The translations under genes and the position numbers were made by a program. From assembly GCA_947453195.1 (NCBI GenBank), contig CANGFO010000005.1, positions 62,001 to 126,000 on the forward strand: a stretch of 64,000 bases of DNA, given 5' to 3'. Positions within the stretch are counted from its first letter, which is position 1. Each line of letters opens with the position of its first letter. The notes below the pieces were generated by a model. It was not told the DNA's origin and searched no databases. It saw only the letters and a program-made list of their open reading frames with translations. This DNA is from Flavobacteriaceae bacterium (GTDB taxonomy: Bacteria; Bacteroidota; Bacteroidia; Flavobacteriales; Flavobacteriaceae). Below are positions 1 to 64,000 of the stretch, one piece after another.

Positions 1-679
1 CGAAGATGCGGCACAAGCCATAGATAGCTATTTCATTTTTAAAGATGGTACCAAAAAAGCGTTAGGATCTATTGGCCATTTGGCAGCTTTTTCATTCCAT
101 GAAACTAAAAATATTATTTCTGGAGAAGGAGGGATGTTGGCAATTAACGATGCAAAATTCATCCACAGAGCCGAAATAATTTGGGAAAAAGGAACCAATA
201 GAGCCGAATTTTTTAGAGGTGAAATAAATAAATACGGTTGGGTTGATACCGGATCTTCTTTTTTACCATCAGAAATAATTTCTGCTTTTTTATGGGCACA
301 ACTGGAACAGTTGGATTTTATTCAAAATAGGAGAAAAGAGCTGTGGAATTTATATTATAAATTACTAAAACCCCATGAGAATTTAGGATTTAAGATTGTT
401 GAAATCCCTAATTTTGCTACCAATAATGCTCATATGTTTTTTATTGTCTTTGATAGTTTAGAAAAAAGAACGAAATGTATTGAAAAGCTAAAAAACAATA
501 GCGTTATGGCGGTTTTCCACTATTTAAGTTTACATAAAAGTGATTATTACAAAGATAAATATTCTGGCGAAGAACTTATTTGGAGTGATCATTATACCGA
601 TAGATTGCTGCGATTGCCAATGTATTTTGAATTGACTGAGTCAGACATTAATAAAATTGTTACTTTAATAACTGAATAA
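1..679 (+). CDS. wecE: dTDP-4-amino-4,6-dideoxygalactose transaminase, 5'-truncated
   Basis: PLP-dependent sugar aminotransferase of the DegT/DnrJ/EryC1 fold. It would convert dTDP-4-keto-6-deoxyglucose to dTDP-Fuc4N in the cytosol. The reading frame is open from base 2, so the N-terminal part lies outside the window. Visible are an EDAAQA segment (the PLP-phosphate/pyridine region of this family) and FSFHETKN, whose Lys should form the Schiff base, followed by a GEGG turn. The FHETKN variant is typical of the WecE/RffA branch rather than of general DegT enzymes. It sits 3 bases before a wecF-like gene, the transferase that uses the acetylated product, which supports the assignment. The acetyltransferase (WecD-like) would have to be upstream. 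Confidence 0.85.
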   Translation, partial: EDAAQAIDSYFIFKDGTKKALGSIGHLAAFSFHETKNIISGEGGMLAINDAKFIHRAEIIWEKGTNRAEFFRGEINKYGWVDTGSSFLPSEIISAFLWAQLEQLDFIQNRRKELWNLYYKLLKPHENLGFKIVEIPNFATNNAHMFFIVFDSLEKRTKCIEKLKNNSVMAVFHYLSLHKSDYYKDKYSGEELIWSDHYTDRLLRLPMYFELTESDINKIVTLITE

Positions 680-682
680 TTT

Positions 683-1861
683 ATGAATTATCATATCATG
701 ATTGACGATAAGTTCATAGATGGATTTATTGATGACGCCGAAAAAGTTTCCCCTAGTAGCACTAATGTTTATTTTGTTAATGGGAAAAAAGAGGATTCAA
801 GATATGTTAAGAATGCAATTGCGAAATGGATACGTTTTAGTGATCAAGAATTCCTATCGATTATTAAAAATGCAACTAAAAATGATAAAGTAATTGTTCA
901 TTGGTATGATTTAAAAACTGGTCAATTTCTTTTAGAAAATTTGCAAAGTGAAGTGCCATTATATGTTGCCCTATGGGGAGGCGAATTTTATGAAGACCCA
1001 TATTTATACCATATGGATTGGATTCATGATAAATTGACTTTAGATTTTGTGAAAAGCAACAATATTGTTCCTGATAAATACAATAGAAGACCCCATTTGT
1101 TTTTTAAGAAAATTTGGTTAAAACTGAATTACAAGTCAAAAGCTAAAAAGCAATTTGAAGAAAAAATAAAAACAATAAAAAGAATCGATAAATTATTGTT
1201 ACCTAAAAATAACGAATATGAAGTTGAACTGATTAAAAAAATATACGGACTTGAAAAATTAGATTTTGCTGATTTTAATTATGATCAAAATGTAGATTTG
1301 GCCAGTGTTAATGCAATAGAAAATTCATCAGTTAATAAAGATGAAATAGTCATACAAATTGGTAATTCGGCAACAGAAAGTAACAACCATGCCGACGCAT
1401 TATTTTTATTAAGTAAGTTTAAATCCAACACGATTAAGTTGGTTTTACCAATGGCTTATGGCAATGTAAAATACAGTTCATTTGTAAAAAAGCACGGTGC
1501 ATTTTTTTTTAATACTAAGATCGAGTATGTTGAGAATTTTGTTCCAAGGGCCGAATACATTACTAAGTTAAAGGAAACAAATGTATGCATAATGTATCAT
1601 AATAGACAACAAGCATTCGGAAACTGTATTCCGCTTTTAATGCTTGGGAAGAAATTATTTTTGAAGAAAGAAAATTCACTTTTTGTGTTTTTTCAATCAA
1701 TTGGAGTGACTGTTTTTGATGCAAATGAGATTGATACTATGAGTTTTGAAGAATTTTGCAAACCGTTAGCAGAAAATCAAAAAAATCAGAATAAAATTAT
1801 ACTACAAGGATTGTTTTCAGAAGAAAAACGATTGCAATATTTAAGAGAAATAGTAAATTAA
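683..1861 (+). CDS. wecF: TDP-Fuc4NAc:lipid-linked-intermediate Fuc4NAc transferase (GT56)
   Basis: Predicted cytoplasmic glycosyltransferase of family GT56 (WecF/RffT). In enterobacteria this family adds Fuc4NAc to lipid II of enterobacterial common antigen. Seen: WGGEFYED at about residues 98-105, IGNSATESNNHADAL at about 226-240 (matching the family GNS...SNNH motif) and LPMAYG at 255-260, with HNRQQAFGN near 306. The 392-residue length is somewhat above the enterobacterial enzyme. The pairing with wecE is what one expects for Fuc4NAc use. The acceptor in a Flavobacterium is unlikely to be true ECA; an O-antigen or other lipid-linked glycan is more plausible (inference). Confidence 0.83.
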   Translation: MNYHIMIDDKFIDGFIDDAEKVSPSSTNVYFVNGKKEDSRYVKNAIAKWIRFSDQEFLSIIKNATKNDKVIVHWYDLKTGQFLLENLQSEVPLYVALWGGEFYEDPYLYHMDWIHDKLTLDFVKSNNIVPDKYNRRPHLFFKKIWLKLNYKSKAKKQFEEKIKTIKRIDKLLLPKNNEYEVELIKKIYGLEKLDFADFNYDQNVDLASVNAIENSSVNKDEIVIQIGNSATESNNHADALFLLSKFKSNTIKLVLPMAYGNVKYSSFVKKHGAFFFNTKIEYVENFVPRAEYITKLKETNVCIMYHNRQQAFGNCIPLLMLGKKLFLKKENSLFVFFQSIGVTVFDANEIDTMSFEEFCKPLAENQKNQNKIILQGLFSEEKRLQYLREIVN

Positions 1862-1865
1862 AGAT

Positions 1866-2855
1866 ATGAAATTAGCACCAATTGTATTATTTACTTATAA
1901 TAGACCTAAACATACCCAAAACGTATTGAATTCATTAGCCAATTGCAATGAAGCTAAAGACAGTGTATTGTATGTGTTTTGTGATGGTGCCAAAGCAAAT
2001 TGTGACGTAAATGGTTTAAATAAAATTGAAGAAGTTAGAAAAATTGTTTCTGCTGAAAACAGATTTAAGCAAGTATTACTTACAATTCAAGAGCAAAATA
2101 AAGGTTTAGCAAATTCGATAATTGACGGGGTCACTAAAGTAGTTAACGAGCACGGAAAGGTGATAGTTTTAGAAGATGATTTAGTGTTCTCTCCTTATTT
2201 TTTGAATTACATGAATGACTCTTTAAATCGTTATGAAGCGGATAAACGAGTTGGTGAAATTGGTGCTTGTAATTTCTTTGCCAATGGTTCAAAGTTTCCA
2301 AAAGCTTTTTTCGCAAACATGCCCGATACTTGGGGATGGGCAACCTGGAAAGACCGTTGGGAACATTTTAATTCGGATGCAGTTTTTTTGTATAAAGAAT
2401 TAGAAAAAAAACAATTAATGTATACTTTCAATACCCACGGATCTTATGATATGGAGGGAATGCTTCAAGATCAAATTTTTGGCAAAGTAGATTCTTGGGC
2501 AATTCGTTGGCAAGCCATTATGGTTTTAAATAATTGGTTGTGTTTGTATTCTAATCCTGCTTTTTCTAATCATATCGATTCAGTTGATGCAACTCATGCA
2601 AAAATTAATGTAATTCCGCCATTACAACTTGAACAACCAAATTTTGAAACAGTTGATGTTGTGGAAATTCCTGAAGTAATTGCAGCGCTAAAAAAAGGAT
2701 ATGCGGGTAAAAGTGATTATTTTGGAAATTTTAAATCAAAATACATCAAAAAGAAAATCGGAAAAATTATTAAAAAAGTACTTTTGTTTTTGATTCCGTT
2801 TGGAATTGTAACACTATTTAAAAAAGACAGGAGTAAAAGTAAAAATCTGGATTAA
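1866..2855 (+). CDS. glycosyltransferase, GT2/GNT-I-like fold
   Basis: Nucleotide-sugar transferase of the type often annotated as HlpA-like or sugar transferase. The N-terminus LAPIVLFTYNRP is a typical GT-A beta-alpha start. LEDDLVFSPYFL near residue 103 holds an EDD metal/nucleotide-binding motif as in GNT-I relatives. TWGWATWKDRW near 158 is a strong signature of this subgroup, which is common in Bacteroidota glycan loci. The C-terminus is basic and hydrophobic, possibly for membrane association. The stop overlaps the next start by one base (TAATG), so the two are probably translationally coupled. Donor and acceptor sugars cannot be read from sequence. Confidence 0.75.
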   Translation: MKLAPIVLFTYNRPKHTQNVLNSLANCNEAKDSVLYVFCDGAKANCDVNGLNKIEEVRKIVSAENRFKQVLLTIQEQNKGLANSIIDGVTKVVNEHGKVIVLEDDLVFSPYFLNYMNDSLNRYEADKRVGEIGACNFFANGSKFPKAFFANMPDTWGWATWKDRWEHFNSDAVFLYKELEKKQLMYTFNTHGSYDMEGMLQDQIFGKVDSWAIRWQAIMVLNNWLCLYSNPAFSNHIDSVDATHAKINVIPPLQLEQPNFETVDVVEIPEVIAALKKGYAGKSDYFGNFKSKYIKKKIGKIIKKVLLFLIPFGIVTLFKKDRSKSKNLD

Positions 2856-3883
2856 TGCTACACCTAACTACATTTTTCGATAAAAATTACCTTTCTCGCG
2901 GATTGGTATTATATAATTCGCTTAAAGAATATACTTCCCAATTTGAATTGTATATTCTTTGTTTGGATGATTTTACAAGAGAGTATTTTGAGGAAAATAA
3001 AATTGATTTTCCAGAAGTCAAAACGCTTCAATTGTCGGATATAGAAGCAAATGATGCCGAATTGGCCATAGCAAAATCGAATAGAAGTAAAATCGAATAT
3101 TATTTTACTTTAAGTCCGTGTTTGCCATTGTATTTATTGAAAAAGTACAATTTGCCGCATATATGTTCGCTTGATGCAGACATTTTGTTTTTAAATTCTC
3201 CTAAATCACTTTTTGATCAATTAAATGATTTTTCAATTGTAATTACACCACATAAATTTTCTAAAGAAATTACCCATTTAAGTGAATTTGGCTTGTATAA
3301 TGTCAGCTTTCAAATTTTTAAAAATAACGAAACTGGATTGGCTTGTTTGCAAAAATGGAAAGAAGAATGTATTGAGTTTTGCGGCGATGAATACGATAAA
3401 GTGAACGATCGATTTGCCGATCAGAAATATCTTGACAATTGGTTAACTTTGTATCCTAATGAAGTTTTGGTTTTGAATGATGCTGTTAGTGGGGTAGCTC
3501 CTTGGAATTTGAATAATTATACTATCGAAAAAAGAGGAAATCATTATTTTTCTAATAACGAACAGATGATTTTTTATCATTTTCATCATTTCAAAATTTT
3601 TAATAAGTGTTGGGCTTCCAATGGTTTTAATGAATATAAAGCCGCTACTCAAAAAGGAGTTGATGCATTGTATTTAGATTATTGGAATAGAATAGATGCT
3701 TTTAATAATCAATTTGCTATTGTAAAAGAGGATTCAACTCGTTATAAAACATCGTCTAAGTTGTTGCCCAAATTGTTAAAAGAAAAAGTAGTTTATAAAC
3801 GAAAAAATGATATTTTAGAACATAAGAGTTTTACATTTGTGCCTAAATTCATTCGAAAATTAATTATAAAAAGGTATGCCTAA
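2855..3883 (+). CDS. glycosyltransferase, GT8-like
   Basis: Predicted GT-A fold transferase. The N-terminal segment LTTFFDKNYLSRGLVLYNSL resembles GT8 starts. SLDADILFL at residues 105-113 carries the DxD metal/nucleotide-sugar motif (D107, D109). A later YHFHHFK segment near 249 could supply the second metal-binding His seen in such enzymes. No membrane span is evident, so it is presumably cytosolic or peripheral. It overlaps the upstream gene by 1 base and the downstream fdtA-like gene by 8, placing it firmly in the glycan operon. The substrate is unknown. Confidence 0.7.
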   Translation: MLHLTTFFDKNYLSRGLVLYNSLKEYTSQFELYILCLDDFTREYFEENKIDFPEVKTLQLSDIEANDAELAIAKSNRSKIEYYFTLSPCLPLYLLKKYNLPHICSLDADILFLNSPKSLFDQLNDFSIVITPHKFSKEITHLSEFGLYNVSFQIFKNNETGLACLQKWKEECIEFCGDEYDKVNDRFADQKYLDNWLTLYPNEVLVLNDAVSGVAPWNLNNYTIEKRGNHYFSNNEQMIFYHFHHFKIFNKCWASNGFNEYKAATQKGVDALYLDYWNRIDAFNNQFAIVKEDSTRYKTSSKLLPKLLKEKVVYKRKNDILEHKSFTFVPKFIRKLIIKRYA

Positions 3884-4241
3884 ATTAATTCACATAAAGT
3901 CATTTCATGAATCTCGAGGTTCGCTTACGGTTCTAGAAAAAAACATCCCTTTTGATATTAAAAGGGTTTTTTACATTTATAATGTTGATGATTCAGTTCG
4001 TGGAAAACACAGGCATCACAAAACGATACAAGCTGCAATTTGTATTCACGGTTCTTGTAAAATCGCAAATGATGACGGTGCTAATCTGGAGGAATTTACT
4101 TTAGATCATCCCGAAAAATGTTTGTTTCTTTATCCAGAAGATTATCATTCTATGCATAGCTTTTCTAAAGATGCTGTGTTATTGGTATTAGCATCAGAGT
4201 ATTACGATCCAAATGACTATATTTATGAGCCATACAGATAA
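3876..4241 (+). CDS. fdtA: dTDP-4-keto-6-deoxyglucose 3,4-ketoisomerase (FdtA/WxcM-like cupin)
   Basis: Small single-domain cupin of 121 residues, matching the usual size of sugar 3,4-ketoisomerases. Residues 42-49 read RGKHRHHK, the expected active-site motif (RGxHxHxK), followed by Q52. The GSLTVLE and FDIKRVFYI segments are also typical. It would convert dTDP-4-keto-6-deoxyglucose to the 3-keto isomer for the aminotransferase that follows immediately. It overlaps both neighbours, consistent with co-translation. Whether the product is the galacto (Fuc3N, FdtA) or gluco (Qui3N) epimer cannot be decided without structure-guided comparison, so the symbol indicates the family only. Confidence 0.82.
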
Positions 4242-5334
4242 AATAATTCCCTACGAAAATCTCAATATTCTAAATAAAGAATTTGAGCCACTCTTTCAAG
4301 AAAAATTCAAAGCATTTTTAGATAAGGGTTGGTATATTTTAGGAAACGAAGTCAAAGTTTTTGAAGAAAATTTTGCACAATATTGCGGTACAAGTTATTG
4401 CATAGGTGTAGCAAATGGTTTGGATGCTTTAATTTTAGGGCTTCAAGTATTTGACTTCCCAAAAAAATCAGAAATTATAGTTCCTTCAAACACTTATATC
4501 GCAACTATACTAGCAATTATTAATGCGGGTCATATTCCTGTATTAGTGGAACCTGATATTAATACCTACAATATTAACCCCGAATTAATTGAGGCAAAAA
4601 TCACTTCCAATACCAAAGCCGTTATGATTGTTCATTTGTACGGACAAATTTGTCAAATGGATCAAATTATGGCTCTCGCGAATAAATATAATTTAGAAGT
4701 TATTGAAGATTGCGCGCAAGCACACGGAGCTACTTTTAATGGAAAAAAAGCGGGAAGTTTTGGTAATATTGGTGCGTTTAGTTTTTACCCAACAAAGAAT
4801 TTAGGGGCTTTAGGTGATGCAGGTGCAATTACAACTTCTGATATTAAGTTATATGAAAAGCTAAAAGCATTACGGAATTACGGTTCTGAAAAAAAATATT
4901 ACAATAAATATATCGGATTAAATTCGAGATTGGATGAGTTGCAAGCAGCATTTTTAAATGTAAAATTGAGTCATTTAGATAAAATTACCAATCATAAATT
5001 AAAGCTAGCAATAATGTATGATAACGGATTGACGAATAAAGTGATAAAGCCAATTTTCGCTTCTGATTATTCCCATGTTTATCATATTTATAATATCAGA
5101 ACGGATCAAAGAGATGAATTGAAATCCTATTTATTAGAAAACGGAATCAATACCGAAGTGCATTATCCTGTTTCGCCTAATAATCAAGAAGGTTACCAAG
5201 AGTATTTTGCTGGTACTGTTTATGCGATAAGTGAAGAAATTCATAAAACAACTTTGAGTTTACCAATATCTTATGCCACAAAAGAAGAAGAAGTAACAAT
5301 AATAATCGAGAAGATTAATAGTTTTTTCAAGTAA
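4225..5334 (+). CDS. fdtB: DegT/DnrJ/EryC1 aminotransferase (FdtB/QdtB-like)
   Basis: PLP-dependent aminotransferase that would aminate the 3-keto sugar made by the preceding cupin, giving dTDP-3-amino-3,6-dideoxyhexose. Seen: [11 protein letters not shown] (PLP Asp) and [18 protein letters not shown] with the Schiff-base Lys. IPYENL at the N-terminus is characteristic of the 3-aminotransferase clade. Two in-frame ATGs exist (4213 and 4225). I prefer 4225, which gives [13 protein letters not shown], about 369 residues, as usual for the family. It overlaps fdtA by 17 bases. No acetyltransferase follows directly, so N-acylation would be encoded elsewhere. Confidence 0.8.
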
Positions 5335-5382
5335 TAAATCGGCATTTGTAATTAGGATTTTACAGTAATAATATAAATAGAG

Positions 5383-6204
5383 ATGGCAAAAATTTCGATA
5401 ATCACAATAAATTACAACGATAAAATTGGTTTAGATAAAACCATTAATAGTATTGTAAATCAAATGTATACTGATTTTGAATTTCTCATTATTGATGGAG
5501 GAAGCACGGATGGGAGTACAGCAGTGATTGAGCAAAATGCCAGTAAAATAAACTATTGGATATCCGAAAAAGATAGCGGTGTTTATAATGCTCAAAACAA
5601 AGGTATTAAAGCTGCAACTGGTGAATTTGTTATTTTCATGAATTCAGGCGATACATTTGTAGATAATCATGTTTTAGCAAATGTTGCTGGTGATTTAACT
5701 AATGAATTCGACATCTATTACGGCGATAATTATAAAATTAAAGCAGATAGATCAAAACGATTGAAAACCTATTCAGAAAAATTATCCTTTTCCTTTTTTT
5801 ACGGAAGTTGCATTAACCACCAATCCACATTTATTAGAAGAAATTTATTCGACAGATTTTTCTACTATAGCGAAGATTTGAAAATAGTTTCCGATTGGGA
5901 GTTTTTCATTTATGCTATTTGTAAAGAAAATGTTCCTTATAAATACCTAGCTAAGACCATTGCCAATTATGATTTTACAGGAATTTCTTCATTAGATAAA
6001 TATAAAAATAAAGTAATCGAAGAGCGATTGAGTGTAATGCAAAAATATTTCCCTGCTTTTGTAGACGATTATGTTCAAGTTTCGCAATTGAATTCCAAAC
6101 GTGTTCAACAAGTATTACATATTCAAAAACATCCTAATGCTTGGAAGATTTTAAAAGTAATTATTAGTATCGTTTTAGTATTTATTCCAAAAATTAAAAA
6201 ATGA
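5383..6204 (+). CDS. glycosyltransferase family 2
   Basis: GT2 inverting transferase. The N-terminus KISIITINYND is a standard GT2 start. LIIDGGSTDGST near residue 35 is the nucleotide-binding loop, and NSGD near 87 replaces the common DxD, as in the WcaA/colanic-acid-like subgroup. FYGSCINHQSTFIRR and SDWEFF are further subgroup features. The last 20 residues are hydrophobic and basic (VIISIVLVFIPKIKK), suggesting membrane association. It overlaps the next gene by 4 bases (ATGA). The sugar specificity is not predictable. Confidence 0.82.
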   Translation: MAKISIITINYNDKIGLDKTINSIVNQMYTDFEFLIIDGGSTDGSTAVIEQNASKINYWISEKDSGVYNAQNKGIKAATGEFVIFMNSGDTFVDNHVLANVAGDLTNEFDIYYGDNYKIKADRSKRLKTYSEKLSFSFFYGSCINHQSTFIRRNLFDRFFYYSEDLKIVSDWEFFIYAICKENVPYKYLAKTIANYDFTGISSLDKYKNKVIEERLSVMQKYFPAFVDDYVQVSQLNSKRVQQVLHIQKHPNAWKILKVIISIVLVFIPKIKK

Positions 6205-7067
6205 AAAAAATACATGTAGGTTTTTTATTGTCCTATGATTACGAGTTGTTAAAATTAGCTCTACCTCCTGTTTACAAAGCAGCTGACAGGATATTTTTAG
6301 CGCATGATAAAGATTTTAGGACTTGGAATGGCAAAAACTTTACGGTGGACCCCAATTTTTTTATATGGTTGAAAGAGTTTGACGTAGATCATAAAATAGA
6401 AATCTACACTGATAATTTTTATTTGCCTGAATTATCTACAATAGAAAACGATACCCGAGAGCGCACCATGCTTTCTGAAAAAATGGGAATTGGGAATTGG
6501 CTAATTCAAGTGGATAGTGATGAATATTTTATTGATTTTGAGAAATTTGTAAGTGATTTAAGAAAATTCGACCACTATTTAGATAATCCTGAAAAAAATA
6601 AAATTCAAATTGCTGCTTTTTGGCTCATCATTTATAAATATACTAATGAGGGAATTTTGTATGTAGACAAACCATTGAAAGCGGTATTTGCAACTAATTA
6701 TCCGAATTATAAATATGCAAGGAGAACCAATGAAAGAGTGATTTATACTAATAATTTGATTTTGCATGAATCGGTTTCGAGATCAGAAGCTGATTTAAGA
6801 TTTAAGTTGGAGAATTGGGGTCATAACAAAGACGTAAATAAAGATTTTTTAAATAAATGGGTTGCTGTTGATGAAACCAATTATATGAATTATGAAAATT
6901 TCTATTATATCGAGCCCGAGCGTTGGAAGAAATTAGAATATTTCCCAACCAAAAATATTTCTGAAATAAAAAATTATGCTAAAAACAAAAAATCATTACA
7001 CCTAGGTAAATCGAAATTGTTTTTTAGAAATTTCGGTCAATGGTTTAAATTTTTATTTAAAAAATAA
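6201..7067 (+). CDS. glycosyltransferase-like protein
   Basis: Probable GT-A transferase of 288 residues. Seen: an N-terminal KIHVGFLLSYDYELLKLALP segment and QVDSDEYF near residue 97, a plausible DxD (D98-S-D). A basic aromatic C-terminal tail, KLFFRNFGQWFKFLFKK, looks like an amphipathic membrane anchor. The overall arrangement resembles GT2-like proteins of capsule or LPS loci, but similarity to well-studied members is weak by eye. It overlaps the upstream gene by ATGA and is 5 bases from the downstream one. Acceptor and donor are unknown. Confidence 0.65.
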   Translation: MKKIHVGFLLSYDYELLKLALPPVYKAADRIFLAHDKDFRTWNGKNFTVDPNFFIWLKEFDVDHKIEIYTDNFYLPELSTIENDTRERTMLSEKMGIGNWLIQVDSDEYFIDFEKFVSDLRKFDHYLDNPEKNKIQIAAFWLIIYKYTNEGILYVDKPLKAVFATNYPNYKYARRTNERVIYTNNLILHESVSRSEADLRFKLENWGHNKDVNKDFLNKWVAVDETNYMNYENFYYIEPERWKKLEYFPTKNISEIKNYAKNKKSLHLGKSKLFFRNFGQWFKFLFKK

Positions 7068-7072
7068 GTACT

Positions 7073-8269
7073 ATGCCTACTTTTAAGAAGTTTTTTGAAT
7101 TACCCTTCTTTACGAAAAAAAAATACATAATCAGCATTTGGTTACTTATAGCAGTTGGATCTTCTATCAAGCAATATTTAACTAGAAATCCCGATAATTA
7201 CAATAATTACTCGATATACAAGAATGTGTTTTTTCATACGATTAATAAAATTTCTTTATATGCGACTTATCCGAATGAATATTTTGATCACAATCATTAC
7301 GGACCCATTTTCAGTATTGTCATAGCTCCTTTTGCAATACTACCTGATTGGTTAGGAATGACCCTGTGGAGTTTATTTAATGCTATAGTATTAATATATG
7401 CTATTAGTAAATTGCCATTAAAACAGGATCAAATTATTCTTATTCTGTGGATAGGAGCGCACGAATTTCTTACTACAATATTGAGTTATCAGTTTAATCC
7501 AATAATGACAGCAATTATTATTTTGTCTTATGTTTTAATAAAAGATAAAAAAGATTTTTGGGCTGCCATGCTAATTATGCTTGGTACTTTTGTGAAATTA
7601 TACGGAATTGTTGGCTTGGCATTCTTCTTTTTTTCGAAAGATAAAATCAAATTTATTGGGTCTTTATTTTTTTGGGGAATTGTATTTTTTATTTTACCCA
7701 TGTTAATTTCTTCTCCAGAATATATAATGCATACTTATGTTGAATGGTATGAAAGGTTGGTGGTGAAAAACAGTGAAAATGCCTCCTTAATTTCCATGCA
7801 AGACATTTCATTTATGGGTATGTTCAGAAGGATTTTACATAACCCAGAACTATCTAATCTTCCCTTTTTATTATTTGGATTAGTGTTATTTGCATTACCC
7901 TATTTAAAAATTATTTGTTATAAAAAAGAAAAATTCCAATTACTATTATTGTGTTCTGTTTTAATTTTTACTGTAATATTTAGTTCAGGATCTGAATCAC
8001 CAACTTATATTATTGCCTTTTTAGGAGTGGCAATATGGTTTGTCATACAAGAAAGACCTAGGTCAACCCGTGTTTTAATTTTATTTATATTTGCATTGAT
8101 ATTAACAAGTTTTTCGCCTTCAGATGTAATTCCTAAGTTTCTAAGAGAAAATTACATCATTCCTTATGCATTAAAAGCTTTACCGTGTGTGTTGATTTGG
8201 TTTAGTGTAATTTATGAATTGATTGTTTATAAACAAGTTGAAGAAGAAAATAAAATAGTCCACGAATAG
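7073..8269 (+). CDS. GT87-like (DUF2029) polytopic membrane glycosyltransferase
   Basis: Integral membrane protein of 398 residues with roughly ten hydrophobic segments from residue 20 to the end. The extracytoplasmic first loop and the YPNEYFDHNHYGPIFSIVIAP region fit the GT87/DUF2029 family, which transfers sugars from polyprenyl-phosphate donors on the outer leaflet. The neighbouring gene encodes a GtrB/ArnC-like enzyme that makes polyprenyl-phosphate sugars, so the two could form donor-maker and transferase. It directly abuts that gene with no intergenic base. The function is inferred from family and neighbourhood. Confidence 0.75.
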   Translation: MPTFKKFFELPFFTKKKYIISIWLLIAVGSSIKQYLTRNPDNYNNYSIYKNVFFHTINKISLYATYPNEYFDHNHYGPIFSIVIAPFAILPDWLGMTLWSLFNAIVLIYAISKLPLKQDQIILILWIGAHEFLTTILSYQFNPIMTAIIILSYVLIKDKKDFWAAMLIMLGTFVKLYGIVGLAFFFFSKDKIKFIGSLFFWGIVFFILPMLISSPEYIMHTYVEWYERLVVKNSENASLISMQDISFMGMFRRILHNPELSNLPFLLFGLVLFALPYLKIICYKKEKFQLLLLCSVLIFTVIFSSGSESPTYIIAFLGVAIWFVIQERPRSTRVLILFIFALILTSFSPSDVIPKFLRENYIIPYALKALPCVLIWFSVIYELIVYKQVEEENKIVHE

Positions 8270-9199
8270 ATGAGAAAAAAAATAGCAATAGTAATTCCTT
8301 CCTTTAATGAAGAAGGAAATATTGAAATTATGGCAAAATCTATAAAGGATACGATGCAGGTATTGCCTTATGACTATGAGTTGATTTTTGTTGATGATGG
8401 GAGCAGTGATAACACATTAGTAAAACTTAAAGAGCTGTCACAATCGTATGACAATCTATTTTTTGTTGAGCTTTCTAGAAACTTTGGGCATCAAAATGCT
8501 CTAAAAGCAGGTGTAGATATTGCTAATGCTAATGCAGTAATTACCATGGATGGCGATATGCAACATCCACCAGAATTAATCCCTGAATTGTTGAAAAAAT
8601 GGGAAGAGGGCTATGATGTAGTTTATACAAGACGCGAAGACGATAAAAGCAATTCCTATTTTAAAAGGAAAACATCTAAAGGTTTCTACAGTGTAATGAA
8701 TTATTTATCTGAAGTAAACTTTGAACCAGGTACAGCCGATTTTCGTTTAATGGATGAAAAAGTAGTTGCTGTATTCACAGACTTTTCAGAAAACGAACTC
8801 TTCATTCGTGGGTTAGTGAGTTGGCTTGGATTTAAACAATTTGCATTAGATTATGTTCCTGCTGAGCGATTCTCTGGTAAAAGTAAATATACCATGAAGA
8901 AAATGATGCGCTTTGCCATACAAGGTATTACATCATTTAGTACTCGTCCGCTTCATATTGCAATATTTCTGGGTGTAGGATTGTCTCTTTTCGCCTTTAT
9001 TTTTTACATCGGTTATGTGTTATATAGCATCTATTTTGGACATGTTATTTCAGGTTGGGCTTCTGTAATTAGTACAATTGTATTTTTTGGAGGACTTAAT
9101 CTAATTGTATTGGGAATTATCGGGATGTATATTGGAAAATTATTTATTCAATCAAAACAACGCCCAAATTATTTAATACGAAGTACCAATTACAAATGA
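8270..9199 (+). CDS. polyprenyl-phosphate glycosyltransferase (GtrB/ArnC/DPM1-like)
   Basis: GT2 enzyme of 309 residues with two C-terminal transmembrane helices (about 228-255 and 265-290), the GtrB/ArnC layout. Seen: IVIPSFNEEGNI, FVDDGSSDNT, the TMDGDMQHPPE motif near residue 94 carrying the metal-binding DxD, and RLMDEKV. It is expected to transfer a hexose from a nucleotide sugar to undecaprenyl phosphate on the cytoplasmic face, with the lipid-linked sugar then flipped and used by a GT-C transferase such as the preceding gene product. It overlaps the next gene by 4 bases (ATGA). Confidence 0.85.
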   Translation: MRKKIAIVIPSFNEEGNIEIMAKSIKDTMQVLPYDYELIFVDDGSSDNTLVKLKELSQSYDNLFFVELSRNFGHQNALKAGVDIANANAVITMDGDMQHPPELIPELLKKWEEGYDVVYTRREDDKSNSYFKRKTSKGFYSVMNYLSEVNFEPGTADFRLMDEKVVAVFTDFSENELFIRGLVSWLGFKQFALDYVPAERFSGKSKYTMKKMMRFAIQGITSFSTRPLHIAIFLGVGLSLFAFIFYIGYVLYSIYFGHVISGWASVISTIVFFGGLNLIVLGIIGMYIGKLFIQSKQRPNYLIRSTNYK

Positions 9200-9981
9200 T
9201 TTTACTAAGTTTTGATATTGAAGAGTTTGATATGCCCTTTGAATACGAAAGAAAAATTGATTTTGAGGATCAAATGAGTATTTCAATTCAAGGTACGAAT
9301 TCTATTCTAGATATTTTAAAAAAGCACCAAGTTAAAGCTACCTTTTTTTCAACAGCTACTTTTGCAATGAATGCGCCAAAAGTTATGGAAAGAATTGTAA
9401 ATGAAGGGCATGAAGTGGCTTCGCACAGTTATTTTCATAGTGATTTTAAAGTAGCACATTTATTAGAATCCAAATTGAAATTGGAAGAAGTAACAGGTCA
9501 AAATATTAAGGGTTTTAGAATGCCAAGAATGCATCCCGTTGATGAAAAAGAAATTTTTAAAGCGGGTTATATTTATAATTCATCAATTAATCCTACTTTT
9601 TTACCAGGACGATATAATAATTTAGACAAACCAAGAACTTACTTTATGCAAGATGGTGTTTTGCAAATACCTGCCTCTGTAAGTCCATTAGTGCGTTTTC
9701 CTTTGTTTTGGTTGTCTTTTCATAATTTGCCATTGTTTTTCTATAAATGGCTTTCTAAAATTACACTAAAAAAAGACAAGTACCTTAATATTTATTTTCA
9801 CCCATGGGAGTTTACTGATATTACCGATAAAGAAAGGTTTAATTTTCCGGGGTATGTATCAAAAAACTCTGGAGACAAAATGATTCAAAGAATGAATGAT
9901 TTTATCGAATCAATGAAATCCAATAATTATGTTTTTGGAACCTTTTCTGATTTTCTTCTGACTATAAATCAAAAGGATTAA
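9196..9981 (+). CDS. polysaccharide deacetylase (NodB-like)
   Basis: CE4/NodB-fold protein of 261 residues. Seen: LLSFDIEEFD at residues 3-12 (motif 1, catalytic Asp), then HEVASHSYFHSD near 74 (metal-binding HxxxH), FRMPRMHP near 112 (motif 3 Arg) and FHPWEF near 201. The combination SFDxEEFD plus HPWEF is characteristic of a deacetylase subgroup common in glycan loci. It would remove N-acetyl groups from a sugar intermediate. There is no signal peptide, so it probably acts in the cytosol on a lipid-linked precursor. Overlaps the gtrB-like gene. Confidence 0.78.
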   Translation: MILLSFDIEEFDMPFEYERKIDFEDQMSISIQGTNSILDILKKHQVKATFFSTATFAMNAPKVMERIVNEGHEVASHSYFHSDFKVAHLLESKLKLEEVTGQNIKGFRMPRMHPVDEKEIFKAGYIYNSSINPTFLPGRYNNLDKPRTYFMQDGVLQIPASVSPLVRFPLFWLSFHNLPLFFYKWLSKITLKKDKYLNIYFHPWEFTDITDKERFNFPGYVSKNSGDKMIQRMNDFIESMKSNNYVFGTFSDFLLTINQKD

Positions 9982-9998
9982 TTATATACTATTTCAAA

Positions 9999-10733
9999 AT
10001 GCAACTAAATAAAAGCTTACAAAACATCCTTGATAATTTTGATAACTCTGGAAAGTTATTTATTGCAGGAAATAGAAATGTAATAAAATTGTTTGACTAT
10101 GAAGGGATTACAATTAATGTAAAAGCATTCAAAGTTCCGAATTTGTTTAATAGAATTATTTATAAATATTTCAGAAAATCCAAAGCTAAACGATCTTTTG
10201 ACTATGCAACGCTGCTATTAGAAAGAGAAATTGGGACACCTAAGCCCATTGCTTACTTCGAGCAAAAGTCTTTTTTAGGTTTAGAAAAAAGCTTTTACAT
10301 AAGCCAGCACTTAGAATTCGATTTAATGTTTAGAGATTTAGTTGAAAATAATACCTATCCCGATCGAGAAAATATTTTAAAACAGTTCATGGCTTTTTGT
10401 TATAAATTACATCAAAACGGAATTGAGTTTTTAGATCATTCGCCAGGAAATACTCTAATAAAAAAAGAAAAGGATAGGGAATATTCTTTTTACTTAGTTG
10501 ATTTAAACAGAATGATATTTCATAAAGAAATGACATTTGAACAACGAATGAAAAACCTATCTCGATTAACTCCTTATCAAGATATGATTCAAATTATGAG
10601 TAAAGAGTATGCTCATTTATCTGGTGAAGAGGAAGATTTAGTGTTTGATACTTTATGGAAATATACTTCAGAATTTCAGTATAAATTTTACAGAAAAAAA
10701 AGAATAAAAAATAAATTAAGATGGTTTAGATAA
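9999..10733 (+). CDS. lipopolysaccharide (WaaP/KdkA-type) sugar kinase
   Basis: Protein-kinase-fold enzyme of 244 residues resembling WaaP/Kdo kinase proteins, which phosphorylate LPS core sugars. Seen: K42 in INVKAFK (ATP-binding Lys), the catalytic loop LDHSPGNTL at 145-153 (Asp146, Asn151) and VDLN at 167-170 (metal-binding Asp168). The spacing fits the family. Last gene of the plus-strand glycan operon; its stop is separated by a single base from the stop of the convergent gene at 10735. The sugar acceptor (Kdo, heptose or other) is not determined. Confidence 0.78.
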   Translation: MQLNKSLQNILDNFDNSGKLFIAGNRNVIKLFDYEGITINVKAFKVPNLFNRIIYKYFRKSKAKRSFDYATLLLEREIGTPKPIAYFEQKSFLGLEKSFYISQHLEFDLMFRDLVENNTYPDRENILKQFMAFCYKLHQNGIEFLDHSPGNTLIKKEKDREYSFYLVDLNRMIFHKEMTFEQRMKNLSRLTPYQDMIQIMSKEYAHLSGEEEDLVFDTLWKYTSEFQYKFYRKKRIKNKLRWFR

Positions 10734-10734
10734 A

Positions 10735-11508
10735 CTATTTAGTTTTATTCATTTTTGTAAGTTCTGCATATCTTGAGTGAATGCTTAATGCATTAAGATA
10801 ACAGATAACGATCCCTTTTTTACCATCAAAGATGCCTAATCGTATAAAGTAACTGTGAAGAAACTTATATATAGGTTTTAAATAATAAAGGGCCAAATTT
10901 GGTTTAGATCCTTTTAATAATAACTCTTTAGCTTTCAGTTCTCCATAATAAACCATCTTCTGTTTATAAGAATCATAATCAGTATAAGAGTGGTGAATAA
11001 GTTTGTGTTTCAATTTACCTATTGAACCGTCAATTATCAGCTTTTCATGAACCAATTTAGTGGAAACATAGTGTGCTTTTCCTTTTTGGAATAATCTAAT
11101 ATTTTTGTCGGTTTGCCATCCACTAAAACGCAGGTGCTTTCCTTGAAACATGAATTTTCTATAAAAATAAAATGCAGCGTTTGGTGTTTCACTGTTTACA
11201 GTTGCTACAATTTCATTTTTAAGTTTATCTGAAATCCTTTCATCGGCATCAATAAAAAGAATCCAATTGTGATTGGCATGATCCAATGCAATATTTCTTT
11301 GGGAAGTGTAGTTTTCAAATTTATTCTGAATTAATTTCACATTTGGATACTTGTTAATTAATTCAACGGTTTTATCCGTACTAAATGAGTCTACGATGAT
11401 TAATTCATCTACAAAATCTAAATTATGAATAACTTCTTCAATGTTTCTCTCTTCATTAAAAGTTATTATTAATCCAGTAATTTTGTTTTTTTGAGTTGGA
11501 CTCATCAA
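10735..11508 (-). CDS. GT2 glycosyltransferase, WaaE/KdtX-like
   Basis: 257-residue GT2 of the WaaE subgroup that adds a sugar to the LPS inner core. Seen: GLIITFNEERNIEEVI, LIIVDSFSTDKT, FIDADERIS (DxD) near residue 88, and the subgroup marker FRFSGW-type segment (LRFSGWQTDKNIRLF), followed by VHEKL. There is no signal peptide. It is paralogous to the divergent gene at 11624 (shared ITFNEE, VVDS, DADE and HEK/HQK motifs). M2-S is an alternative start to M1. LPS-core function is inferred from family and neighbours (GT9, GT4, kinase). Confidence 0.78.
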   Translation of the reverse strand: MMSPTQKNKITGLIITFNEERNIEEVIHNLDFVDELIIVDSFSTDKTVELINKYPNVKLIQNKFENYTSQRNIALDHANHNWILFIDADERISDKLKNEIVATVNSETPNAAFYFYRKFMFQGKHLRFSGWQTDKNIRLFQKGKAHYVSTKLVHEKLIIDGSIGKLKHKLIHHSYTDYDSYKQKMVYYGELKAKELLLKGSKPNLALYYLKPIYKFLHSYFIRLGIFDGKKGIVICYLNALSIHSRYAELTKMNKTK

Positions 11509-11601
11509 ATTTGAAAATTGTATTTAAAGAACAAAAGTAGGAATAAAACAAACCATTTTGGTTAGTTTTTCTTTTTTTTTTATTAATATTTTATTATCGT
11601 T

Positions 11602-11609
11602 TATATTTG
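11602..11609 (+). promoter_or_regulatory. -7 box upstream of the 11624 glycosyltransferase
   Basis: TATATTTG matches the Bacteroidota -7 consensus TAnnTTTG and lies 14 bases before the ATG at 11624. No clear TTG sits at the usual -33 spacing. It falls inside the upstream in-frame extension of the ORF and so supports the later start. Confidence 0.5.
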
Positions 11610-11623
11610 TAAAAAATATACAA

Positions 11624-12382
11624 ATGAATATTAGCGGTTTGGTTATTACTTTTAATGAGGAAACGAATATTGGCAAATGCATTGATGCGCTTTTCCAAGT
11701 TTGTGATGAGGTAATTGTTGTAGATTCTAACAGTAATGATGCTACTGTAAAAATTGCAACAGAAAAAGGAGCCAAAGTAATTGTTCAATCCTTTTTAGGA
11801 GACGGACCGCAACGAATTCATGGTGTTCCTTTTTGCAAAAACGATTGGATTTTAAATTTGGATGCCGATGAGTTTTTAGATACCGATTCAATTAAATTTA
11901 TTGAAAAAGGATCCTTTTTAACTGATCCTTTTGATGCCTATAGTTTTCGAGTGAAAAATTTTTTACAAGAAAAAGTAATTGATTTTGCTGGTTGGTATCC
12001 CGATTATAAGATTCGTTTTTTTAACAAAAAAACTGCTACACCTTCTGAAGATAAAGTGCATCAAAAAATAATAGCAACCAATGTGAAGAAATTGAAAACG
12101 CATATTTTACATTATGGAAGCCATTCTTTCTTTCAAATTATCGCAAAAAAGAATCAATATGCTCAATGGAATGCCGAACAATTATACGATGCTGGGAAAA
12201 GAGTAAGTTGCTTTAAACCAGTCGTTAACGGATTGGTTTCTTTTGTTCGTTGTTATTTTTTCAAAAAAGGAATTATTAATGGAATTGACGGATTAACAAT
12301 TTCGTTAACTCAAGGGTATTTTTCGTATATTAAATATGCTAATTTATATCAAATTCAAAAAGAGCGAAAGAATCTAAACTAA
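11624..12382 (+). CDS. GT2 glycosyltransferase, WaaE-like
   Basis: 252-residue GT2 similar to the divergent 10735-11508 gene. Start set at ATG 11624, giving MNISGLVITFNEE; an upstream in-frame ATG at 11558 would add 22 hydrophobic residues with no family support and would span a TAnnTTTG promoter box. Seen: VIVVDSNSNDAT, LNLDADEF (DxD) near residue 79, FAGWYPDYKIRFF and KVHQKI. Convergent with the GT4 gene and overlapping its 3' end by 9 bases. Probably an LPS-core transferase. Confidence 0.8.
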   Translation: MNISGLVITFNEETNIGKCIDALFQVCDEVIVVDSNSNDATVKIATEKGAKVIVQSFLGDGPQRIHGVPFCKNDWILNLDADEFLDTDSIKFIEKGSFLTDPFDAYSFRVKNFLQEKVIDFAGWYPDYKIRFFNKKTATPSEDKVHQKIIATNVKKLKTHILHYGSHSFFQIIAKKNQYAQWNAEQLYDAGKRVSCFKPVVNGLVSFVRCYFFKKGIINGIDGLTISLTQGYFSYIKYANLYQIQKERKNLN

Positions 12383-13486
12383 CGATTGATATAACTCGTT
12401 CCAGTTTTTTGCAATAGTTTCATCATTGAATTTTTGAACAAATTCAAATCCTTTTTCTTGCATTTCATTTCGTTTCGAAGGATTTTCCCAAAGTAAGTCA
12501 ATTGCTTTTCTTAAGTCTTCGCTGCTTTCTGGATTAATGTAAATAGAATCATTTCCTCCTGCTTCCGAAAAGCAACTTCCAGTCGAAGTAATCACCGGGG
12601 TTTTTGAGTAAAGGGCTTCAATGATAGGAATCCCGAATCCTTCAAAAATGGATGGGTATACAAATAAAGTTGCTTTTTGATAAATTATTGCCATTTCTTC
12701 TAACGACAAGTTCTTTAAAAACAATACCTGTTTTTCAAGATTGTTAGAAATTATATACGTCCAAATCTCATTAAAATAATCGGTTTTTTTTCCAATCACC
12801 ACAAGATTTTTATTGGTGTTTGTGATTGACTTTAAAACAGTTAGCAGGTTCTTTCTTTTTTCTATAGTACCCACATTTAGAATGTAATTCTCGGGTAAAT
12901 TGTATTTAATCAAAGTGACTTTGATTTGGTCTTCAGTAAAAGTTTGTTTAAAAACAGCATTACATCCCTGATAGATCACTTTTATTTTGTCCTCATTAAT
13001 AGCTAAGAAAGAAACAATGTCATTTTTAGTTTGCTGACTAATGGCAACAACAGCGTCCGATTTTTTTGCAGCGTATTTAAATTTTAAAAAATGTATTTTT
13101 CTGTCAAAATAGGAATACAAGTTGGGGTATCTAACAAATATTAAATCATGAATGGTAACCACTTTTTTAATATTATTTGGTAATCCCAAAGGAATTTCTC
13201 CCGATAGTCCATGATATATGGCTAAATTTTGTTTTTTAATTTTATTTGAGACAAAATACAAGCGCCAAAGGGACTTTAATTTTTTTGAGAAATAATTTTC
13301 AGGATTTACCTCAATAACCGACTTATTGAAATTAGTTAGCTTGTAGTTGCTACTTTTTTTAGGATTGTAAAGTAAATATTCATTCTCTGGTAAATATTCA
13401 GACACTACTTTTATAAGGCTTCTAGAATAATTTCCTAGCCCTGTATTGTTGTGAAAAAATCGTTTACCATCAAATCCTATTCGCAT
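12374..13486 (-). CDS. glycosyltransferase family 4
   Basis: 370-residue GT-B enzyme. N-terminal MRIGFDGKRFFHNNTGLGNY is the glycine-rich acceptor-domain start, VVTIHDLIFVRYP is typical for this mannosyl/rhamnosyl-transferase-like subgroup, and EKRKNLLTVL plus VYPSIFEGFGIPIIEAL (the retaining-GT4 EX7E region) bind the nucleotide-sugar. The EAGG turn follows. It is two bases downstream of the GT9 gene, in the same direction, so they are co-transcribed with it and with dapD. Substrate unknown; LPS core is likely from context. Confidence 0.83.
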   Translation of the reverse strand: MRIGFDGKRFFHNNTGLGNYSRSLIKVVSEYLPENEYLLYNPKKSSNYKLTNFNKSVIEVNPENYFSKKLKSLWRLYFVSNKIKKQNLAIYHGLSGEIPLGLPNNIKKVVTIHDLIFVRYPNLYSYFDRKIHFLKFKYAAKKSDAVVAISQQTKNDIVSFLAINEDKIKVIYQGCNAVFKQTFTEDQIKVTLIKYNLPENYILNVGTIEKRKNLLTVLKSITNTNKNLVVIGKKTDYFNEIWTYIISNNLEKQVLFLKNLSLEEMAIIYQKATLFVYPSIFEGFGIPIIEALYSKTPVITSTGSCFSEAGGNDSIYINPESSEDLRKAIDLLWENPSKRNEMQEKGFEFVQKFNDETIAKNWNELYQSLV

Positions 13487-13488
13487 TA

Positions 13489-14538
13489 TTATTTAATATT
13501 ATAATTTATAAAATTAATTAATTTGTCTTTAAATAAATGAGGTTTAAATTTTGAATAAGAAAGCGCTGTTTCTTCCTCATTAAAAGTGATTTTCTTAATT
13601 ATTTCATAGTCATTTATGTGAACAGAAACATTAGAAGTTCCGTTTTCAAACATGTTCCAATCTTCTTTAGGAACTGTTGGTGAAAATAGTGTAAAGGTTG
13701 GTACGGATAATGCTTTGGCCATATTGGTTGCCCCACCTTCGTTACCAATCAAAGCTTGACATAGTTTCGTCACCGCTAAAAATTCTCTTAAATCTTCTTT
13801 ATAGTAATTAATGAAAATTTTCTTTTTCGTATTTTCATTACAATGATTATAAATTTCTAAAGCAATCTCTTTTTGATAGGGAAGGTAATTAAATAATAAT
13901 TGCACCTCTTTTTGGTTGCAAATTTCATCTAATAGTTCTGCTAAATAATCGGTTCTGTAGGTTTTCAAATCATTACTTCCAACAGCACTGATCATTATAA
14001 TTGGTTTAGATAAATCTATTTTAGAATTTACTAAATCTGCTTTTGCAGCTTCAATTTCCGCCTCTGTAATTACGATTTTAGGAGCAATTTCTTTAAATCG
14101 AATTTCAAGAGGTTCTAATAATTGCATTCGGTGTTCAATGGCTCTAGTGGCTGAAGAAAATGATTTTTCAGTTCTATAAATAGTATCCGAATAAAGCAAT
14201 TTAGCATAATTTTTGTAAAAGGTAATGGTCTTTTTTGCTCCCGAAAACCAACCTATCAATACACTATTTGGTTTTCCGTAAGCATCAATCACCACATCGT
14301 ATTTCTCTTTTCTAATTGAAAACAAAAACTTAATAAATTCTATTTTGCTTTTTCTTGCTATATCATCTAGAATTATTAATTTATCGATAAACGGATTGTT
14401 TTTTACCACATCTATCGCATTTGCATAAATTAAATAATGCAACTCCGAATTAGGAAATTTTTCTTTTAAAGCCTCAAAGATTATGGTACTTGTTAGTACA
14501 TCTCCAATTCGTTTTTTTTGTATTACAAGTACTTTCAT
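13489..14538 (-). CDS. GT9 heptosyltransferase-like protein
   Basis: Glycosyltransferase family 9 (ADP-heptose:LPS heptosyltransferase-like). The start is the ATG at 14538, giving MKVLVIQKKRIGDVLTST; the upstream TTG at 14547 would only add three residues. Seen: the N-terminal RIGDVL acceptor loop, a central SAVGSNDLKTY turn and IGNEGGATNMAKAL near residue 280, which matches the family D/E-GG...H/N-A-A-L donor-binding motif (here with Asn where His is commoner). VPTFTLFSP follows. Located 9 bases after dapD. Heptose is not always used in Flavobacterium, so the sugar is uncertain. Confidence 0.78.
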   Translation of the reverse strand: MKVLVIQKKRIGDVLTSTIIFEALKEKFPNSELHYLIYANAIDVVKNNPFIDKLIILDDIARKSKIEFIKFLFSIRKEKYDVVIDAYGKPNSVLIGWFSGAKKTITFYKNYAKLLYSDTIYRTEKSFSSATRAIEHRMQLLEPLEIRFKEIAPKIVITEAEIEAAKADLVNSKIDLSKPIIMISAVGSNDLKTYRTDYLAELLDEICNQKEVQLLFNYLPYQKEIALEIYNHCNENTKKKIFINYYKEDLREFLAVTKLCQALIGNEGGATNMAKALSVPTFTLFSPTVPKEDWNMFENGTSNVSVHINDYEIIKKITFNEEETALSYSKFKPHLFKDKLINFINYNIK

Positions 14539-14547
14539 GGTATGCAA

Positions 14548-15363
14548 TTAAACAGCTACATCATATTCTCTTAAAGCATCATTTAGCGATGTCTTTAAGT
14601 CGGTGGATGGTTTGCGTTGCCCGATGATTAAAGCACAAGGAACTTGAAATTCTCCTGCTTCAAATTTTTTGGTATAACTTCCAGGAATTACAACCGAACG
14701 AGCCGGTACATAACCCTTGTATTCTTTAGGTTCGCGTCCTGTAACATCTATAATTTTTGTAGATGAAGTCAGACAAACATTAGCACCAAGTACTGCTTCT
14801 TTTTCAATACGAACTCCTTCTACAACAATACATCTCGAACCAATAAAAGCACCGTCCTCAATAATTACAGGAGCAGCTTGCAAAGGTTCTAATACACCAC
14901 CAATTCCAACACCACCCGATAGGTGTACATTTTTACCAATTTGTGCACAACTTCCTACCGTTGCCCAGGTATCCACCATCGTTCCTTCGTCTACATACGC
15001 TCCAATATTCACATAACTTGGCATTAAAATCACACCTTTTGAAATATACGCGCCATAACGCGCAACAGCTGGAGGTACAACACGAATTCCTTTTTCGACA
15101 TAGCCTGTTTTTAATAGCATTTTATCATGATATTCAAAAATACCAACTTCATGCGTTTCCATTTTTTGAATCGGGAAATACATGACCACGGCTTTTTTAA
15201 CCCATTCGTTAACTTGCCATCCGTTGTTTGTTGGTTCGGCTATACGCAAAGTGCCGTTATCTAAAGCATAAATAACTTCTTTGATGGCGTTTATAGTAGT
15301 TTCTTCTTTAAGTAATTCTCGGTTTTCCCAAGCTTTTTCTATGATAGGTTGTAAATGAGTCAT
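14548..15363 (-). CDS. dapD: 2,3,4,5-tetrahydropyridine-2,6-dicarboxylate N-succinyltransferase
   Basis: Lysine/diaminopimelate pathway enzyme transferring succinyl from succinyl-CoA to tetrahydrodipicolinate. At 271 residues it matches the family closely. Seen: the N-terminal helical domain, a left-handed beta-helix region with hexapeptide repeats (about residues 105-225) and the ARYGAYISKG and NIGAYVDEGTMVDTWATVGS signatures, followed by GGVLEPLQAAP and EDGAFIGSRCIVVEG. A -7 box lies 15 bases upstream. It leads a transcription unit running into the GT9 and GT4 genes. Confidence 0.96.
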   Translation of the reverse strand: MTHLQPIIEKAWENRELLKEETTINAIKEVIYALDNGTLRIAEPTNNGWQVNEWVKKAVVMYFPIQKMETHEVGIFEYHDKMLLKTGYVEKGIRVVPPAVARYGAYISKGVILMPSYVNIGAYVDEGTMVDTWATVGSCAQIGKNVHLSGGVGIGGVLEPLQAAPVIIEDGAFIGSRCIVVEGVRIEKEAVLGANVCLTSSTKIIDVTGREPKEYKGYVPARSVVIPGSYTKKFEAGEFQVPCALIIGQRKPSTDLKTSLNDALREYDVAV

Positions 15364-15378
15364 CGCTAATATTTTTCA

Positions 15379-15386
15379 CAAAGATA
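15379..15386 (-). promoter_or_regulatory. -7 box of dapD
   Basis: On the minus strand the sequence reads TATCTTTG, a perfect TAnnTTTG match, 15 bases before the dapD ATG. A -33 TTG at ideal spacing is not evident. Confidence 0.55.
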
Positions 15387-15427
15387 AAAACAAGTTCTGT
15401 TATTTCTTACCTTTACAAAAAAATAAT

Positions 15428-15838
15428 ATGCCAAGAATTTTAGCAATAGATTACGGAATAAAAAGAACCGGAATTGCCGTTACCGACGAGATGCAAATTA
15501 TTGCTTCGGGATTGACAACGATTCCATCCGAAACCGCAATTGCATTTTTAAAAGACTATTTTGCTAAAGAAAAAGTAGCTAAAGTTTTAATTGGCGAACC
15601 CAAACAAATGAATGGATTACCATCTGAAAGTACGGAGATTATTGAAAAATTTGTTTCTAAGTTTAAAATTGAATTTCCAGATATGCCTTTAGAACGTTCT
15701 GATGAACGTTTTACATCCAAAATGGCTTTTCAAACGATGATTGATAGCGGTTTGAAAAAAAAGCAAAGACAAAATAAAGCTTTAGTTGATGAAATTGCTG
15801 CCACCATTATGTTGCAAGATTATCTTTTGAAACAATAA
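15428..15838 (+). CDS. ruvX: putative pre-16S rRNA nuclease / Holliday-junction resolvase-like
   Basis: YqgF/RuvX family protein of 136 residues, RNase H fold. ILAIDYGIKRTGIAVTD at 4-20 holds the first catalytic Asp. IGEPKQMNG near 58, ERSDERFTSKMA near 93 (Glu/Asp) and DEIAATIMLQDYL near 120 (last Asp) complete the acidic set. The family processes the 5' end of 16S rRNA in E. coli. Divergent from dapD with 64 bases between the starts and followed by def, with which it may be co-transcribed. Confidence 0.93.
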   Translation: MPRILAIDYGIKRTGIAVTDEMQIIASGLTTIPSETAIAFLKDYFAKEKVAKVLIGEPKQMNGLPSESTEIIEKFVSKFKIEFPDMPLERSDERFTSKMAFQTMIDSGLKKKQRQNKALVDEIAATIMLQDYLLKQ

Positions 15839-15858
15839 ATAAATACATCTGTTTTTGT

Positions 15859-15866
15859 TACTTTTG
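15859..15866 (+). promoter_or_regulatory. -7 box upstream of def
   Basis: TACTTTTG fits TAnnTTTG and lies in the 68-base ruvX-def gap, 40 bases before the def ATG at 15907. It suggests def has its own promoter in addition to any read-through. Confidence 0.45.
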
Positions 15867-15906
15867 CACTTCCATTTTTATAAATTAATTTAACTAATAG
15901 CATAAA

Positions 15907-16494
15907 ATGATTCTACCAATATATGGTTATGGAGAACCTGTTTTAAGAAAAGTTGGAGTAGATATTTCGGCTGATTATCCTAATTTAAAGGAAATTATTC
16001 AAAATATGTATGAAACGATGTACAATGCCTATGGAGTCGGATTAGCGGCACCACAAGTGGGAATGGCTATTCGATTATTTGTTATTGACACCGAACCTTT
16101 TTGCGATAGTGAAAACATTTCTAATGAAGAGCAGGAACAATTAAGATTGTTTAAACAAACTTTTATTAATGCCAAAATCATTAACGAAGAGGGTGAAGAA
16201 TGGGGTTTTAATGAAGGATGTTTGAGTATTCCAGATGTACGTGAAGATGTATACCGTAAAGAAAAAATTACTATTGAGTATTTTGATGAAAATTTCAATA
16301 AAAAATCCGAAGTTTATGATGGTTTGATTGCTCGTGTGATTCAGCATGAGTACGATCATATTGAAGGAATTCTTTTTACAGACAAGATTGCAATGTTGAA
16401 GAAAACCTTAATTAAGAAGAAGTTACAAAACATTATGGATGGTAAAGCTCGACCAGATTACCGCATGAAATTTTGCAATAAAAAAGGAAGATAA
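15907..16494 (+). CDS. def: peptide deformylase
   Basis: Metalloenzyme that removes the formyl group from nascent polypeptides. 195 residues. Motif 1 GVGLAAPQVG near 40, motif 2 EGCLSIP near 102 (metal-binding Cys) and motif 3 QHEYDHIEGILF near 143 (two His ligands and the catalytic Glu) are all intact. An insertion between motifs 1 and 2, rich in acidic residues, is normal for Bacteroidota forms. Confidence 0.97.
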   Translation: MILPIYGYGEPVLRKVGVDISADYPNLKEIIQNMYETMYNAYGVGLAAPQVGMAIRLFVIDTEPFCDSENISNEEQEQLRLFKQTFINAKIINEEGEEWGFNEGCLSIPDVREDVYRKEKITIEYFDENFNKKSEVYDGLIARVIQHEYDHIEGILFTDKIAMLKKTLIKKKLQNIMDGKARPDYRMKFCNKKGR

Positions 16495-16524
16495 ATTTTT
16501 CAAATTTTGTGATTGCAATTGCTA

Positions 16525-16552
16525 TTGTAATTGAACTTTTATAATATATTTG
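16525..16552 (+). promoter_or_regulatory. promoter of the DUF5606 gene
   Basis: TTG at 16525-16527, 17 bases, then TATATTTG at 16545-16552 (perfect TAnnTTTG), 26 bases before the ATG at 16579. Confidence 0.55.
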
Positions 16553-16578
16553 CCACCTATTAAAATAATTTTTAGAAA

Positions 16579-17079
16579 ATGAATGTTGATAAAATATTAG
16601 CCATTTCTGGTAAACCAGGATTATTTGAATTAAAAATACAAACGCGTTCAGGATTCGTTGCTGAATCGATGATTGACGGAAAACGAATTACCGTTGGCAT
16701 GCGTAGTAATGTGAGTTTGTTGTCAGAAATTTCTATGTATACACACACTCAGGAAAAACCATTAGTGGAAATTTTGCGTGCAATTGCAATTAAAGAAAAC
16801 GAAGGCCCTGCAATTTCTCACAAAGAAGATAACGCTAAATTATTAGCTTATTTTAAGCAAATCGTTCCCGATTATGATGAGGAAAGAGTATATCCATCAG
16901 ATATTAAGAAGGTTTTAAACTGGTACAATATGCTGCAAGCAAAAGGTTTGGTTTCTAAAGAAGAACCTAAAATTGAAAATGCAGAATCTGTAAAAGAGCA
17001 AGTGGTGAAAGAAGTAGCTAAAGAAAAAGAAGCTAAAACTGAAGCAAAAGCGAAAAAGAAACCAGCTAAAAAAGACTAA
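16579..17079 (+). CDS. DUF5606 family protein
   Basis: 166-residue Bacteroidota-specific protein of unknown function. The N-terminal ~120 residues are conserved in the family: MNVDKILAISGKPGLFEL, then SEISMYTH, and YPSDIKKVLNWYNML. The C-terminal ~40 residues are a low-complexity Lys/Glu/Ala tail ending KKKPAKKD, reminiscent of nucleic-acid- or ribosome-associated proteins. It has its own promoter and a strong hairpin terminator after it. No catalytic motif is visible. Confidence 0.85.
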   Translation: MNVDKILAISGKPGLFELKIQTRSGFVAESMIDGKRITVGMRSNVSLLSEISMYTHTQEKPLVEILRAIAIKENEGPAISHKEDNAKLLAYFKQIVPDYDEERVYPSDIKKVLNWYNMLQAKGLVSKEEPKIENAESVKEQVVKEVAKEKEAKTEAKAKKKPAKKD

Positions 17080-17102
17080 TTTCAATTCGGAATAGATAAT
17101 TT

Positions 17103-17132
17103 AATCCTGTTAAGATAATTCTTGACAGGATT
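17103..17132 (+). terminator. hairpin terminator after the DUF5606 gene
   Basis: A 12-bp stem (17103-17114 with 17121-17132, one G-T pair) around a 6-base loop, followed by a T-rich run. Confidence 0.65.
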
Positions 17133-17157
17133 TCTTATTTTTACACAAATCAATATT

Positions 17158-17931
17158 ATGAATACACGACAACAGCAATTGGACGCCTTTTCGAGATTAC
17201 TCGATATCATGAACGATTTGAGAGAAAAATGTCCATGGGATAAAAAACAAACGCTTGAAAGTTTGAGGCATTTGACGATTGAAGAAACCTATGAATTGGG
17301 AGATGCAATTTTAAATAATGATCTTCAAGAAGTCAAAAAAGAGTTGGGTGATTTGTTGTTGCATATTGTTTTTTATGCCAAAATTGGAAGTGAAACCAAC
17401 GATTTTGATATTGCTGATGTGTGTAACGAAATTTGTGAAAAATTAATTTTCAGACATCCCCATATTTATGGAGATGTAGTGGTGGCAGATGAAGAAGAAG
17501 TAAAGCAAAATTGGGAGAAACTCAAACTTAAGGAAGGAAAAAAATCGGTATTGGAGGGTGTTCCCAAAGGTTTGCCGGCCTTAGTTAAAGCTAGCAGAAT
17601 CCAAGATAAAGTGAAAGGAGTGGGGTTTGATTGGGAAGAACCACACCAAGTATGGGACAAAGTTCAAGAAGAACTACAGGAATTGCAAGAGGAAGTGACT
17701 TCAGGTAATAGAGATGCCATAGAATCTGAATTTGGGGATGTGTTGTTTTCTTTAATTAATTATGCCCGATTTTTAAAAATCAATCCCGAAGATGCACTAG
17801 AACGTACCAATAAAAAATTCATCAAGCGTTTTCAATACCTTGAAGGTAAAGCATCCGAAATGGGAAAACCACTATCGGATATGACATTAGCAGAAATGGA
17901 TGTTTTTTGGGAAGAAGCAAAGAAAATATAA
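17158..17931 (+). CDS. mazG: nucleoside triphosphate pyrophosphohydrolase MazG
   Basis: House-cleaning NTP pyrophosphatase (hydrolyses NTPs, including non-canonical ones, to NMP and PPi). Start at ATG 17158; an upstream frame start at 17122 lies between the hairpin arms. 257 residues with two MazG domains: CPWDKKQTLESLRHLTIEETYEL near 24-46 and the EVKKELGDLLLHIVF helix; then a second copy with EELQELQEEV and ESEFGDVLFSLINYARF. The EExxE-x(n)-ExxD metal-binding patterns are intact in both. Confidence 0.95.
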   Translation: MNTRQQQLDAFSRLLDIMNDLREKCPWDKKQTLESLRHLTIEETYELGDAILNNDLQEVKKELGDLLLHIVFYAKIGSETNDFDIADVCNEICEKLIFRHPHIYGDVVVADEEEVKQNWEKLKLKEGKKSVLEGVPKGLPALVKASRIQDKVKGVGFDWEEPHQVWDKVQEELQELQEEVTSGNRDAIESEFGDVLFSLINYARFLKINPEDALERTNKKFIKRFQYLEGKASEMGKPLSDMTLAEMDVFWEEAKKI

Positions 17932-17949
17932 TTGCAATGCATTAAAATG

Positions 17950-17957
17950 TATATTTG
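17950..17957 (+). promoter_or_regulatory. -7 box of the APC permease
   Basis: TATATTTG, perfect TAnnTTTG, 20 bases before a TTG codon at 17978 and inside the upstream open extension of the permease frame. Confidence 0.55.
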
Positions 17958-17977
17958 AAATAATTAAATCAACTATT

Positions 17978-19420
17978 TTGGAAGTAAAACACGAATTAAA
18001 ACGCTCTTTAGGCCTTATAGATGCTACAAGTTTAGTAGCTGGATCAATGATTGGATCGGGTATATTTTTGGTAACTGCAGCAATGGCTCGAGATGTCGGT
18101 TCGGCAGCTTGGATCTTAATTATTTGGTTGGTAACAGGTTTGTTAACCATGTCGGCTGCATTGAGTTACGGTGAATTAGCAGGAATGATGCCAAACGCTG
18201 GGGGACAATATGTATACATTCAACGAGCTTACGGAAAATTGATTTCTTTCCTTTACGGATGGACGGTATTTACGGTAATTCAAACGGGAGTAATTGCTGC
18301 AGTTGCAGTTGCATTCGCCAATTATACCGCTGTTTTTTTCCCTGCTTTAGAAAATAAAATTTTTAGAATAGGAGATAATTTTACATTCACAAACAAGCAA
18401 ATACTTGCTATGTTTAGTATTGGATTGCTTACCTATATAAATACCAAAGGAGTAAAAAACGGAAAAATAATTCAGTTGGTTTTTACTTCTGCTAAGTTAA
18501 TTGCTCTTTTTGCTTTAATTATTTTCGGATTGTATGTTGGTTTTCATACCGATACTTTTGAAACAAATTTTACAAATATGTGGGATGCCAGTAAAACCGT
18601 TTTAAATGATAACGGAACACTCACCATTACTAAATTATCGGGAGTTGCATTGTTAGGTGCAATGGGAGCTACCATTATTAATTCGTTATTTTCAAGTGAT
18701 GCATGGAATAATGTGACATTTATTGCAGGTGAAATTAAAGATCCCAAAAAGAATATCCCAAGAAGTTTGTTTTTAGGAACGCTAATCGTTACCGTTATTT
18801 ATATTTTGGCCAATGTGGCCTACTTGGCTTTATTGCCTTTACATGGCACACCTGACGGTTCGATTACACAACACGGAATTATGTTTGCAAGCCAAGACAG
18901 AGTAGGAGCGGCAGCTGCCAGTGTTATTATGGGGAATATTGGAGTTTTCGTTATGGCTGGATTAATTATGGTTTCTACTTTTGGATGCAATAGTGGATTA
19001 ATTTTATCAGGCGGAAGGTTGTTCTATGCAATGGCCAAAGACGCTTTATTTTTTAAACAAGCCGGAGAATTAAATGCGCATGATGTGCCCGCAAAAGCTT
19101 TATGGTTTCAATGTGCTTGGGCTTGTATTTTATGTGTGTCAGGAAGGTATAGTGACTTACTTACTTATTCGACCTTTGCCTCTTTATTATTCTATATACT
19201 GACTATCGGAGGTTTATTCATACTTCGAAAAAAAGAACCCAATACGGATAGGCCCTATAAAGCATTTGGATATCCTGTAATTCCAATACTTTACATTGTA
19301 ATTACTGCAGCAATATGTTTCACCTTATTGATTTACGACACCAGAAATACAGGTCTTGGTTTGTTTATAGTAGCCTTAGGAATTCCGGTTTACTATTTGT
19401 TTCTAAATAAGAAAAAGTAA
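17978..19420 (+). CDS. APC-superfamily amino acid permease
   Basis: Inner-membrane transporter of about 480 residues with roughly 12 hydrophobic segments. The first helix carries DATSLVAGSMIGSGIFLVTA, containing the unwound GSGIF motif that binds the substrate in APC permeases. AGMMPNAGGQYVYIQRAYG and the FSSDAWNNV segment support the LAT/APA-type subgroup. Start: no ATG lies in frame after 17900, which is inside mazG. I place it at TTG 17978 because a -7 promoter box precedes that codon. Substrate not predictable. Confidence 0.88.
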   Translation: MEVKHELKRSLGLIDATSLVAGSMIGSGIFLVTAAMARDVGSAAWILIIWLVTGLLTMSAALSYGELAGMMPNAGGQYVYIQRAYGKLISFLYGWTVFTVIQTGVIAAVAVAFANYTAVFFPALENKIFRIGDNFTFTNKQILAMFSIGLLTYINTKGVKNGKIIQLVFTSAKLIALFALIIFGLYVGFHTDTFETNFTNMWDASKTVLNDNGTLTITKLSGVALLGAMGATIINSLFSSDAWNNVTFIAGEIKDPKKNIPRSLFLGTLIVTVIYILANVAYLALLPLHGTPDGSITQHGIMFASQDRVGAAAASVIMGNIGVFVMAGLIMVSTFGCNSGLILSGGRLFYAMAKDALFFKQAGELNAHDVPAKALWFQCAWACILCVSGRYSDLLTYSTFASLLFYILTIGGLFILRKKEPNTDRPYKAFGYPVIPILYIVITAAICFTLLIYDTRNTGLGLFIVALGIPVYYLFLNKKK

Positions 19421-19439
19421 TAAAAAAAGTAGGACTGAA

Positions 19440-20120
19440 TTATTCAGCCATTCTTTTTAATTTATTTCGATCTACAATTGTTATTTTTTTTCCTGTTAAA
19501 TCAATTACTCCGCTTTTATTTAATTCTGAAAGTAATCGGATACAACTTTCGGTAGCAGTACCTATCATTCCTGCAAGTTCTTCTCTTGACAACTGAATAT
19601 GTAAGGAGCCATCACTATTTTTGCCGAAGGTATCTTCTAAACTTAATAAAGTTTCTGCTAAGCGTTCTTTTACACTTTTTTGAGCCATAGAAACCATATG
19701 GTCGTCGGCATCTTTTAAATCTCCACAAATGTTTTTCATCACATTCATAGAAAATTGATTGTTTTTATTAAAAAAATTCATGATTTCCGTTTTCGGAATA
19801 AAACAAACTTCCATATCTTCTAAAGCAACTGCACTTAAATTGGTTGGTTCATCGCTTATTAAAGATCGTTGCCCTAATAATTCTCCCGATTTTACCAATT
19901 TTACAATTTGATCTTTTCCATTAGCACTTAATTTGGATAATTTACAAACCCCATCCTTCACACAAAAAATCCCATTAACGCTTTCTCCTTCTTCAAATAA
20001 TGGTTCTCCTTTTTTTATGGTGTAAGAAGTTTTGCACTCAGCCATTTTTAAAAGCTCTTCTTTATTTAAAGCTTTTAAAGAACTGAATTCTCGCACAATA
20101 CATTGCTCACATTTACTCAT
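19440..20120 (-). CDS. Crp/Fnr-family transcriptional regulator
   Basis: 226-residue cNMP-like sensory domain plus winged helix-turn-helix. The N-terminus MSKCEQC has a CxxC pair (C4, C7); further Cys at 29, 53, 59, 106 and 132 could complete an Fe-S cluster as in FNR, but this is not certain. HTH: LSREELAGMIGTATESCIRLL at about 177-197, with E191 and R195 at the positions that contact the G-C pairs of TGA in FNR/CRP. Divergent from ccoI, with an FNR-like palindrome in the gap. It is the likely regulator of the cco cluster and hemN. Confidence 0.9.
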   Translation of the reverse strand: MSKCEQCIVREFSSLKALNKEELLKMAECKTSYTIKKGEPLFEEGESVNGIFCVKDGVCKLSKLSANGKDQIVKLVKSGELLGQRSLISDEPTNLSAVALEDMEVCFIPKTEIMNFFNKNNQFSMNVMKNICGDLKDADDHMVSMAQKSVKERLAETLLSLEDTFGKNSDGSLHIQLSREELAGMIGTATESCIRLLSELNKSGVIDLTGKKITIVDRNKLKRMAE

Positions 20121-20152
20121 AGAGAAGCTGTTTTAACATTTGTTTAGTCTTA

Positions 20153-20160
20153 CAAAATTA
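20153..20160 (-). promoter_or_regulatory. -7 box of the Fnr-type regulator gene
   Basis: Minus strand reads TAATTTTG (perfect TAnnTTTG), 32 bases before the regulator ATG. The FNR-like palindrome at 20170-20183 sits just upstream, over the probable -33 region, so autorepression is possible. Confidence 0.5.
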
Positions 20161-20169
20161 CAAAATTGC

Positions 20170-20183
20170 ATGACAAATATCAT
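20170..20183 (+). promoter_or_regulatory. FNR-like operator upstream of ccoI
   Basis: ATGACAAATATCAT: TGA(C/T)-N4-ATCA dyad with one mismatch, resembling the FNR consensus TTGAT-N4-ATCAA. Its centre is 36.5 bases from the last G of a -7-like box (GAATTTTG, 20206-20213), the same distance as at the two other copies in this window. Confidence 0.7.
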
Positions 20184-20224
20184 ATTTTCTCTAATTATTA
20201 TTAAAGAATTTTGCTCTAGGTAAA

Positions 20225-22618
20225 ATGAGCAAATTTATGGATGCAAATAATTGTTTCCATTGTGGGTTAGAAATAAATAAAAAGGAAGAAATCATTTTTG
20301 ATGAGAAAAGTTTCTGTTGTAATGGTTGCAAAACCGTTTATGAAATTTTCAGCGTAAATGAGATGTCTTGCTATTATGATTTTCAAGCATCTCCTGGTGC
20401 AACCCCCTTGGATATTAACGGAAAATACGACTTTTTAGAAGATGAAAATATTGTTGCAAAACTACTGGAATTCCAAGAGAATAACACCCATATTATTTCA
20501 CTTTACATACCTCACATTCATTGTAGTTCGTGTATTTGGGTTTTGGAAAATTTACAAAAACTTCAAAACGGAGTAAATACTTCCCAAGTTAATTTCCCCG
20601 AAAAGAAAGTTCGAATAACCTTCAATCCAGAAAAAACTTCCCTAAAGAAAATAGTTGAGCTATTGTGTTCTATTGGCTATGAACCCTACATAAGTTTAGA
20701 CAATTTTGACGAAGGTAAAAAAGAAATCGACCGAAGTTTAATTTATAAAATTGGGGTTGCTTTCTTTTGTTTTGGTAACATCATGTTGCTTTCCTTTCCA
20801 GAATATTTTGAAGTAAATGAATTTTGGATAAACCAATACCGTGGTTTTCTTCGTTGGTTAATATTTGCCCTATCACTTCCTTCATTTTTATATTCTGCCA
20901 GTGGTTATTATGTTGCTGCTTGGAAAAGCATAAAGGCACGAATGCTAAATATTGAAATTCCAATTGCATTGGGGATATTAATTATGTTTATCCGAAGTAC
21001 AGTGGATATAGTTTTTGATTACGGTCAAGGTTTTTTTGACAGCATGTGTGGTTTGATATTTTTTATGTTATTAGGAAAATTATTCCAACAAAAAACCTAC
21101 AGTTTCCTATCTTTTGAACGCGATTACAAATCGTATTTTCCAATTGCAATTACTAAAATCTTAACTGATGGAGGTGAAGAACCCATTCAGGTTTATGATA
21201 TTCAAAAAGGAGATCGTTTACTTATTAGAAACCAAGAATTAATTCCGGTGGATGGTATATTAATATCCGATAAAGCTTCTGTCGATTATAGTTTTGTTAC
21301 CGGTGAGGCTGTTCCTATTGAGAAAAAATCAGGAGACAAAGTATTTGCTGGAGGAAAACAACTCGGCAAAGTAATTGAAATGGAGGTTTTGTTTTCGGTT
21401 TCTCAAAGTTATTTAACCCAATTGTGGAGTAACGATGTGTTTCAAAAACGAGTAGAGGTAAAGCACAAAACAATCACCGATAAAATTAGTAGGTACTTCA
21501 CTCCGGCATTGCTAGGTTTAGCTTTGGTATCTTTTATGTATTGGATTTTTATAAGTACAAATACCGCATTTAATGTACTTACAGCCATATTAATTGTAGC
21601 CTGTCCTTGTGCTTTGGCACTTACTGCACCTTTCACACAAGGTAATGTATTGCGAATCATGGGTAACCGAAAATTGTATCTTAAAAATGCACTTGTGATT
21701 GAGCAATTGGCCAAAGTAGATACAATTGTTTTTGATAAAACAGGTACCATAACTACGAATAAAAAGACTTCAATTTCTTATGAAGGAGCCGAACTCAGTG
21801 CATCCGAATTGAAATTGTTATTCAATGCGTTACGCGGTTCAAATCATCCCTTGAGTAGACGTTTGTATGATTATATTCCGAAGCAAGAAAAAACGGAACC
21901 AATTCAATTTGAAGAGGTTTTAGGTAAAGGAATTTTTGCAAAATTTGAAGAAGGAACAATCAAATTAGGTTCTTCACAATTCTTGCAACATTTGAGTGAA
22001 AACACACACAAGAAAACCAAAGTGCATGTTGAAATTAATGGTGAATATAAAGGAAGCTACATTTTTAATAATCAATACCGTGAAGGATTAGAACAGTTAT
22101 TTGATCGGTTATCCAAAAAATACAATTTAGTGGTGCTTTCTGGAGATAATGATGGCGAACGCAAAATACTTGAAAAAATGCTACCAATTTCTGCAGTTTT
22201 AGTATTTAATCAGAAGCCCGAAAAAAAATTAGAATACATTCAGAAATTGCAAAAACAAGGCAATAATGTAATGATGGTAGGTGATGGATTAAACGATGCC
22301 GGAGCTTTAGCTCAAAGTAATATCGGAATATCAATCTCTGAAAATGTGAATGTGTTTTCTCCTGCTTGCGACGGAATATTAGATGCTTCTCAGTTTAAGA
22401 AAATTGCTTTTTTTATGGAATTTTCTAAGAATGCTATGAAAATAATATACATGAGTTTTGGGCTTTCATTACTATATAATCTGGTTGGATTAAGCTATGC
22501 GGTAACTGGAAATTTACTTCCTATTGTTGCTGCTATAATAATGCCATTAAGTACTATAACCATTGTAAGTTTTGTGACTATCATGAGTAATCTTTTTTCA
22601 AGAGTAAAATATAATTGA
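20225..22618 (+). CDS. ccoI: CcoI-type copper-translocating P1B ATPase
   Basis: 797-residue heavy-metal P-type ATPase that supplies copper for cbb3 oxidase assembly. N-terminal zinc-ribbon-like cysteines C10/C13 and C31/C32/C35 are typical of the CcoI branch. An HMA-like domain follows, with HCSSC near residue 100. CPC at 460-462 is the membrane metal-binding motif, DKTG at 504 is the phosphorylated Asp, an SNHPLSRRL HP motif lies in the N domain and GDGLND in the P domain. FNR-like operator upstream and ccoS-ccoNO downstream support the role. Confidence 0.93.
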   Translation: MSKFMDANNCFHCGLEINKKEEIIFDEKSFCCNGCKTVYEIFSVNEMSCYYDFQASPGATPLDINGKYDFLEDENIVAKLLEFQENNTHIISLYIPHIHCSSCIWVLENLQKLQNGVNTSQVNFPEKKVRITFNPEKTSLKKIVELLCSIGYEPYISLDNFDEGKKEIDRSLIYKIGVAFFCFGNIMLLSFPEYFEVNEFWINQYRGFLRWLIFALSLPSFLYSASGYYVAAWKSIKARMLNIEIPIALGILIMFIRSTVDIVFDYGQGFFDSMCGLIFFMLLGKLFQQKTYSFLSFERDYKSYFPIAITKILTDGGEEPIQVYDIQKGDRLLIRNQELIPVDGILISDKASVDYSFVTGEAVPIEKKSGDKVFAGGKQLGKVIEMEVLFSVSQSYLTQLWSNDVFQKRVEVKHKTITDKISRYFTPALLGLALVSFMYWIFISTNTAFNVLTAILIVACPCALALTAPFTQGNVLRIMGNRKLYLKNALVIEQLAKVDTIVFDKTGTITTNKKTSISYEGAELSASELKLLFNALRGSNHPLSRRLYDYIPKQEKTEPIQFEEVLGKGIFAKFEEGTIKLGSSQFLQHLSENTHKKTKVHVEINGEYKGSYIFNNQYREGLEQLFDRLSKKYNLVVLSGDNDGERKILEKMLPISAVLVFNQKPEKKLEYIQKLQKQGNNVMMVGDGLNDAGALAQSNIGISISENVNVFSPACDGILDASQFKKIAFFMEFSKNAMKIIYMSFGLSLLYNLVGLSYAVTGNLLPIVAAIIMPLSTITIVSFVTIMSNLFSRVKYN

Positions 22619-22641
22619 TTTTTTTAATCCAATTCGGTCTC

Positions 22642-22655
22642 ATGATAAATATCAT
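22642..22655 (+). promoter_or_regulatory. FNR-like operator upstream of ccoS-ccoNOQP
   Basis: ATGATAAATATCAT is a perfect dyad (ATGATA, two bases, TATCAT). Its centre is 36.5 bases before the end of the -7 box at 22678-22685, predicting a position of about -41.5 from the transcription start, the class II activator site. Confidence 0.75.
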
Positions 22656-22677
22656 ATTTTAATAAAACCCATAGAAA

Positions 22678-22685
22678 TAACTTTG
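22678..22685 (+). promoter_or_regulatory. -7 box of the cco structural operon
   Basis: TAACTTTG, perfect TAnnTTTG, 20 bases before the ccoS ATG. The usual -33 element is replaced by the FNR-like operator, as expected for an activator-dependent promoter. Confidence 0.7.
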
Positions 22686-22705
22686 TTAACACATTTAATA
22701 TAGGT

Positions 22706-22912
22706 ATGAGTGTCATTTATTTATTAATATCCATAAGTATTTTCGTAGCAGTTGCCTTTTTGTATGCTTTTATTAGAGCGGTACGAAGTGGTCAATATGA
22801 TGACGATTATACGCCTTCTGTGCGCATGTTATTTGATGATGAATTAGTACTTAAAACTAAAAATAAAAACAAATTAATCACAAACAAAAAAGAAGAACCA
22901 AAACTAAATTAA
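22706..22912 (+). CDS. ccoS: cbb3-type cytochrome oxidase assembly protein CcoS
   Basis: 68-residue single-span membrane protein. Residues 4-25 form the helix (IYLLISISIFVAVAFLYAFI), followed by the family motif AVRSGQYDDDYTPSVRMLFDD. CcoS is needed to insert cofactors (haem b and copper) into cbb3 oxidase. It starts 87 bases after ccoI, downstream of the FNR-like operator and -7 box, and is 2 bases before ccoNO. Confidence 0.93.
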   Translation: MSVIYLLISISIFVAVAFLYAFIRAVRSGQYDDDYTPSVRMLFDDELVLKTKNKNKLITNKKEEPKLN

Positions 22913-22914
22913 TT

Positions 22915-25092
22915 ATGGAAATGCAACAATTTTATTACGACAACAAAATTGTAAAGAAATTTCTCTACGCGAGTATCATATTTGGTATTGTAGGGATGTT
23001 GGTAGGGCTAATTTTAGCAATACTGTTTCTTTTCCCTGGCTTAACACACGGAGTATCGTTTTTAAGTTTCGGAAGATTGAGACCTTTACATACGAATGCG
23101 GTAATTTTTGCCTTTGTAGGTAACGCCATGTTTGCTGGAGTATATTATTCCTTACAGCGATTACTAAAAGCAAGATTATTTAGCGATTTTTTAAGTAACC
23201 TACATTTCTGGGGATGGCAATTAATTATCGTTGCTGCTGCTATTACTTTGCCTTTAGGAATAACAACTTCTAAAGAATACGCTGAATTAGAATGGCCAAT
23301 TGATATAGCTATTGCCTTAATTTGGGTTGCATTTGGAATCAATTTAATAGGAACAATATTAAAAAGAAGAGAACGCCATCTATATGTAGCAATTTGGTTT
23401 TACATTGCTACTTTCGTAACGGTTGCGGTACTTCATATTTTTAATAGTTTAGAATTACCAGTTTCTGCCTTAAAAAGTTATTCTGTTTATGCAGGAGTTC
23501 AAGATGCTTTAGTACAATGGTGGTACGGACACAATGCCGTAGCATTTTTCTTAACGACTCCTTTCTTAGGATTAATGTACTACTTTGTTCCTAAAGCAGC
23601 CAATCGTCCAGTTTATTCTTATAGATTATCAATCATTCACTTCTGGTCTTTAATCTTCTTATACATTTGGGCAGGACCACACCACTTGTTGTATTCTGCA
23701 CTTCCAGATTGGGCTCAAAACCTTGGAGTTGTTTTCTCAATCATGTTGATCGCTCCGTCTTGGGGAGGTATGATTAATGGATTGTTAACCCTTCGTGGTG
23801 TTTGGGATAAAGTAAGAGAAGAACCCGTATTGAAATTCTTTGTTGTTGCTATTACAGGTTATGGTATGGCAACATTTGAAGGCCCTATGTTGTCTCTTAA
23901 AAATGTAAATGCTATTGCGCATTTTACCGATTGGATTATTGCTCACGTTCACGTTGGAGCATTAGCTTGGAACGGATTTATGTCATTTGGTATCATTTAC
24001 TGGGTAATTCCAAGAATGACAAAAACAGAGTTGTTTTCTAAAAAATTAGCAAATTTCCATTTCTGGATTGGTACTTTAGGTATCATTATGTATGCTTTAC
24101 CAATGTATGTTGCTGGATTTACTCAAGCTTCTATGTGGAAACAATTCAAACCAGATGGGACTTTACAATATGGAAATTTCCTAGAAACAGTAACTCAAAT
24201 TATGCCAATGTATTGGATGAGAGCTATTGGAGGAACTTTATATTTAGCTGGTGTTATTGTATTAGTATATAACATCTACAAAACAGTTAAACAAGGTTCA
24301 CCAGTAGAAGATGAGTTAGCTGAGGCACCTGCATTACAACAAATAAGTGCCGGAAGACTTAAAGGTGAAAAATGGCACGGTTGGATTGAAAGAAGACCAA
24401 TTCAATTAACTTTATTAGCCACAGTTGCTATCTTAATTGGAGGAATTATTCAAATTGTACCAACCATAATGGTAAAATCAAATATCCCTACTATTTCTTC
24501 AGTTAAGCCATATACACCATTAGAATTACAAGGTCGTGATTTATACATTCGTGAAGGTTGTGTAGGATGTCACTCTCAAATGATTCGACCATTCCGATCC
24601 GAAGTAGCTCGTTATGGTGATTATTCTAAAGCGGGAGAATATGTATATGATCACCCATTCTTATGGGGTTCTAAACGTACAGGTCCCGATTTGCATAGAG
24701 AAGGTGGAAAATACAATGACAATTGGCATTTCAACCACATGTGGGATCCAAGAAGTACTTCACCAGGATCTATCATGCCGGCATATACTTGGTTATATGA
24801 TAATTCACCAATGGATTATTCAAAAACTGAAGCTAAAATGAAAGCAATGCGTACACTAGGAGTACCTTATACCGATGCTGATATTGCAAATGCACAAAAT
24901 AGCATTCAGTCGCAAGCTTCAACCATTGAGAAAAACTTAACCAATGATCCTGATTTTGTGAAATCCTACGAAGAAAGCAAGAATAAAGCTGCTGCAAAAG
25001 GTGAAAAATTTGTTCCTATGAAAGATAGAGAAATTGTAGCAATGATTGCTTATTTACAAAGACTAGGAACTGATATTAAAGTAAAAAAATAA
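22915..25092 (+). CDS. ccoNO: cbb3-type cytochrome c oxidase, fused CcoN-CcoO subunits
   Basis: 725-residue fusion of the catalytic CcoN subunit and the mono-haem CcoO subunit. CcoN part (about 1-470): about 12 helices, H59 in LRPLHTNAVIF (low-spin haem), WYGHNAVAFF and GPHHLLYSALPDW (CuB/haem ligands), and IAHVHVGALAWNG. A linker and helix (about 490-515) lead into CcoO with CVGCH at 549-553 and the conserved HSQMIRPF, GPDLHREGG and PGSIMPAYTWL segments. The terminal electron acceptor for microaerobic respiration in the inner membrane. The fusion is a known Bacteroidota feature. Confidence 0.97.
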   Translation: MEMQQFYYDNKIVKKFLYASIIFGIVGMLVGLILAILFLFPGLTHGVSFLSFGRLRPLHTNAVIFAFVGNAMFAGVYYSLQRLLKARLFSDFLSNLHFWGWQLIIVAAAITLPLGITTSKEYAELEWPIDIAIALIWVAFGINLIGTILKRRERHLYVAIWFYIATFVTVAVLHIFNSLELPVSALKSYSVYAGVQDALVQWWYGHNAVAFFLTTPFLGLMYYFVPKAANRPVYSYRLSIIHFWSLIFLYIWAGPHHLLYSALPDWAQNLGVVFSIMLIAPSWGGMINGLLTLRGVWDKVREEPVLKFFVVAITGYGMATFEGPMLSLKNVNAIAHFTDWIIAHVHVGALAWNGFMSFGIIYWVIPRMTKTELFSKKLANFHFWIGTLGIIMYALPMYVAGFTQASMWKQFKPDGTLQYGNFLETVTQIMPMYWMRAIGGTLYLAGVIVLVYNIYKTVKQGSPVEDELAEAPALQQISAGRLKGEKWHGWIERRPIQLTLLATVAILIGGIIQIVPTIMVKSNIPTISSVKPYTPLELQGRDLYIREGCVGCHSQMIRPFRSEVARYGDYSKAGEYVYDHPFLWGSKRTGPDLHREGGKYNDNWHFNHMWDPRSTSPGSIMPAYTWLYDNSPMDYSKTEAKMKAMRTLGVPYTDADIANAQNSIQSQASTIEKNLTNDPDFVKSYEESKNKAAAKGEKFVPMKDREIVAMIAYLQRLGTDIKVKK

Positions 25093-25097
25093 TAGCC

Positions 25098-25265
25098 ATG
25101 TTAAAGTTTGTACAACATAATTTAGAAACTATAGCTGGTGTAGCCATATACCCTATTATTTCCTTACTTATTTGTTTTAGTTTTTTTGTTGGTCTTTTTT
25201 TCTGGGTGTTTACCTACAAAAAAGAAACCATCGATAAGTTAAGCGAATTACCAATTAAAGATTAA
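25098..25265 (+). CDS. ccoQ: CcoQ/FixQ-like small cbb3 subunit
   Basis: 55-residue protein: MLKFVQHNLETIAGV start, one transmembrane helix (about 13-38, ending FFWVFTY) and a charged tail KKETIDKLSELPIKD. Position between ccoNO and ccoP, a 5-base gap to the former and 19 to the latter, and the single-span layout match CcoQ, which stabilises the oxidase complex. Confidence 0.85.
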   Translation: MLKFVQHNLETIAGVAIYPIISLLICFSFFVGLFFWVFTYKKETIDKLSELPIKD

Positions 25266-25284
25266 TCCGATAAAGATTTATAAT

Positions 25285-26232
25285 ATGAAAAAATTAATTC
25301 CATCCTACGTTAGAGTTCCGTTGATATTCGCCATCGTTTTTGGCGCAATGGAATATTTTATAGACTCTGGAAACCAACCTGCATTTATCAAATACCCAAT
25401 GGTAATGTTATTTCTTGGTGTGTTTTTATTTCTATTAATTGCTATTGAAATCGTTATGAGTGCAGTAGATAATGTTACCTACCACTTATTAACGGAGGAG
25501 CAGAAAAAACAATTAGAAGAAGCACAATCTATTCCGTTTACTGAAAGTAAATTCTATAAAGAATTGTTGAAAAAACTAACTCGTTCTAAAGAAATAGAAC
25601 AAGAAGCTGATGTAATGTTAAGTCATAATTATGATGGTATTCAGGAGTTAGACAATGTCTTGCCGCCATGGTGGGTGTATCTATTTTATGGCACCATTAT
25701 TTTTGCCGGAATTTATTTAGTTCGATATGAAATTTTAGGAAGCGATAACCAAGCACAAGAATTTGATAAAGAAGTAGCCGAAGCTAAAATTGCAGTTGAA
25801 GAATACAATCAAACGGCCCCCGATATGATGAACAAAGAAAAAGTTACTTTACTTACTGACGCACCTAGTATAGCAGCAGGAAAAGAAATTTTTACTAAAA
25901 ATTGTGTTGCTTGCCACCGCCCTGATGCAGGAGGACAAATTGGTCCAAATTTAACAGATGATATGTGGATTAATGGTGGTGGTATAAAAAATGTATTCAA
26001 CACTATTATGGAAGGTGGTCGTGACGGAAAAGGAATGATTTCTTGGAAAGCAACCATTAAACCATCCGATATTCAAAAAGTAGCTAGTTATGTACTTTCA
26101 TTGCAAGGTTCTAAACCGGTTAACCCAAAGCCAACAGAACCAGAAGCAAAACAATGGGCGGAGCAAGGAACTGCTAAACCTGCTACAGGAGATACTGCAA
26201 AAGTCGCAGCCAAAGTCGTTGCAATAAAATAA
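25285..26232 (+). CDS. ccoP: cbb3 oxidase cytochrome c subunit CcoP (single haem-binding site)
   Basis: 315-residue membrane-anchored cytochrome c that passes electrons to CcoO/CcoN. Hydrophobic segments at about 11-27 and 37-58, then a charged cytosolic stretch, LPPWWVYLFYGTIIFAG at 126-142 (the conserved CcoP helix) and one cytochrome domain with CVACH at 207-211 and a likely Met ligand M251. Proteobacterial CcoP has two CxxCH motifs; only one is present here. The C-terminal tail is Lys/Pro/Ala-rich. Confidence 0.94.
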   Translation: MKKLIPSYVRVPLIFAIVFGAMEYFIDSGNQPAFIKYPMVMLFLGVFLFLLIAIEIVMSAVDNVTYHLLTEEQKKQLEEAQSIPFTESKFYKELLKKLTRSKEIEQEADVMLSHNYDGIQELDNVLPPWWVYLFYGTIIFAGIYLVRYEILGSDNQAQEFDKEVAEAKIAVEEYNQTAPDMMNKEKVTLLTDAPSIAAGKEIFTKNCVACHRPDAGGQIGPNLTDDMWINGGGIKNVFNTIMEGGRDGKGMISWKATIKPSDIQKVASYVLSLQGSKPVNPKPTEPEAKQWAEQGTAKPATGDTAKVAAKVVAIK

Positions 26233-26237
26233 ATAAT

Positions 26238-26269
26238 TTTTCAAGTCCCGATTCGTCGGGACTTGAAAA
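26238..26269 (+). terminator. strong stem-loop between ccoP and ccoG
   Basis: Perfect 14-bp inverted repeat (26238-26251 with 26256-26269) closed by a TTCG loop; the stem contains AAGTCCCGA. It is not followed by a T run but by an A-rich stretch on the plus strand. It may attenuate transcription or protect the 3' end of the ccoNOQP mRNA while ccoG is read less. Confidence 0.6.
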
Positions 26270-26286
26270 TTAAAAAAAACATAAAA

Positions 26287-27705
26287 ATGTCAAGTTTACC
26301 CGACGAAGATTTTAGAGACAGTATTGCTACTATAGATAAGCAAGGAAAAAGATCTTGGATTTTCGCAAAAATTCCGAAAGGGAAATTATACGAGAGAAGA
26401 AAAATACTGAGTTATTTTTTATTGTTGTTTTTATTTTCCGCTCCCTTTGTTAAAATAAATGGAAATCAGTTTTTATTATTTAATGTACTAGATCGAAAGT
26501 TCAACATTTTTAGTTTTCCATTTTGGCCACAAGATTTTCACATTTTCGTGATCATCATGATTATTGGAGTGGTGAGCTTGGCTTTATTTACTGTGGCATT
26601 CGGACGAATATTTTGTGGTTGGTTTTGTCCACAAACTATTTTTATGGAAATGGTTTTTCGTAGAATTGAATTTTGGATAGAAGGTGATCGAGGTGCTCAA
26701 ATTCGTTTGTCAAAACAAGCGTGGGATGCAGAAAAAATTAGAAAAAGAGTGATTAAATGGTTTGTTTTTTATGTAATTTCTTTTATCATCGCTAATGTCT
26801 TTTTAGCTTATTTAATTGGAAGTGACGAATTAATTAAATTCATAACCGAAGGACCTTTACATAACACCAAAACCTTAATTGCACTTATAATATTCACCTA
26901 TGTTTTCTACTTTATTTACATTTCATTTAGAGAACAAGTATGTATTATTGCTTGCCCTTACGGAAGATTACAAGGTGTTTTATTAGACAACAAGTCGATT
27001 ATTGTTGCATACGATCACGTTCGTGGAGAGAAAGAAGCAGGAAGAGCGAAGTTTAATAAACAAGAAGACAGAGAAGCATCTGGAAAAGGTGATTGCATCG
27101 ATTGCAAATTATGTATTCATGTTTGTCCAACGGGTATTGACATTAGAAACGGAACGCAACTCGAGTGTACAAACTGTACGGCTTGTATAGATGAATGCGA
27201 TCACATTATGGAAAGCGTTGGATTGCCAAAAGGACTAATTCGTTACGCAAGTGAAGATGAAATTGTAAAGAAAGAAAAGTTTGTCTTTACAGCCAGAATG
27301 AAAGGTTATGCTTCGGTATTAGTTATTTTAACAGGAGTTTTTATTGGAATGTTGTTTTTGAGAAACGATGTAGAAGCAACTATTTTACACCTACCTGGGC
27401 AATTGTTTCAGCACAAAGGGGAAAACATCAGTAATATCTATACCTTCAAAGTGGTTAATAAAACCGAACACGATTTTGATGATGTCTATTTCAAATTAGT
27501 TTCCCCAAAAGGGACAATTAAATTAGTTGGCGAAGATCATTTAAAAGTTAAAAAACAAGAATTAACAGAAGGAACACTATTTGTAGAAATAAATCCATCT
27601 TTTTTAGAAGGAGATAAAACAAATATTAAAATTGAAGTATACAATAACAAAGAACTTATAGATACTGAAACAACCAATTTTATTGGTCCTAGAAGTTTTA
27701 ATTAA
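26287..27705 (+). CDS. ccoG: cytochrome c oxidase accessory protein CcoG
   Basis: About 472-residue polyferredoxin membrane protein involved in copper handling for cbb3 assembly (Cu(II) reduction in other bacteria). Start at ATG 26287: the upstream TTG at 26263 lies in the 3' arm of the hairpin. Seen: transmembrane helices at the N-terminal half, FGRIFCGWFCPQTIFMEMVFRRIE, the CIIACPYGRLQG segment, two ferredoxin-type clusters CIDCKLCIHVCPTGID and CTNCTACIDECD, and a C-terminal immunoglobulin-like domain. Confidence 0.94.
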   Translation: MSSLPDEDFRDSIATIDKQGKRSWIFAKIPKGKLYERRKILSYFLLLFLFSAPFVKINGNQFLLFNVLDRKFNIFSFPFWPQDFHIFVIIMIIGVVSLALFTVAFGRIFCGWFCPQTIFMEMVFRRIEFWIEGDRGAQIRLSKQAWDAEKIRKRVIKWFVFYVISFIIANVFLAYLIGSDELIKFITEGPLHNTKTLIALIIFTYVFYFIYISFREQVCIIACPYGRLQGVLLDNKSIIVAYDHVRGEKEAGRAKFNKQEDREASGKGDCIDCKLCIHVCPTGIDIRNGTQLECTNCTACIDECDHIMESVGLPKGLIRYASEDEIVKKEKFVFTARMKGYASVLVILTGVFIGMLFLRNDVEATILHLPGQLFQHKGENISNIYTFKVVNKTEHDFDDVYFKLVSPKGTIKLVGEDHLKVKKQELTEGTLFVEINPSFLEGDKTNIKIEVYNNKELIDTETTNFIGPRSFN

Positions 27706-27715
27706 TAAATGAATT

Positions 27716-28171
27716 ATGAAAATTAATTGGGGAACAGGGATAGTAATTGCATTTGCACTTTTTATGGGGTTTATTTTATTCTTCATCATAAAAGTACAAA
27801 CCAATAATAAATACGACAACGAATTTGTGGTGAATGAATACTACAAAAAAGAACTTCTTGCGCAACAAGATTTAGATAAAGAGCAAAATGCCTACGACTT
27901 AAAAAAGGATCAAGTACTTATTAATTTGGTTCCAGAAGGAATTGCTATAGATTTTCCAAAAGATTTTGATTATAAAAACATAAAAGGAAAAGTGTCCTTA
28001 TACCGACCGTCTAACCAAAAGTTAGATTTTGAAGTTCCGATTTCATTATCTAGCGCCCATTTGCTCATACCTAAAAGTAATTTGGTTGGCGGTCGTTGGG
28101 ACATTTCTATTGATTGGAATTACCAAGGTAAGAACTATTTAAACAAACAAGAAGTTTATTTTCATCAATAA
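27716..28171 (+). CDS. ccoH: FixH/CcoH family protein
   Basis: 151-residue protein with one N-terminal helix (MKINWGTGIVIAFALFMGFILFF) followed by a periplasmic domain, the FixH/CcoH layout. NEYYKKELLAQQDLD is the conserved first part of the domain, RWDISIDWNYQGKNY the last. In cbb3 assembly CcoH stays with the complex and stabilises it. 10 bases after ccoG and 7 before the next gene. Confidence 0.88.
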   Translation: MKINWGTGIVIAFALFMGFILFFIIKVQTNNKYDNEFVVNEYYKKELLAQQDLDKEQNAYDLKKDQVLINLVPEGIAIDFPKDFDYKNIKGKVSLYRPSNQKLDFEVPISLSSAHLLIPKSNLVGGRWDISIDWNYQGKNYLNKQEVYFHQ

Positions 28172-28178
28172 TTATTAG

Positions 28179-28880
28179 ATGCTTTATTCTGCGTTACTTT
28201 TTGGATTGATTAGTAGTTTGCACTGTATTGGAATGTGCGGTCCTATTGCTATGATGCTTCCAGTTAATAAGAGTAATCCTGCAGAAAAAGTAATTCAAAT
28301 AGTGATTTACCATGTTGGACGATTAGTTGCCTATGCCTCTTTAGGGCTTATTTTCGGATTGCTGGGTAGAGGATTTTATATGGCTGGAATACAGCAACAA
28401 CTTTCAATCGCTGTTGGAATACTAATGATTGTAATTGTTGTAGTTCCCGAAAGAGAATTTATGAAATACAATTTTTCAAAACCGGTTTATCGATTGTTGT
28501 CTAAAATCAAATCTAACTTAGGAAATCAGTTTAAACGAAAATCGCCCGATGCCTTCTTCACAATTGGATTATTAAATGGATTTTTACCCTGCGGATTGGT
28601 TTATGCGGCTTTATTCGGAGCCATTGCCATGCAAAATTTAACTTTAAGCGTTACTTATATGATTTTGTACGGAATTGGAACGATTCCAATGATGAGCGCA
28701 GTTGTTTATTTATCCAATTTGCTATCCGTTCCAGTTCGAAATAAATTGCAAAAAATCATACCAATCGTAGCAATTTTTATCGGAATTATGTTTATCTTTA
28801 GAGGACTAGGCCTAGATATTGCTTATTTATCACCTAGTGATACCAATTTATTTGTAAAAGCAAATGCAAGCTGTCATTAA
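28179..28880 (+). CDS. sulfite exporter TauE/SafE-like (DsbD_2) membrane protein of the cco cluster
   Basis: 233-residue polytopic protein with about six helices. SLHCIGMCGPIAMMLP near the N-terminus and NGFLPCGLVYAALFGA in the second half form the paired Cys motifs of the UreH/DsbD_2 family, which often sits in cbb3 clusters and is thought to act in copper or redox handling during assembly. The sulfite-export name is historical. Last membrane gene of the operon, 7 bases after ccoH. Confidence 0.85.
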   Translation: MLYSALLFGLISSLHCIGMCGPIAMMLPVNKSNPAEKVIQIVIYHVGRLVAYASLGLIFGLLGRGFYMAGIQQQLSIAVGILMIVIVVVPEREFMKYNFSKPVYRLLSKIKSNLGNQFKRKSPDAFFTIGLLNGFLPCGLVYAALFGAIAMQNLTLSVTYMILYGIGTIPMMSAVVYLSNLLSVPVRNKLQKIIPIVAIFIGIMFIFRGLGLDIAYLSPSDTNLFVKANASCH

Positions 28881-28910
28881 ATTAATACAAACACAAAACA
28901 CCTTATTATT

Positions 28911-29141
28911 ATGCAAAGACATGATTTAAAACACGATTTTCCAGAACATCAGGAAAAAATTCATCAATTAAAAATTGGAGACAAACATTTTAGAGAATTA
29001 TTTGACGAATATCATAAAATTGAGCATCAAGTGCATCGAATTAATACTGGAGTAGAAATTGCAATTGATGAATATGCACATGAAGTAAAAGCAAAATTAT
29101 TGCATCTCAAAGATGAAATTTATAAGTATCTAAATAAATAG
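28911..29141 (+). CDS. DUF465 (YdcH-like) protein
   Basis: 76-residue, highly charged helical protein. The DUF465 pattern is visible: FPEHQEKIHQLKIGDKHFRELFDEYHKIEHQVHRI, then a second helix with KLLHLKDEIYKYL. No enzyme motif or membrane segment. It lies 30 bases after the cco membrane protein gene and just before a strong terminator, so it is probably the last gene of the cco operon. Function unknown. Confidence 0.85.
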   Translation: MQRHDLKHDFPEHQEKIHQLKIGDKHFRELFDEYHKIEHQVHRINTGVEIAIDEYAHEVKAKLLHLKDEIYKYLNK

Positions 29142-29160
29142 AATAGTTCTATTTTTATAG

Positions 29161-29192
29161 TAAAGCACACTTTTAAGTGTGCTTTACTTTTT
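29161..29192 (+). terminator. terminator of the cco operon
   Basis: 12-bp inverted repeat (29161-29172 and 29175-29186) followed by CTTTTTTC, the intrinsic terminator pattern. Confidence 0.85.
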
Positions 29193-29253
29193 TCGGGTAT
29201 TAGCTAAATGAATTTATGTGTAAATGTTCTTCAAAATTCTTGAAACAAAAGCC

Positions 29254-29261
29254 TATTTTTG
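29254..29261 (+). promoter_or_regulatory. -7 box of the ABC-F gene
   Basis: TATTTTTG (TAnnTTTG) 20 bases before the GTG at 29282; it lies inside the longer open frame beginning at 29216, so the longer start would be untranscribed from this promoter. Confidence 0.55.
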
Positions 29262-29281
29262 CAAAAAAAATAAATACACTT

Positions 29282-31138
29282 GTGAATTACCTTTCAGTAG
29301 AAAATATATCGAAATCCTTTGGCGAACGAACTTTGTTCAAAGACATTTCATTTGGAATTAATAAAGACCAAAAAATAGCCTTCATTGCCAAGAATGGATC
29401 TGGGAAAACCTGCATCATGAAAATTATTAATGGTGAAGACGAACCCGATTCGGGTCAAGTGGTAATTCGTAAGGAAATTAAGATGGCATTTTTATCTCAA
29501 GTTCCCCAATTGCAAGATGAATTAACAGTTGAGGAGAGCATCTTTGCAAGCGATAATGAAATTCTTCATGTTATTGAACGCTACGAAAAAGCACTTGAAA
29601 ACCCAGAAGATACCGAAGCTTATGAAAAAGCATTTGACGATATGGATCGTTTTAATGCTTGGGATTTTGAGACCCAATTCAAGCAAATATTATTCAAACT
29701 GAAATTGGAAGATTTCAAATTGAAGGTAAAAAATATGTCGGGTGGACAGAAAAAACGACTTTCACTAGCCATAATATTAATCAATCGCCCTGATTTATTG
29801 ATTTTAGACGAACCTACCAATCACCTTGATTTAGAGATGATTGAATGGTTAGAAAGTTATTTTGCTAAAGAAAACATTACTTTGTTTATGGTTACACACG
29901 ACCGTTTCTTTTTGGAGCGTGTTTGTAATGAAATCATCGAATTAGACAACGGAAAATTATACAGCTATAAAGGTAATTATTCCTATTACTTAGAGAAAAA
30001 AGAAGAACGAATTGCCTCAGAAAATGCTAGTGTCGATAAGGCCCAAAACCTTTTTGTAAAAGAATTGGCTTGGATGCGCAGACAGCCAAAAGCGAGAACT
30101 ACCAAATCGAAATCGCGTCAAGATGATTTTTATGTGATTAAGGAGAAGGCCGAAAGTCGTAGAAAGGAAAATGTAGTGGAACTCGAAATAAATATGGAAC
30201 GTCTTGGAAGCAAGATTATTGAGTTGCATAAAATTTCGAAAAAGTTTGGCGATAAAAAAATATTAGAAAATTTCAGTTTTGATTTTCAACGAGGTGCCCG
30301 AATAGGAATTATTGGTAAAAACGGAACGGGAAAATCGACGTTTCTAAATTTGCTTACGCAAACCATCCCTACCGATTCAGGTAAGGTAATAACGGGGGAT
30401 ACCATTAAAATTGGATATTATACGCAAAGCGGAATCAACCCAAAACCAGGTCAACGCGTTATTGATATCATTAAAGAATACGGCGAATACATCCCGTTGA
30501 TGAAAGGGAAATTAATTTCGGCTTCGCAATTATTAGAACGCTTCCTTTTTGATAGCAAAAAACAATACGATTTTGTGGAGAAATTGAGTGGGGGAGAGCT
30601 TAAACGATTGTATTTATGTACCGTTTTAATTCAGAATCCGAATTTCTTAATTCTGGATGAGCCTACAAACGATTTAGATATTGTAACCCTAAATGTATTA
30701 GAAAGTTTCTTGTTGGACTATCCGGGTTGTCTTCTTGTGGTTTCCCACGACAGGTATTTTATGGATAAAATTGTAGATGATTTATTTGTTTTTAGAGGGG
30801 ACGGAATTATAGAAAACTTTCCTGGAAATTACTCCGATTTTAGAGCTTATGAAGATTCTGCTGATCCAATAAATAAAGACGATAATAAAGAAAAGACCAA
30901 TTGGAAGACCAAAACTATTTCATCGGGATTAGACTTTAATGAACAAAAAGAATTCAATAAAATCGAAAAGGAAATAAAAGATTTAGAATTCCAAAAGAAA
31001 CAAATTGAACAATTATTTTCAGACGGAAAAGTAGCCGATTCTGAAATTGAAGCTAAAGCTAACGAATTGCAGAAAATAATTCAAACGCTTGAAAATAAAG
31101 AAGAACGCTGGTTTGAATTGAGTTCTAAAATGGAGTAA
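29282..31138 (+). CDS. ABC-F family ATP-binding protein
   Basis: Soluble protein with two ABC ATPase domains, about 618 residues; ABC-F proteins act on ribosomes or translation. Start set at GTG 29282, giving (M)NYLSVENISKSFG, because the longer frame from ATG 29216 includes a promoter box. Domain 1: AKNGSGKT Walker A, MSGGQKKRL signature, LILDEPTNHLD Walker B. Linker with RRQPKARTTKSKSRQDDF. Domain 2: GKNGTGKS, LSGGELKRL, LILDEPTNDLD. A C-terminal helical coiled-coil follows (about 560-618), as in Uup/EttA relatives. Confidence 0.92.
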   Translation: MNYLSVENISKSFGERTLFKDISFGINKDQKIAFIAKNGSGKTCIMKIINGEDEPDSGQVVIRKEIKMAFLSQVPQLQDELTVEESIFASDNEILHVIERYEKALENPEDTEAYEKAFDDMDRFNAWDFETQFKQILFKLKLEDFKLKVKNMSGGQKKRLSLAIILINRPDLLILDEPTNHLDLEMIEWLESYFAKENITLFMVTHDRFFLERVCNEIIELDNGKLYSYKGNYSYYLEKKEERIASENASVDKAQNLFVKELAWMRRQPKARTTKSKSRQDDFYVIKEKAESRRKENVVELEINMERLGSKIIELHKISKKFGDKKILENFSFDFQRGARIGIIGKNGTGKSTFLNLLTQTIPTDSGKVITGDTIKIGYYTQSGINPKPGQRVIDIIKEYGEYIPLMKGKLISASQLLERFLFDSKKQYDFVEKLSGGELKRLYLCTVLIQNPNFLILDEPTNDLDIVTLNVLESFLLDYPGCLLVVSHDRYFMDKIVDDLFVFRGDGIIENFPGNYSDFRAYEDSADPINKDDNKEKTNWKTKTISSGLDFNEQKEFNKIEKEIKDLEFQKKQIEQLFSDGKVADSEIEAKANELQKIIQTLENKEERWFELSSKME

Positions 31139-31140
31139 TA

Positions 31141-31953
31141 ATGGTTTTGCATTCAATTAAATCCTACCTCAAATTTATTTGGAACTCCAAAAACCAACAT
31201 GGAGTGCACTCGCCCTTTGTATATAATTTGGTAACAAAATGCTTTTATGACAAAACAAATTACGAGGAATATTCTATTTTAAAATCCTATCGAAACGAAC
31301 TTTTAGTAAATAAAAATACCATTCAAGTAACCGACTTTGGAGCAGGATCTCGAGTATTTAAAAGTAATTCAAGAAACATAAACCAAATTGCTAAAAATGC
31401 CGGAATTTCTCCCAAAAGAGCCAAATTGTTATTTAGAATTGTATACTATTTCCAACCAAACTCTATATTAGAAATTGGCACCTCTCTAGGATTAGCCACT
31501 TCTGCTTTGGCATTAGGACTCGAGGTGAAGACGGACAAAGCGAAACTTAATAAAAATGCAAAAATCATAACATTAGAAGGTTGTCCAAATACAGTATTAA
31601 TTGCTAAAAAACAATGTCAATTACAAAATTTCAATAACATTGAATTTGTGAATACCGAATTTACTAGCTACCTCTCAAGCCATTCCCCAATCCCCAATCC
31701 CCAGAACCTAATTTACTTTGACGGCAACCATTCACAAAAAGCAACTTTAGAGTATTTTGAATTGTTGTTGCCAACAAGTACCAATAATTCGGTATGGATA
31801 TTTGATGATATTCATTGGAGTAAAGACATGGAAGATGCTTGGGAAATCATTCGAAATCATCCCAAAGTCACCGTTACAATTGATACGTTTCAATGGGGAA
31901 TCGTATTCTTTAGAAACGAACAAAAGAAAGAGCATTTTGTGATTCGAACATAA
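31141..31953 (+). CDS. class I SAM-dependent methyltransferase
   Basis: 270-residue putative methyltransferase. Seen: N-terminal NSKNQHGVHSPFVYNLVT (typical of a Bacteroidota group of O-methyltransferase-like proteins), SILEIGTSLGLATSAL near 110 (SAM-binding G-rich loop), ITLEGCPN (acidic residue for ribose), YFDGNHSQKAT near 196 and IFDDIHWS near 221, giving Methyltransf_24-like metal/SAM motifs. A 7-base tandem repeat at 31684-31704 encodes a Pro-rich loop just before YFDGNHS. Directly follows the ABC-F stop. Substrate unknown. Confidence 0.8.
   Translation: MVLHSIKSYLKFIWNSKNQHGVHSPFVYNLVTKCFYDKTNYEEYSILKSYRNELLVNKNTIQVTDFGAGSRVFKSNSRNINQIAKNAGISPKRAKLLFRIVYYFQPNSILEIGTSLGLATSALALGLEVKTDKAKLNKNAKIITLEGCPNTVLIAKKQCQLQNFNNIEFVNTEFTSYLSSHSPIPNPQNLIYFDGNHSQKATLEYFELLLPTSTNNSVWIFDDIHWSKDMEDAWEIIRNHPKVTVTIDTFQWGIVFFRNEQKKEHFVIRT
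31684..31704 (+). repeat. three copies of a 7-bp tandem repeat inside the methyltransferase gene
   Basis: Units TCCCCAA, TCCCCAA, TCCCCAG in direct succession. Since 7 is not a multiple of 3, gain or loss of a unit would shift the reading frame. Confidence 0.8.
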
Positions 31954-32046
31954 AATAAAATGCATTTTTTGTAACAAAAATCGATTTTGTATTACTTATC
32001 TTTACATTCTAAATCAGCATTCGTTAATCTATATTCTTAAATCAAA

Positions 32047-32745
32047 ATGGCAAATCCTTTAATTCAAATCACCAATATTAAACGTGATTTTCAACTCGGA
32101 AACGAAACCATTAACGTACTTAAAGGTATTGATTTACAAATTAATAAAGGCGAATATGTAGCGTTAATGGGACCTTCAGGTTCTGGAAAATCTACACTTA
32201 TGAATCTTTTGGGTTGTCTTGATACGCCAACTTCAGGGACCTATATTCTAAACGGAAATGATGTTTCCCAAATGCACGACGACGATCTTGCCGAAATTCG
32301 AAATAAAGAAATCGGTTTTGTATTCCAAACTTTCAATCTTTTGCCTAGAACAACCGCGTTAGATAATGTGGCATTACCTATGATTTATGCCGGATATTCT
32401 AAAACTGATAGAAATATTCGTGCTACCGAAGTGCTAAAACAAGTAGGACTTGACGATCGTATGGACCACCAACCCAACCAGCTTTCGGGTGGACAACGCC
32501 AGCGTGTGGCTGTTGCCCGTGCCTTGGTGAATAACCCTTCCATAATTCTTGCCGACGAACCAACCGGAAATTTAGATAGTAAAACTTCGGTTGAAATCAT
32601 GAAACTTTTTGGCGATATTCATGCTGCCGGAAACACAGTGATTTTAGTAACGCACGAAGAAGACATAGCCAAGTATGCACACCGAATTATCCGTTTGCGC
32701 GACGGAATGATTGAAAGTGACAATCTTAACGAAGGTCATTTATAA
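32047..32745 (+). CDS. LolD/MacB-type ABC transporter ATPase
   Basis: 232-residue ABC ATPase: Walker A GPSGSGKS near 40, Q-loop [16 protein letters not shown], signature [15 protein letters not shown], Walker [12 protein letters not shown] and switch His VTHEED. The [12 protein letters not shown] signature is typical of the LolD/MacB/FtsE subgroup that works with FtsX-like permeases. No permease gene adjoins it, so the partner is elsewhere. Own transcription unit. Confidence 0.92.
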
Positions 32746-32808
32746 TTGTCACGCAGAGCTCAATCAAAATAAGGAGCGAAACATTAGGCTTTATCAGTAA
32801 TCCATTTT

Positions 32809-32857
32809 CCCGCCATTCGCAGTATCTCTGCGAGGATACTTGCTGCTGTCGGGGCTA
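32809..32857. repeat. structured intergenic repeat-like element
   Basis: GC-rich island in AT-rich DNA. Inner hairpin: AGTATCT (32821-32827) with GGATACT (32834-32840), one G-T pair. Outer arms: CCCG (32809-32812) with CGGG (32850-32853). It encodes no convincing protein. By recollection it resembles a structured intergenic repeat found in many Flavobacterium genomes (not verified here). The whole 32746-32878 gap holds no gene. Confidence 0.5.
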
Positions 32858-32878
32858 ATGAGTCAGCATTTTGTTTAC

Positions 32879-32909
32879 TTGTTAACTTCAAAAAAAGGCA
32901 GTATATTAG
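32879..32909 (+). promoter_or_regulatory. promoter of the cobalamin adenosyltransferase gene
   Basis: TTG at 32879-32881, 20 bases, then TATATTAG at 32902-32909 (one mismatch to TAnnTTTG), 26 bases before the ATG at 32936. Confidence 0.5.
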
Positions 32910-32935
32910 CAACTTTCAACCTCAGATTCTTAATA

Positions 32936-33505
32936 ATGAAAATATATACCAAATCCGGCGACACAGGCACTACATCATTATATGGAGGGACTCGTGTATC
33001 CAAACATCACATTCGTATAGAAAGTTACGGAACCGTAGATGAATTAAACTCCCATATTGGTTTACTTCGTGATCAAGATATGAATCCTTATTACAAAAAG
33101 GTGTTACTTGAAGTACAAGATCGACTGTTTACTGTAGGAGCTATTTTGGCAACCCCTCCCGAAGATGAAAAACTAAAAAACGGAGAAAAACGATTGCAGA
33201 ATTTAGGAATTTTAGAATCAGACATCGAATTTCTAGAAAAAGAAATAGATGCTATGGACGAATCTTTGCCGGCAATGACTAGTTTCGTGCTTCCAGGCGG
33301 ACATACCATTGTGTCATATTGTCACATTGCTAGATGTGTTTGTCGTAGAGCAGAGCGTTTGGCAGTGTATCTTAATGACATCGAACCTACCGAAGAACTA
33401 GTTATTAAGTACCTTAACCGACTTTCTGACTATCTTTTTGTGTTGGCACGAAAATTGACTTTAGACTTAAACGCAGAGGAAATGCCTTGGATTCCTAGGA
33501 AATAA
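32936..33505 (+). CDS. PduO-type cob(I)yrinic acid a,c-diamide adenosyltransferase
   Basis: 189-residue ATP:corrinoid adenosyltransferase. Start at ATG 32936 (MKIYTKSGDTGTTSLYGGTR), because the longer frame from 32840 reads through the structured repeat and promoter. Seen: KSGDTGTTSLYGG (ATP-binding loop), GTVDELNSHIG and CRRAERLAVYL, all standard PduO motifs. It converts cob(I)alamin to adenosylcobalamin for B12-dependent enzymes. Confidence 0.93.
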   Translation: MKIYTKSGDTGTTSLYGGTRVSKHHIRIESYGTVDELNSHIGLLRDQDMNPYYKKVLLEVQDRLFTVGAILATPPEDEKLKNGEKRLQNLGILESDIEFLEKEIDAMDESLPAMTSFVLPGGHTIVSYCHIARCVCRRAERLAVYLNDIEPTEELVIKYLNRLSDYLFVLARKLTLDLNAEEMPWIPRK

Positions 33506-33612
33506 TTTGCAGTGCTAGGTTTCAATTTACAGTTTTTAACTAGTTGTTACCGAATACAGAAGAGAAAAAACACACGTTCTTAAATTTAATTTGAAATTAA
33601 ATCATTTTTTAC

Positions 33613-33642
33613 TTGACTTTTTCAGTTAAAAAATTATTTTTG
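33613..33642 (+). promoter_or_regulatory. canonical promoter of the DUF2795 gene
   Basis: TTG at 33613-33615, a 19-base spacer, then TATTTTTG at 33635-33642: the best Bacteroidota sigma-ABfr promoter match in the window. Confidence 0.75.
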
Positions 33643-33666
33643 CATAAATTATAAAATCGAAAGCAG

Positions 33667-33888
33667 ATGTATTGGACATTAGAATTGGCATCTTATTTAA
33701 GTGATGCGCCATGGCCAGCAACCAAAGATGAACTTATAGACTACGCTATTAGAGCAGGTGCCCCCCTGGAAGTAGTAGAAAACCTACAATCTATTGAAGA
33801 CGAAGGTGAAATATATGAATCAATGGAAGAAATTTGGCCAGATTATCCTACAGACGAAGATTATCTTTGGAATGAGGATGAATATTAA
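33667..33888 (+). CDS. DUF2795 domain-containing small acidic protein
   Basis: 73-residue acidic protein resembling DUF2795 members: MYWTLELASYLSDAPWPATKDELIDYA, then APLEVVENLQSIEDEGEIYESMEEIWPDYPTDEDY. No signal peptide, membrane span or catalytic motif. It has a strong promoter and a hairpin after it and precedes secA. Function unknown. Confidence 0.85.
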   Translation: MYWTLELASYLSDAPWPATKDELIDYAIRAGAPLEVVENLQSIEDEGEIYESMEEIWPDYPTDEDYLWNEDEY

Positions 33889-33910
33889 AAAAAAATAATT
33901 AATACCACAG

Positions 33911-33941
33911 AAAAAAAAGTCTCCTTTGGGGCTTTTTTTTT
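33911..33941 (+). terminator. hairpin terminator after DUF2795
   Basis: A-run, short imperfect GC stem (GTCTCC with GGGGC, one bulge), TTT loop and a run of nine T. The A and T runs extend the stem. Confidence 0.7.
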
Positions 33942-33959
33942 GTTAATAATAACTTTCCT

Positions 33960-33990
33960 TTTTGGTTTTTTAAAAAAAGGAAAACCAAAA
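33960..33990 (+). other. 5'-leader hairpin upstream of secA
   Basis: Perfect 10-bp inverted repeat TTTTGGTTTT (33960-33969) with AAAACCAAAA (33981-33990), 11-base loop, 16 bases before the secA ATG. Low GC, so weak; role unknown. Confidence 0.4.
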
Positions 33991-34006
33991 TATAAATAAA
34001 CCAATT

Positions 34007-37000
34007 ATGAGTTTCATAAATAGTATACTTAAAGTATTTGTAGGGGATAAATCTCAAAAAGATGTAAAAGCTACACAACCTTATATTGCCAAAGTAAAAG
34101 CATTAGAGTCTGCCCTTATGGCTTTGTCTCACGATGAATTGCGTGCTAAAACAGCCGAGTTCAAAGCAAAGATAAAACAAGCTCGTTCAAAACAAGATGC
34201 CGAAATTGAGGCAAAAAAGATTGAAGCCGAAAATACTTCCGACATTGATTTAAGAGAAGATAACTACAATGAAATTGATGCTTTAGAAAAAGAAGCCTAC
34301 GAAATATCTGAAAAGGTATTGATGGATATTCTTCCTGAAGCTTTTGCTGTTGTTAAAGAAACCGCAAGAAGATTTAAAGAAAATACTACAATTACGGTTA
34401 CTGCTAGTGAAAAAGATAGAGAATTATCTGCAACCAAACCCTATATTACTTTAGTTGGTGATCAAGCCAATTGGGCAAACCAATGGAATGCTGCCGGTAA
34501 AGAAATCACTTGGGATATGATTCACTATGATGTTCAATTAATAGGTGGTATAGTATTACATGAAGGAAAAATCGCAGAGATGCAAACAGGAGAGGGGAAA
34601 ACATTGGTAGCAACCCTACCTTTATATTTAAATGCCTTAACAGGAAACGGAGTGCATTTGGTAACCGTGAATGATTACCTTGCTAAGCGTGATAGCACTT
34701 GGAAAGCACCTTTATTTGAATTCCACGGATTAATGGTAGATTGTATTGATAACCATTCGCCAAATACTGCCGAAAGAAGAAAAGCTTACGAAGCCGATAT
34801 CACTTACGGTACGAACAACGAGTTTGGTTTTGATTATCTAAGAGATAACATGGCACACTCTCCAGAGGATTTAGTACAAAGAAAACACAACTACGCCATT
34901 GTCGATGAGGTCGATTCGGTATTAATTGATGATGCTAGAACGCCTTTAATTATTTCTGGACCAGTTCCAGATGGAGATCGTCATGAGTTTAACGAATTGA
35001 AGCCTAAAGTTGAAAATCTTTACAACTTACAACGCCAATTGGCAAATGGTTTTTTATCGGAAGCTAGAAAATTAATCAAAGAAGGAAATGCAAAAGACGG
35101 AGGATTCCAATTATTGCGTGCCTACCGTTCTTTGCCAAAAAACAAAGCGCTTATCAAATTTTTAAGTGAAGAAGGTATCAAGCAATTGTTGCAAAAAACA
35201 GAAAACGAATACATGAGCGACAACAACAGAAAGATGCCGCTTGTAGATGAAGCTTTGTATTTTGTAATTGAAGAAAAAAACAACCAAGTTGAATTAACCG
35301 ATAACGGAATTCAATTTTTGTCTAAAGATACCGATGAAACGTTCTTCGTTCTTCCAGATATTGGTACTGAAATTGCCAACATCGAAAAACAAAATTTAGA
35401 TAAAGATGCCGAGTTGGAAGCTAAAGAACGTTTGTTTCAAGATTTCGGAATTAAATCGGAACGCATTCATACCCTTACACAATTATTAAAAGCATATACC
35501 CTTTTTGAAAAAGATGTGGAATATGTAATCATGGATAACAAAATCATGATTGTTGATGAGCAAACAGGTCGTATCATGGATGGTCGTCGTTATTCAGATG
35601 GATTGCACCAAGCGATTGAGGCAAAAGAGCAAGTAACTATTGAAGCGGCAACCCAAACATTTGCAACGATTACATTACAAAATTATTTCCGTATGTACAG
35701 CAAATTGGCTGGTATGACCGGAACTGCGGTTACCGAGGCAGGAGAACTTTGGGAAATATATAAATTAGATGTTGTAGAAATCCCTACTAATAGAGGTATT
35801 TCTCGTGAAGATAAAGAAGATTTAATTTACCGTTCTGTTCGTGAAAAATTCAATGCAGTTATTGAAGATGTAACCCAACTTTCTGCATCAGGAAGACCCG
35901 TATTAATTGGAACAACTTCGGTAGAAATCTCTGAATTATTAAGCCGAATGTTGAAAATGCGTGGTGTAGCACACAATGTATTGAATGCAAAAATGCATAA
36001 AAAAGAAGCCGATATCGTTGCTGAAGCAGGGAAACCAGGAGTGGTAACTATCGCAACCAATATGGCAGGTCGTGGAACCGATATTAAGTTAACTCCCGAA
36101 GTGAAAGCTGCCGGAGGTTTAGCAATTATTGGTACAGAGCGTCACGATTCACGTCGTGTAGACCGTCAGTTGCGAGGTCGTGCAGGTCGTCAAGGTGATC
36201 CTGGAAGTTCACAGTTCTATGTTTCTTTGGAAGATAACTTGATGCGTCTTTTTGGTTCAGAAAGAGTGGCCAAAGTAATGGATAGAATGGGATTGAAAGA
36301 AGGTGAAGTAATTCAGCATTCTATGATGACCAAATCAATTGAAAGAGCTCAGAAAAAAGTAGAAGAAAATAACTTTGGAACTCGTAAACGTTTGTTAGAA
36401 TATGACGACGTTATGAATGCACAAAGAGAAGTAGTTTACAAACGTCGCCGTCATGCATTGCATGGAGAACGATTGAAATTAGACATTGTAAATATGATGT
36501 ATGATACTTGCGAGGTTATTGTAAACGACAACAAACCAAGCAATGATTTTAAAAATTTCGAATTTGAATTGATTCGTTATTTTGCGATTACTTCTCCTTT
36601 TTCTTCAAATGATTTTGAAAAAATGTCTGAAATGGAATTGACCGGTAAATTATACAAAGCCGTTATGCAATTCTATACCGAAAAGACAGAACGAACAGCT
36701 AGAGAAGCACTTCCAATCATTACGGATGTTTATAAAAATCCGAATAATCAGTATGAGCGTATTGTGGTTCCGTTTACAGATGGAATTAAATCGTTGAATG
36801 TGGTTACCGATTTGAAGAAAGCTTATGATACTCAAGGCGCGCAGCTAGTTGCTGATTATGAGAAAAATATCACTTTGGCTATTGTTGATGAGGCGTGGAA
36901 AAAGCACTTACGCAAAATGGATGAATTAAAAACATCAGTACAGCTTGCGGTTCACGAACAAAAAGATCCATTATTGATTTATAAATTAGAAGCCTTTAAT

Positions 37001-37351
37001 TTATTTAGAAACATGTTGGACGGTGTAAATAAAGAAGTAATTTCTTTCTTGTTTAAAGGAGATTTGCCTCAACAAAACAATACCATTCAAGAAGCTAAAG
37101 AAGTAAAACGAAAAGAGAATTACACCGAATCTAAAGATGAGGTTTTGAATTCGGATGAATTAGCAGAAAGAAATCACGAGGCGGGTCAAACGCAACAAAG
37201 ACAAGTTACTGAAACTATTGTTCGCGATCAACCAAAAATTAATAGAAACGACAACGTGACCATCAAACATGTCATGAGTGGAAAAACGGAAACGATGAAA
37301 TTCAAAAAAGCCGAAAGCATGTTAGCAAGTGGCGAATGGGTTTTAGTTTAG
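34007..37351 (+). CDS. secA: preprotein translocase ATPase SecA
   Basis: 1114-residue motor of the Sec pathway. MQTGEGKT (Walker A) at about 192-199, [12 protein letters not shown], the DEVDS Walker [18 protein letters not shown], and [15 protein letters not shown] (motif VI) are all present. It is about 200 residues longer than E. coli SecA: most of the excess is an N-terminal charged helical insertion (about 40-110), common in Bacteroidota. The E. coli-type C-terminal zinc-binding motif is absent; the protein ends GEWVLV. Confidence 0.97.
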
Positions 37352-37366
37352 TTTATAATTAATAAT

Positions 37367-37399
37367 AAATCCCCAACTGAAAAGTTGGGGATTTTTTTA
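37367..37399. terminator. bidirectional terminator between secA and the ancestral hemN 3' end
   Basis: 12-bp stem AAATCCCCAACT (37367-37378), GAAA loop, its complement at 37383-37394, followed by T residues; A-rich on the other side, so it can serve both strands. It lies a few bases from the left 23-bp repeat. Confidence 0.85.
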
Positions 37400-37403
37400 A
37401 ACG

Positions 37404-37426
37404 GTCATCGAGAACAACTGCGTTTG
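37404..37426 (+). repeat. left copy of the 23-bp direct repeat (attachment-site-like)
   Basis: Starts GTCATCGAGAACAACTGC and continues GTTTG. On the minus strand it continues into GTT TAA, giving the hemN-like end MTV-stop. Confidence 0.85.
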
Positions 37427-37494
37427 GGTTAAATATTTTTTCTGCTGGGTGATTTATATATTATAATTCTACAAAATATATTAATTTAGCTTTT

Positions 37495-40400
37495 ATGAAT
37501 ACTAAATCAATAATAACCACTTCCAATAACTGGCTGGAGTTAAAAGAAAAGCTAAATGGATTGTCCAAAAAAGAAATGGGCAATGTATTTGAATTTCTTA
37601 CCAAACTGTATTTCACCATCCAACCAAAGTATGCTTTTTACAACAATGTTTGGTTGCTAAACGAGGTGCCGAGTTCTATACTAGAGCATCTAGAACTGCC
37701 TTCGCACGATTTAGGAATTGATTTAATTGCCCAATGGGGCGATGAATTTCATGCCATACAATGTAAATACCATTCTGATTATAACACTTCTGTAAATTTT
37801 AAAGAAGTGGCAACATTCATTTCGCTTTTGGAAGGAAATTCTAAATTCACCCAAGGCTATATTTGTTCTACTGCCGATAGCACTTCTAGAAATTTAGACA
37901 AAGTAAAAACCAAACACATCAACCACATTCTTTCGGATAGTTGGCAAGAACTAGACGAAGATTTTTTTGAAAAGGTTAGAAACTATTTTGAAAACAAAAG
38001 TTACAAACCAATTGCTTATACTCCCAAAGAGCACCAAGTAAAAGCACTTAAAGATTGCGTTACCTATTTCAACAATCCCGAAAACAGCAAAGGAAAACTA
38101 ATTTTCCCGTGTGGTGCCGGAAAGAGTTTAACTGGTTTTTGGATGACCCAAGAACTAAAGTCAACGGCCACCATTATTGCCGTTCCGAGTTTGTCTTTGG
38201 TGAAGCAAACGCTGGATGTCTATCTTAGAGAAATTGTTGCTCGAGGCATTGCGGTAGAATGGCTTTGCATCTGTTCGGATGAAGGGATTGGTAAAGACGA
38301 TGAAATTCTGGAGAAAACCGAAAGTCTTGGAGTGCCTTGCGAAACCGACCCGATTTATATTGAAAATTGGCTGCTAAAAAACAAAGGCAAACACACAATA
38401 ATATTTACCACCTACCAAAGTGGAAAAATCATTGCCGATGTTTCTAAAAAAGTAAATTTCAAATTCGATTTAGGGATTTTTGACGAAGCGCACAAAACCG
38501 TTGGATTGAACAAAAAATTGTTCAGTTACTTGCTTTTTGACAACAACATTAGCATAGACAAAAAGATTTTCATGACCGCCACAGAGCGATTTTATAGTGG
38601 CACCAAAGAAGATATTATCTCTATGGATGATACCGATATTTATGGCGATACATTTTCGCAAATGAGTTTCAAGGAAGCAATTGAAAAAGAATTGTTAACC
38701 GATTATAAAGTCATCACTATTGATGTAAAAAAGAGTGAAATTGCCGAATTCATTAAAAGCAATAACCTGGTGCAATTGAACAACAAGTGGAAAAACGAAA
38801 CCGAAGCACGGTCGTTGGCTTCCATGATTGCCTTGCGAAAAGCAATGAAAGTCTTGCCCATAAAAAATGCCGTTTCCTTTCATTCCTCTATTGAAAAAGC
38901 CGAACGCAATAAAGAACTACAAAATTACATTACCAATACCTACCAATACGATGCTATCAATTCGTACACCGTTTCGAGTAAAGTTCCAACCACAAGACGT
39001 AATGTATTGGTGCAAGAGTTTGCCAATTCTTCTATAAAAGCATTAATTACCAACTCCAAATGTTTAACCGAAGGAGTAGATGTACCCAACATTGATTGTA
39101 TTGTTTTTGCCGACCCACGAAAAAGCAAAGTAGATATCGTGCAAGCGTTAGGTAGAGCGCTACGAAAAAAAGAAGGCAAAGAATGGGGTTATGTAATTTT
39201 ACCGGTGATTTATGATGATATAACCCACGAAATAGACAATGAAAATTATGCCGAAATAATTTCTATTATTAGAGGTTTGGCCTCTAATGACGAGCGAATT
39301 GTAGAATATTTTAAAGAGAAAGGCGATACCACAAGAACCAAAAGAGTACAAGGATCTTCTTTATTTGATTTTAATTTCTCCTCCGAATTACTAGACGAAA
39401 AAGACCTTACTGCCCAACTCCAAATAAAAATATGGGAAAACCTTTCTAAGTTCCAATGGATGCCTTTTGAGGAGGCAAGGGAGTTTGTGAGAACACTTGG
39501 ATTGAAAAGACAGGAAGAATATACCGAAATGTGGAAAAATAGAAGACTACCTAATGATGTACCTGGAAATCCTAGAGGAGTATATAAAAATAGTGGCTTT
39601 GTTTCAATGCCGGATTTTCTAGGTTATGATTCTTTATTTCAAGATTGGAAAAATTGGGATGAAACAATTCAAATTATTCATCCATTAAAATTAAAAAGTG
39701 CCTCTGAATTTAGAAATTATATCAAAATAAATACAATTAAAGGAATTCACTCCTCTCCAGAATTTTATTTTAAAAATATTTGGAATGAAAAAGGATGTTG
39801 GTCAGCATATTTAGGAAAACCAATAACTTCACAAGAAAAAGCGAAATTAAGATTGCCATACGAAAAAGCAAAAGAATTTGTATGGAATTTAAAATTCAAA
39901 ACAGGAGATGAGTGGAAAGAATATATAAAATCAAAAGAATTTCCGATTTTCCTTCCCCAATCACCACAAAACACATACGAAGAATGGATTGGCATTGATG
40001 ATTGGATTGGCCCTACATATTTAAAGCGTAATCAAAGAGCATCTTTGAAATATTTAACTTTTTTAGATGCAAAAAAATATGTACAAACTCTAAAATTGAA
40101 AAATTATGAAGAATGGGAGAAAATTATTCAAACCAAAAAATTACCCAAAAATATTCCATCTAAACCAGATAGGATTTATCCATCTGAATGGGTTGGTATA
40201 AATGATTGGATTGGAACAGAATCTTCCTCTGATAGGAAGAAAAGATATTTATCATTTAACGATGCAAAGAAATTAATTAAAACTTTAAATATTAAATCCA
40301 ATAAAGATTGGAGGAAGTTAAAATTGAACAAAGATATCCCGAATAACATACCACCTTCTCCAGAAAAACATTATATTTCAGAATGGATAAGTTGGGGGGA

Positions 40401-40623
40401 TTTTTTAGGAAATTCTAACAAATCTTCCAAAGAGAAAGAATATATCTCTTTATTAGATTTGAAAAAGTTAATAAAAGAACTAAAATTAACATCTAAAGAA
40501 AAATATGCTACTTTTATTAAAGAAATTAATTTTAAAAATGGAAAATATGATATTCCCTCTGCTCCAAATTCTATATATAAATCTGAATGGAAAGGCTGGG
40601 CAGATTTTCTAGGTAAAGAATAA
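37495..40623 (+). CDS. Mrr-like nuclease / SF2 helicase with C-terminal Trp-rich repeats
   Basis: 1042 residues. N-terminal PD-(D/E)xK domain: D76 in LGIDLIAQ and Q89-C90-K91 in FHAIQCKYHSD (Mrr-type QxK). SF2 helicase: Walker A PCGAGKS at 205-211, DEAH at 330-333, TAT at 361-363, TEGVDVPNID at 525-534, QALGRALR at 550-557. C-terminal six repeats of about 55 residues (roughly 657-710, 711-774 degenerate, 788-839, 853-907, 918-972, 983-1040), each with a Lys-rich helix, LP/IP..P, an aromatic and a final EW-x-GW/W-x-D-W/F-L/I-G. The N-terminal two-thirds resembles the motor of type ISP restriction enzymes, but no methyltransferase or classical target-recognition domain exists. A defence role is plausible but unproven. 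Confidence 0.85.
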   Translation: MNTKSIITTSNNWLELKEKLNGLSKKEMGNVFEFLTKLYFTIQPKYAFYNNVWLLNEVPSSILEHLELPSHDLGIDLIAQWGDEFHAIQCKYHSDYNTSVNFKEVATFISLLEGNSKFTQGYICSTADSTSRNLDKVKTKHINHILSDSWQELDEDFFEKVRNYFENKSYKPIAYTPKEHQVKALKDCVTYFNNPENSKGKLIFPCGAGKSLTGFWMTQELKSTATIIAVPSLSLVKQTLDVYLREIVARGIAVEWLCICSDEGIGKDDEILEKTESLGVPCETDPIYIENWLLKNKGKHTIIFTTYQSGKIIADVSKKVNFKFDLGIFDEAHKTVGLNKKLFSYLLFDNNISIDKKIFMTATERFYSGTKEDIISMDDTDIYGDTFSQMSFKEAIEKELLTDYKVITIDVKKSEIAEFIKSNNLVQLNNKWKNETEARSLASMIALRKAMKVLPIKNAVSFHSSIEKAERNKELQNYITNTYQYDAINSYTVSSKVPTTRRNVLVQEFANSSIKALITNSKCLTEGVDVPNIDCIVFADPRKSKVDIVQALGRALRKKEGKEWGYVILPVIYDDITHEIDNENYAEIISIIRGLASNDERIVEYFKEKGDTTRTKRVQGSSLFDFNFSSELLDEKDLTAQLQIKIWENLSKFQWMPFEEAREFVRTLGLKRQEEYTEMWKNRRLPNDVPGNPRGVYKNSGFVSMPDFLGYDSLFQDWKNWDETIQIIHPLKLKSASEFRNYIKINTIKGIHSSPEFYFKNIWNEKGCWSAYLGKPITSQEKAKLRLPYEKAKEFVWNLKFKTGDEWKEYIKSKEFPIFLPQSPQNTYEEWIGIDDWIGPTYLKRNQRASLKYLTFLDAKKYVQTLKLKNYEEWEKIIQTKKLPKNIPSKPDRIYPSEWVGINDWIGTESSSDRKKRYLSFNDAKKLIKTLNIKSNKDWRKLKLNKDIPNNIPPSPEKHYISEWISWGDFLGNSNKSSKEKEYISLLDLKKLIKELKLTSKEKYATFIKEINFKNGKYDIPSAPNSIYKSEWKGWADFLGKE

Positions 40624-40628
40624 TTTTG
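40621..40628 (+). promoter_or_regulatory. -7 box overlapping the helicase stop codon
   Basis: TAATTTTG (TAnnTTTG); its first three bases are the helicase stop. 15 bases before the ATG at 40644, so the small gene may be transcribed alone. Confidence 0.45.
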
Positions 40629-40643
40629 TATAAATTAACATCC

Positions 40644-40922
40644 ATGACCCAACCAAAAAGCACCCCAAACGAAACCTTACCAAGAAAAAAAGAAGGTACT
40701 GGTTGTGCTTATATGATAATGGCTGCGTTTATTGTATTTTTTATTATTGTTTCTAAAAATACCAATAGCGTAGGCAGTTATGTAGCGCCACACCACACTA
40801 GAAGTGGTAAAATGGTAAAAGCCCATCCAAGAAAAAACACTAGCACCGATGCACATGCTGTACAAAACCGCAACCGAAGTAAAGGCTACCATTATTTGCA
40901 TAAATCAAGATATAAAAAATAA
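40644..40922 (+). CDS. small basic single-span membrane protein, unknown function
   Basis: 92 residues from ATG 40644 (a TTG at 40626 would overlap the -7 box). One hydrophobic helix CAYMIMAAFIVFFIIVSK (about 21-38), then a basic His/Arg/Lys-rich tail with RSGKMVKAHPRKNTS and NRNRSKGY. No known domain recognised; the RxGKxVKxHxRK-type tail recurs in small Bacteroidota proteins as far as I recall. It lies 20 bases after the nuclease-helicase, inside the 23-bp repeats, so it may be a partner or just cargo. Confidence 0.6.
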   Translation: MTQPKSTPNETLPRKKEGTGCAYMIMAAFIVFFIIVSKNTNSVGSYVAPHHTRSGKMVKAHPRKNTSTDAHAVQNRNRSKGYHYLHKSRYKK

Positions 40923-40988
40923 AGTTTCGGTGTGTTGATTCCTACTTATTGTCAGTCTTTTTTTATCAAATACTCTAAGAAATCAAAG

Positions 40989-42353
40989 TTATACAGTCAT
41001 CGAGAACAACTGCGTTTGTGGAGCCTTGCGTTTCAATCTTAAATCGAAGGCCATGCAAATATTTCTTACAAACGGTTTTCCTTTTTCTGTTACGGTAAGA
41101 GCGTTGTTTTCAATTACAATAAGACCATCGGTTTCCATTTCGTGTAATTGTCCTAAAATTTCGGTTATTTCTATAAAGAAACTTTCTTTGGTATCCCAAG
41201 AAGTGGTAAATTGACACATTAAATTAAGGATGTGTTTTCTTATTTTTAAATCTTCTTCGGTTAGAATATGTCCGCGAACCACAGGTAATTCATTGCGGTC
41301 AATTCGATTGTAATAGTCTTCAATTGTTTTTTCATTTTGGGCAAAACTATACCAGCTATCACTTATAGAAGAAACCCCCAATCCTATCATTAATTTAGTT
41401 TTAGAAGAAGTATAGCCCATAAAATTGCGATGTAATTTTTTGTCTTGAAACGATTGATACATGCTGTCGGTCGCAAGAGCAAAGTGATCCATTCCAATTT
41501 CATGGTAATTATTGGCCGCCAATCGTTTTTTTCCTTCTTCATACAATTGTCTTTTGGCGTCATCTTTGGGGACATCATTATCTTTAAAACCGCGTTGGCC
41601 ATTGCCTTTTATCCAAGGCACATGCGCATAGCTGTAAAAGGCCAATCGATCGGGTTGCAGTGAATTTGTTTTATCAATGGTGTCAATTACATCATCCAAT
41701 GTTTGAAAGGGTAAGCCAAATATTAAATCGTGCCCAACAGAAGTGTATCCTATTTCTTTAGCCCAAAAAGTTACTTTGGCAACATTATGAAAGGGTTGCA
41801 CTCGGTGAATTGCTTGTTGTACTTTTTCTGAATAATCCTGCACACCATAACTTACTCTTCTAAAACCTAAATTATATAAGGTTTGCAAATGGGTTCGTGT
41901 GGTGTTATTGGGATGTCCTTCAAAACTAAATTCGTGCTCTGGAGCTTTGATGGCTCGTAAGAAAATTCCGTTGATTAGGGTTTCTAAGTTTTCTGGAGAG
42001 AAAAAAGTTGGCGTTCCACCACCTAAATGAATTTCTTTAATTAGGGGCTTATTAGGCAATAAATCGCAATACAATTCCCATTCTTTAAGTAATGCGGTGA
42101 TGTACGGATTTTCTACATCGTGTCGTTTTGTTATTCTTTTATTGCATCCGCAAAAAGTACACAGGCTTTCGCAAAAAGGAAGGTGAATGTATAAGCTAAT
42201 TCCTTCCGATTGATTACTTTCTTCAAAGGACTTAATAAAAGTGCTTTTCCATAATTCGGTTGAAAACAAGTCTTCTTCCCAATAGGGAACAGTAGGGTAG
42301 CTTGTATACCTTGGACCTGGAACATTGTATTTTTGAATTAACGACACCGACAT
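40989..42353 (-). CDS. hemN: oxygen-independent coproporphyrinogen III oxidase
   Basis: 454-residue radical-SAM enzyme for anaerobic haem synthesis: decarboxylates coproporphyrinogen III to protoporphyrinogen IX. CESLCTFCGC at 61-70 binds the 4Fe-4S cluster (C61, C65, C68) with the HemN-typical extra C70. HLGGGTPTFFSP, GHPNNTT and SYGVQDYSEKVQQAIHRVQP are conserved. Its last codons are the right copy of the 23-bp repeat; the same C-terminus is also encoded at 37404. An FNR-like operator lies 48 bases upstream. Confidence 0.96.
   Translation of the reverse strand: MSVSLIQKYNVPGPRYTSYPTVPYWEEDLFSTELWKSTFIKSFEESNQSEGISLYIHLPFCESLCTFCGCNKRITKRHDVENPYITALLKEWELYCDLLPNKPLIKEIHLGGGTPTFFSPENLETLINGIFLRAIKAPEHEFSFEGHPNNTTRTHLQTLYNLGFRRVSYGVQDYSEKVQQAIHRVQPFHNVAKVTFWAKEIGYTSVGHDLIFGLPFQTLDDVIDTIDKTNSLQPDRLAFYSYAHVPWIKGNGQRGFKDNDVPKDDAKRQLYEEGKKRLAANNYHEIGMDHFALATDSMYQSFQDKKLHRNFMGYTSSKTKLMIGLGVSSISDSWYSFAQNEKTIEDYYNRIDRNELPVVRGHILTEEDLKIRKHILNLMCQFTTSWDTKESFFIEITEILGQLHEMETDGLIVIENNALTVTEKGKPFVRNICMAFDLRLKRKAPQTQLFSMTV
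40996..41018 (+). repeat. right copy of the 23-bp direct repeat, inside hemN
   Basis: Identical to 37404-37426. On the minus strand it encodes QTQLFSM and the first two bases of the next Thr codon. The following codons are ACT GTA TAA versus ACC GTT TAA at the left copy, synonymous changes. Confidence 0.9.
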
Positions 42354-42370
42354 AACTTGGATATTTATGC

Positions 42371-42378
42371 CAAAATTA
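42371..42378 (-). promoter_or_regulatory. -7 box of hemN
   Basis: Minus strand TAATTTTG, perfect TAnnTTTG, 17 bases before the hemN ATG. The centre of the FNR-like operator is 36.5 bases from its last G. Confidence 0.7.
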
Positions 42379-42400
42379 ATTCTATATGTTGGAGTTTAAA

Positions 42401-42414
42401 ATGATAATTGTCAT
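42401..42414 (-). promoter_or_regulatory. FNR-like operator of hemN
   Basis: On the minus strand reads ATGACAATTATCAT, one base different from the ccoI operator (ATGACAAATATCAT). Predicted centre about -41.5 relative to the hemN transcription start. Confidence 0.75.
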
Positions 42415-42420
42415 AATCAA

Positions 42421-42446
42421 AAAAGCCCACTTTAAAGTGGGCTTTT
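42421..42446 (-). terminator. terminator after the DUF349 gene
   Basis: Perfect 13+13 palindrome AAAAGCCCACTTT/AAAGTGGGCTTTT right after the DUF349 stop, flanked by A and T runs. It insulates the hemN promoter from upstream read-through. Confidence 0.85.
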
Positions 42447-42448
42447 GA

Positions 42449-44560
42449 CTAATTATTTAAATTCTTAATTTGAATTAATTTCTCCTTCCAAGTTTGAAGT
42501 TCTTCTTTGTGTCTTTCAATGTTTTTTCTCACTTCGGTAACAATAGAATTTTCTTTCTTGGCGTTCTTCGTGTTTTGAAAAAACTGAATGTTATTTTCTA
42601 ATTGGAAAATTTCATTTTGCACTTCGTCAATTTTACGCATAATAAAAACACGTTCATTATCTATTTTTCTGCTATCTTCTAGATTGCCTAGTTTGTTAGC
42701 AAAACGCAACATATCGTTTTCTTTTTTACTGGAGCTTAATTTTTCGAATAAGGCATCCAATATTTTATTGAATTTTCCTTCAACATGTCTTCGGTTAAAA
42801 GGAACCTTTCCAATAGCTTTCCAAGCCTCAATATGCGCTTTTATGGCATCTAAATCGGTTTTGTGATCACCAATTAATTCGAAGGATCTTAATGCTTCTA
42901 AGTACTCTTTTTTCTTTTCAAACGCAGCTACTTCTTCCGCATTTTCTTCTGATTTGCTTTCTTTTAATCTTTCGAAATAGTGGTTACAAGCTCCTTTGAA
43001 TTCCTTCCAAAGAACATCCGAAAATTTTCTTGGCACATGACCTACTAACTTCCATTCCTCTTGAATTTGTTTCATGATTGGAGTAGTGGCTGCAAAATCA
43101 TCACTTACTTTAAGTTCGTTTGCTTTATTTACTAAAGCTTGTTTTTTGCTTAAATTATCGTTTTGGTCTTTTTTGATTTCTTTGTAGAAAGAATTTTTAA
43201 GTAAGTTAAAGTTGCGTACGGCAGTTTTAAATGCAGTCCATGTAGCTTCGTTAACTTCAGATGGTACTTTGCCTGTAACAAAAAACTCATTTCGTAACGC
43301 TTCAACTTTAGTAATTTGATTTAGCCAAGCTTGGTGTGTATCTACTTTTTCTTGAGCAAGTACTTCCAATTGCGTGATAAGGCCTTTTTTCTTTTCTAAA
43401 TTGTCAGTTTCTTTCGCTCTAAAACCTTCATAGTAGGCTTCTCTCTTATCGTGCATTTGTTTGGTTAAGTTACTAAACTGTTTCCAAATTTCTTCTCTAT
43501 TTTCTCTAGAAACTGGACCAATGTCTTCTTTCCAAATTCTGTGTAAATCTTGCAATTCACGGAATGATTTATTGATGTCTGTCTCGTTTACCAATTCGGC
43601 AACTCGAGCTATAATTTTTTGTTTTTGCTCTAAATTATTTTTAAAATCAATATCACGTGCTTCACGGTCTAAATGCAAGAAGTCATAGAAATTTTCAATA
43701 TGAAAATGAAAATTATTCCAAACGTGGTTATATTTATCTTTTGGAATCGGACCAGCATTTTTCCAACGCTCTCTAATGTCATTTAATTGTTTTAGAGAAT
43801 TTGCAATAGTTCCTGTTTGATTGTTTACTAGGTTTTTCAATTCTTCAACCAAGTTCATGCGGTTTTCTAAATTGGCCTGTAAATTATTTTGCAAAGACTT
43901 GAAATGAACATTTTTTTTGTCTCTGTATTGATTATATAAAGTGTCAAACTTAGTTTTTAAAGGAAAACTAAAATGAAAATCTTCTGTAGATTCTGGGTTT
44001 TCAGCATGGAATTCATCTTTTTTTACCTCAATAAAATGATGAAATTTAGATAAAAATGCTTTTTTAATTTCTTCAACGTGCTCACGCACCGACATTACTT
44101 TTTCTGCAGCAACAAGAACTTCTAATTCTTCTACCAATTTTTCCATTGGCATTGCTTCATAATCTTGTAGTGGAATATCGTGACGTCCAATTAATGTTTC
44201 GTCTTCACTTTCTTCGGCATTAGCATCGGCAATGGCATTCATCGCGGCATCACTTGCATCAGCTTTAGTTTCAGTTGTAGTTTCTTTGACTTCTGCAGGA
44301 ATTTCATATTCTAAAACAGCTGCTGCGGTAGTGTCTTTAATCACTTCCCCAACTAAATCTTCTGCTTCTAATACCTTTTCTTGATCCGCTTCAGCAACTA
44401 ATGGTGCTTCAACTTCGGTATCAGGCACTGATTCTTCTGTAACTGGAATTACTTCAACTTCTTGACTTTCAGTCGAAACAGTTTCTTGAGTTTCTAAATT
44501 TTCATTTCCATCTACCGCGTTTTCGTTAACTGGTAGGTTATCATTCAATTCTTCTGACAT
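42449..44560 (-). CDS. DUF349 repeat protein
   Basis: 703-residue cytosolic protein. The first ~130 residues are acidic and low complexity (many Glu, Val, Thr). From about 160 on it consists of tandem DUF349 units of roughly 70 residues, each with a pattern like LN-x-I-x-x-x-W-x-x-x-GPIPKD...W..F and variants such as WKEDIGPVSRENREEIWKQF and EEWKLVGHVPRKFSDVLWKEFKGACNHYF. A predicted alpha-helical coiled-coil. Function in Bacteroidota unknown. Transcribed alone, with its own promoter and terminator. Confidence 0.9.
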   Translation of the reverse strand: MSEELNDNLPVNENAVDGNENLETQETVSTESQEVEVIPVTEESVPDTEVEAPLVAEADQEKVLEAEDLVGEVIKDTTAAAVLEYEIPAEVKETTTETKADASDAAMNAIADANAEESEDETLIGRHDIPLQDYEAMPMEKLVEELEVLVAAEKVMSVREHVEEIKKAFLSKFHHFIEVKKDEFHAENPESTEDFHFSFPLKTKFDTLYNQYRDKKNVHFKSLQNNLQANLENRMNLVEELKNLVNNQTGTIANSLKQLNDIRERWKNAGPIPKDKYNHVWNNFHFHIENFYDFLHLDREARDIDFKNNLEQKQKIIARVAELVNETDINKSFRELQDLHRIWKEDIGPVSRENREEIWKQFSNLTKQMHDKREAYYEGFRAKETDNLEKKKGLITQLEVLAQEKVDTHQAWLNQITKVEALRNEFFVTGKVPSEVNEATWTAFKTAVRNFNLLKNSFYKEIKKDQNDNLSKKQALVNKANELKVSDDFAATTPIMKQIQEEWKLVGHVPRKFSDVLWKEFKGACNHYFERLKESKSEENAEEVAAFEKKKEYLEALRSFELIGDHKTDLDAIKAHIEAWKAIGKVPFNRRHVEGKFNKILDALFEKLSSSKKENDMLRFANKLGNLEDSRKIDNERVFIMRKIDEVQNEIFQLENNIQFFQNTKNAKKENSIVTEVRKNIERHKEELQTWKEKLIQIKNLNN

Positions 44561-44605
44561 TTTTTTAAATGTGTAAGGTTATACAATTTTTCCTTTTTGG
44601 AGGGC

Positions 44606-44636
44606 TAAAGATACTAAAGTATCGCTAATTTACAAA
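44606..44636 (-). promoter_or_regulatory. promoter of the DUF349 gene
   Basis: Minus strand TTTG (44636-44633), 19-base spacer, TATCTTTA (44613-44606; one mismatch to TAnnTTTG). Confidence 0.55.
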
Positions 44637-44687
44637 GAATTAGCCTGTATTCTGCGTTTAAGTGGAGGTAAATGGCGTTCAAAAATT

Positions 44688-45434
44688 TTATTTATTCCAA
44701 ATTTTCCATGCTTTTTCGGCTTGAAAAATGAGCATTTCATTTCCGTTTTTTGTTACGGCTCCTTGTTTTTTCGCTTGCTTTAAGAATTGGGTTTCTTCTG
44801 GATTATAGATTAAATCGAAGGCGATGTGTAGCTTGCTAAAATAGTTGTAGGGGATAGGAGGGAACTCCTTTGTATTTGGACTCGTTCCTACTGGAGTGCA
44901 GTTGATAATTATTTGATGATTATCAAAAGTTGTCGCGTTAATTAAGGAATAATCAATTGTATTTGGGTTGGCTTCTCTGGATACAAAAGAATAGGTAATT
45001 CCGAGTTGGTCTAAGGCAAATGCAACAGCCTTAGCAGCTCCGCCAGTCCCTAGAATTAGTGCTTTTTTATGTTGGATTTGTAACAGGGGTTCAAGTGATT
45101 TTTTGAATCCAAACCAATCAGAATTATAACCTTTTAAATTTCCTTTTTTGGTAAAACGAATTACATTCACCGCACCAATTTGAAAGGCTTTGTCGGAAAC
45201 AGTGTCTAAATAGGGTATTATTGACTCTTTGTATGGAATTGTTACGTTGAGGCCTTTTAGATTGGGATTATTTTTTAAAATGCTAGGAAAATCTTCAATA
45301 TTAGGAATATCAAAATTTTCATAAGTACAATCTTCGTATAAATCCTGCGAGAATTTTTCGGTGAAATATTTTTTTGAAAAAGAATATGAAATATCTTTTC
45401 CGATCAATCCGAATATTTTATTGTTTGGTAGCAT
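44688..45434 (-). CDS. aroE: shikimate dehydrogenase
   Basis: 248-residue enzyme reducing 3-dehydroshikimate to shikimate with NADPH in the aromatic amino acid pathway. FGLIGKDISYSFSKKYF (substrate-binding Ser pair), NVTIPYKESI (catalytic Lys), GAVNVI, GYNSDWFGF (Asp) and the dinucleotide loop LGTGGAAKAVAFAL are intact, and INCTPVGT follows. Slightly shorter than E. coli AroE. Its start overlaps the end of the upstream TonB-C gene by 17 bases. Confidence 0.95.
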   Translation of the reverse strand: MLPNNKIFGLIGKDISYSFSKKYFTEKFSQDLYEDCTYENFDIPNIEDFPSILKNNPNLKGLNVTIPYKESIIPYLDTVSDKAFQIGAVNVIRFTKKGNLKGYNSDWFGFKKSLEPLLQIQHKKALILGTGGAAKAVAFALDQLGITYSFVSREANPNTIDYSLINATTFDNHQIIINCTPVGTSPNTKEFPPIPYNYFSKLHIAFDLIYNPEETQFLKQAKKQGAVTKNGNEMLIFQAEKAWKIWNK

Positions 45435-45960
45435 AGATTGTAATTGGAACGGTGTAAGAACATCTTACTTTTTTTCCATTTTGTTCGCCTGGATTCCATC
45501 TGGGCATTTTTTTTAATACTTCAAGTGCTGCTTTTTCTGTTCCATAACCCATTCCTCGAATTATTTTAATTTCGGTTATAGAACCATCCCGTTCCACTAC
45601 AAAGCTTGCAAATATTTTCCCCTTTAATTCCGCTTCTTTCATTTCATCAGAATATTGAAAATATTTAGTAATGTAAGTTTCTAGTTTTTGATAGCCACCA
45701 GGAAATTCTGGTTTAACCTCTATTCCAGCAGTATTATAAATTGTATTAACATCTTCCTCTCGAATTATTGGAGCAGATTCTATGGCTAATGTTTCATCTC
45801 CATTGGGATCGCCTTTGATGTAATTTATTCGTTCTTCAATAGGAATTTCTTTTACTTCAACCTCTTTAGAAGTTTTTTTAGGGCTTGATTTTACTTTTTT
45901 GGCTTGACCAAAAGAACAAGTAATTGCTAACAGTGTAAGAATCAATATGTTTTTTATCAT
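45418..45960 (-). CDS. secreted TonB C-terminal-domain protein
   Basis: 180 residues from ATG 45960 (MIKNILILTLLAITCSFGQ), chosen because it begins with a signal peptide and overlaps the TPR stop as ATGA. After a Lys/Ser-rich linker comes a TonB_C domain: KGKIFASFVVERDGSITEIKI, RGMGYGTEKAALEVL, MPRWNPGEQNGKKV. Canonical TonB has an uncleaved membrane anchor; the FGQ end here suggests cleavage, so the protein is probably periplasmic. It may not be the energising TonB of a transport system. Confidence 0.85.
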   Translation of the reverse strand: MIKNILILTLLAITCSFGQAKKVKSSPKKTSKEVEVKEIPIEERINYIKGDPNGDETLAIESAPIIREEDVNTIYNTAGIEVKPEFPGGYQKLETYITKYFQYSDEMKEAELKGKIFASFVVERDGSITEIKIIRGMGYGTEKAALEVLKKMPRWNPGEQNGKKVRCSYTVPITIYATKQ

Positions 45961-47354
45961 GATTGTTGGTGCTTGCTGATTAAGATTTGTACTTGTTCCA
46001 TACTCCAAACCGATGGAAATAATTCCTCTAGTAAAGTATGATTGTTGAAATTCAAGCGTAACCCATTATTTAAGTGAAAGGAGCCTTTTTCTATTTCGTT
46101 TTGTAGATAATATAATCCAGCCAAACGGTATTCAACTTCATATTCTTCAGGGAAATATTCTGAAGCTTGTAAAAGAGTAAGTATGGCGCTGTCTATTTCT
46201 GATAAATTAACTAAAACATCAACCCAAAACAACCAAGTGTCCAACTGGTAATCACCTAATTCTACTGCTTTTCGGTAGCCATATTCGGCATCTTCAAGCA
46301 AATTCATTGCTTTATTAATCGTAGCAAAACGTTTCCAATAGGCTTGATTTTGATCGTCTATCGAAAGTGCTTTATTCACATGTTCTAAAGCTTCTTTGTG
46401 TTTTTTTTGACGCACATAATAATCAGTGATAGCAATCCAACCCTTGTCTAAAAGTGGATCTTCATGTACTGTTTTGTTGAAAAAAGCTATGGCTTCCTTT
46501 AGATTGCCTAATTTTTCATGACATTTTCCAATTCGCAATAGGGCATATGAGGTAGGATCGTCTAGTTCAATAGTTTTGGAATAACTTTCAATAGCATCTT
46601 CATAGCGCTTTAATCGCTCTAATGCTTTTCCATTTTCCATGTGGGCTCCTACAAAATATTCGTCGATGAAAGTAGCATATTCAAAAGAACGAACCGCATT
46701 TTCATAATCTTTTAATCCGTAATACAAGCGCCCTTTTTGGTGCCATGCAATTTCGGAATACGGATTCTTATTAATGTATTTTTTTAAATATTGAATTGCT
46801 TCTAAATTTTGATCCAAAAACTCAAAACAATAAACCACATTATAAATGGCAGATTGGTCTTCAATATCTTCTTCTAAGCACTTTATGAAATTGACTTTCG
46901 CCATTTCTAAGTTATCCATAAAAAGATATTCCATTCCTATAAGGTTGTAGATGTCGGTATAATCTTCTGTAAATTGTAATGCCTGGTTTAATAGCTCAAC
47001 CGCTTTTGCATGATCATCTCGTTTCGAATAGATGTTGGCTTTTTGAATGTAGATTTCTTCGTTAGTTGGTTCCAGAAAATACAGCTCGTTAAGCAATTTT
47101 TCAGCTGTCTCAAGTTTATCTTCAAAAACCAGCATTTCAACTTGAACTAATTTTAAACCAGTTGATTTAGGGTGTTGGTCTAAACCAATTTTCAATGCTT
47201 TTTTGGCTAAATTAGTTTTACCCATATCCAAATAATGCAAGATTATTTCTTCAAATTCTTCGGAATCAAAAAACAGCACCTTGTTGGTTTTCAACATGGA
47301 TTCGAATTTGGATAAAGATAAGTTGTAGTCTTCTTCTTCGTGATCTAGGTGCAT
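45957..47354 (-). CDS. tetratricopeptide repeat protein
   Basis: 465-residue helical protein with about 9-10 TPR units from residue 35 to the end, for example AVELLNQALQFTEDYTDIYNLIG, AIESYSKTIELDDPTSYALLRIG and ALEHVNKALSIDDQNQAYWKRF. No signal peptide or catalytic domain is evident; the N-terminus is acidic (DHEEEDYNLSLSKF). First gene of a minus-strand unit with the TonB-C and aroE genes. Presumably a scaffold; partners unknown. Confidence 0.9.
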   Translation of the reverse strand: MHLDHEEEDYNLSLSKFESMLKTNKVLFFDSEEFEEIILHYLDMGKTNLAKKALKIGLDQHPKSTGLKLVQVEMLVFEDKLETAEKLLNELYFLEPTNEEIYIQKANIYSKRDDHAKAVELLNQALQFTEDYTDIYNLIGMEYLFMDNLEMAKVNFIKCLEEDIEDQSAIYNVVYCFEFLDQNLEAIQYLKKYINKNPYSEIAWHQKGRLYYGLKDYENAVRSFEYATFIDEYFVGAHMENGKALERLKRYEDAIESYSKTIELDDPTSYALLRIGKCHEKLGNLKEAIAFFNKTVHEDPLLDKGWIAITDYYVRQKKHKEALEHVNKALSIDDQNQAYWKRFATINKAMNLLEDAEYGYRKAVELGDYQLDTWLFWVDVLVNLSEIDSAILTLLQASEYFPEEYEVEYRLAGLYYLQNEIEKGSFHLNNGLRLNFNNHTLLEELFPSVWSMEQVQILISKHQQS

Positions 47355-47521
47355 AACAATTGAGTTGAAATAAGCTAGTATAAAAGTACCTATCTATTAG
47401 GTGGAAAAGGAAGAAGTCTTAATTTGTTTTGAACAAATTAATTAACAGAAAATATAAATGAAAAAGGGAAGTTAGAAGCTGGTGGATGGAAGCATGAAGC
47501 TAAAGTTGCAAGTTTTTTAAC

Positions 47522-47542
47522 CTTAAACTTTAAACTTTAAAC
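47522..47542. repeat. heptanucleotide repeat encoding the aminotransferase C-terminus
   Basis: CTTAAAC, TTTAAAC, TTTAAAC in succession; on the minus strand it encodes the final residues SLKFKV and the stop. The rest of the gap to 47354 is AT-rich with a purine-rich stretch around 47460-47510 and no gene. Confidence 0.7.
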
Positions 47543-48722
47543 TAATTAACACTTCGTCCAAAACCCCAAGAAGTATTTTACAACCTTCCTTTATTTCTTC
47601 TTCAGAAATAGTAAGTGGTGGTGTAATTCGGATTGCTTTTCCTTCAAATAAAAGCCAAAATAAGATCAAGCCTTTTTCTTGGCAACGCAAAATTACCTGA
47701 TCTGTAATTTCTGCTTTTTCAGTCATGGCAGCAAGGATTAAGCCTCTTCCACGTACTTCAGTAATTAAAGGATGTACAAGCAATTCTCTGAATATTTTTT
47801 CTTTTTCTAAAGATTGCTTGGCGTAATCTTTTTCTAGTATTTCTTGCAAAGTGGCTAAGCAGGCCGCAGCAATAACAGGATGGCCTCCAAATGTGGTAAT
47901 ATGTCCCAATTTAGGATCGTGACTTAATAAATCCATGTATTTTTCATCGGCAATAAATCCTCCAACGGGCATTCCGCCAGCCATTCCTTTACCAATAATA
48001 ACCACATCGGGTACTACGTTGTAATTTTCAAAACCAAATAATTTACCAGTTCTACCAAACCCCGGCTGAATTTCATCAACGATTAAAAGGGCACCAACTT
48101 CTTCACATCTTTTTTTAACTTTTGCTAAAAAGTCATTTTCTGGTTGAATAAATCCTGCGCCACCTTGAATGCTTTCTAATATAATTCCAGCAGTTTTGGT
48201 AGTTATTTTTTGGATGTCTTCTTCGTTGTTAAAGGTTATAAAATCAACATCTGGAATTAAGGGTCTAAATACTTGTTTGCGTTCTTCAAAACCCATCACG
48301 CTCATTGAGCCCATCGTGTTTCCGTGGTACGCATTGTGACAAGAGATTAACTGACTTCTTCCTGTTACACGTCTTACTAATTTAAGCGCTCCTTCACAGG
48401 CTTCGGTTCCTGAGTTTACTAAATAAACTTTGTTTAAAGTAGGAGGTAAATTTTCTACCAATAATTTGCAATACTGCACCGCAGGGCTTTGAGAATATTC
48501 GCCATAAACCATTACATGTGAATACTTATCTAATTGATCTTTAATGGCTTGATTCACTCGTGGGTGTTGGTGCCCTAAAGAACAAGCGGAAACTCCAGCA
48601 ACAAAATCAAGGTATTTTTTATTGTCGGTGTCAAATATATACGATCCAATCGCGTGCGAAACTTCCATCCCTAAAGGATAGGGTGAAGTTTGTGCTTGGT
48701 ATTTAATAAAATCGGTTTTCAT
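47523..48722 (-). CDS. class-III PLP aminotransferase (acetylornithine/ornithine aminotransferase-like)
   Basis: 399-residue fold-type I aminotransferase. NSGTEACEGALKLVRR near 104 binds PLP phosphate, AYHGNTMGSMS is conserved, IVDEIQPGFGRTGKLF carries the PLP-ring Asp and IIGKGMAGGMPVGG the Schiff-base Lys. TTFGGHPVIAAA follows. The subgroup (acetylornithine, 4-aminobutyrate, or other omega-amino acids) cannot be settled from sequence alone, and no arginine-pathway gene adjoins it. Its last six codons derive from a heptamer repeat. Confidence 0.88.
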   Translation of the reverse strand: MKTDFIKYQAQTSPYPLGMEVSHAIGSYIFDTDNKKYLDFVAGVSACSLGHQHPRVNQAIKDQLDKYSHVMVYGEYSQSPAVQYCKLLVENLPPTLNKVYLVNSGTEACEGALKLVRRVTGRSQLISCHNAYHGNTMGSMSVMGFEERKQVFRPLIPDVDFITFNNEEDIQKITTKTAGIILESIQGGAGFIQPENDFLAKVKKRCEEVGALLIVDEIQPGFGRTGKLFGFENYNVVPDVVIIGKGMAGGMPVGGFIADEKYMDLLSHDPKLGHITTFGGHPVIAAACLATLQEILEKDYAKQSLEKEKIFRELLVHPLITEVRGRGLILAAMTEKAEITDQVILRCQEKGLILFWLLFEGKAIRITPPLTISEEEIKEGCKILLGVLDEVLISLKFKV

Positions 48723-48830
48723 TCAGATTTTTATCAGAGATAAAATTAGAAGGCAAATTTAGGAAATTAGCTTCAACTAAATCTTTATTAAGATTTTTTT
48801 ATTAATAGTTTAAAAAGCAGTTCAAATTTT

Positions 48831-48838
48831 TATATTTG
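48831..48838 (+). promoter_or_regulatory. -7 box of the GH13 gene
   Basis: TATATTTG, perfect TAnnTTTG, 29 bases before the ATG at 48868. Confidence 0.55.
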
Positions 48839-48867
48839 TGACTTGTGTCCTCAAATGATAAACCCTT

Positions 48868-50733
48868 ATGAAAAGAATAGCTTTACTAACATTACTTGGA
48901 ATTGCATTAACAGCAAATGCTCAAACAAAAAAGTCAGTTACGAAACTCCAACAAAAAGTAATTGCAGTTGAAAAAAAGAAGGTGGTTTATCAAGTTTTTA
49001 CAAGATTGTTTGGAAATAAAAACACAATCAATAAACCTTGGGGAACCATTGCTGAAAATGGAGTTGGAAAATTTAATGACTTTACCGATAAAGCCTTAAC
49101 GGAAATTAAAAATCTTGGGGTAACTCATATTTGGTATACTGGCGTGCCACATCATGCCTTAGTTAACGATTATACAAAATATGGAATTTCTAATGATGAT
49201 CCCGAAGTGGTTAAAGGACGAGCAGGTTCACCTTATGCTGTGAAAGATTATTACAGCGTAAACCCTGATTTGGCCGTGGATCCTTCAAAACGTATGGAAG
49301 AATTTGAAGCACTTATTGCGCGTTCCCATAGAAACGGATTAAAGGTGATTATTGATATTGTTCCCAATCACATAGCTCGTAAATACGTTGGTTTAAATAA
49401 TCCAAATGGAGTTCGTGATTTTGGTGCTGATGATAATACCAATGTCGAATACGATAGAAATAACAACTTTTATTACATTCCGGGGCAACCTTTTCAAGTT
49501 CCAACATCCGATTCGTATAAGCCTTTAAATGGAGAAGCACATCCATTAATTGACGGAAAATTTGATGAAAATCCAGCAAAATGGACGGGTAACGGATCTC
49601 GTTTAGCGAAGCCAGACATAAACGATTGGTATGAAACCGTAAAAGTAAATTATGGTGTTCGCCCAGATGGTACTAAAGATTTTCCCGAATTACCCAAAGG
49701 ATTTGATAAGAAATCATGCAAAGAGCATTTTGAATTCTGGAAAAATAAAGATGTGCCTAGTTCTTGGATAAAATTCCGCGATATTGCCTTGTTCTGGACT
49801 GCCAAAGGGGTAGATGGTTTTCGATATGATATGGCCGAAATGGTGCCATATGAATTTTGGAGTTACATGAATTCAGCTATTAAAATGAAAAATCCAGATG
49901 CTTTTTTAATGGCAGAAGTTTACAATCCTAACGAATATAGAAATTATATTTACCTTGGTAAAATGGATTATTTGTATGATAAAGTAGCGACTTATGACAA
50001 ATTGAAGGAGGTAGTTCAAGGAAGATCGAGTGCTGATGGGCTAACAAATATTCAAAATAGTATGGCTGATATTGAAAGCCATATGCTTCATTTTTTAGAT
50101 AATCATGATGAGCAAAGATTGGCGAGTCCAGAATTTGCTGGAAGTGGAGAATATGGTAAACCATTAATGGTCGTTTCGGCTACCATAGGTTCATCACCTG
50201 CTATGGTTTATTTTGGTCAAGAAGTAGGAGAAGCTGGGAATGAGAATGGTGGTTTTGGAACACATTCTAGAACTTCTATTTTTGATTATGTTGGTGTGCC
50301 AAGTCATCAAAGATGGATGAATGGCGGTAAATTTGACGGAGGTTTGTTATCTGATAAAGAAAAAGAACTTAGAGATTTTTATAAACGATTATTGAATTTC
50401 ACTCTTAAAAGTGATGGATTGATGGGTCAGTTTGAAGAAATTCAAACTATAAATAGAAAAGAAACGGCTAATTACGATGAAAGTAAATATGCTTTTGTTC
50501 GTTGGTCTGCAAAGGAAAAATTAATCATAGTAGTTAATTTTTCAAAAGATAAAGACGCTGATGTTGAACTTATTATTCCGGCAGCTATTATTGCAAAATG
50601 GAAACTCAAAGACGGAATTTATAAGGTAACCGATCAATTGTATGGGGGTGTAAATCAGTTGCAAGTAGTTAAAGGAATAGGAACAATAAAAGTGAATTTA
50701 CCTTCAAGCGGAAGTTTTATTTATAAACTATAA
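48868..50733 (+). CDS. secreted alpha-amylase-family glycoside hydrolase (GH13)
   Basis: 621-residue enzyme with a signal peptide (MKRIALLTLLGIALTANA, cleavage before QT). GH13 motifs: IIDIVPNH near 161-168, GVDGFRYDMAEM with the nucleophile D321, LMAEVYNP with acid/base E350 and FLDNHDEQR with D414. A beta-sandwich domain ends the protein. Expected to act on alpha-glucans in the periplasm or outside. No susC/susD pair adjoins it. Downstream GT2 follows after 6 bases. Confidence 0.93.
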   Translation: MKRIALLTLLGIALTANAQTKKSVTKLQQKVIAVEKKKVVYQVFTRLFGNKNTINKPWGTIAENGVGKFNDFTDKALTEIKNLGVTHIWYTGVPHHALVNDYTKYGISNDDPEVVKGRAGSPYAVKDYYSVNPDLAVDPSKRMEEFEALIARSHRNGLKVIIDIVPNHIARKYVGLNNPNGVRDFGADDNTNVEYDRNNNFYYIPGQPFQVPTSDSYKPLNGEAHPLIDGKFDENPAKWTGNGSRLAKPDINDWYETVKVNYGVRPDGTKDFPELPKGFDKKSCKEHFEFWKNKDVPSSWIKFRDIALFWTAKGVDGFRYDMAEMVPYEFWSYMNSAIKMKNPDAFLMAEVYNPNEYRNYIYLGKMDYLYDKVATYDKLKEVVQGRSSADGLTNIQNSMADIESHMLHFLDNHDEQRLASPEFAGSGEYGKPLMVVSATIGSSPAMVYFGQEVGEAGNENGGFGTHSRTSIFDYVGVPSHQRWMNGGKFDGGLLSDKEKELRDFYKRLLNFTLKSDGLMGQFEEIQTINRKETANYDESKYAFVRWSAKEKLIIVVNFSKDKDADVELIIPAAIIAKWKLKDGIYKVTDQLYGGVNQLQVVKGIGTIKVNLPSSGSFIYKL

Positions 50734-50739
50734 TTATCT

Positions 50740-51867
50740 ATGCAATTATCGGTAATCATCCTTAATTATAATGTGCGCTATTTTTTAGAGCAATGCGTTT
50801 TAAGTGTTCAAAAAGCACTTGAAGGGATTGATGGTGAAATAATTGTTATTGATAATAATTCTTCAGACGATAGTTGTGTCATGATGCAGCAACGTTTTCC
50901 TGAGGTAAAATTGATATCAAATACCGAGAATTTAGGTTTTCCAAAGGGTAATAATATTGGAGTTTCCCAAGCCAAAGGTGAATATATTTGCATTCTAAAT
51001 CCGGATACTATTGTTGCTGAAGATACCTTTTCTAAAATTCTAAATCCAATTAATTGGAAACCAGAAACCGGAATTATTGGCTGCAAATTGATAGATGGAG
51101 CCGGAAACTTTTTACCTGAAAGTAAACGTGGAATTCCAACACCTTGGGTTTCGTTCACCAAGATTTTTGGGTTGTATAAAATATCCAATTTGTTTGGCAA
51201 GTATTATGCCCAACATTTATCAAAAGAGCAATCCGGAAAAGTTGAAATTCTTGTGGGCGCCTTTATGGTGATGAAACGGGATTTGTATAACAAAATTGGA
51301 GGATTTGATGAAAATTGTTTCATGTATTCCGATGATATTGATTTAAGTTACTTGGTATTGCAAGAAGGAAAATACAATTATTATTTTCATGATACCACGG
51401 TAATTCATTTTAAAGGAGAAAGCACTGTACGAGACGGAACGTATATGAAACGTTTTCAAGAAGCTATGAATTTCTTTTATAGAAAACATTTTAAGGTTTC
51501 CTTATTCTTTTCTTTTTTTATGAAAATTGGAATTGTTTTGTTTTCATTTTTTAAAAGATTTCAAGGTAATGTAACTGAAAAAATCCAGCCCGATTCTTAT
51601 TTTTTAGTTACTGAAAGTGCCAATAAAGAGCAGTTGCTTCACGATTTAGAAAGTAAATTTGGACCAAAATTTACAGAGGTTGTTGATGCGTCTATCAAAA
51701 CTGAATTTATATTGGATTTATCCACGATTTCTTGCAAAAAAGCAATTCAATTTATGGAAGACCATAAAGGCAAAAATCACACATTTAAATTAATTTCTTC
51801 TAACGCGACTTTTATTATTGGAAGTAACAACAGTAACGATAGAGGGGAAATGCTAGTTTTAGAATAA
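50740..51867 (+). CDS. GT2 glycosyltransferase, rhamnosyltransferase-like
   Basis: 375-residue GT2: LSVIILNYNVRYFLEQC, IIVIDNNSSDDSC, NLGFPKGNN, CILNPDTIV (DxD equivalent) and GGFDENCFMYSDDIDLSYL near 190 are the WbbL-type signature. A hydrophobic helix near 255-275 suggests membrane association. The C-terminal ~100 residues form an extra domain of unknown role. It is 6 bases after the GH13 gene. Confidence 0.85.
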   Translation: MQLSVIILNYNVRYFLEQCVLSVQKALEGIDGEIIVIDNNSSDDSCVMMQQRFPEVKLISNTENLGFPKGNNIGVSQAKGEYICILNPDTIVAEDTFSKILNPINWKPETGIIGCKLIDGAGNFLPESKRGIPTPWVSFTKIFGLYKISNLFGKYYAQHLSKEQSGKVEILVGAFMVMKRDLYNKIGGFDENCFMYSDDIDLSYLVLQEGKYNYYFHDTTVIHFKGESTVRDGTYMKRFQEAMNFFYRKHFKVSLFFSFFMKIGIVLFSFFKRFQGNVTEKIQPDSYFLVTESANKEQLLHDLESKFGPKFTEVVDASIKTEFILDLSTISCKKAIQFMEDHKGKNHTFKLISSNATFIIGSNNSNDRGEMLVLE

Positions 51868-51895
51868 AAAATATTAGGTAAAAATTATATAATTC

Positions 51896-51927
51896 TTGAT
51901 TATACCTGAAAATAATCATTAATTTTG
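51896..51927 (+). promoter_or_regulatory. promoter of the E2 gene
   Basis: TTG at 51896-51898, 21 bases, TAATTTTG at 51920-51927 (perfect TAnnTTTG), 37 bases before the ATG. Confidence 0.65.
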
Positions 51928-51964
51928 CAAACCAAACAACGATATACAACTTTAGTTTAAAGAT

Positions 51965-53269
51965 ATGGCAAAGTTCGAATTGAAATTACCCAAAATGGGA
52001 GAAAGTGTTGCAGAAGCAACAATTACCAACTGGTTAAAAAATGTAAGCGAGTTTATTGCTGCTGATGAAGCAGTTCTAGAAATTGCTACAGATAAAGTAG
52101 ATAGTGAAGTGCCAAGTGAAGTATCTGGGACTTTAGTTGAAATATTGTTTCAAGTTAACGATGTGGTTAAAGTTGGGCAAACCATTGCCATCATTGAAAC
52201 AGAAGGTGGAAACGCTCCAGTTGTTGAAGCTGCTGCAACGCCTGTTGTTGCCAAAGAAGAAGTTTCGGAGGAAATCATTAAAGAAGTTTCTAAACCTATT
52301 GAAGCAGCTAAAGATGTAGATTTTTCACATTCAGATAAATTCTTTTCACCATTAGTAAAAAATATTGCTAAAGAAGAAGGAGTTTCAATTGCTGAATTGG
52401 AACGTATTTCAGGATCTGGAAAGGAAGGCCGAGTTACTAAAGAAGATATTTTAAAATATATTGAAAGCAGAAAATCGGGGGCTGTATCACCAACTCCTAA
52501 GCCTAATACACAAGAATCAAAACCTGCTACCCAAACAGCACAACCCGTTTCTGTAAATGGAGGTGATGAAATTGTGGAGATGGATAGAATGCGTAAATTG
52601 ATTTCTGGATATATGGTTGCTTCCGTTCAAACTTCTGCTCATGTGCAGTCGTTTATTGAAGTGGATGTAACTAACATTGTGAAATGGAGAGATAAAGTTA
52701 AGACAGCTTTTGAAAAGCGCGAAGGCGAGAAGTTGACTTTCACTCCAATTTTTATGGAAGCAGTTGCAAAAGCATTAAAAGATTTCCCAGGGATGAATAT
52801 TTCTGTGGATGGCGATTTTATTATTAAAAGAAAAAATATCAATTTAGGAATGGCTGCAGCCTTACCAAACGGTAATCTTATTGTTCCGGTAATTAAAAAT
52901 GCAGATCAATTGAATTTGGTAGGAATGGCCAAAGCCGTAAATGATCTTGGTAACCGTGCTAAAGCCGGAAAATTAAAACCAGACGATACTCAAGGTGGAA
53001 CGTATACGGTTACAAATGTTGGAACCTTTGGATCGGTGTTTGGAACCCCAATTATCAACCAACCACAAGTGGGAATTCTTGCCCTTGGAGCTATCCGTAA
53101 AGTGCCTGCAGTTATCGAAACTCCAGAAGGTGATTTTATTGGAATCCGTCAAAAGATGTTCTTATCGCACAGTTACGATCACCGCGTTGTTGATGGCGCA
53201 TTGGGTGGTAGCTTTGTAAAACGTGTTGCTGAATACTTGGAAGCATTTGATGCAAACAGAGAATATTAA
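51965..53269 (+). CDS. 2-oxoacid dehydrogenase dihydrolipoamide acyltransferase (E2)
   Basis: 434-residue E2 component. N-terminal lipoyl domain with K44 in EIATDKVDSEVP, Ala/Pro/Glu-rich linkers, an E1/E3-binding domain near 127-163 (FFSPLVKNIAKEEGVSIAEL, GRVTKEDIL) and a C-terminal catalytic domain with the HRVVDG motif (H406, D410). The lipoyl motif ATDKVDSEV fits branched-chain or 2-oxoglutarate/pyruvate types in Bacteroidota. No E1 or E3 gene adjoins it, so the substrate is open. Confidence 0.93.
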   Translation: MAKFELKLPKMGESVAEATITNWLKNVSEFIAADEAVLEIATDKVDSEVPSEVSGTLVEILFQVNDVVKVGQTIAIIETEGGNAPVVEAAATPVVAKEEVSEEIIKEVSKPIEAAKDVDFSHSDKFFSPLVKNIAKEEGVSIAELERISGSGKEGRVTKEDILKYIESRKSGAVSPTPKPNTQESKPATQTAQPVSVNGGDEIVEMDRMRKLISGYMVASVQTSAHVQSFIEVDVTNIVKWRDKVKTAFEKREGEKLTFTPIFMEAVAKALKDFPGMNISVDGDFIIKRKNINLGMAAALPNGNLIVPVIKNADQLNLVGMAKAVNDLGNRAKAGKLKPDDTQGGTYTVTNVGTFGSVFGTPIINQPQVGILALGAIRKVPAVIETPEGDFIGIRQKMFLSHSYDHRVVDGALGGSFVKRVAEYLEAFDANREY

Positions 53270-53290
53270 TAAATGAATTAAATATATTTT

Positions 53291-53321
53291 AAAAAACCCT
53301 TTCAACAAGAAAGGGTTTTTT
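53291..53321 (+). terminator. terminator after E2
   Basis: 12-bp stem AAAAACCCTTTC with GAAAGGGTTTTT around a 5-base loop, ending in a T run. Confidence 0.85.
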
Positions 53322-53348
53322 ATTTGCAAAATAATACCCGAAAATGGA

Positions 53349-53377
53349 TTGCCAACAAGTACAATATTTTATATTTG
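53349..53377 (+). promoter_or_regulatory. promoter of the exonuclease gene
   Basis: TTG at 53349-53351, 18 bases, TATATTTG at 53370-53377 (perfect), 17 bases before the ATG. Confidence 0.65.
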
Positions 53378-53394
53378 CTTTCAAATAATAACCA

Positions 53395-54168
53395 ATGGAA
53401 TTAAAATTAAACCGACCAATTTGTTTTTTCGATTTAGAGACCACAGGAATAGATGTTTCCAAAGATAGAATTGTAGAAATATCTATTTTTAAAGTATTTC
53501 CTAATGGAACTAGCGAAAGTAAAACATGGTTGGTAAATCCTACTATTTCAATTCCGGCTCAGGCTTCTGCTGTTCACGGAATCACGAATGAAAAAATTGC
53601 AAACGAGCCTACTTTTAACGAGTTGGCTTCGCAAGTGCACAATATGATCAAAGACTCCGATTTAGGAGGATTTAATTCCGATCGATTTGATATTCCATTA
53701 TTGGCCGAAGAATTATTGAGAGCCGGAGTAGATTTTGATATGAAAAATAGAGTTTCTGTTGATGTACAAACCATTTTTCATAAAAAAGAAGAACGAACAC
53801 TAAGTGCGGCTTATAAATTTTATTGTAACGGAAGTTTAGAGAATGCCCATTCTGCCGAAGCGGATACCATGGCTACCTATGAGGTGCTGAAGGCACAATT
53901 GGATCGTTATGAAGATTTACAAAACGATACCAAATGGTTATCTGAATTTACAACTAGAAAAAAATCGGTTGATTTTGCAGGATTTATTGCTTTAAATAAT
54001 GAGGGTAGAGAAATATTTACCTTTGGAAAGAACAAAGGCCAGCTAGTAGAAGAAATATTAGAAAAAGAACCCGGTTATTACGGCTGGATTCAAGGAGCCG
54101 ATTTCCCTTTGTATACAAAAAAGGTACTAACGAGTATCAAATTAAGAAAGCTAAACACCAAAGGCTAA
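53395..54168 (+). CDS. DnaQ-like 3'-5' exonuclease
   Basis: 257-residue DEDDh exonuclease: FFDLETTG with D13 and E15 (motif I), GGFNSDRFDIPLL with D96/D99 (motif II), and HSAEADTMAT with H152 and D157 (motif III). The C-terminal ~70 residues (FTFGKNKGQLVEEILEKEPGYYGWI) form the small domain common to this Bacteroidota group. It has no polymerase fusion. Repair or RNA/DNA end processing is likely. It has its own promoter and may be co-transcribed with the next two genes. Confidence 0.92.
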   Translation: MELKLNRPICFFDLETTGIDVSKDRIVEISIFKVFPNGTSESKTWLVNPTISIPAQASAVHGITNEKIANEPTFNELASQVHNMIKDSDLGGFNSDRFDIPLLAEELLRAGVDFDMKNRVSVDVQTIFHKKEERTLSAAYKFYCNGSLENAHSAEADTMATYEVLKAQLDRYEDLQNDTKWLSEFTTRKKSVDFAGFIALNNEGREIFTFGKNKGQLVEEILEKEPGYYGWIQGADFPLYTKKVLTSIKLRKLNTKG

Positions 54169-54190
54169 TTTAAATTAGATTTGTACCAAT

Positions 54191-54802
54191 ATGAAAATAA
54201 TTTGCATCGGTAGGAATTATGTGAAGCACATCGAAGAGCTTAATAATGATCGTCCAGACGAACCTGTTGTATTCTTAAAACCGGATTCTTCAATTTTGCT
54301 AAAGCAGCATCCATTTGTAATTCCCGAATTTACTGACGATGTGCACCATGAAGTTGAACTACTTGTTAAAATTAATAAAGTAGGGAAGTATATTGAGCCA
54401 AAATTTGCATCTAATTATTATGATGAAATAGGATTAGGGATTGATTTTACTGCTCGAGATTTGCAAGCTAAATTAAAAGAAAAAGGATTGCCATGGGAAA
54501 AAGCAAAGTCTTTTGATGGGTCTGCTGTTATTGGAGAATTTTATCCTAAAAGTGATTCTAAATCTTTAGAGGAACTCGAATTCAAATTGGTGAAAAACGG
54601 TGAAATTGTTCAACTCGGAAATACCAAACACATGATTTGGAAAATTGATGAATTGATTTCTCACGTGTCTCAATATTTTACTTTAAAAAAAGGAGATGTC
54701 ATTTTTACAGGAACTCCAGAAGGTGTTGCTGCGGTTAAGCCTAACGATATATTAGAAGGCTACTTAGAAGATAAAAAATCATTTAGAATCCAAGTGAAAT
54801 AA
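54191..54802 (+). CDS. fumarylacetoacetate hydrolase-family protein
   Basis: 203-residue FAH/YcgM-type protein: KIICIGRNYVKHIEEL, PVVFLKPDSSIL, HHEVELLVKINKVG (metal-binding Glu), IGLGIDFTARDLQAKLKEKG, KSFDGSAVIGEF and VIFTGTPEGVAAVKP are the family signatures. Members hydrolyse acylpyruvates or decarboxylate oxaloacetate. The single-domain form suggests acylpyruvase/oxaloacetate decarboxylase rather than true FAH. Its stop overlaps the next start by one base. Confidence 0.93.
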   Translation: MKIICIGRNYVKHIEELNNDRPDEPVVFLKPDSSILLKQHPFVIPEFTDDVHHEVELLVKINKVGKYIEPKFASNYYDEIGLGIDFTARDLQAKLKEKGLPWEKAKSFDGSAVIGEFYPKSDSKSLEELEFKLVKNGEIVQLGNTKHMIWKIDELISHVSQYFTLKKGDVIFTGTPEGVAAVKPNDILEGYLEDKKSFRIQVK

Positions 54803-55146
54803 TGGCTATAAATTACAATCTTGCTAAAGTTTTTGCCTTGGCTGATGGCGACACCGATTTTGTTTTAAAAATTGCTCGGATATTTGTTGCCGAAATTCCA
54901 AAAGATTTAAAAGAATTAGAACAGGCTATTAAGCAAAAAGATCATGCGCATGCCTTTTTGTTTGCCCATAAAATTAAGCCCTCGTTAGAATTATTCGGAA
55001 TGTTAATTGCACATGATGAAATTATTCTAATTGAGTCTTGGTGCTGTTTAAAAGGTAAAAGAAAAGAAATCGCTGCGACTTTTGAAAGTGTAAAATCACA
55101 AATCGGGAAGACCATTAAAGAAATAAAGAAAGATTACCCTATTTGA
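54802..55146 (+). CDS. histidine phosphotransfer (Hpt) domain protein
   Basis: 114-residue four-helix Hpt protein. H56 in FLFAHKIKPSLELFG is the expected phosphorylated His. It would shuttle phosphate in a multistep His-Asp relay, but no histidine kinase or response regulator adjoins it, so the partner is elsewhere. It overlaps the FAH gene by 1 base. A bidirectional terminator follows. Confidence 0.87.
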   Translation: MAINYNLAKVFALADGDTDFVLKIARIFVAEIPKDLKELEQAIKQKDHAHAFLFAHKIKPSLELFGMLIAHDEIILIESWCCLKGKRKEIAATFESVKSQIGKTIKEIKKDYPI

Positions 55147-55153
55147 TATAAAT

Positions 55154-55186
55154 AAAAAATCCCCAAGGTGTTCTTGGGGATTTTTT
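55154..55186. terminator. bidirectional terminator between the Hpt and M28 genes
   Basis: 14-bp stem AAAAAATCCCCAAG, GTGTT loop, complementary arm ending in six T. Convergent genes on both sides make it useful in both directions. Confidence 0.87.
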
Positions 55187-55200
55187 AAATTAAATTTTTA

Positions 55201-57444
55201 TTATTCAAATTTAACTTTTACGGTTTTGGTTTCACCATCTCTAATGAAAACAACATCCAATTCTTGTCCTGGAGTTATTTTTGCTAAGGCATCCATATAA
55301 CTATATACTTCTTTAATCTCTGACGTACCAATTTTAGTAATTACATCTCCTTCTTTTATTCCGGCAAGTTGCGCGGGTCTGTTGTCGGTAATGCCATCTA
55401 CGTGTAAACCATCACCATGCTCGGTGTAATCAGGCATTATTCCCATAGTTACTTTATATTTTGGTCTTGTTTTGCCAGCATTGTTTTTAGTTTTAATAAA
55501 TGCCACTGTTTCTAAATTGGCAATATCATTTGCAACTCTAAATACATAGTCAACAATATTTGTTACCCCTGTGTAGTTAATTTTATCTTCATCATCACTT
55601 GGTTTATGGTAATCGGTATGCGTTCCTGTAAAGAAATTCAAAACCGAAATATCTTTTAAGTAAAAAGAAGTATGATCTGTTGGTCCAACACCACTTTCTT
55701 CTTGTGTAATATTGAATCCAGCTGGTTTGTTTTTTTCAACTAGGTCTTTAAACGCTGCAGCAGTTCCAACGCCACCAACAACTAGTTCTTTTTTTGCATT
55801 TAATCTACCAATCATATCCATATTAATCATTGCTTCTATATTAGGATATTTTTCTTTTAATGTTTCTGCCATGTGTTTGGATCCAATTAAACCGTCTTCT
55901 TCTCCTGAAAATAAAGCGAAAATGTAATTTACTTTTTCAGTAGTTTTATTTTTACTGAATATTCGGGCTAATTCTAATACTCCAGAAACCCCCGATGCAT
56001 TATCATCAGCGCCATTGTGAATTTCTCCTTTAGAATTGGATTTAGTTGAATTATTGTGCTCGTTTAATCCCAAATGATCATAGTGCGCACCTATAACAAT
56101 AGTTTTAGCTGCTTTATTGTCTAAATAGGCAATTACGTTTCTTCCTGTATTTGCAACACTACTTGTGTTAGTACTGTCGTGAGGATTTAAACGAATAGTG
56201 TAATCAAATTTTTGAATGTATTCTTTTCCATCATACGGTTTTAAACCTAATGATTTGAATTGTTTTATGATGTAATCTGCAGCCTTTTGTTCTCCTTCAG
56301 ATCCAGTTAATCTTCCTTTTAATTCATCTGAAGCTAAATAAGAAATGTGTTTTTTTAATAAATCTGGCTTAGCATTTTCAGCTTCGTCTGAATCTACCCA
56401 ATCCGCAATAAACACATTAGTTTCTCTAGCAGCACTTTGTTGTCTGTTGCTAGACCAAACTAATTTTTTTCCATCTGGCGAAAACATAGGGAATGCATTA
56501 AACTCGCTCTCCCAGGTAATTTGTTTTAAATTAGTTCCGTCAATATTAATCATATACAATTGAAAATCATAACCTCTTGTAGAATGATGATTTGATGAAA
56601 AAATTATTTTTTTATCCGAAGGATGGAAAAAGGGTGCCCAATTTGCTTTACCCAAATGAGTAATTTGTTTAACATCTGTTCCATCTACATTGCAGGTGTA
56701 AATTTCCATTTCGGTTGGAGCCACTACATTATCTTTTAATAATGCTTTATAGTCTGCAATTTCTGCCTCGGTTTTTGGTCGCGAAGAACGGAACACTAAT
56801 TTTTTACTATCGTGTGAAAAGAAACTTCCACCATCATAACCTAATCCGTTGGTAACTTGCTTCAAATTTGTTCCGTCAATATCCATTGTCCATAACTCTA
56901 AATCTCCAGATCGAGTAGAGGTAAAGGCAATTTTTTTGCCATCTGGCGAAACCACAGCTTCAGCATCATATCCTGGAGAGTTAGTTAATTGCTTTACAAT
57001 TTTACCATCTAAATCGGCCATGTAAATATCAAATTCTGGATACACTGCCCAAAGGTATTTTCCATCATGTGGTTTTGGAGCTGGCGGACACGCATCATTC
57101 GCTGCAAAAGTTGAGGCATAAATAATGTGCTTTCCATCGGGCATAAAATAGGAACAAGTAGTTCTACCTTTTCCAGATGATATTGGTTTTAATTTATCGG
57201 TAGAGTAGGGTGTGTTTTGTAAATCCAACATATAGATTTGGTCGCAAGACATTCCCATTTTAGGATTGTTTATTTGCATGGTTAGCATGTTGCCATTCGG
57301 ACTAAAATAGGCCTCGGCATTGTCACCACCAAAAGTTAGTTTCTGAATGTTTTTTAGATTTTTTTCTTGACCGATAGTGATTAGGCAGGTAAATAAGGCA
57401 ATTATTTGAAAAGATAAAACTCTTTTGTTTTTAATTGAAAGCAT
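55201..57444 (-). CDS. secreted M28 metallopeptidase with TolB-like beta-propeller and PDZ domain
   Basis: 747-residue protein with a signal peptide (LSFQIIALFTCLITIGQ). Residues about 35-350 hold WD40/PD40 units (SPDGKKIAFTSTRSGDLELW, SPDGKKLVWSS). The M28 domain (about 360-645) has H454 and D456 in GAHYDHLG, D480 in NGADDNASG, E515/E516 in SGEEDG, D543 in NMDMIG and H613 in HTDYHKPSDD, the full di-zinc set. A PDZ domain (about 665-745) ends it. An aminopeptidase acting in the periplasm or outside. Confidence 0.93.
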   Translation of the reverse strand: MLSIKNKRVLSFQIIALFTCLITIGQEKNLKNIQKLTFGGDNAEAYFSPNGNMLTMQINNPKMGMSCDQIYMLDLQNTPYSTDKLKPISSGKGRTTCSYFMPDGKHIIYASTFAANDACPPAPKPHDGKYLWAVYPEFDIYMADLDGKIVKQLTNSPGYDAEAVVSPDGKKIAFTSTRSGDLELWTMDIDGTNLKQVTNGLGYDGGSFFSHDSKKLVFRSSRPKTEAEIADYKALLKDNVVAPTEMEIYTCNVDGTDVKQITHLGKANWAPFFHPSDKKIIFSSNHHSTRGYDFQLYMINIDGTNLKQITWESEFNAFPMFSPDGKKLVWSSNRQQSAARETNVFIADWVDSDEAENAKPDLLKKHISYLASDELKGRLTGSEGEQKAADYIIKQFKSLGLKPYDGKEYIQKFDYTIRLNPHDSTNTSSVANTGRNVIAYLDNKAAKTIVIGAHYDHLGLNEHNNSTKSNSKGEIHNGADDNASGVSGVLELARIFSKNKTTEKVNYIFALFSGEEDGLIGSKHMAETLKEKYPNIEAMINMDMIGRLNAKKELVVGGVGTAAAFKDLVEKNKPAGFNITQEESGVGPTDHTSFYLKDISVLNFFTGTHTDYHKPSDDEDKINYTGVTNIVDYVFRVANDIANLETVAFIKTKNNAGKTRPKYKVTMGIMPDYTEHGDGLHVDGITDNRPAQLAGIKEGDVITKIGTSEIKEVYSYMDALAKITPGQELDVVFIRDGETKTVKVKFE

Positions 57445-57479
57445 GATGATAAATTAATTAGGTAGGGTAAATTTGTATT

Positions 57480-58250
57480 TTATTTTTCTAAAGCACTTTC
57501 GAAGTTTTCTTCCACTTTTTTCCAATTAATTAGTTTGAAGAAATTTTCAATATATTTTTTTCTGTTGTTTGGATAATTCAAATAATAGGCATGTTCCCAT
57601 AAGTCAATTCCTAAAATTGGTGTGCCTGAAATTTCAGATCGCGGCATCAGCGGATTGTCTTGGTTTTGAGTATTTGTAATTTGAAGTTTTCCAGAATTAT
57701 CTACCACAAGCCATGCCCAACCAGATCCAAATTGTTTATTGGCTGCATCTTTGAATTGGGTTTTGAAATCGTCAAAAGAACCAAAGTCTCTATTGATAGC
57801 ACTGGCTAAAGTGTCTGCTGGAGCACCACTGCCTTTAGGAGTTAGGATTTCAAAATACAAACTGTGATTGTAATAGCCGCCTAAATTATTTCTTAAATTG
57901 GTGTTCGATAAATCTAGTTTTTTGATAATATCTTTTAAAGGAGTATTTTCAGAATCAGTTTCTTTAAGTGCTTTATTTAAATTGTTGGTAAAAGTTAAAT
58001 ATTGTCTTGAATAATGAATCTCCATGGTTTGCGCATCTATATTAGGTGCAAGGGCATCGAAAGCAAAAGGCAACTCTACAAGTTCAAAGGCACCCGATTC
58101 TGCTTTTGCATCATCTGGCGAACCAATAGTTAGTTTTTCTTCTACTGATGGCAAAGGAACTTCTACCACTTCGGTATATTTTTTTCTTTTACATGCTCCT
58201 AAAGAGATAACAAATAGCACACACAATAAAAGGAGTAGTGATTTTTTCAT
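57480..58250 (-). CDS. Fe/Mn-family superoxide dismutase, predicted lipoprotein
   Basis: 256-residue SOD fold with an N-terminal lipoprotein signal (lipobox LGAC, C20), so anchored outside the cytosol. Metal ligands H79, H129, D216 and H220 are present. Second-shell positions deviate: canonical HHxxHHxxY reads HYSRQYLTF here, so the His30 and Tyr34 equivalents are Gln83 and Phe87. GGYYNHS and NQDNPLM look Mn-type. The gene is 4 bases after the ACBP gene in the same direction. Activity may differ from that of standard SODs. Confidence 0.88.
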   Translation of the reverse strand: MKKSLLLLLCVLFVISLGACKRKKYTEVVEVPLPSVEEKLTIGSPDDAKAESGAFELVELPFAFDALAPNIDAQTMEIHYSRQYLTFTNNLNKALKETDSENTPLKDIIKKLDLSNTNLRNNLGGYYNHSLYFEILTPKGSGAPADTLASAINRDFGSFDDFKTQFKDAANKQFGSGWAWLVVDNSGKLQITNTQNQDNPLMPRSEISGTPILGIDLWEHAYYLNYPNNRKKYIENFFKLINWKKVEENFESALEK

Positions 58251-58254
58251 GTTT

Positions 58255-58527
58255 CTATTTTTTCTTTGCTAAAGAGAGGATCGCCTCTATATATAATTCT
58301 TTGCATTCGTCCTCAGTAAGATGACTTATTTGCATCCAAGCATTCATTTTAAATGCATTTCTTAAATCGTAAACTGGGTAAATTCGGTTTGTAATTGTGC
58401 CATGAGTAGACTGTTTGTACAAGGCATAAAGTCGCAGCTGCACATCTTGAGGTAAGGAATCCTGAGACATGGTATTAGCTATTTCAACAGCTTCTTCAAA
58501 TCTTGTTTCTAAGTCTTTTTCTGACAT
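58255..58527 (-). CDS. acyl-CoA-binding protein
   Basis: 90-residue four-helix protein. The ACBP signature is visible: LRLYALYKQSTHGTI (Tyr and Lys of the acyl-CoA site), then VYDLRNAFKMNAWMQISHLTEDECKELYI. ACBPs bind long-chain acyl-CoA in the cytosol. It directly follows psd (stop to start without gap) in a phospholipid operon with cdsA. Confidence 0.9.
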   Translation of the reverse strand: MSEKDLETRFEEAVEIANTMSQDSLPQDVQLRLYALYKQSTHGTITNRIYPVYDLRNAFKMNAWMQISHLTEDECKELYIEAILSLAKKK

Positions 58528-59178
58528 TTATTTTGTTGCAATTATAGTTTTATTTCCAACTGCTTTTTGGTTTAATGTAACATTTATATTCGTTCCTAAA
58601 GGAAAATATAAATCTACTCTTGAGCCAAATTTAATAAAACCAGCATCTTCACCTTGACGAACAAAGGTTCCTTCTTCAGCATAATTTACAATTCTTTTTG
58701 CTAAAGCACCGGCTATTTGGCGGTATAGTATTTCTCCAAAAACTCTATTTTCGATTACTACAGTAGTTCTTTCGTTTTCAGTACTCGCTTTTGGATGCCA
58801 TGCCACTAAATATTTTCCTGGATGGTATTTGCTGTATCTTACTTTTCCACCAATTGCATATCGGGTAACATGCACATTAATAGGCGACATAAAAATAGAA
58901 ACCTGAATTCGTTTATCTTTAAAATATTCGGGCTCGAAAACTTCTTCAATAACTACTACTTTCCCATCTACAGGAGCATAAACATGCTGATCGTTTGGAA
59001 CTAAATCACGGTTCGGGTTTCTAAAAAACTGTAATATGATTACTAGAAAGGCCAATAAAAAAAGTTGCACCGGTTTTAATATCCATGGATTATCCGTAAT
59101 GTATGGGGTTCCTAATAATAAAACAGTAAAAATGAATGTGGAAATAAGAATAATCTTGGCTCCCTCTTTATGAAACAT
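58528..59178 (-). CDS. psd: phosphatidylserine decarboxylase proenzyme
   Basis: 216-residue membrane enzyme producing phosphatidylethanolamine. Start at ATG 59178 (MFHKEGAKIILIST), since the longer frame runs into cdsA. One N-terminal hydrophobic hairpin (about 8-45), then VYAPVDGKVVVIEE, FMSPINVHVTRYP-type region (FMSPINVHVTRYAIGG) and FGSRVDLYFP with the GS self-cleavage site that forms the pyruvoyl group. Short type-II-like form common in Bacteroidota. It overlaps cdsA by 11 bases. Confidence 0.94.
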   Translation of the reverse strand: MFHKEGAKIILISTFIFTVLLLGTPYITDNPWILKPVQLFLLAFLVIILQFFRNPNRDLVPNDQHVYAPVDGKVVVIEEVFEPEYFKDKRIQVSIFMSPINVHVTRYAIGGKVRYSKYHPGKYLVAWHPKASTENERTTVVIENRVFGEILYRQIAGALAKRIVNYAEEGTFVRQGEDAGFIKFGSRVDLYFPLGTNINVTLNQKAVGNKTIIATK

Positions 59179-60058
59179 AATATAAAATTTGATAAAACAA
59201 AAATACAAAAGGTGCTACAAATATAACACTATCTAATCGATCTAAAATACCTCCGTGACCGGGCATAATTTTCCCGCTGTCTTTTACTCCAGCAACACGT
59301 TTAAATTTAGATTCAATTAAATCGCCTAAAGTTCCAATTACTGCAGCAATAATCGCAATGGTAACCCATATTTGAATGGATTTCTCACTGAATGCAGGGC
59401 TTGGATTTATATAGTATCTAGAAATTAATACCCCTGCTAAAATGCTAAAAAGTATTCCGCCAAGAAAACCTTCAATAGTTTTTTTTGGAGAAATTCGCTC
59501 TAGTAATTTATGTTTTCCTATAGATTTACCTACAATGTAGGCAAAGGTATCATTGGTCCAAATGATAATAAACAGTCCAATGATGATTTTAGGATTGTAT
59601 TCTTTTATTCCGAAGGATATTTTAGTAATGAAAAAGAATGGTAATATAACATAACCTAAAAGGTAAATTATTTTATTGGGTTTAGTTACCTCTTGGATGC
59701 TATCGCTAAATAAAAAATGAATGCATTTTACAGCTATTATAAGTGTTATGCCTAATAGTATTTGGTATAGCAGGTTAATGTCAATTGTGATTTGATATTG
59801 TTTTTTAGTCATAGAAAACAACATGTCTTGTACGATTTTTTTATAAAAACTAACCATAGTGATTGTTCCGTAAAAAAGAAAAGCAAATAGTAATGGAATG
59901 ATTTTTTTTATATGAACTAAAGCACAAAATTCGTATACGGCAATAAGTAGGAATAATCCAAACAGTATAAAAAAACTTTCATTAGAATAGAGTATAGAAG
60001 CGATAAGAAGCGTTATATAAACCGCACCAGATATTGCTCGCTTTAAGGTTTCATTCAT
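59168..60058 (-). CDS. cdsA: phosphatidate cytidylyltransferase
   Basis: About 296-residue polytopic membrane enzyme making CDP-diacylglycerol from phosphatidate and CTP. Start at ATG 60058 (MNETLKRAISGAVYI), one base after the upstream stop. The CDS signature SPKKTIEGFLGGI and LGDLIESKFKRVAGVKDSGKIMPGHGGILDRLDS (in segments) near the C-terminus are intact; seven to eight hydrophobic segments precede. Product feeds phosphatidylserine synthesis, then psd in the next gene. Confidence 0.95.
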   Translation of the reverse strand: MNETLKRAISGAVYITLLIASILYSNESFFILFGLFLLIAVYEFCALVHIKKIIPLLFAFLFYGTITMVSFYKKIVQDMLFSMTKKQYQITIDINLLYQILLGITLIIAVKCIHFLFSDSIQEVTKPNKIIYLLGYVILPFFFITKISFGIKEYNPKIIIGLFIIIWTNDTFAYIVGKSIGKHKLLERISPKKTIEGFLGGILFSILAGVLISRYYINPSPAFSEKSIQIWVTIAIIAAVIGTLGDLIESKFKRVAGVKDSGKIMPGHGGILDRLDSVIFVAPFVFLFYQILYYVS

Positions 60059-60059
60059 G

Positions 60060-60659
60060 TTACAAATCTTCGAGTAACAGTAAATAAAGATTTTTTGCAG
60101 AGCTACCATAAGTCAAGAAATCTTCTTCTTGTACTTTTTCAAAATACTTTATTGCAGTAATATTGGTTGGGTAATCTTTATCGTATTTCTTTTTTATGGC
60201 ACGAAGTCCGTCGCTTTTAGTTTCCAGAATTTGGCTGGTTGTAGCTAAAATCACTATGTTATCCGGAAGTTCGTTTGGTTTTCTGTGCTTTATTTGATTG
60301 GAAGAAAAAAGCACCGAACCTTCATCAGCTAATAAATTTTCGCAACTTGCAAAAAAGAATTTAGGGGAGGTAATATTTTTGTATTCTAATTTATTTTCGT
60401 CTAAAAGAGAATGCAGCTTCGTTTCATTACATAAAACCTCACTTTCAAACCAATCATTTTCTTCAAGTATATTTTCAAATTGTTCTTTAACTTCATTAAG
60501 ATTTTCGCAATAGATAAATTTCCCTCCATTTTTCTTAAAATTGAAGGTAAATAAATCATCTACAGGAAGGTTGGAAGGTATTGGACTGTTGTATTCGCTT
60601 ACGCCATCCTCTTGGGATGAATCGTTGCTGCCGCCAAATATTTTTCTGAAAAGACTCAT
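60060..60659 (-). CDS. LUD-domain (LutC-like) protein
   Basis: 199-residue protein. N-terminal linker rich in Ser/Asp, then a LUD-like core: GGKFIYCENLNEVKEQF, ADEGSVLFSS, and NIVILATTSQIL. LUD proteins include LutC of lactate utilisation, but no lutA/lutB genes adjoin, so lactate use is not supported. First gene of the operon with cdsA, psd and the ACBP gene, behind a -7 box. Confidence 0.8.
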   Translation of the reverse strand: MSLFRKIFGGSNDSSQEDGVSEYNSPIPSNLPVDDLFTFNFKKNGGKFIYCENLNEVKEQFENILEENDWFESEVLCNETKLHSLLDENKLEYKNITSPKFFFASCENLLADEGSVLFSSNQIKHRKPNELPDNIVILATTSQILETKSDGLRAIKKKYDKDYPTNITAIKYFEKVQEEDFLTYGSSAKNLYLLLLEDL

Positions 60660-60699
60660 AGTACTAAATAAAATTCTTTATTTCTTGCTTGAAAACTTT

Positions 60700-60707
60700 C
60701 AAAGATA
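60700..60707 (-). promoter_or_regulatory. -7 box of the LUD-cdsA-psd operon
   Basis: Minus strand TATCTTTG, perfect TAnnTTTG, 40 bases before the LUD start and just after the ftsH terminator. Confidence 0.55.
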
Positions 60708-60708
60708 A

Positions 60709-60749
60709 AAAAATCTTAATTCAAAAACATTTTTTGAATTAAGATTTTT
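60709..60749 (-). terminator. terminator of ftsH
   Basis: 19-bp stem (60709-60727 with 60731-60749), 3-base loop, T run on the minus strand; AT-rich but perfectly paired. Confidence 0.8.
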
Positions 60750-60771
60750 ACTTTTTTATTAAAAAATTAAT

Positions 60772-62700
60772 TTATTCTGAAACTTCAGGTGTATTTTCTT
60801 CTATTGTATCAAAAGGTCTTTTTCCAAAAATAGTTTCTAAATCATCTTTAAAAATAACTTCTTTTTCAATAAGGATATCGGCAAGTTGCAGTAACTTTTC
60901 TTTGTTTTCATTAAGAAGTGTAATTGCTCTATGGTACTGACTTTCAATAAGTAAAGATATTTCTTTGTCAATCGTTATGGCCGTTTCTTCCGAATAGGGT
61001 TTGTTGAAATTGTATTCGCTTTGTCCAGATGAATCATAATAGGTTACATTCCCTAATTTGTCATTTAATCCATAAATGGTAACCATAGCACGAGCTTGTT
61101 TCGTTACCTTTTCTAGATCTGATAATGCTCCAGTTGAAATAGTATCAAAGATTACTTTTTCTGCAGCTCTTCCACCCATAGTTGCACACATTTCATCAAG
61201 CATTTGATCTGGACGAACAATTAGTCGTTCTTCAGGTAAATACCAAGCGGCACCTAAGCTTTGTCCTCTCGGCACTATTGTTACTTTAATAAGTGGTGCT
61301 GCGTGTTCTAGCATCCAACTTACTGTTGCATGACCTGCTTCGTGAACAGCAATGGCTCTTTTTTCGGAAGGTGTAACAATTTTATTTTTCTTTTCTAATC
61401 CACCTACAATACGGTCTACAGCATCTAGGAAGTCTTGTTTGTCTACGGCAGTTTTATTGTGTCTCGCTGCAATTAACGCCGCTTCATTACAAACATTTGC
61501 AATATCTGCACCTGAGAATCCAGGAGTTTGTTTGGCTAGAAATTCTGTATCCAAACCTTCCACTTTTTTAAGTGGTGCTAAATGCACTTCAAAGATTTCT
61601 TTACGCTCTCTAATGTCTGGTAAATCCACATAAATTTGACGGTCAAAACGACCTGCACGCATTAATGCTTTATCTAAAACATCAGCTCTGTTGGTTGCTG
61701 CTAATACAATTACGTGGGTATTAGTGCCAAACCCATCCATTTCGGTAAGTAATTGATTTAGCGTATTTTCTCTCTCGTCGTTACCGCCCGAAAAATTATT
61801 TTTTCCTCTAGCTCTACCTACGGCATCAATTTCATCAATGAAAATAATTGCAGGTGATTTTTCTTTTGCTTGTTTGAATAAATCTCTTACTCTAGAAGCA
61901 CCAACTCCAACAAACATTTCAACGAAATCAGATCCTGAAAGTGAAAAGAATGGAACTTTTGCTTCTCCAGCTACTGCTTTAGCAAGTAAAGTTTTTCCAG
62001 TTCCAGGAGGTCCTACTAATAGGGCTCCTTTTGGAATCTTACCTCCAAGTACGGTATATTTTTCTGGGTTTTTAAGGAATTCAACAATTTCTTGAACTTC
62101 TTCTTTTGCGCCTTCTAATCCAGCAACATCTTTAAATGTAGTTTTTACATCTTCTTTTTCGTCAAATAATTTAGCTCTCGATTTTCCGATATTAAATATT
62201 TGTCCGCCACCGCTACCGGCACCGCCAGACATTCTTCTCATGAAGAATAACCAAACTCCAATTAAAAGCAACATTGGTAGAAATCCTACAATGTATTCAG
62301 ACCAATCACTTTTAATTTTAAAATCATAGTCTTTAAGCTTATTGGCAGTTTTAGCTTTGATTAATTTATTTTCAAAATTTTGAGCATCCGCAATTTCAAA
62401 CAAATAATGAGGTCCTTTATTAGCTCCTCCAAAAACAGGATCTTTGGCTACTTTACTATTCGACTTTTGTTTTAATGCTGCAGCAGTTAAATAAGCTTCT
62501 GCTTCCACTTTATTGAAAACAATCACCTTTTCAATTTGACCACTATTTAAAAGTTCATCAAATTTTGAAGAAGATATTTTGGTAGGATCTTGAAATCCGG
62601 TGCTATTAAAAATATTTAAAAGAACAAACATGAAAATGATTGCCCCAGATATCCACCACGGACTAAATTTTAAACCACTTGGTTTTTTATTGTCTGCCAT
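60772..62700 (-). CDS. ftsH: ATP-dependent zinc metalloprotease FtsH
   Basis: 642-residue membrane-bound AAA protease degrading misfolded and regulatory proteins. Helices at about 17-31 and 136-154 flank a periplasmic domain; AAA module GPPGTGKT at 230-237, FIDEIDAVG near 287-295, SRH arginine region near 340-353; M41 zinc site HEAGH at 453-457. The Gly-rich GGAGSGGGQ linker follows the second helix. C-terminus acidic. Transcribed with rsfS upstream. Confidence 0.97.
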
Positions 62701-62715
62701 TATATTTTTTTATGT

Positions 62716-63087
62716 TTAGTTTTTATTTGGAATCGAAGTGATTTTAGCATCACCCCACAAGCCTTTAATGTTGTAATATTCACGAATTTCTTTTTGAAAT
62801 ACATGAACTACAATACTTACATAATCCATTAATACCCATTCGGCATTATCGGTTCCTTCAACATGCCAAGGTTTGTCTTTAATTTCTTTTGAAACAATCT
62901 TTTGGATAGAGTTTACAATTGCATTTACTTGGGTATTCGAAGTACCACTACATATAACAAAGTAATCGCAAACCGCATTGTCAATTTCTCTTAAATCAAG
63001 GATATCAATATCATTTCCTTTTACTTCTTCAATTCCTTTTAGGATGTTCGTTAATAAAACATCGGTACTCACTGTCTTTTTTGCCAT
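62716..63087 (-). CDS. rsfS: ribosomal silencing factor RsfS
   Basis: 123-residue YbeB/RsfS protein that binds L14 and blocks subunit joining. DILDLREIDNAVCDYFVICSG near 25-45, TSNTQVNAI, KPWHVEGTDNAEWVLMDYVSIVVHVF near 75-100 and REYYNIKGLWGDA are the family signature. Followed after 15 bases by ftsH in the same direction. Confidence 0.96.
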   Translation of the reverse strand: MAKKTVSTDVLLTNILKGIEEVKGNDIDILDLREIDNAVCDYFVICSGTSNTQVNAIVNSIQKIVSKEIKDKPWHVEGTDNAEWVLMDYVSIVVHVFQKEIREYYNIKGLWGDAKITSIPNKN

Positions 63088-63107
63088 CTATTATTTTGTA
63101 TGATTTG

Positions 63108-63115
63108 CAAATGTA
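63108..63115 (-). promoter_or_regulatory. -7 box of rsfS
   Basis: Minus strand TACATTTG, perfect TAnnTTTG, 20 bases before the rsfS ATG. Confidence 0.55.
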
Positions 63116-63182
63116 TCAAAAATTGTCCTTAATTTTGAAGCTTAACATAAGTTTAAACTTCATTTTTTTTAATATATTTTAT

Positions 63183-63914
63183 ATGTCTTTAATCAAACTC
63201 AGTGCCATAGATTCTACCAATGACTATTTAAAAGAACTTTCCCGGACCCAAATTCTAGAAAATTTTACGGTAGTTGTTACTGATAAACAAACAAAGGGGA
63301 AAGGGCAAATGGGAGCTACTTGGGTTTCTGAAGAAGGTAAAAATCTAATTATGAGCATCTTGATTAAAGAGGTGTTGCAGGATGTAGAAGCTATTTTTCA
63401 TTTGAACGTGGCAATTGCTCTATCAGTATTGGAAGTTTTAAATGAAAATAAAGTTCCTAATTTATCTATAAAATGGCCTAACGACATTATGTCAGACCAT
63501 AAAAAGATTGCTGGCATATTAATTGAAAACAGCATCAAATCGGATGGTAAAATAGAATCGGTTGTTGGAATCGGAGTTAATGTAAATCAACAAAACTTTG
63601 ACAACTTGCCTAAAGCCTCTTCAATGGCTTTGGTTTCTAATTCTGAATTTGATTTGGACGAACTTTTACACAAAATTATTTTTCAAATAAAGAAAAATTG
63701 TGGTTACATTCTTACAAATCAAACGGATAAGTTATGGAGTAAATACCATGAAAATTTATTTAAAATTAGCATTCCAATGGCTTTTGAAGATACTAGCCAA
63801 AATAAATTTATGGGGATTATTCAAGGAGTAAACTCAAACGGATTGTTGCAAATAAAAATAGAAGACGATTCGGTTAAAACCTTTGGAATTAAAGAAGTCC
63901 AAATGTTGTATTAA
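63183..63914 (+). CDS. birA: biotin--[acetyl-CoA-carboxylase] ligase
   Basis: 243-residue biotin protein ligase that biotinylates the carboxylase carrier. Start at ATG 63183 (MSLIKLSAIDSTNDYLK); an earlier frame start at 63081 would overlap rsfS and add an unrelated leader. Seen: SAIDSTNDYL, KGKGQMGATWVS (the GRGRRG-type biotinyl-AMP loop, here with K and Q), LSIKWPNDIM and GVGINVNQ-type VGIGVNVNQQNF. There is no N-terminal HTH, so it is a ligase only, without repressor function. Divergent from rsfS. Confidence 0.94.
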   Translation: MSLIKLSAIDSTNDYLKELSRTQILENFTVVVTDKQTKGKGQMGATWVSEEGKNLIMSILIKEVLQDVEAIFHLNVAIALSVLEVLNENKVPNLSIKWPNDIMSDHKKIAGILIENSIKSDGKIESVVGIGVNVNQQNFDNLPKASSMALVSNSEFDLDELLHKIIFQIKKNCGYILTNQTDKLWSKYHENLFKISIPMAFEDTSQNKFMGIIQGVNSNGLLQIKIEDDSVKTFGIKEVQMLY

Positions 63915-63924
63915 CCAAATAATA

Positions 63925-64000
63925 CTATAATTTATGCATATTGCTAACCAAAGTTTCGATGAATTTGGTAATTGGACCCTTAATCATCATGGCCATCATG
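63925..64000 (-). CDS. 3' end of a probable SRPBCC/START-like protein
   Basis: On the minus strand an open frame runs in from the window edge to a TAG stop at 63925-63927 and ends GPITKFIETLVSNMHKL. This ending resembles the C-termini of SRPBCC-family proteins that I recall next to birA in Flavobacterium. Only about 25 residues are visible, so the call rests on that short tail and on position. Confidence 0.5.
   Translation of the reverse strand, partial: MMAMMIKGPITKFIETLVSNMHKL

Follow-up and report, generated by a model that had tools for sequence, protein, structure and literature searches.

A predicted nuclease-helicase gene cassette between two copies of the hemN 3′ end in a Flavobacteriaceae bacterium

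Integrative elements that use a tyrosine recombinase enter the 3′ ends of protein-coding genes. In DNA duplication associated with inversion, the duplicate is inverted and one copy lies at each inversion breakpoint. Restriction genes are reported, in the parts of PMC3874152, PMC1643837 and PMC3031569 drawn on here, to travel without a link to known mobile elements, to duplicate their target when they insert, and to be associated with rearrangements. For restriction-modification gene insertion with target duplication these papers cite Nobusato et al. (2000) and Furuta et al. (2010), and the examples in the same parts concern Helicobacter. Of the two classes distinguished in the part of PMC3874152 drawn on, one has short duplications together with imperfect terminal inverted repeats, and in the other the duplications are of the order of 100 bp. 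The mechanism of such insertions is not established. Among restriction enzymes, Type ISP LlaBIII and LlaGI combine an N-terminal Mrr-type nuclease and an SF2 ATPase with a coupler, a methyltransferase and a TRD in one chain, and exchange and movement of target recognition domains are described for Type I S subunits (PMC3077401, in part).

Here, a 64-kb stretch of a 43-contig assembly (the window) was analysed, in which two genes lie between two copies of the hemN 3′ end. R encodes a 1042-aa Mrr-nuclease/SF2-helicase protein and ORF2 a small protein. A hemN-like match was present in 245 genomes of the genus; 99 were taken from the top among the matches listed and, with G398, made up the 100 other genomes compared. 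No fixed rule governed which genomes were passed over by hand, but in many cases the contig appeared to stop close to hemN; G160 was counted once, and the genus and family draws overlap. The sequence available downstream of hemN in the 100 genomes was 2.4–16.1 kb (median 14.9 kb). The features of the locus are as follows.

28911..29194, plus strand: DUF465 gene and terminator, the hemN 3′ neighbours in G137 (comparison with G137)
29216..37399, plus strand: block that has moved and is inverted, with genes for a double ABC ATPase, a methyltransferase, an ABC ATPase, a cobalamin adenosyltransferase and secA; its place in G137 is between homologues of 48868-50733 and 50740
34007..37351, plus strand: secA (family match)
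37370..37398, no strand: hairpin and T-run of the secA terminator; the relatives shown have similar hairpins after secA
37397..37426, minus strand: left hemN 3′ end copy, 30 bp, with the 23-bp core at 37404-37426 and its TAA against the secA terminator (sequence comparison)
37427..37494, no strand: 68-bp spacer from the left copy to R; the last ~30 bp alone resemble, by eye, the sequence upstream of the G398 R
37495..40623, plus strand: R, 1042 aa, Mrr_cat_2 nuclease and SF2 helicase (Type ISP-like) with a C-terminal INT_rpt array (family profiles, profile match to 4xqk)
39442..40620, plus strand: R repeat array, predicted to form six ~66-aa units, each with about four helices (array-only model, mean pLDDT 82.2, pTM 0.31)
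40644..40922, plus strand: ORF2, 92 aa, a single hydrophobic stretch by eye (ORF; homologues exist)
40923..40988, no strand: 66-bp spacer from ORF2 to hemN, unlike the hemN downstream sequence of relatives
40989..41018, minus strand: right copy, the present hemN 3′ end, with the 23-bp core at 40996-41018 (sequence comparison)
40989..42353, minus strand: hemN, oxygen-independent coproporphyrinogen III oxidase (TIGR00538)
50731..50742, no strand: place where the 48868-50733 and 50740 genes now meet, a new junction that arose when the secA block was removed (gene-order comparison)

The duplicated hemN end and the segment between the copies

The sequence-only reading had reported an identical 23-bp repeat that duplicates the end of hemN. 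This was confirmed: 37404-37426 and 40996-41018 agree at 23 of 23 bp, and the match runs through the stop codon (37397-37426 vs. 40989-41018, 28/30 bp). With up to three mismatches allowed, the 23-mer was found twice in the window, a number reached in none of 100 shuffles, and no third copy was detected in the 2.42-Mb genome. It is also the sole exact direct repeat of at least 20 bp in the window (plus-strand 20-mers). On the minus strand both copies translate as Q-T-Q-L-F-S-M-T-V-stop, the last ten hemN codons, and the two mismatches, ACC/ACT and GTT/GTA, are both synonymous, as had been read. The stop codon of the left copy touches the T-run of the secA terminator hairpin, which bears out its placement beside that terminator. 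The copies are direct, lie at one junction and keep frame and stop, an att-like feature. In the non-coding sequence of the window, any base followed by Val and stop occurred at 9 of 3471 positions and Val- or Ile-stop at 35 of 3471, in a control where some stretches are present in duplicate and the left copy itself is counted. Both copies look like genuine hemN ends.

Neither gene between the copies matched an integrase or transposase family, in keeping with the earlier statement that none lies between the repeats. ORF2 had no match in Pfam, PADLOC or NCBIfam; it is 85% identical to its counterpart in G398, which adjoins R there. No terminal inverted repeats of the segment were found (8 of 20 terminal bases, the best match being equalled in 499 of 500 shuffles), and no inverted repeat is shared by the 68-bp and 66-bp spacers. 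A DNA search of ten genomes for the origin of the spacers returned the window itself, terminator-like matches, the upstream end of the G398 R and weak short matches. The 66 bp after the right copy were considered as native hemN downstream sequence, and this was dropped when the best score of the alignment to relatives was reached by 88 of 300 shuffles.

Gene order around hemN and the origin of R

The left copy had been taken to lie where an uninterrupted hemN would have ended, next to secA. Comparison of gene order does not support this. In the fetched stretches secA was 3′ of hemN in 0 of 100 related genomes, and the order in G137, G028 and G398 is different from that of the window; hemN and secA as ancestral neighbours were rejected on these grounds. 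In the close relatives the secA block is found across the hemN block from its place here; it was moved and inverted in the window genome, and the secA-hemN junction is a product of rearrangement. No second hemN end was present in 99 of the 100 other genomes within the up to 15 kb fetched; none had R 3′ of hemN and none had a secA-hemN junction. No genome with this junction and without R was found. Likewise, the R and ORF2 pair was absent 3′ of hemN from the fetched stretches of all 100.

At E≤1e-60, R was found in 6 of 398 genus genomes, the window's own included, and the other five proteins are 33–38% identical. When compared with G398, R differs at 48 of 246 fourfold sites (0.20), whereas ten neighbouring genes show 47–68% fourfold divergence (secA 177/377, 0.47; hemN 80/125, 0.64; the 48868 gene 110/182, 0.60). 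Because of this difference we strongly infer that R arrived horizontally. Vertical presence of R beside secA was rejected, R being too similar to the G398 R relative to the neighbouring genes.

In G398, R and ORF2 adjoin secA, and the compared stretches show no direct repeat longer than 10 bp flanking R. G028 holds an R-less version of this site, its flanks being 97% identical over 215 bp on one side and 87% over 494 bp (mostly repeats) on the other, so the cassette is evidently gained or lost. Viral contigs yielded no relative of R or ORF2; the plasmid and phage records matching R (734 and 217, respectively) were all below 60% identity, and none covered 80%.

How the second hemN end may have arisen

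We tentatively favour, with confidence that stops a little short of even, a horizontally acquired cassette of R and ORF2 that inserted into the hemN end with duplication of a ~30-bp target, in the manner of restriction genes and not placed by an integrase. The segment has the look of an insertion into the hemN 3′ end because (i) R and ORF2 are absent 3′ of hemN in relatives; (ii) R is less diverged than its neighbours; and (iii) both ends look true. We infer that rearrangement preceded insertion, although the two may have been parts of one event set off by a single break. Rearrangement would first have brought the secA terminator to the hemN end. R and ORF2 would then have entered a staggered break of ~30 bp at the secA terminator-hemN junction, and gap filling would have left one hemN end on either side, so that under this proposal hemN stayed whole; the two synonymous changes would have arisen afterwards. 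Of the integration into the hemN 3′ end proposed from the sequence-only reading, the insertion itself is thus supported (R and ORF2 absent in 100/100, low R divergence, true-looking ends), but the integrase-type element is not (no third core copy, no repeat at the G398 R). A replacement hemN end brought by the element is not needed, since target duplication yields the same picture.

With the restriction-modification gene insertions described in the parts of PMC3874152, PMC1643837 and PMC3031569 drawn on, the cassette shares a restriction gene as the unit (R, by families), a direct repeat of the target on both sides, no transposase or integrase, and a link to rearrangement. In contrast to them, it has no methyltransferase, and no empty site was found. 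The long class in the part of PMC3874152 drawn on has duplications of the order of 100 bp, compared with ~30 bp here, and the short class has imperfect terminal inverted repeats, which the cassette ends lack; the cassette therefore fits neither class cleanly and, at 30 bp and not the order of 100 bp, is likened to the target-duplication class and not filed as a member of it. Against insertion with target duplication, G398 also has R beside secA, with no duplication, which is an uncomfortable coincidence if the insertions were independent.

One-sided homologous recombination, in which a donor carrying R 3′ of hemN crossed over inside hemN on one side and was joined illegitimately on the other, with the old recipient hemN end left as a scar, appears fairly unlikely. 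It accounts for two intact, slightly different ends and for the pair of hemN ends in G194, which are similar over ~120 bp, and the process is described in competent bacteria and E. coli (PMC3240628, in part). G398 and G028 have near-identical secA stretches, so DNA exchange among these species is likely. However, R lies 3′ of hemN in 0 of 100 genomes, a 23-bp identity would require a very close donor, and hemN has no clear mosaic 3′ part, in a comparison for which the relatives are too distant to give a sharp test.

A circular element whose attachment site copies the hemN 3′ end, integrated site-specifically by an integrase since lost or acting in trans, is unlikely. As in tyrosine-recombinase integrative elements, the direct repeat spans the gene end and the reading frame is restored. 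G194 (L044), the only other genome among the 100 with a second hemN end, carries it 2.7 kb downstream of hemN, diverged but in frame, with similar downstream sequence and unrelated cargo; it is independent of that in the window. The segment differs from such elements in having no integrase, recurrent core or known circular form. The genome has five tyrosine recombinase matches, and the 23-mer occurs in it only twice; viral contigs contain no exact copy of the 23-mer, their five degenerate matches have no hemN around them, and the G398 R has no such repeat. A second hemN end occurs in 1 of the 100 other genomes, yet of the 81 that have the usual neighbour, 21 carry at least 1 kb there. Among the 25 commonest of 172 Pfam families for the ORFs on the hemN 3′ side of relatives (103 of 126 ORFs searched), no integrase was present, and a literature search returned no paper joining hemN, genomic island, direct repeat, integrase and attachment site.

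That R already lay beside secA, as in G398, and that the hemN-end copy is a by-product of inversion (templated filler or inversion-associated duplication) is improbable. In its favour, both genomes have R after secA and the region has been rearranged; Helicobacter pylori is reported to show duplication with inversion (PMC4671568, in part), a short duplication beside inverted blocks, as here. The hemN-end copies, however, are direct and not inverted, and they lie at a single junction. We reason that the simplest rearrangement has no breakpoint at the secA-R boundary and that further inversions would therefore be needed. In addition, R is too close to the G398 R for vertical descent, and the copy keeps Val-stop, for which the chance is ~0.3–1%.

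An assembly artefact that joined unrelated contigs at a short repeat, conceivable in a genome of 43 contigs, is highly improbable given the shortness of the repeat, coherent flanks, an order explained by moving one block, and protein P0001 recorded on two contigs.

R, its repeat array and what the cassette would mean

Within the favoured cassette, R is a predicted restriction-enzyme-like nuclease-helicase. It matched Mrr_cat_2, ResIII and Helicase_C; PADLOC REase_MTase_IIG matched residues 22-602 (1.7e-85) and the 4xqk profile residues 12-660 (E 2.5e-75). The top Foldseek match of the full-length model was Type ISP LlaBIII/LlaGI, with a weak model (mean pLDDT 65.8). Invariant across 40 sequences are D76, Q89, K91, G207/G209/K210/S211 and D330-E331-A332-H333. 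The nuclease and ATPase are thus in common with LlaBIII and LlaGI, whereas in the place of their methyltransferase-TRD R has the ~66-aa INT_rpt array. No methyltransferase family was found in R (Pfam), nor a recognised methyltransferase in the Pfam accessions of 120 R homologues, with PF26016, PF28450 and PF21680 left aside. The Pfam term 'integrase repeat unit' in R is the name of a repeat and does not denote a recombinase.

A structure search found no solved relative of the array. Near-identical R motors (92–97% identity) carry wholesale different repeat arrays, and the unit number varies among R proteins. R, the most novel part of the locus, is thus read as a Type ISP-like motor in which ~66-aa repeats take the place of the methyltransferase-recognition part. 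It may act as an ATP-driven translocating restriction nuclease; the exchangeable array is predicted to choose its targets. As in Type I S subunits (PMC3077401, in part), a constant frame carries a variable part that is swapped between alleles, but R has a multi-unit array within the nuclease-helicase protein, and its recognition role is putative. No restriction enzyme with INT_rpt units was found among the papers listed in a literature search, judged on titles and abstract openings; PF14882 appears in PMC8078820 merely as a table entry.

It is possible, although we hold this with marked reserve, that R founds a restriction class in which a Type ISP-type motor reads its target by ~66-aa helical units, arranged in tandem and exchangeable, whose fold has no match in solved structures, and not by a methyltransferase-TRD, and in which the cassette spreads into gene ends with target duplication. 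In this reading the array would be a modular recognition code, since whole arrays are swapped between near-identical motors and unit number varies.

If the favoured insertion is true, restriction-gene insertion with target duplication, described from Helicobacter in the parts of the papers drawn on, would extend to Flavobacterium-like bacteria, and here it would have hit a core gene at its end, where a rearrangement had made a junction. Comparing strains that have the insertion with strains that lack it would open the mechanism to testing. The cargo outweighs the insertion: a motor at 92–97% identity with wholesale array change has the expected look of a modular specificity domain, and a readable recognition code, if true, would make R a restriction enzyme of a new kind that might also serve as a tool.

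Two hemN ends around the cassette

The segment 3′ of hemN (40989..42353, minus strand) encodes R, a 1042-aa Mrr-nuclease/SF2-helicase protein with a C-terminal INT_rpt array, followed by ORF2, a 92-aa protein (together, the cassette).

37404-37426 and 40996-41018: direct repeat, hemN end read on the minus strand, exact over 23 bp
37495-40623: R, with Mrr_cat_2, ResIII, Helicase_C and INT_rpt domains

The sequence-only reading had described identical 23-bp flanking repeats that encode the same peptide with synonymous differences, the left one beside the secA terminator, and these observations were confirmed. The repeat is exact, and comparison of the two copies extended it as far as the hemN stop codon with 28/30 matches. 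Both copies encode QTQLFSMTV-stop, the differing bases being synonymous, and the secA terminator directly adjoins the left stop codon. Because a Val-stop continuation occurred at only 9 of 3471 non-coding positions in a chance control, its occurrence by chance in both copies is unlikely. A search of the window's genome returned no third copy of the 23-bp repeat.

Gene order around hemN and secA

The comparison set comprised 100 other genomes, 99 from the window's genus and the relative G398. The implied ancestral ending of hemN beside secA was not borne out, as secA lay within the sampled stretch 3′ of hemN in none of the 100. A homologue of 28179-28880 was present there in 81, at <700 bp from hemN in 59 and at least 1 kb away in 21. 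In the relatives G137 and G028 the order runs from hemN through a DUF349 gene, aroE, two other genes, an aminotransferase gene and an alpha-amylase gene to the oppositely oriented secA and its block; G398 (L122, CAILWV010000077.1) shares this arrangement from the secA block as far as hemN. In G137 the 50740 gene comes next after the block, and the 28179-28880 homologue adjoins the hemN 3′ end. Relative to these three genomes, the secA block of the window (29216-37399) lies on the opposite side of hemN and is inverted.

Junctions changed in the window, from gene-order comparison with relatives
DUF465 terminator / 29216
secA side / hemN
48868 gene / 50740 gene

Among the other fetched loci >6 kb, none has the two genes of the first junction together, nor those of the third, and the old pair, 29216 and 50740, was found together in five. 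By gene order, the secA-hemN neighbourhood is new in the window, and two inversions or one inverted transposition could explain the rearrangement.

The hemN 3′ side is a variable site across the genus: 21 of the 81 genomes with the usual neighbour hold 1-9.8 kb in between. The few inserts examined included T9SS-tailed proteins, a PAS histidine kinase and a REase-ARP restriction-like gene. A same-length gene pair (788 and 380 aa) occupies this side in three genomes (L036, L037 and L054), the L036 copies having no Pfam match at 0.001. In the relative G160 (L042/L219) hemN faces an inverted DUF349-aroE block, another case of gene order reshuffled locally at the end of hemN; this genome also has two secA genes, on small contigs.

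Distribution and movement of R

Residues 12-660 of R match the Type ISP enzyme LlaBIII (4xqk; E 2.5e-75). At E<=1e-60, R was found in 6/398 genus genomes, including the window's own, the other five being 33-38% identical; at E<=1e-150, the window's own was the single hit among 397 family genomes. A scan of genome contigs gave one close R locus, L122 in G398. The protein collection contains 13 relatives of ORF2, and R and ORF2 likely travel together, because the longest contigs of three of these (P0122, P0124 and P0127) equal in length those of the R homologues P0004, P0011 and P0006. The homologues P0002-P0120 differ in length in ~65-aa steps, reflecting INT_rpt unit number, and their arrays differ while the motors are nearly identical.

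Comparison of the window with G398 showed differences at 48/246 fourfold-degenerate sites in R (0.20) and 9/29 in ORF2 (0.31), compared with 0.47-0.68 for ten genes nearby; 29216, which would have been the eleventh, was excluded, the G398 stretch containing only a paralogue. DNA identity per block over R residues 120 to 600 is 96-98%, save 84% and 92% in 320-400. Given this low divergence relative to its neighbours, the position of R beside secA in G398 does not reflect simple shared ancestry, and horizontal movement of R is likely. The intergenic region that holds R in G398 is present without R in G028, and no direct repeat >10 bp flanks R in G398 in the stretches compared. Repeats of ~100 bp (CTCCTCCTTTGGAGGAGTGGCC...) lie downstream of secA in G398 (L122) and G028 (L106). 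The secA genes of these two differ by 0-2% over most of 750-3000 and by 5-16% before, a sign of recent exchange between the species.

Proposed mechanism of insertion

Insertion with target duplication most simply accounts for a foreign cassette lying between two intact hemN ends. It would give ~30 bp to each side of the cassette and leave hemN whole, and the distal copy could then drift. The nearest rival is one-sided homologous recombination. The relative G194 (L044) would fit it well: alone among the 100 genomes, it has another hemN end, located 2.7 kb downstream of the gene. That end is diverged and in-frame (reading KRKTAQKQLFSMTV-stop), and the two ends are alike over ~120 bp, sequence past the stop included; the cargo between them, a T9SS-tailed protein gene and, by eye, a small hydrophobic protein gene, differs from the window's. 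The same end could equally count for an integrase element, the explanation given in the sequence-only reading. Such an element is possible, but beyond the repeat itself no test supported it; the interpretation in the sequence-only reading is partly supported. The window's genome has five tyrosine recombinase matches, on contigs C10, C14, C16, C20 and C22, one at a contig end.

Target duplication has been reported for restriction-modification genes: PMC3874152 describes two classes, one with short duplications and imperfect inverted repeats at the ends, the other with duplications of the order of 100 bp, and states that movement of these genes is often tied to rearrangements (further passages in PMC1643837 and PMC3031569). 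The cassette ends tested carry no terminal inverted repeats, and a 30-bp duplication without them matches neither class, as described there, cleanly; we therefore liken the working of the cassette to that kind without classing it as a member. Its insertion is plausibly a new case of known behaviour, and the feature most distant from known systems is the restriction motor, whose repeat array is swappable.
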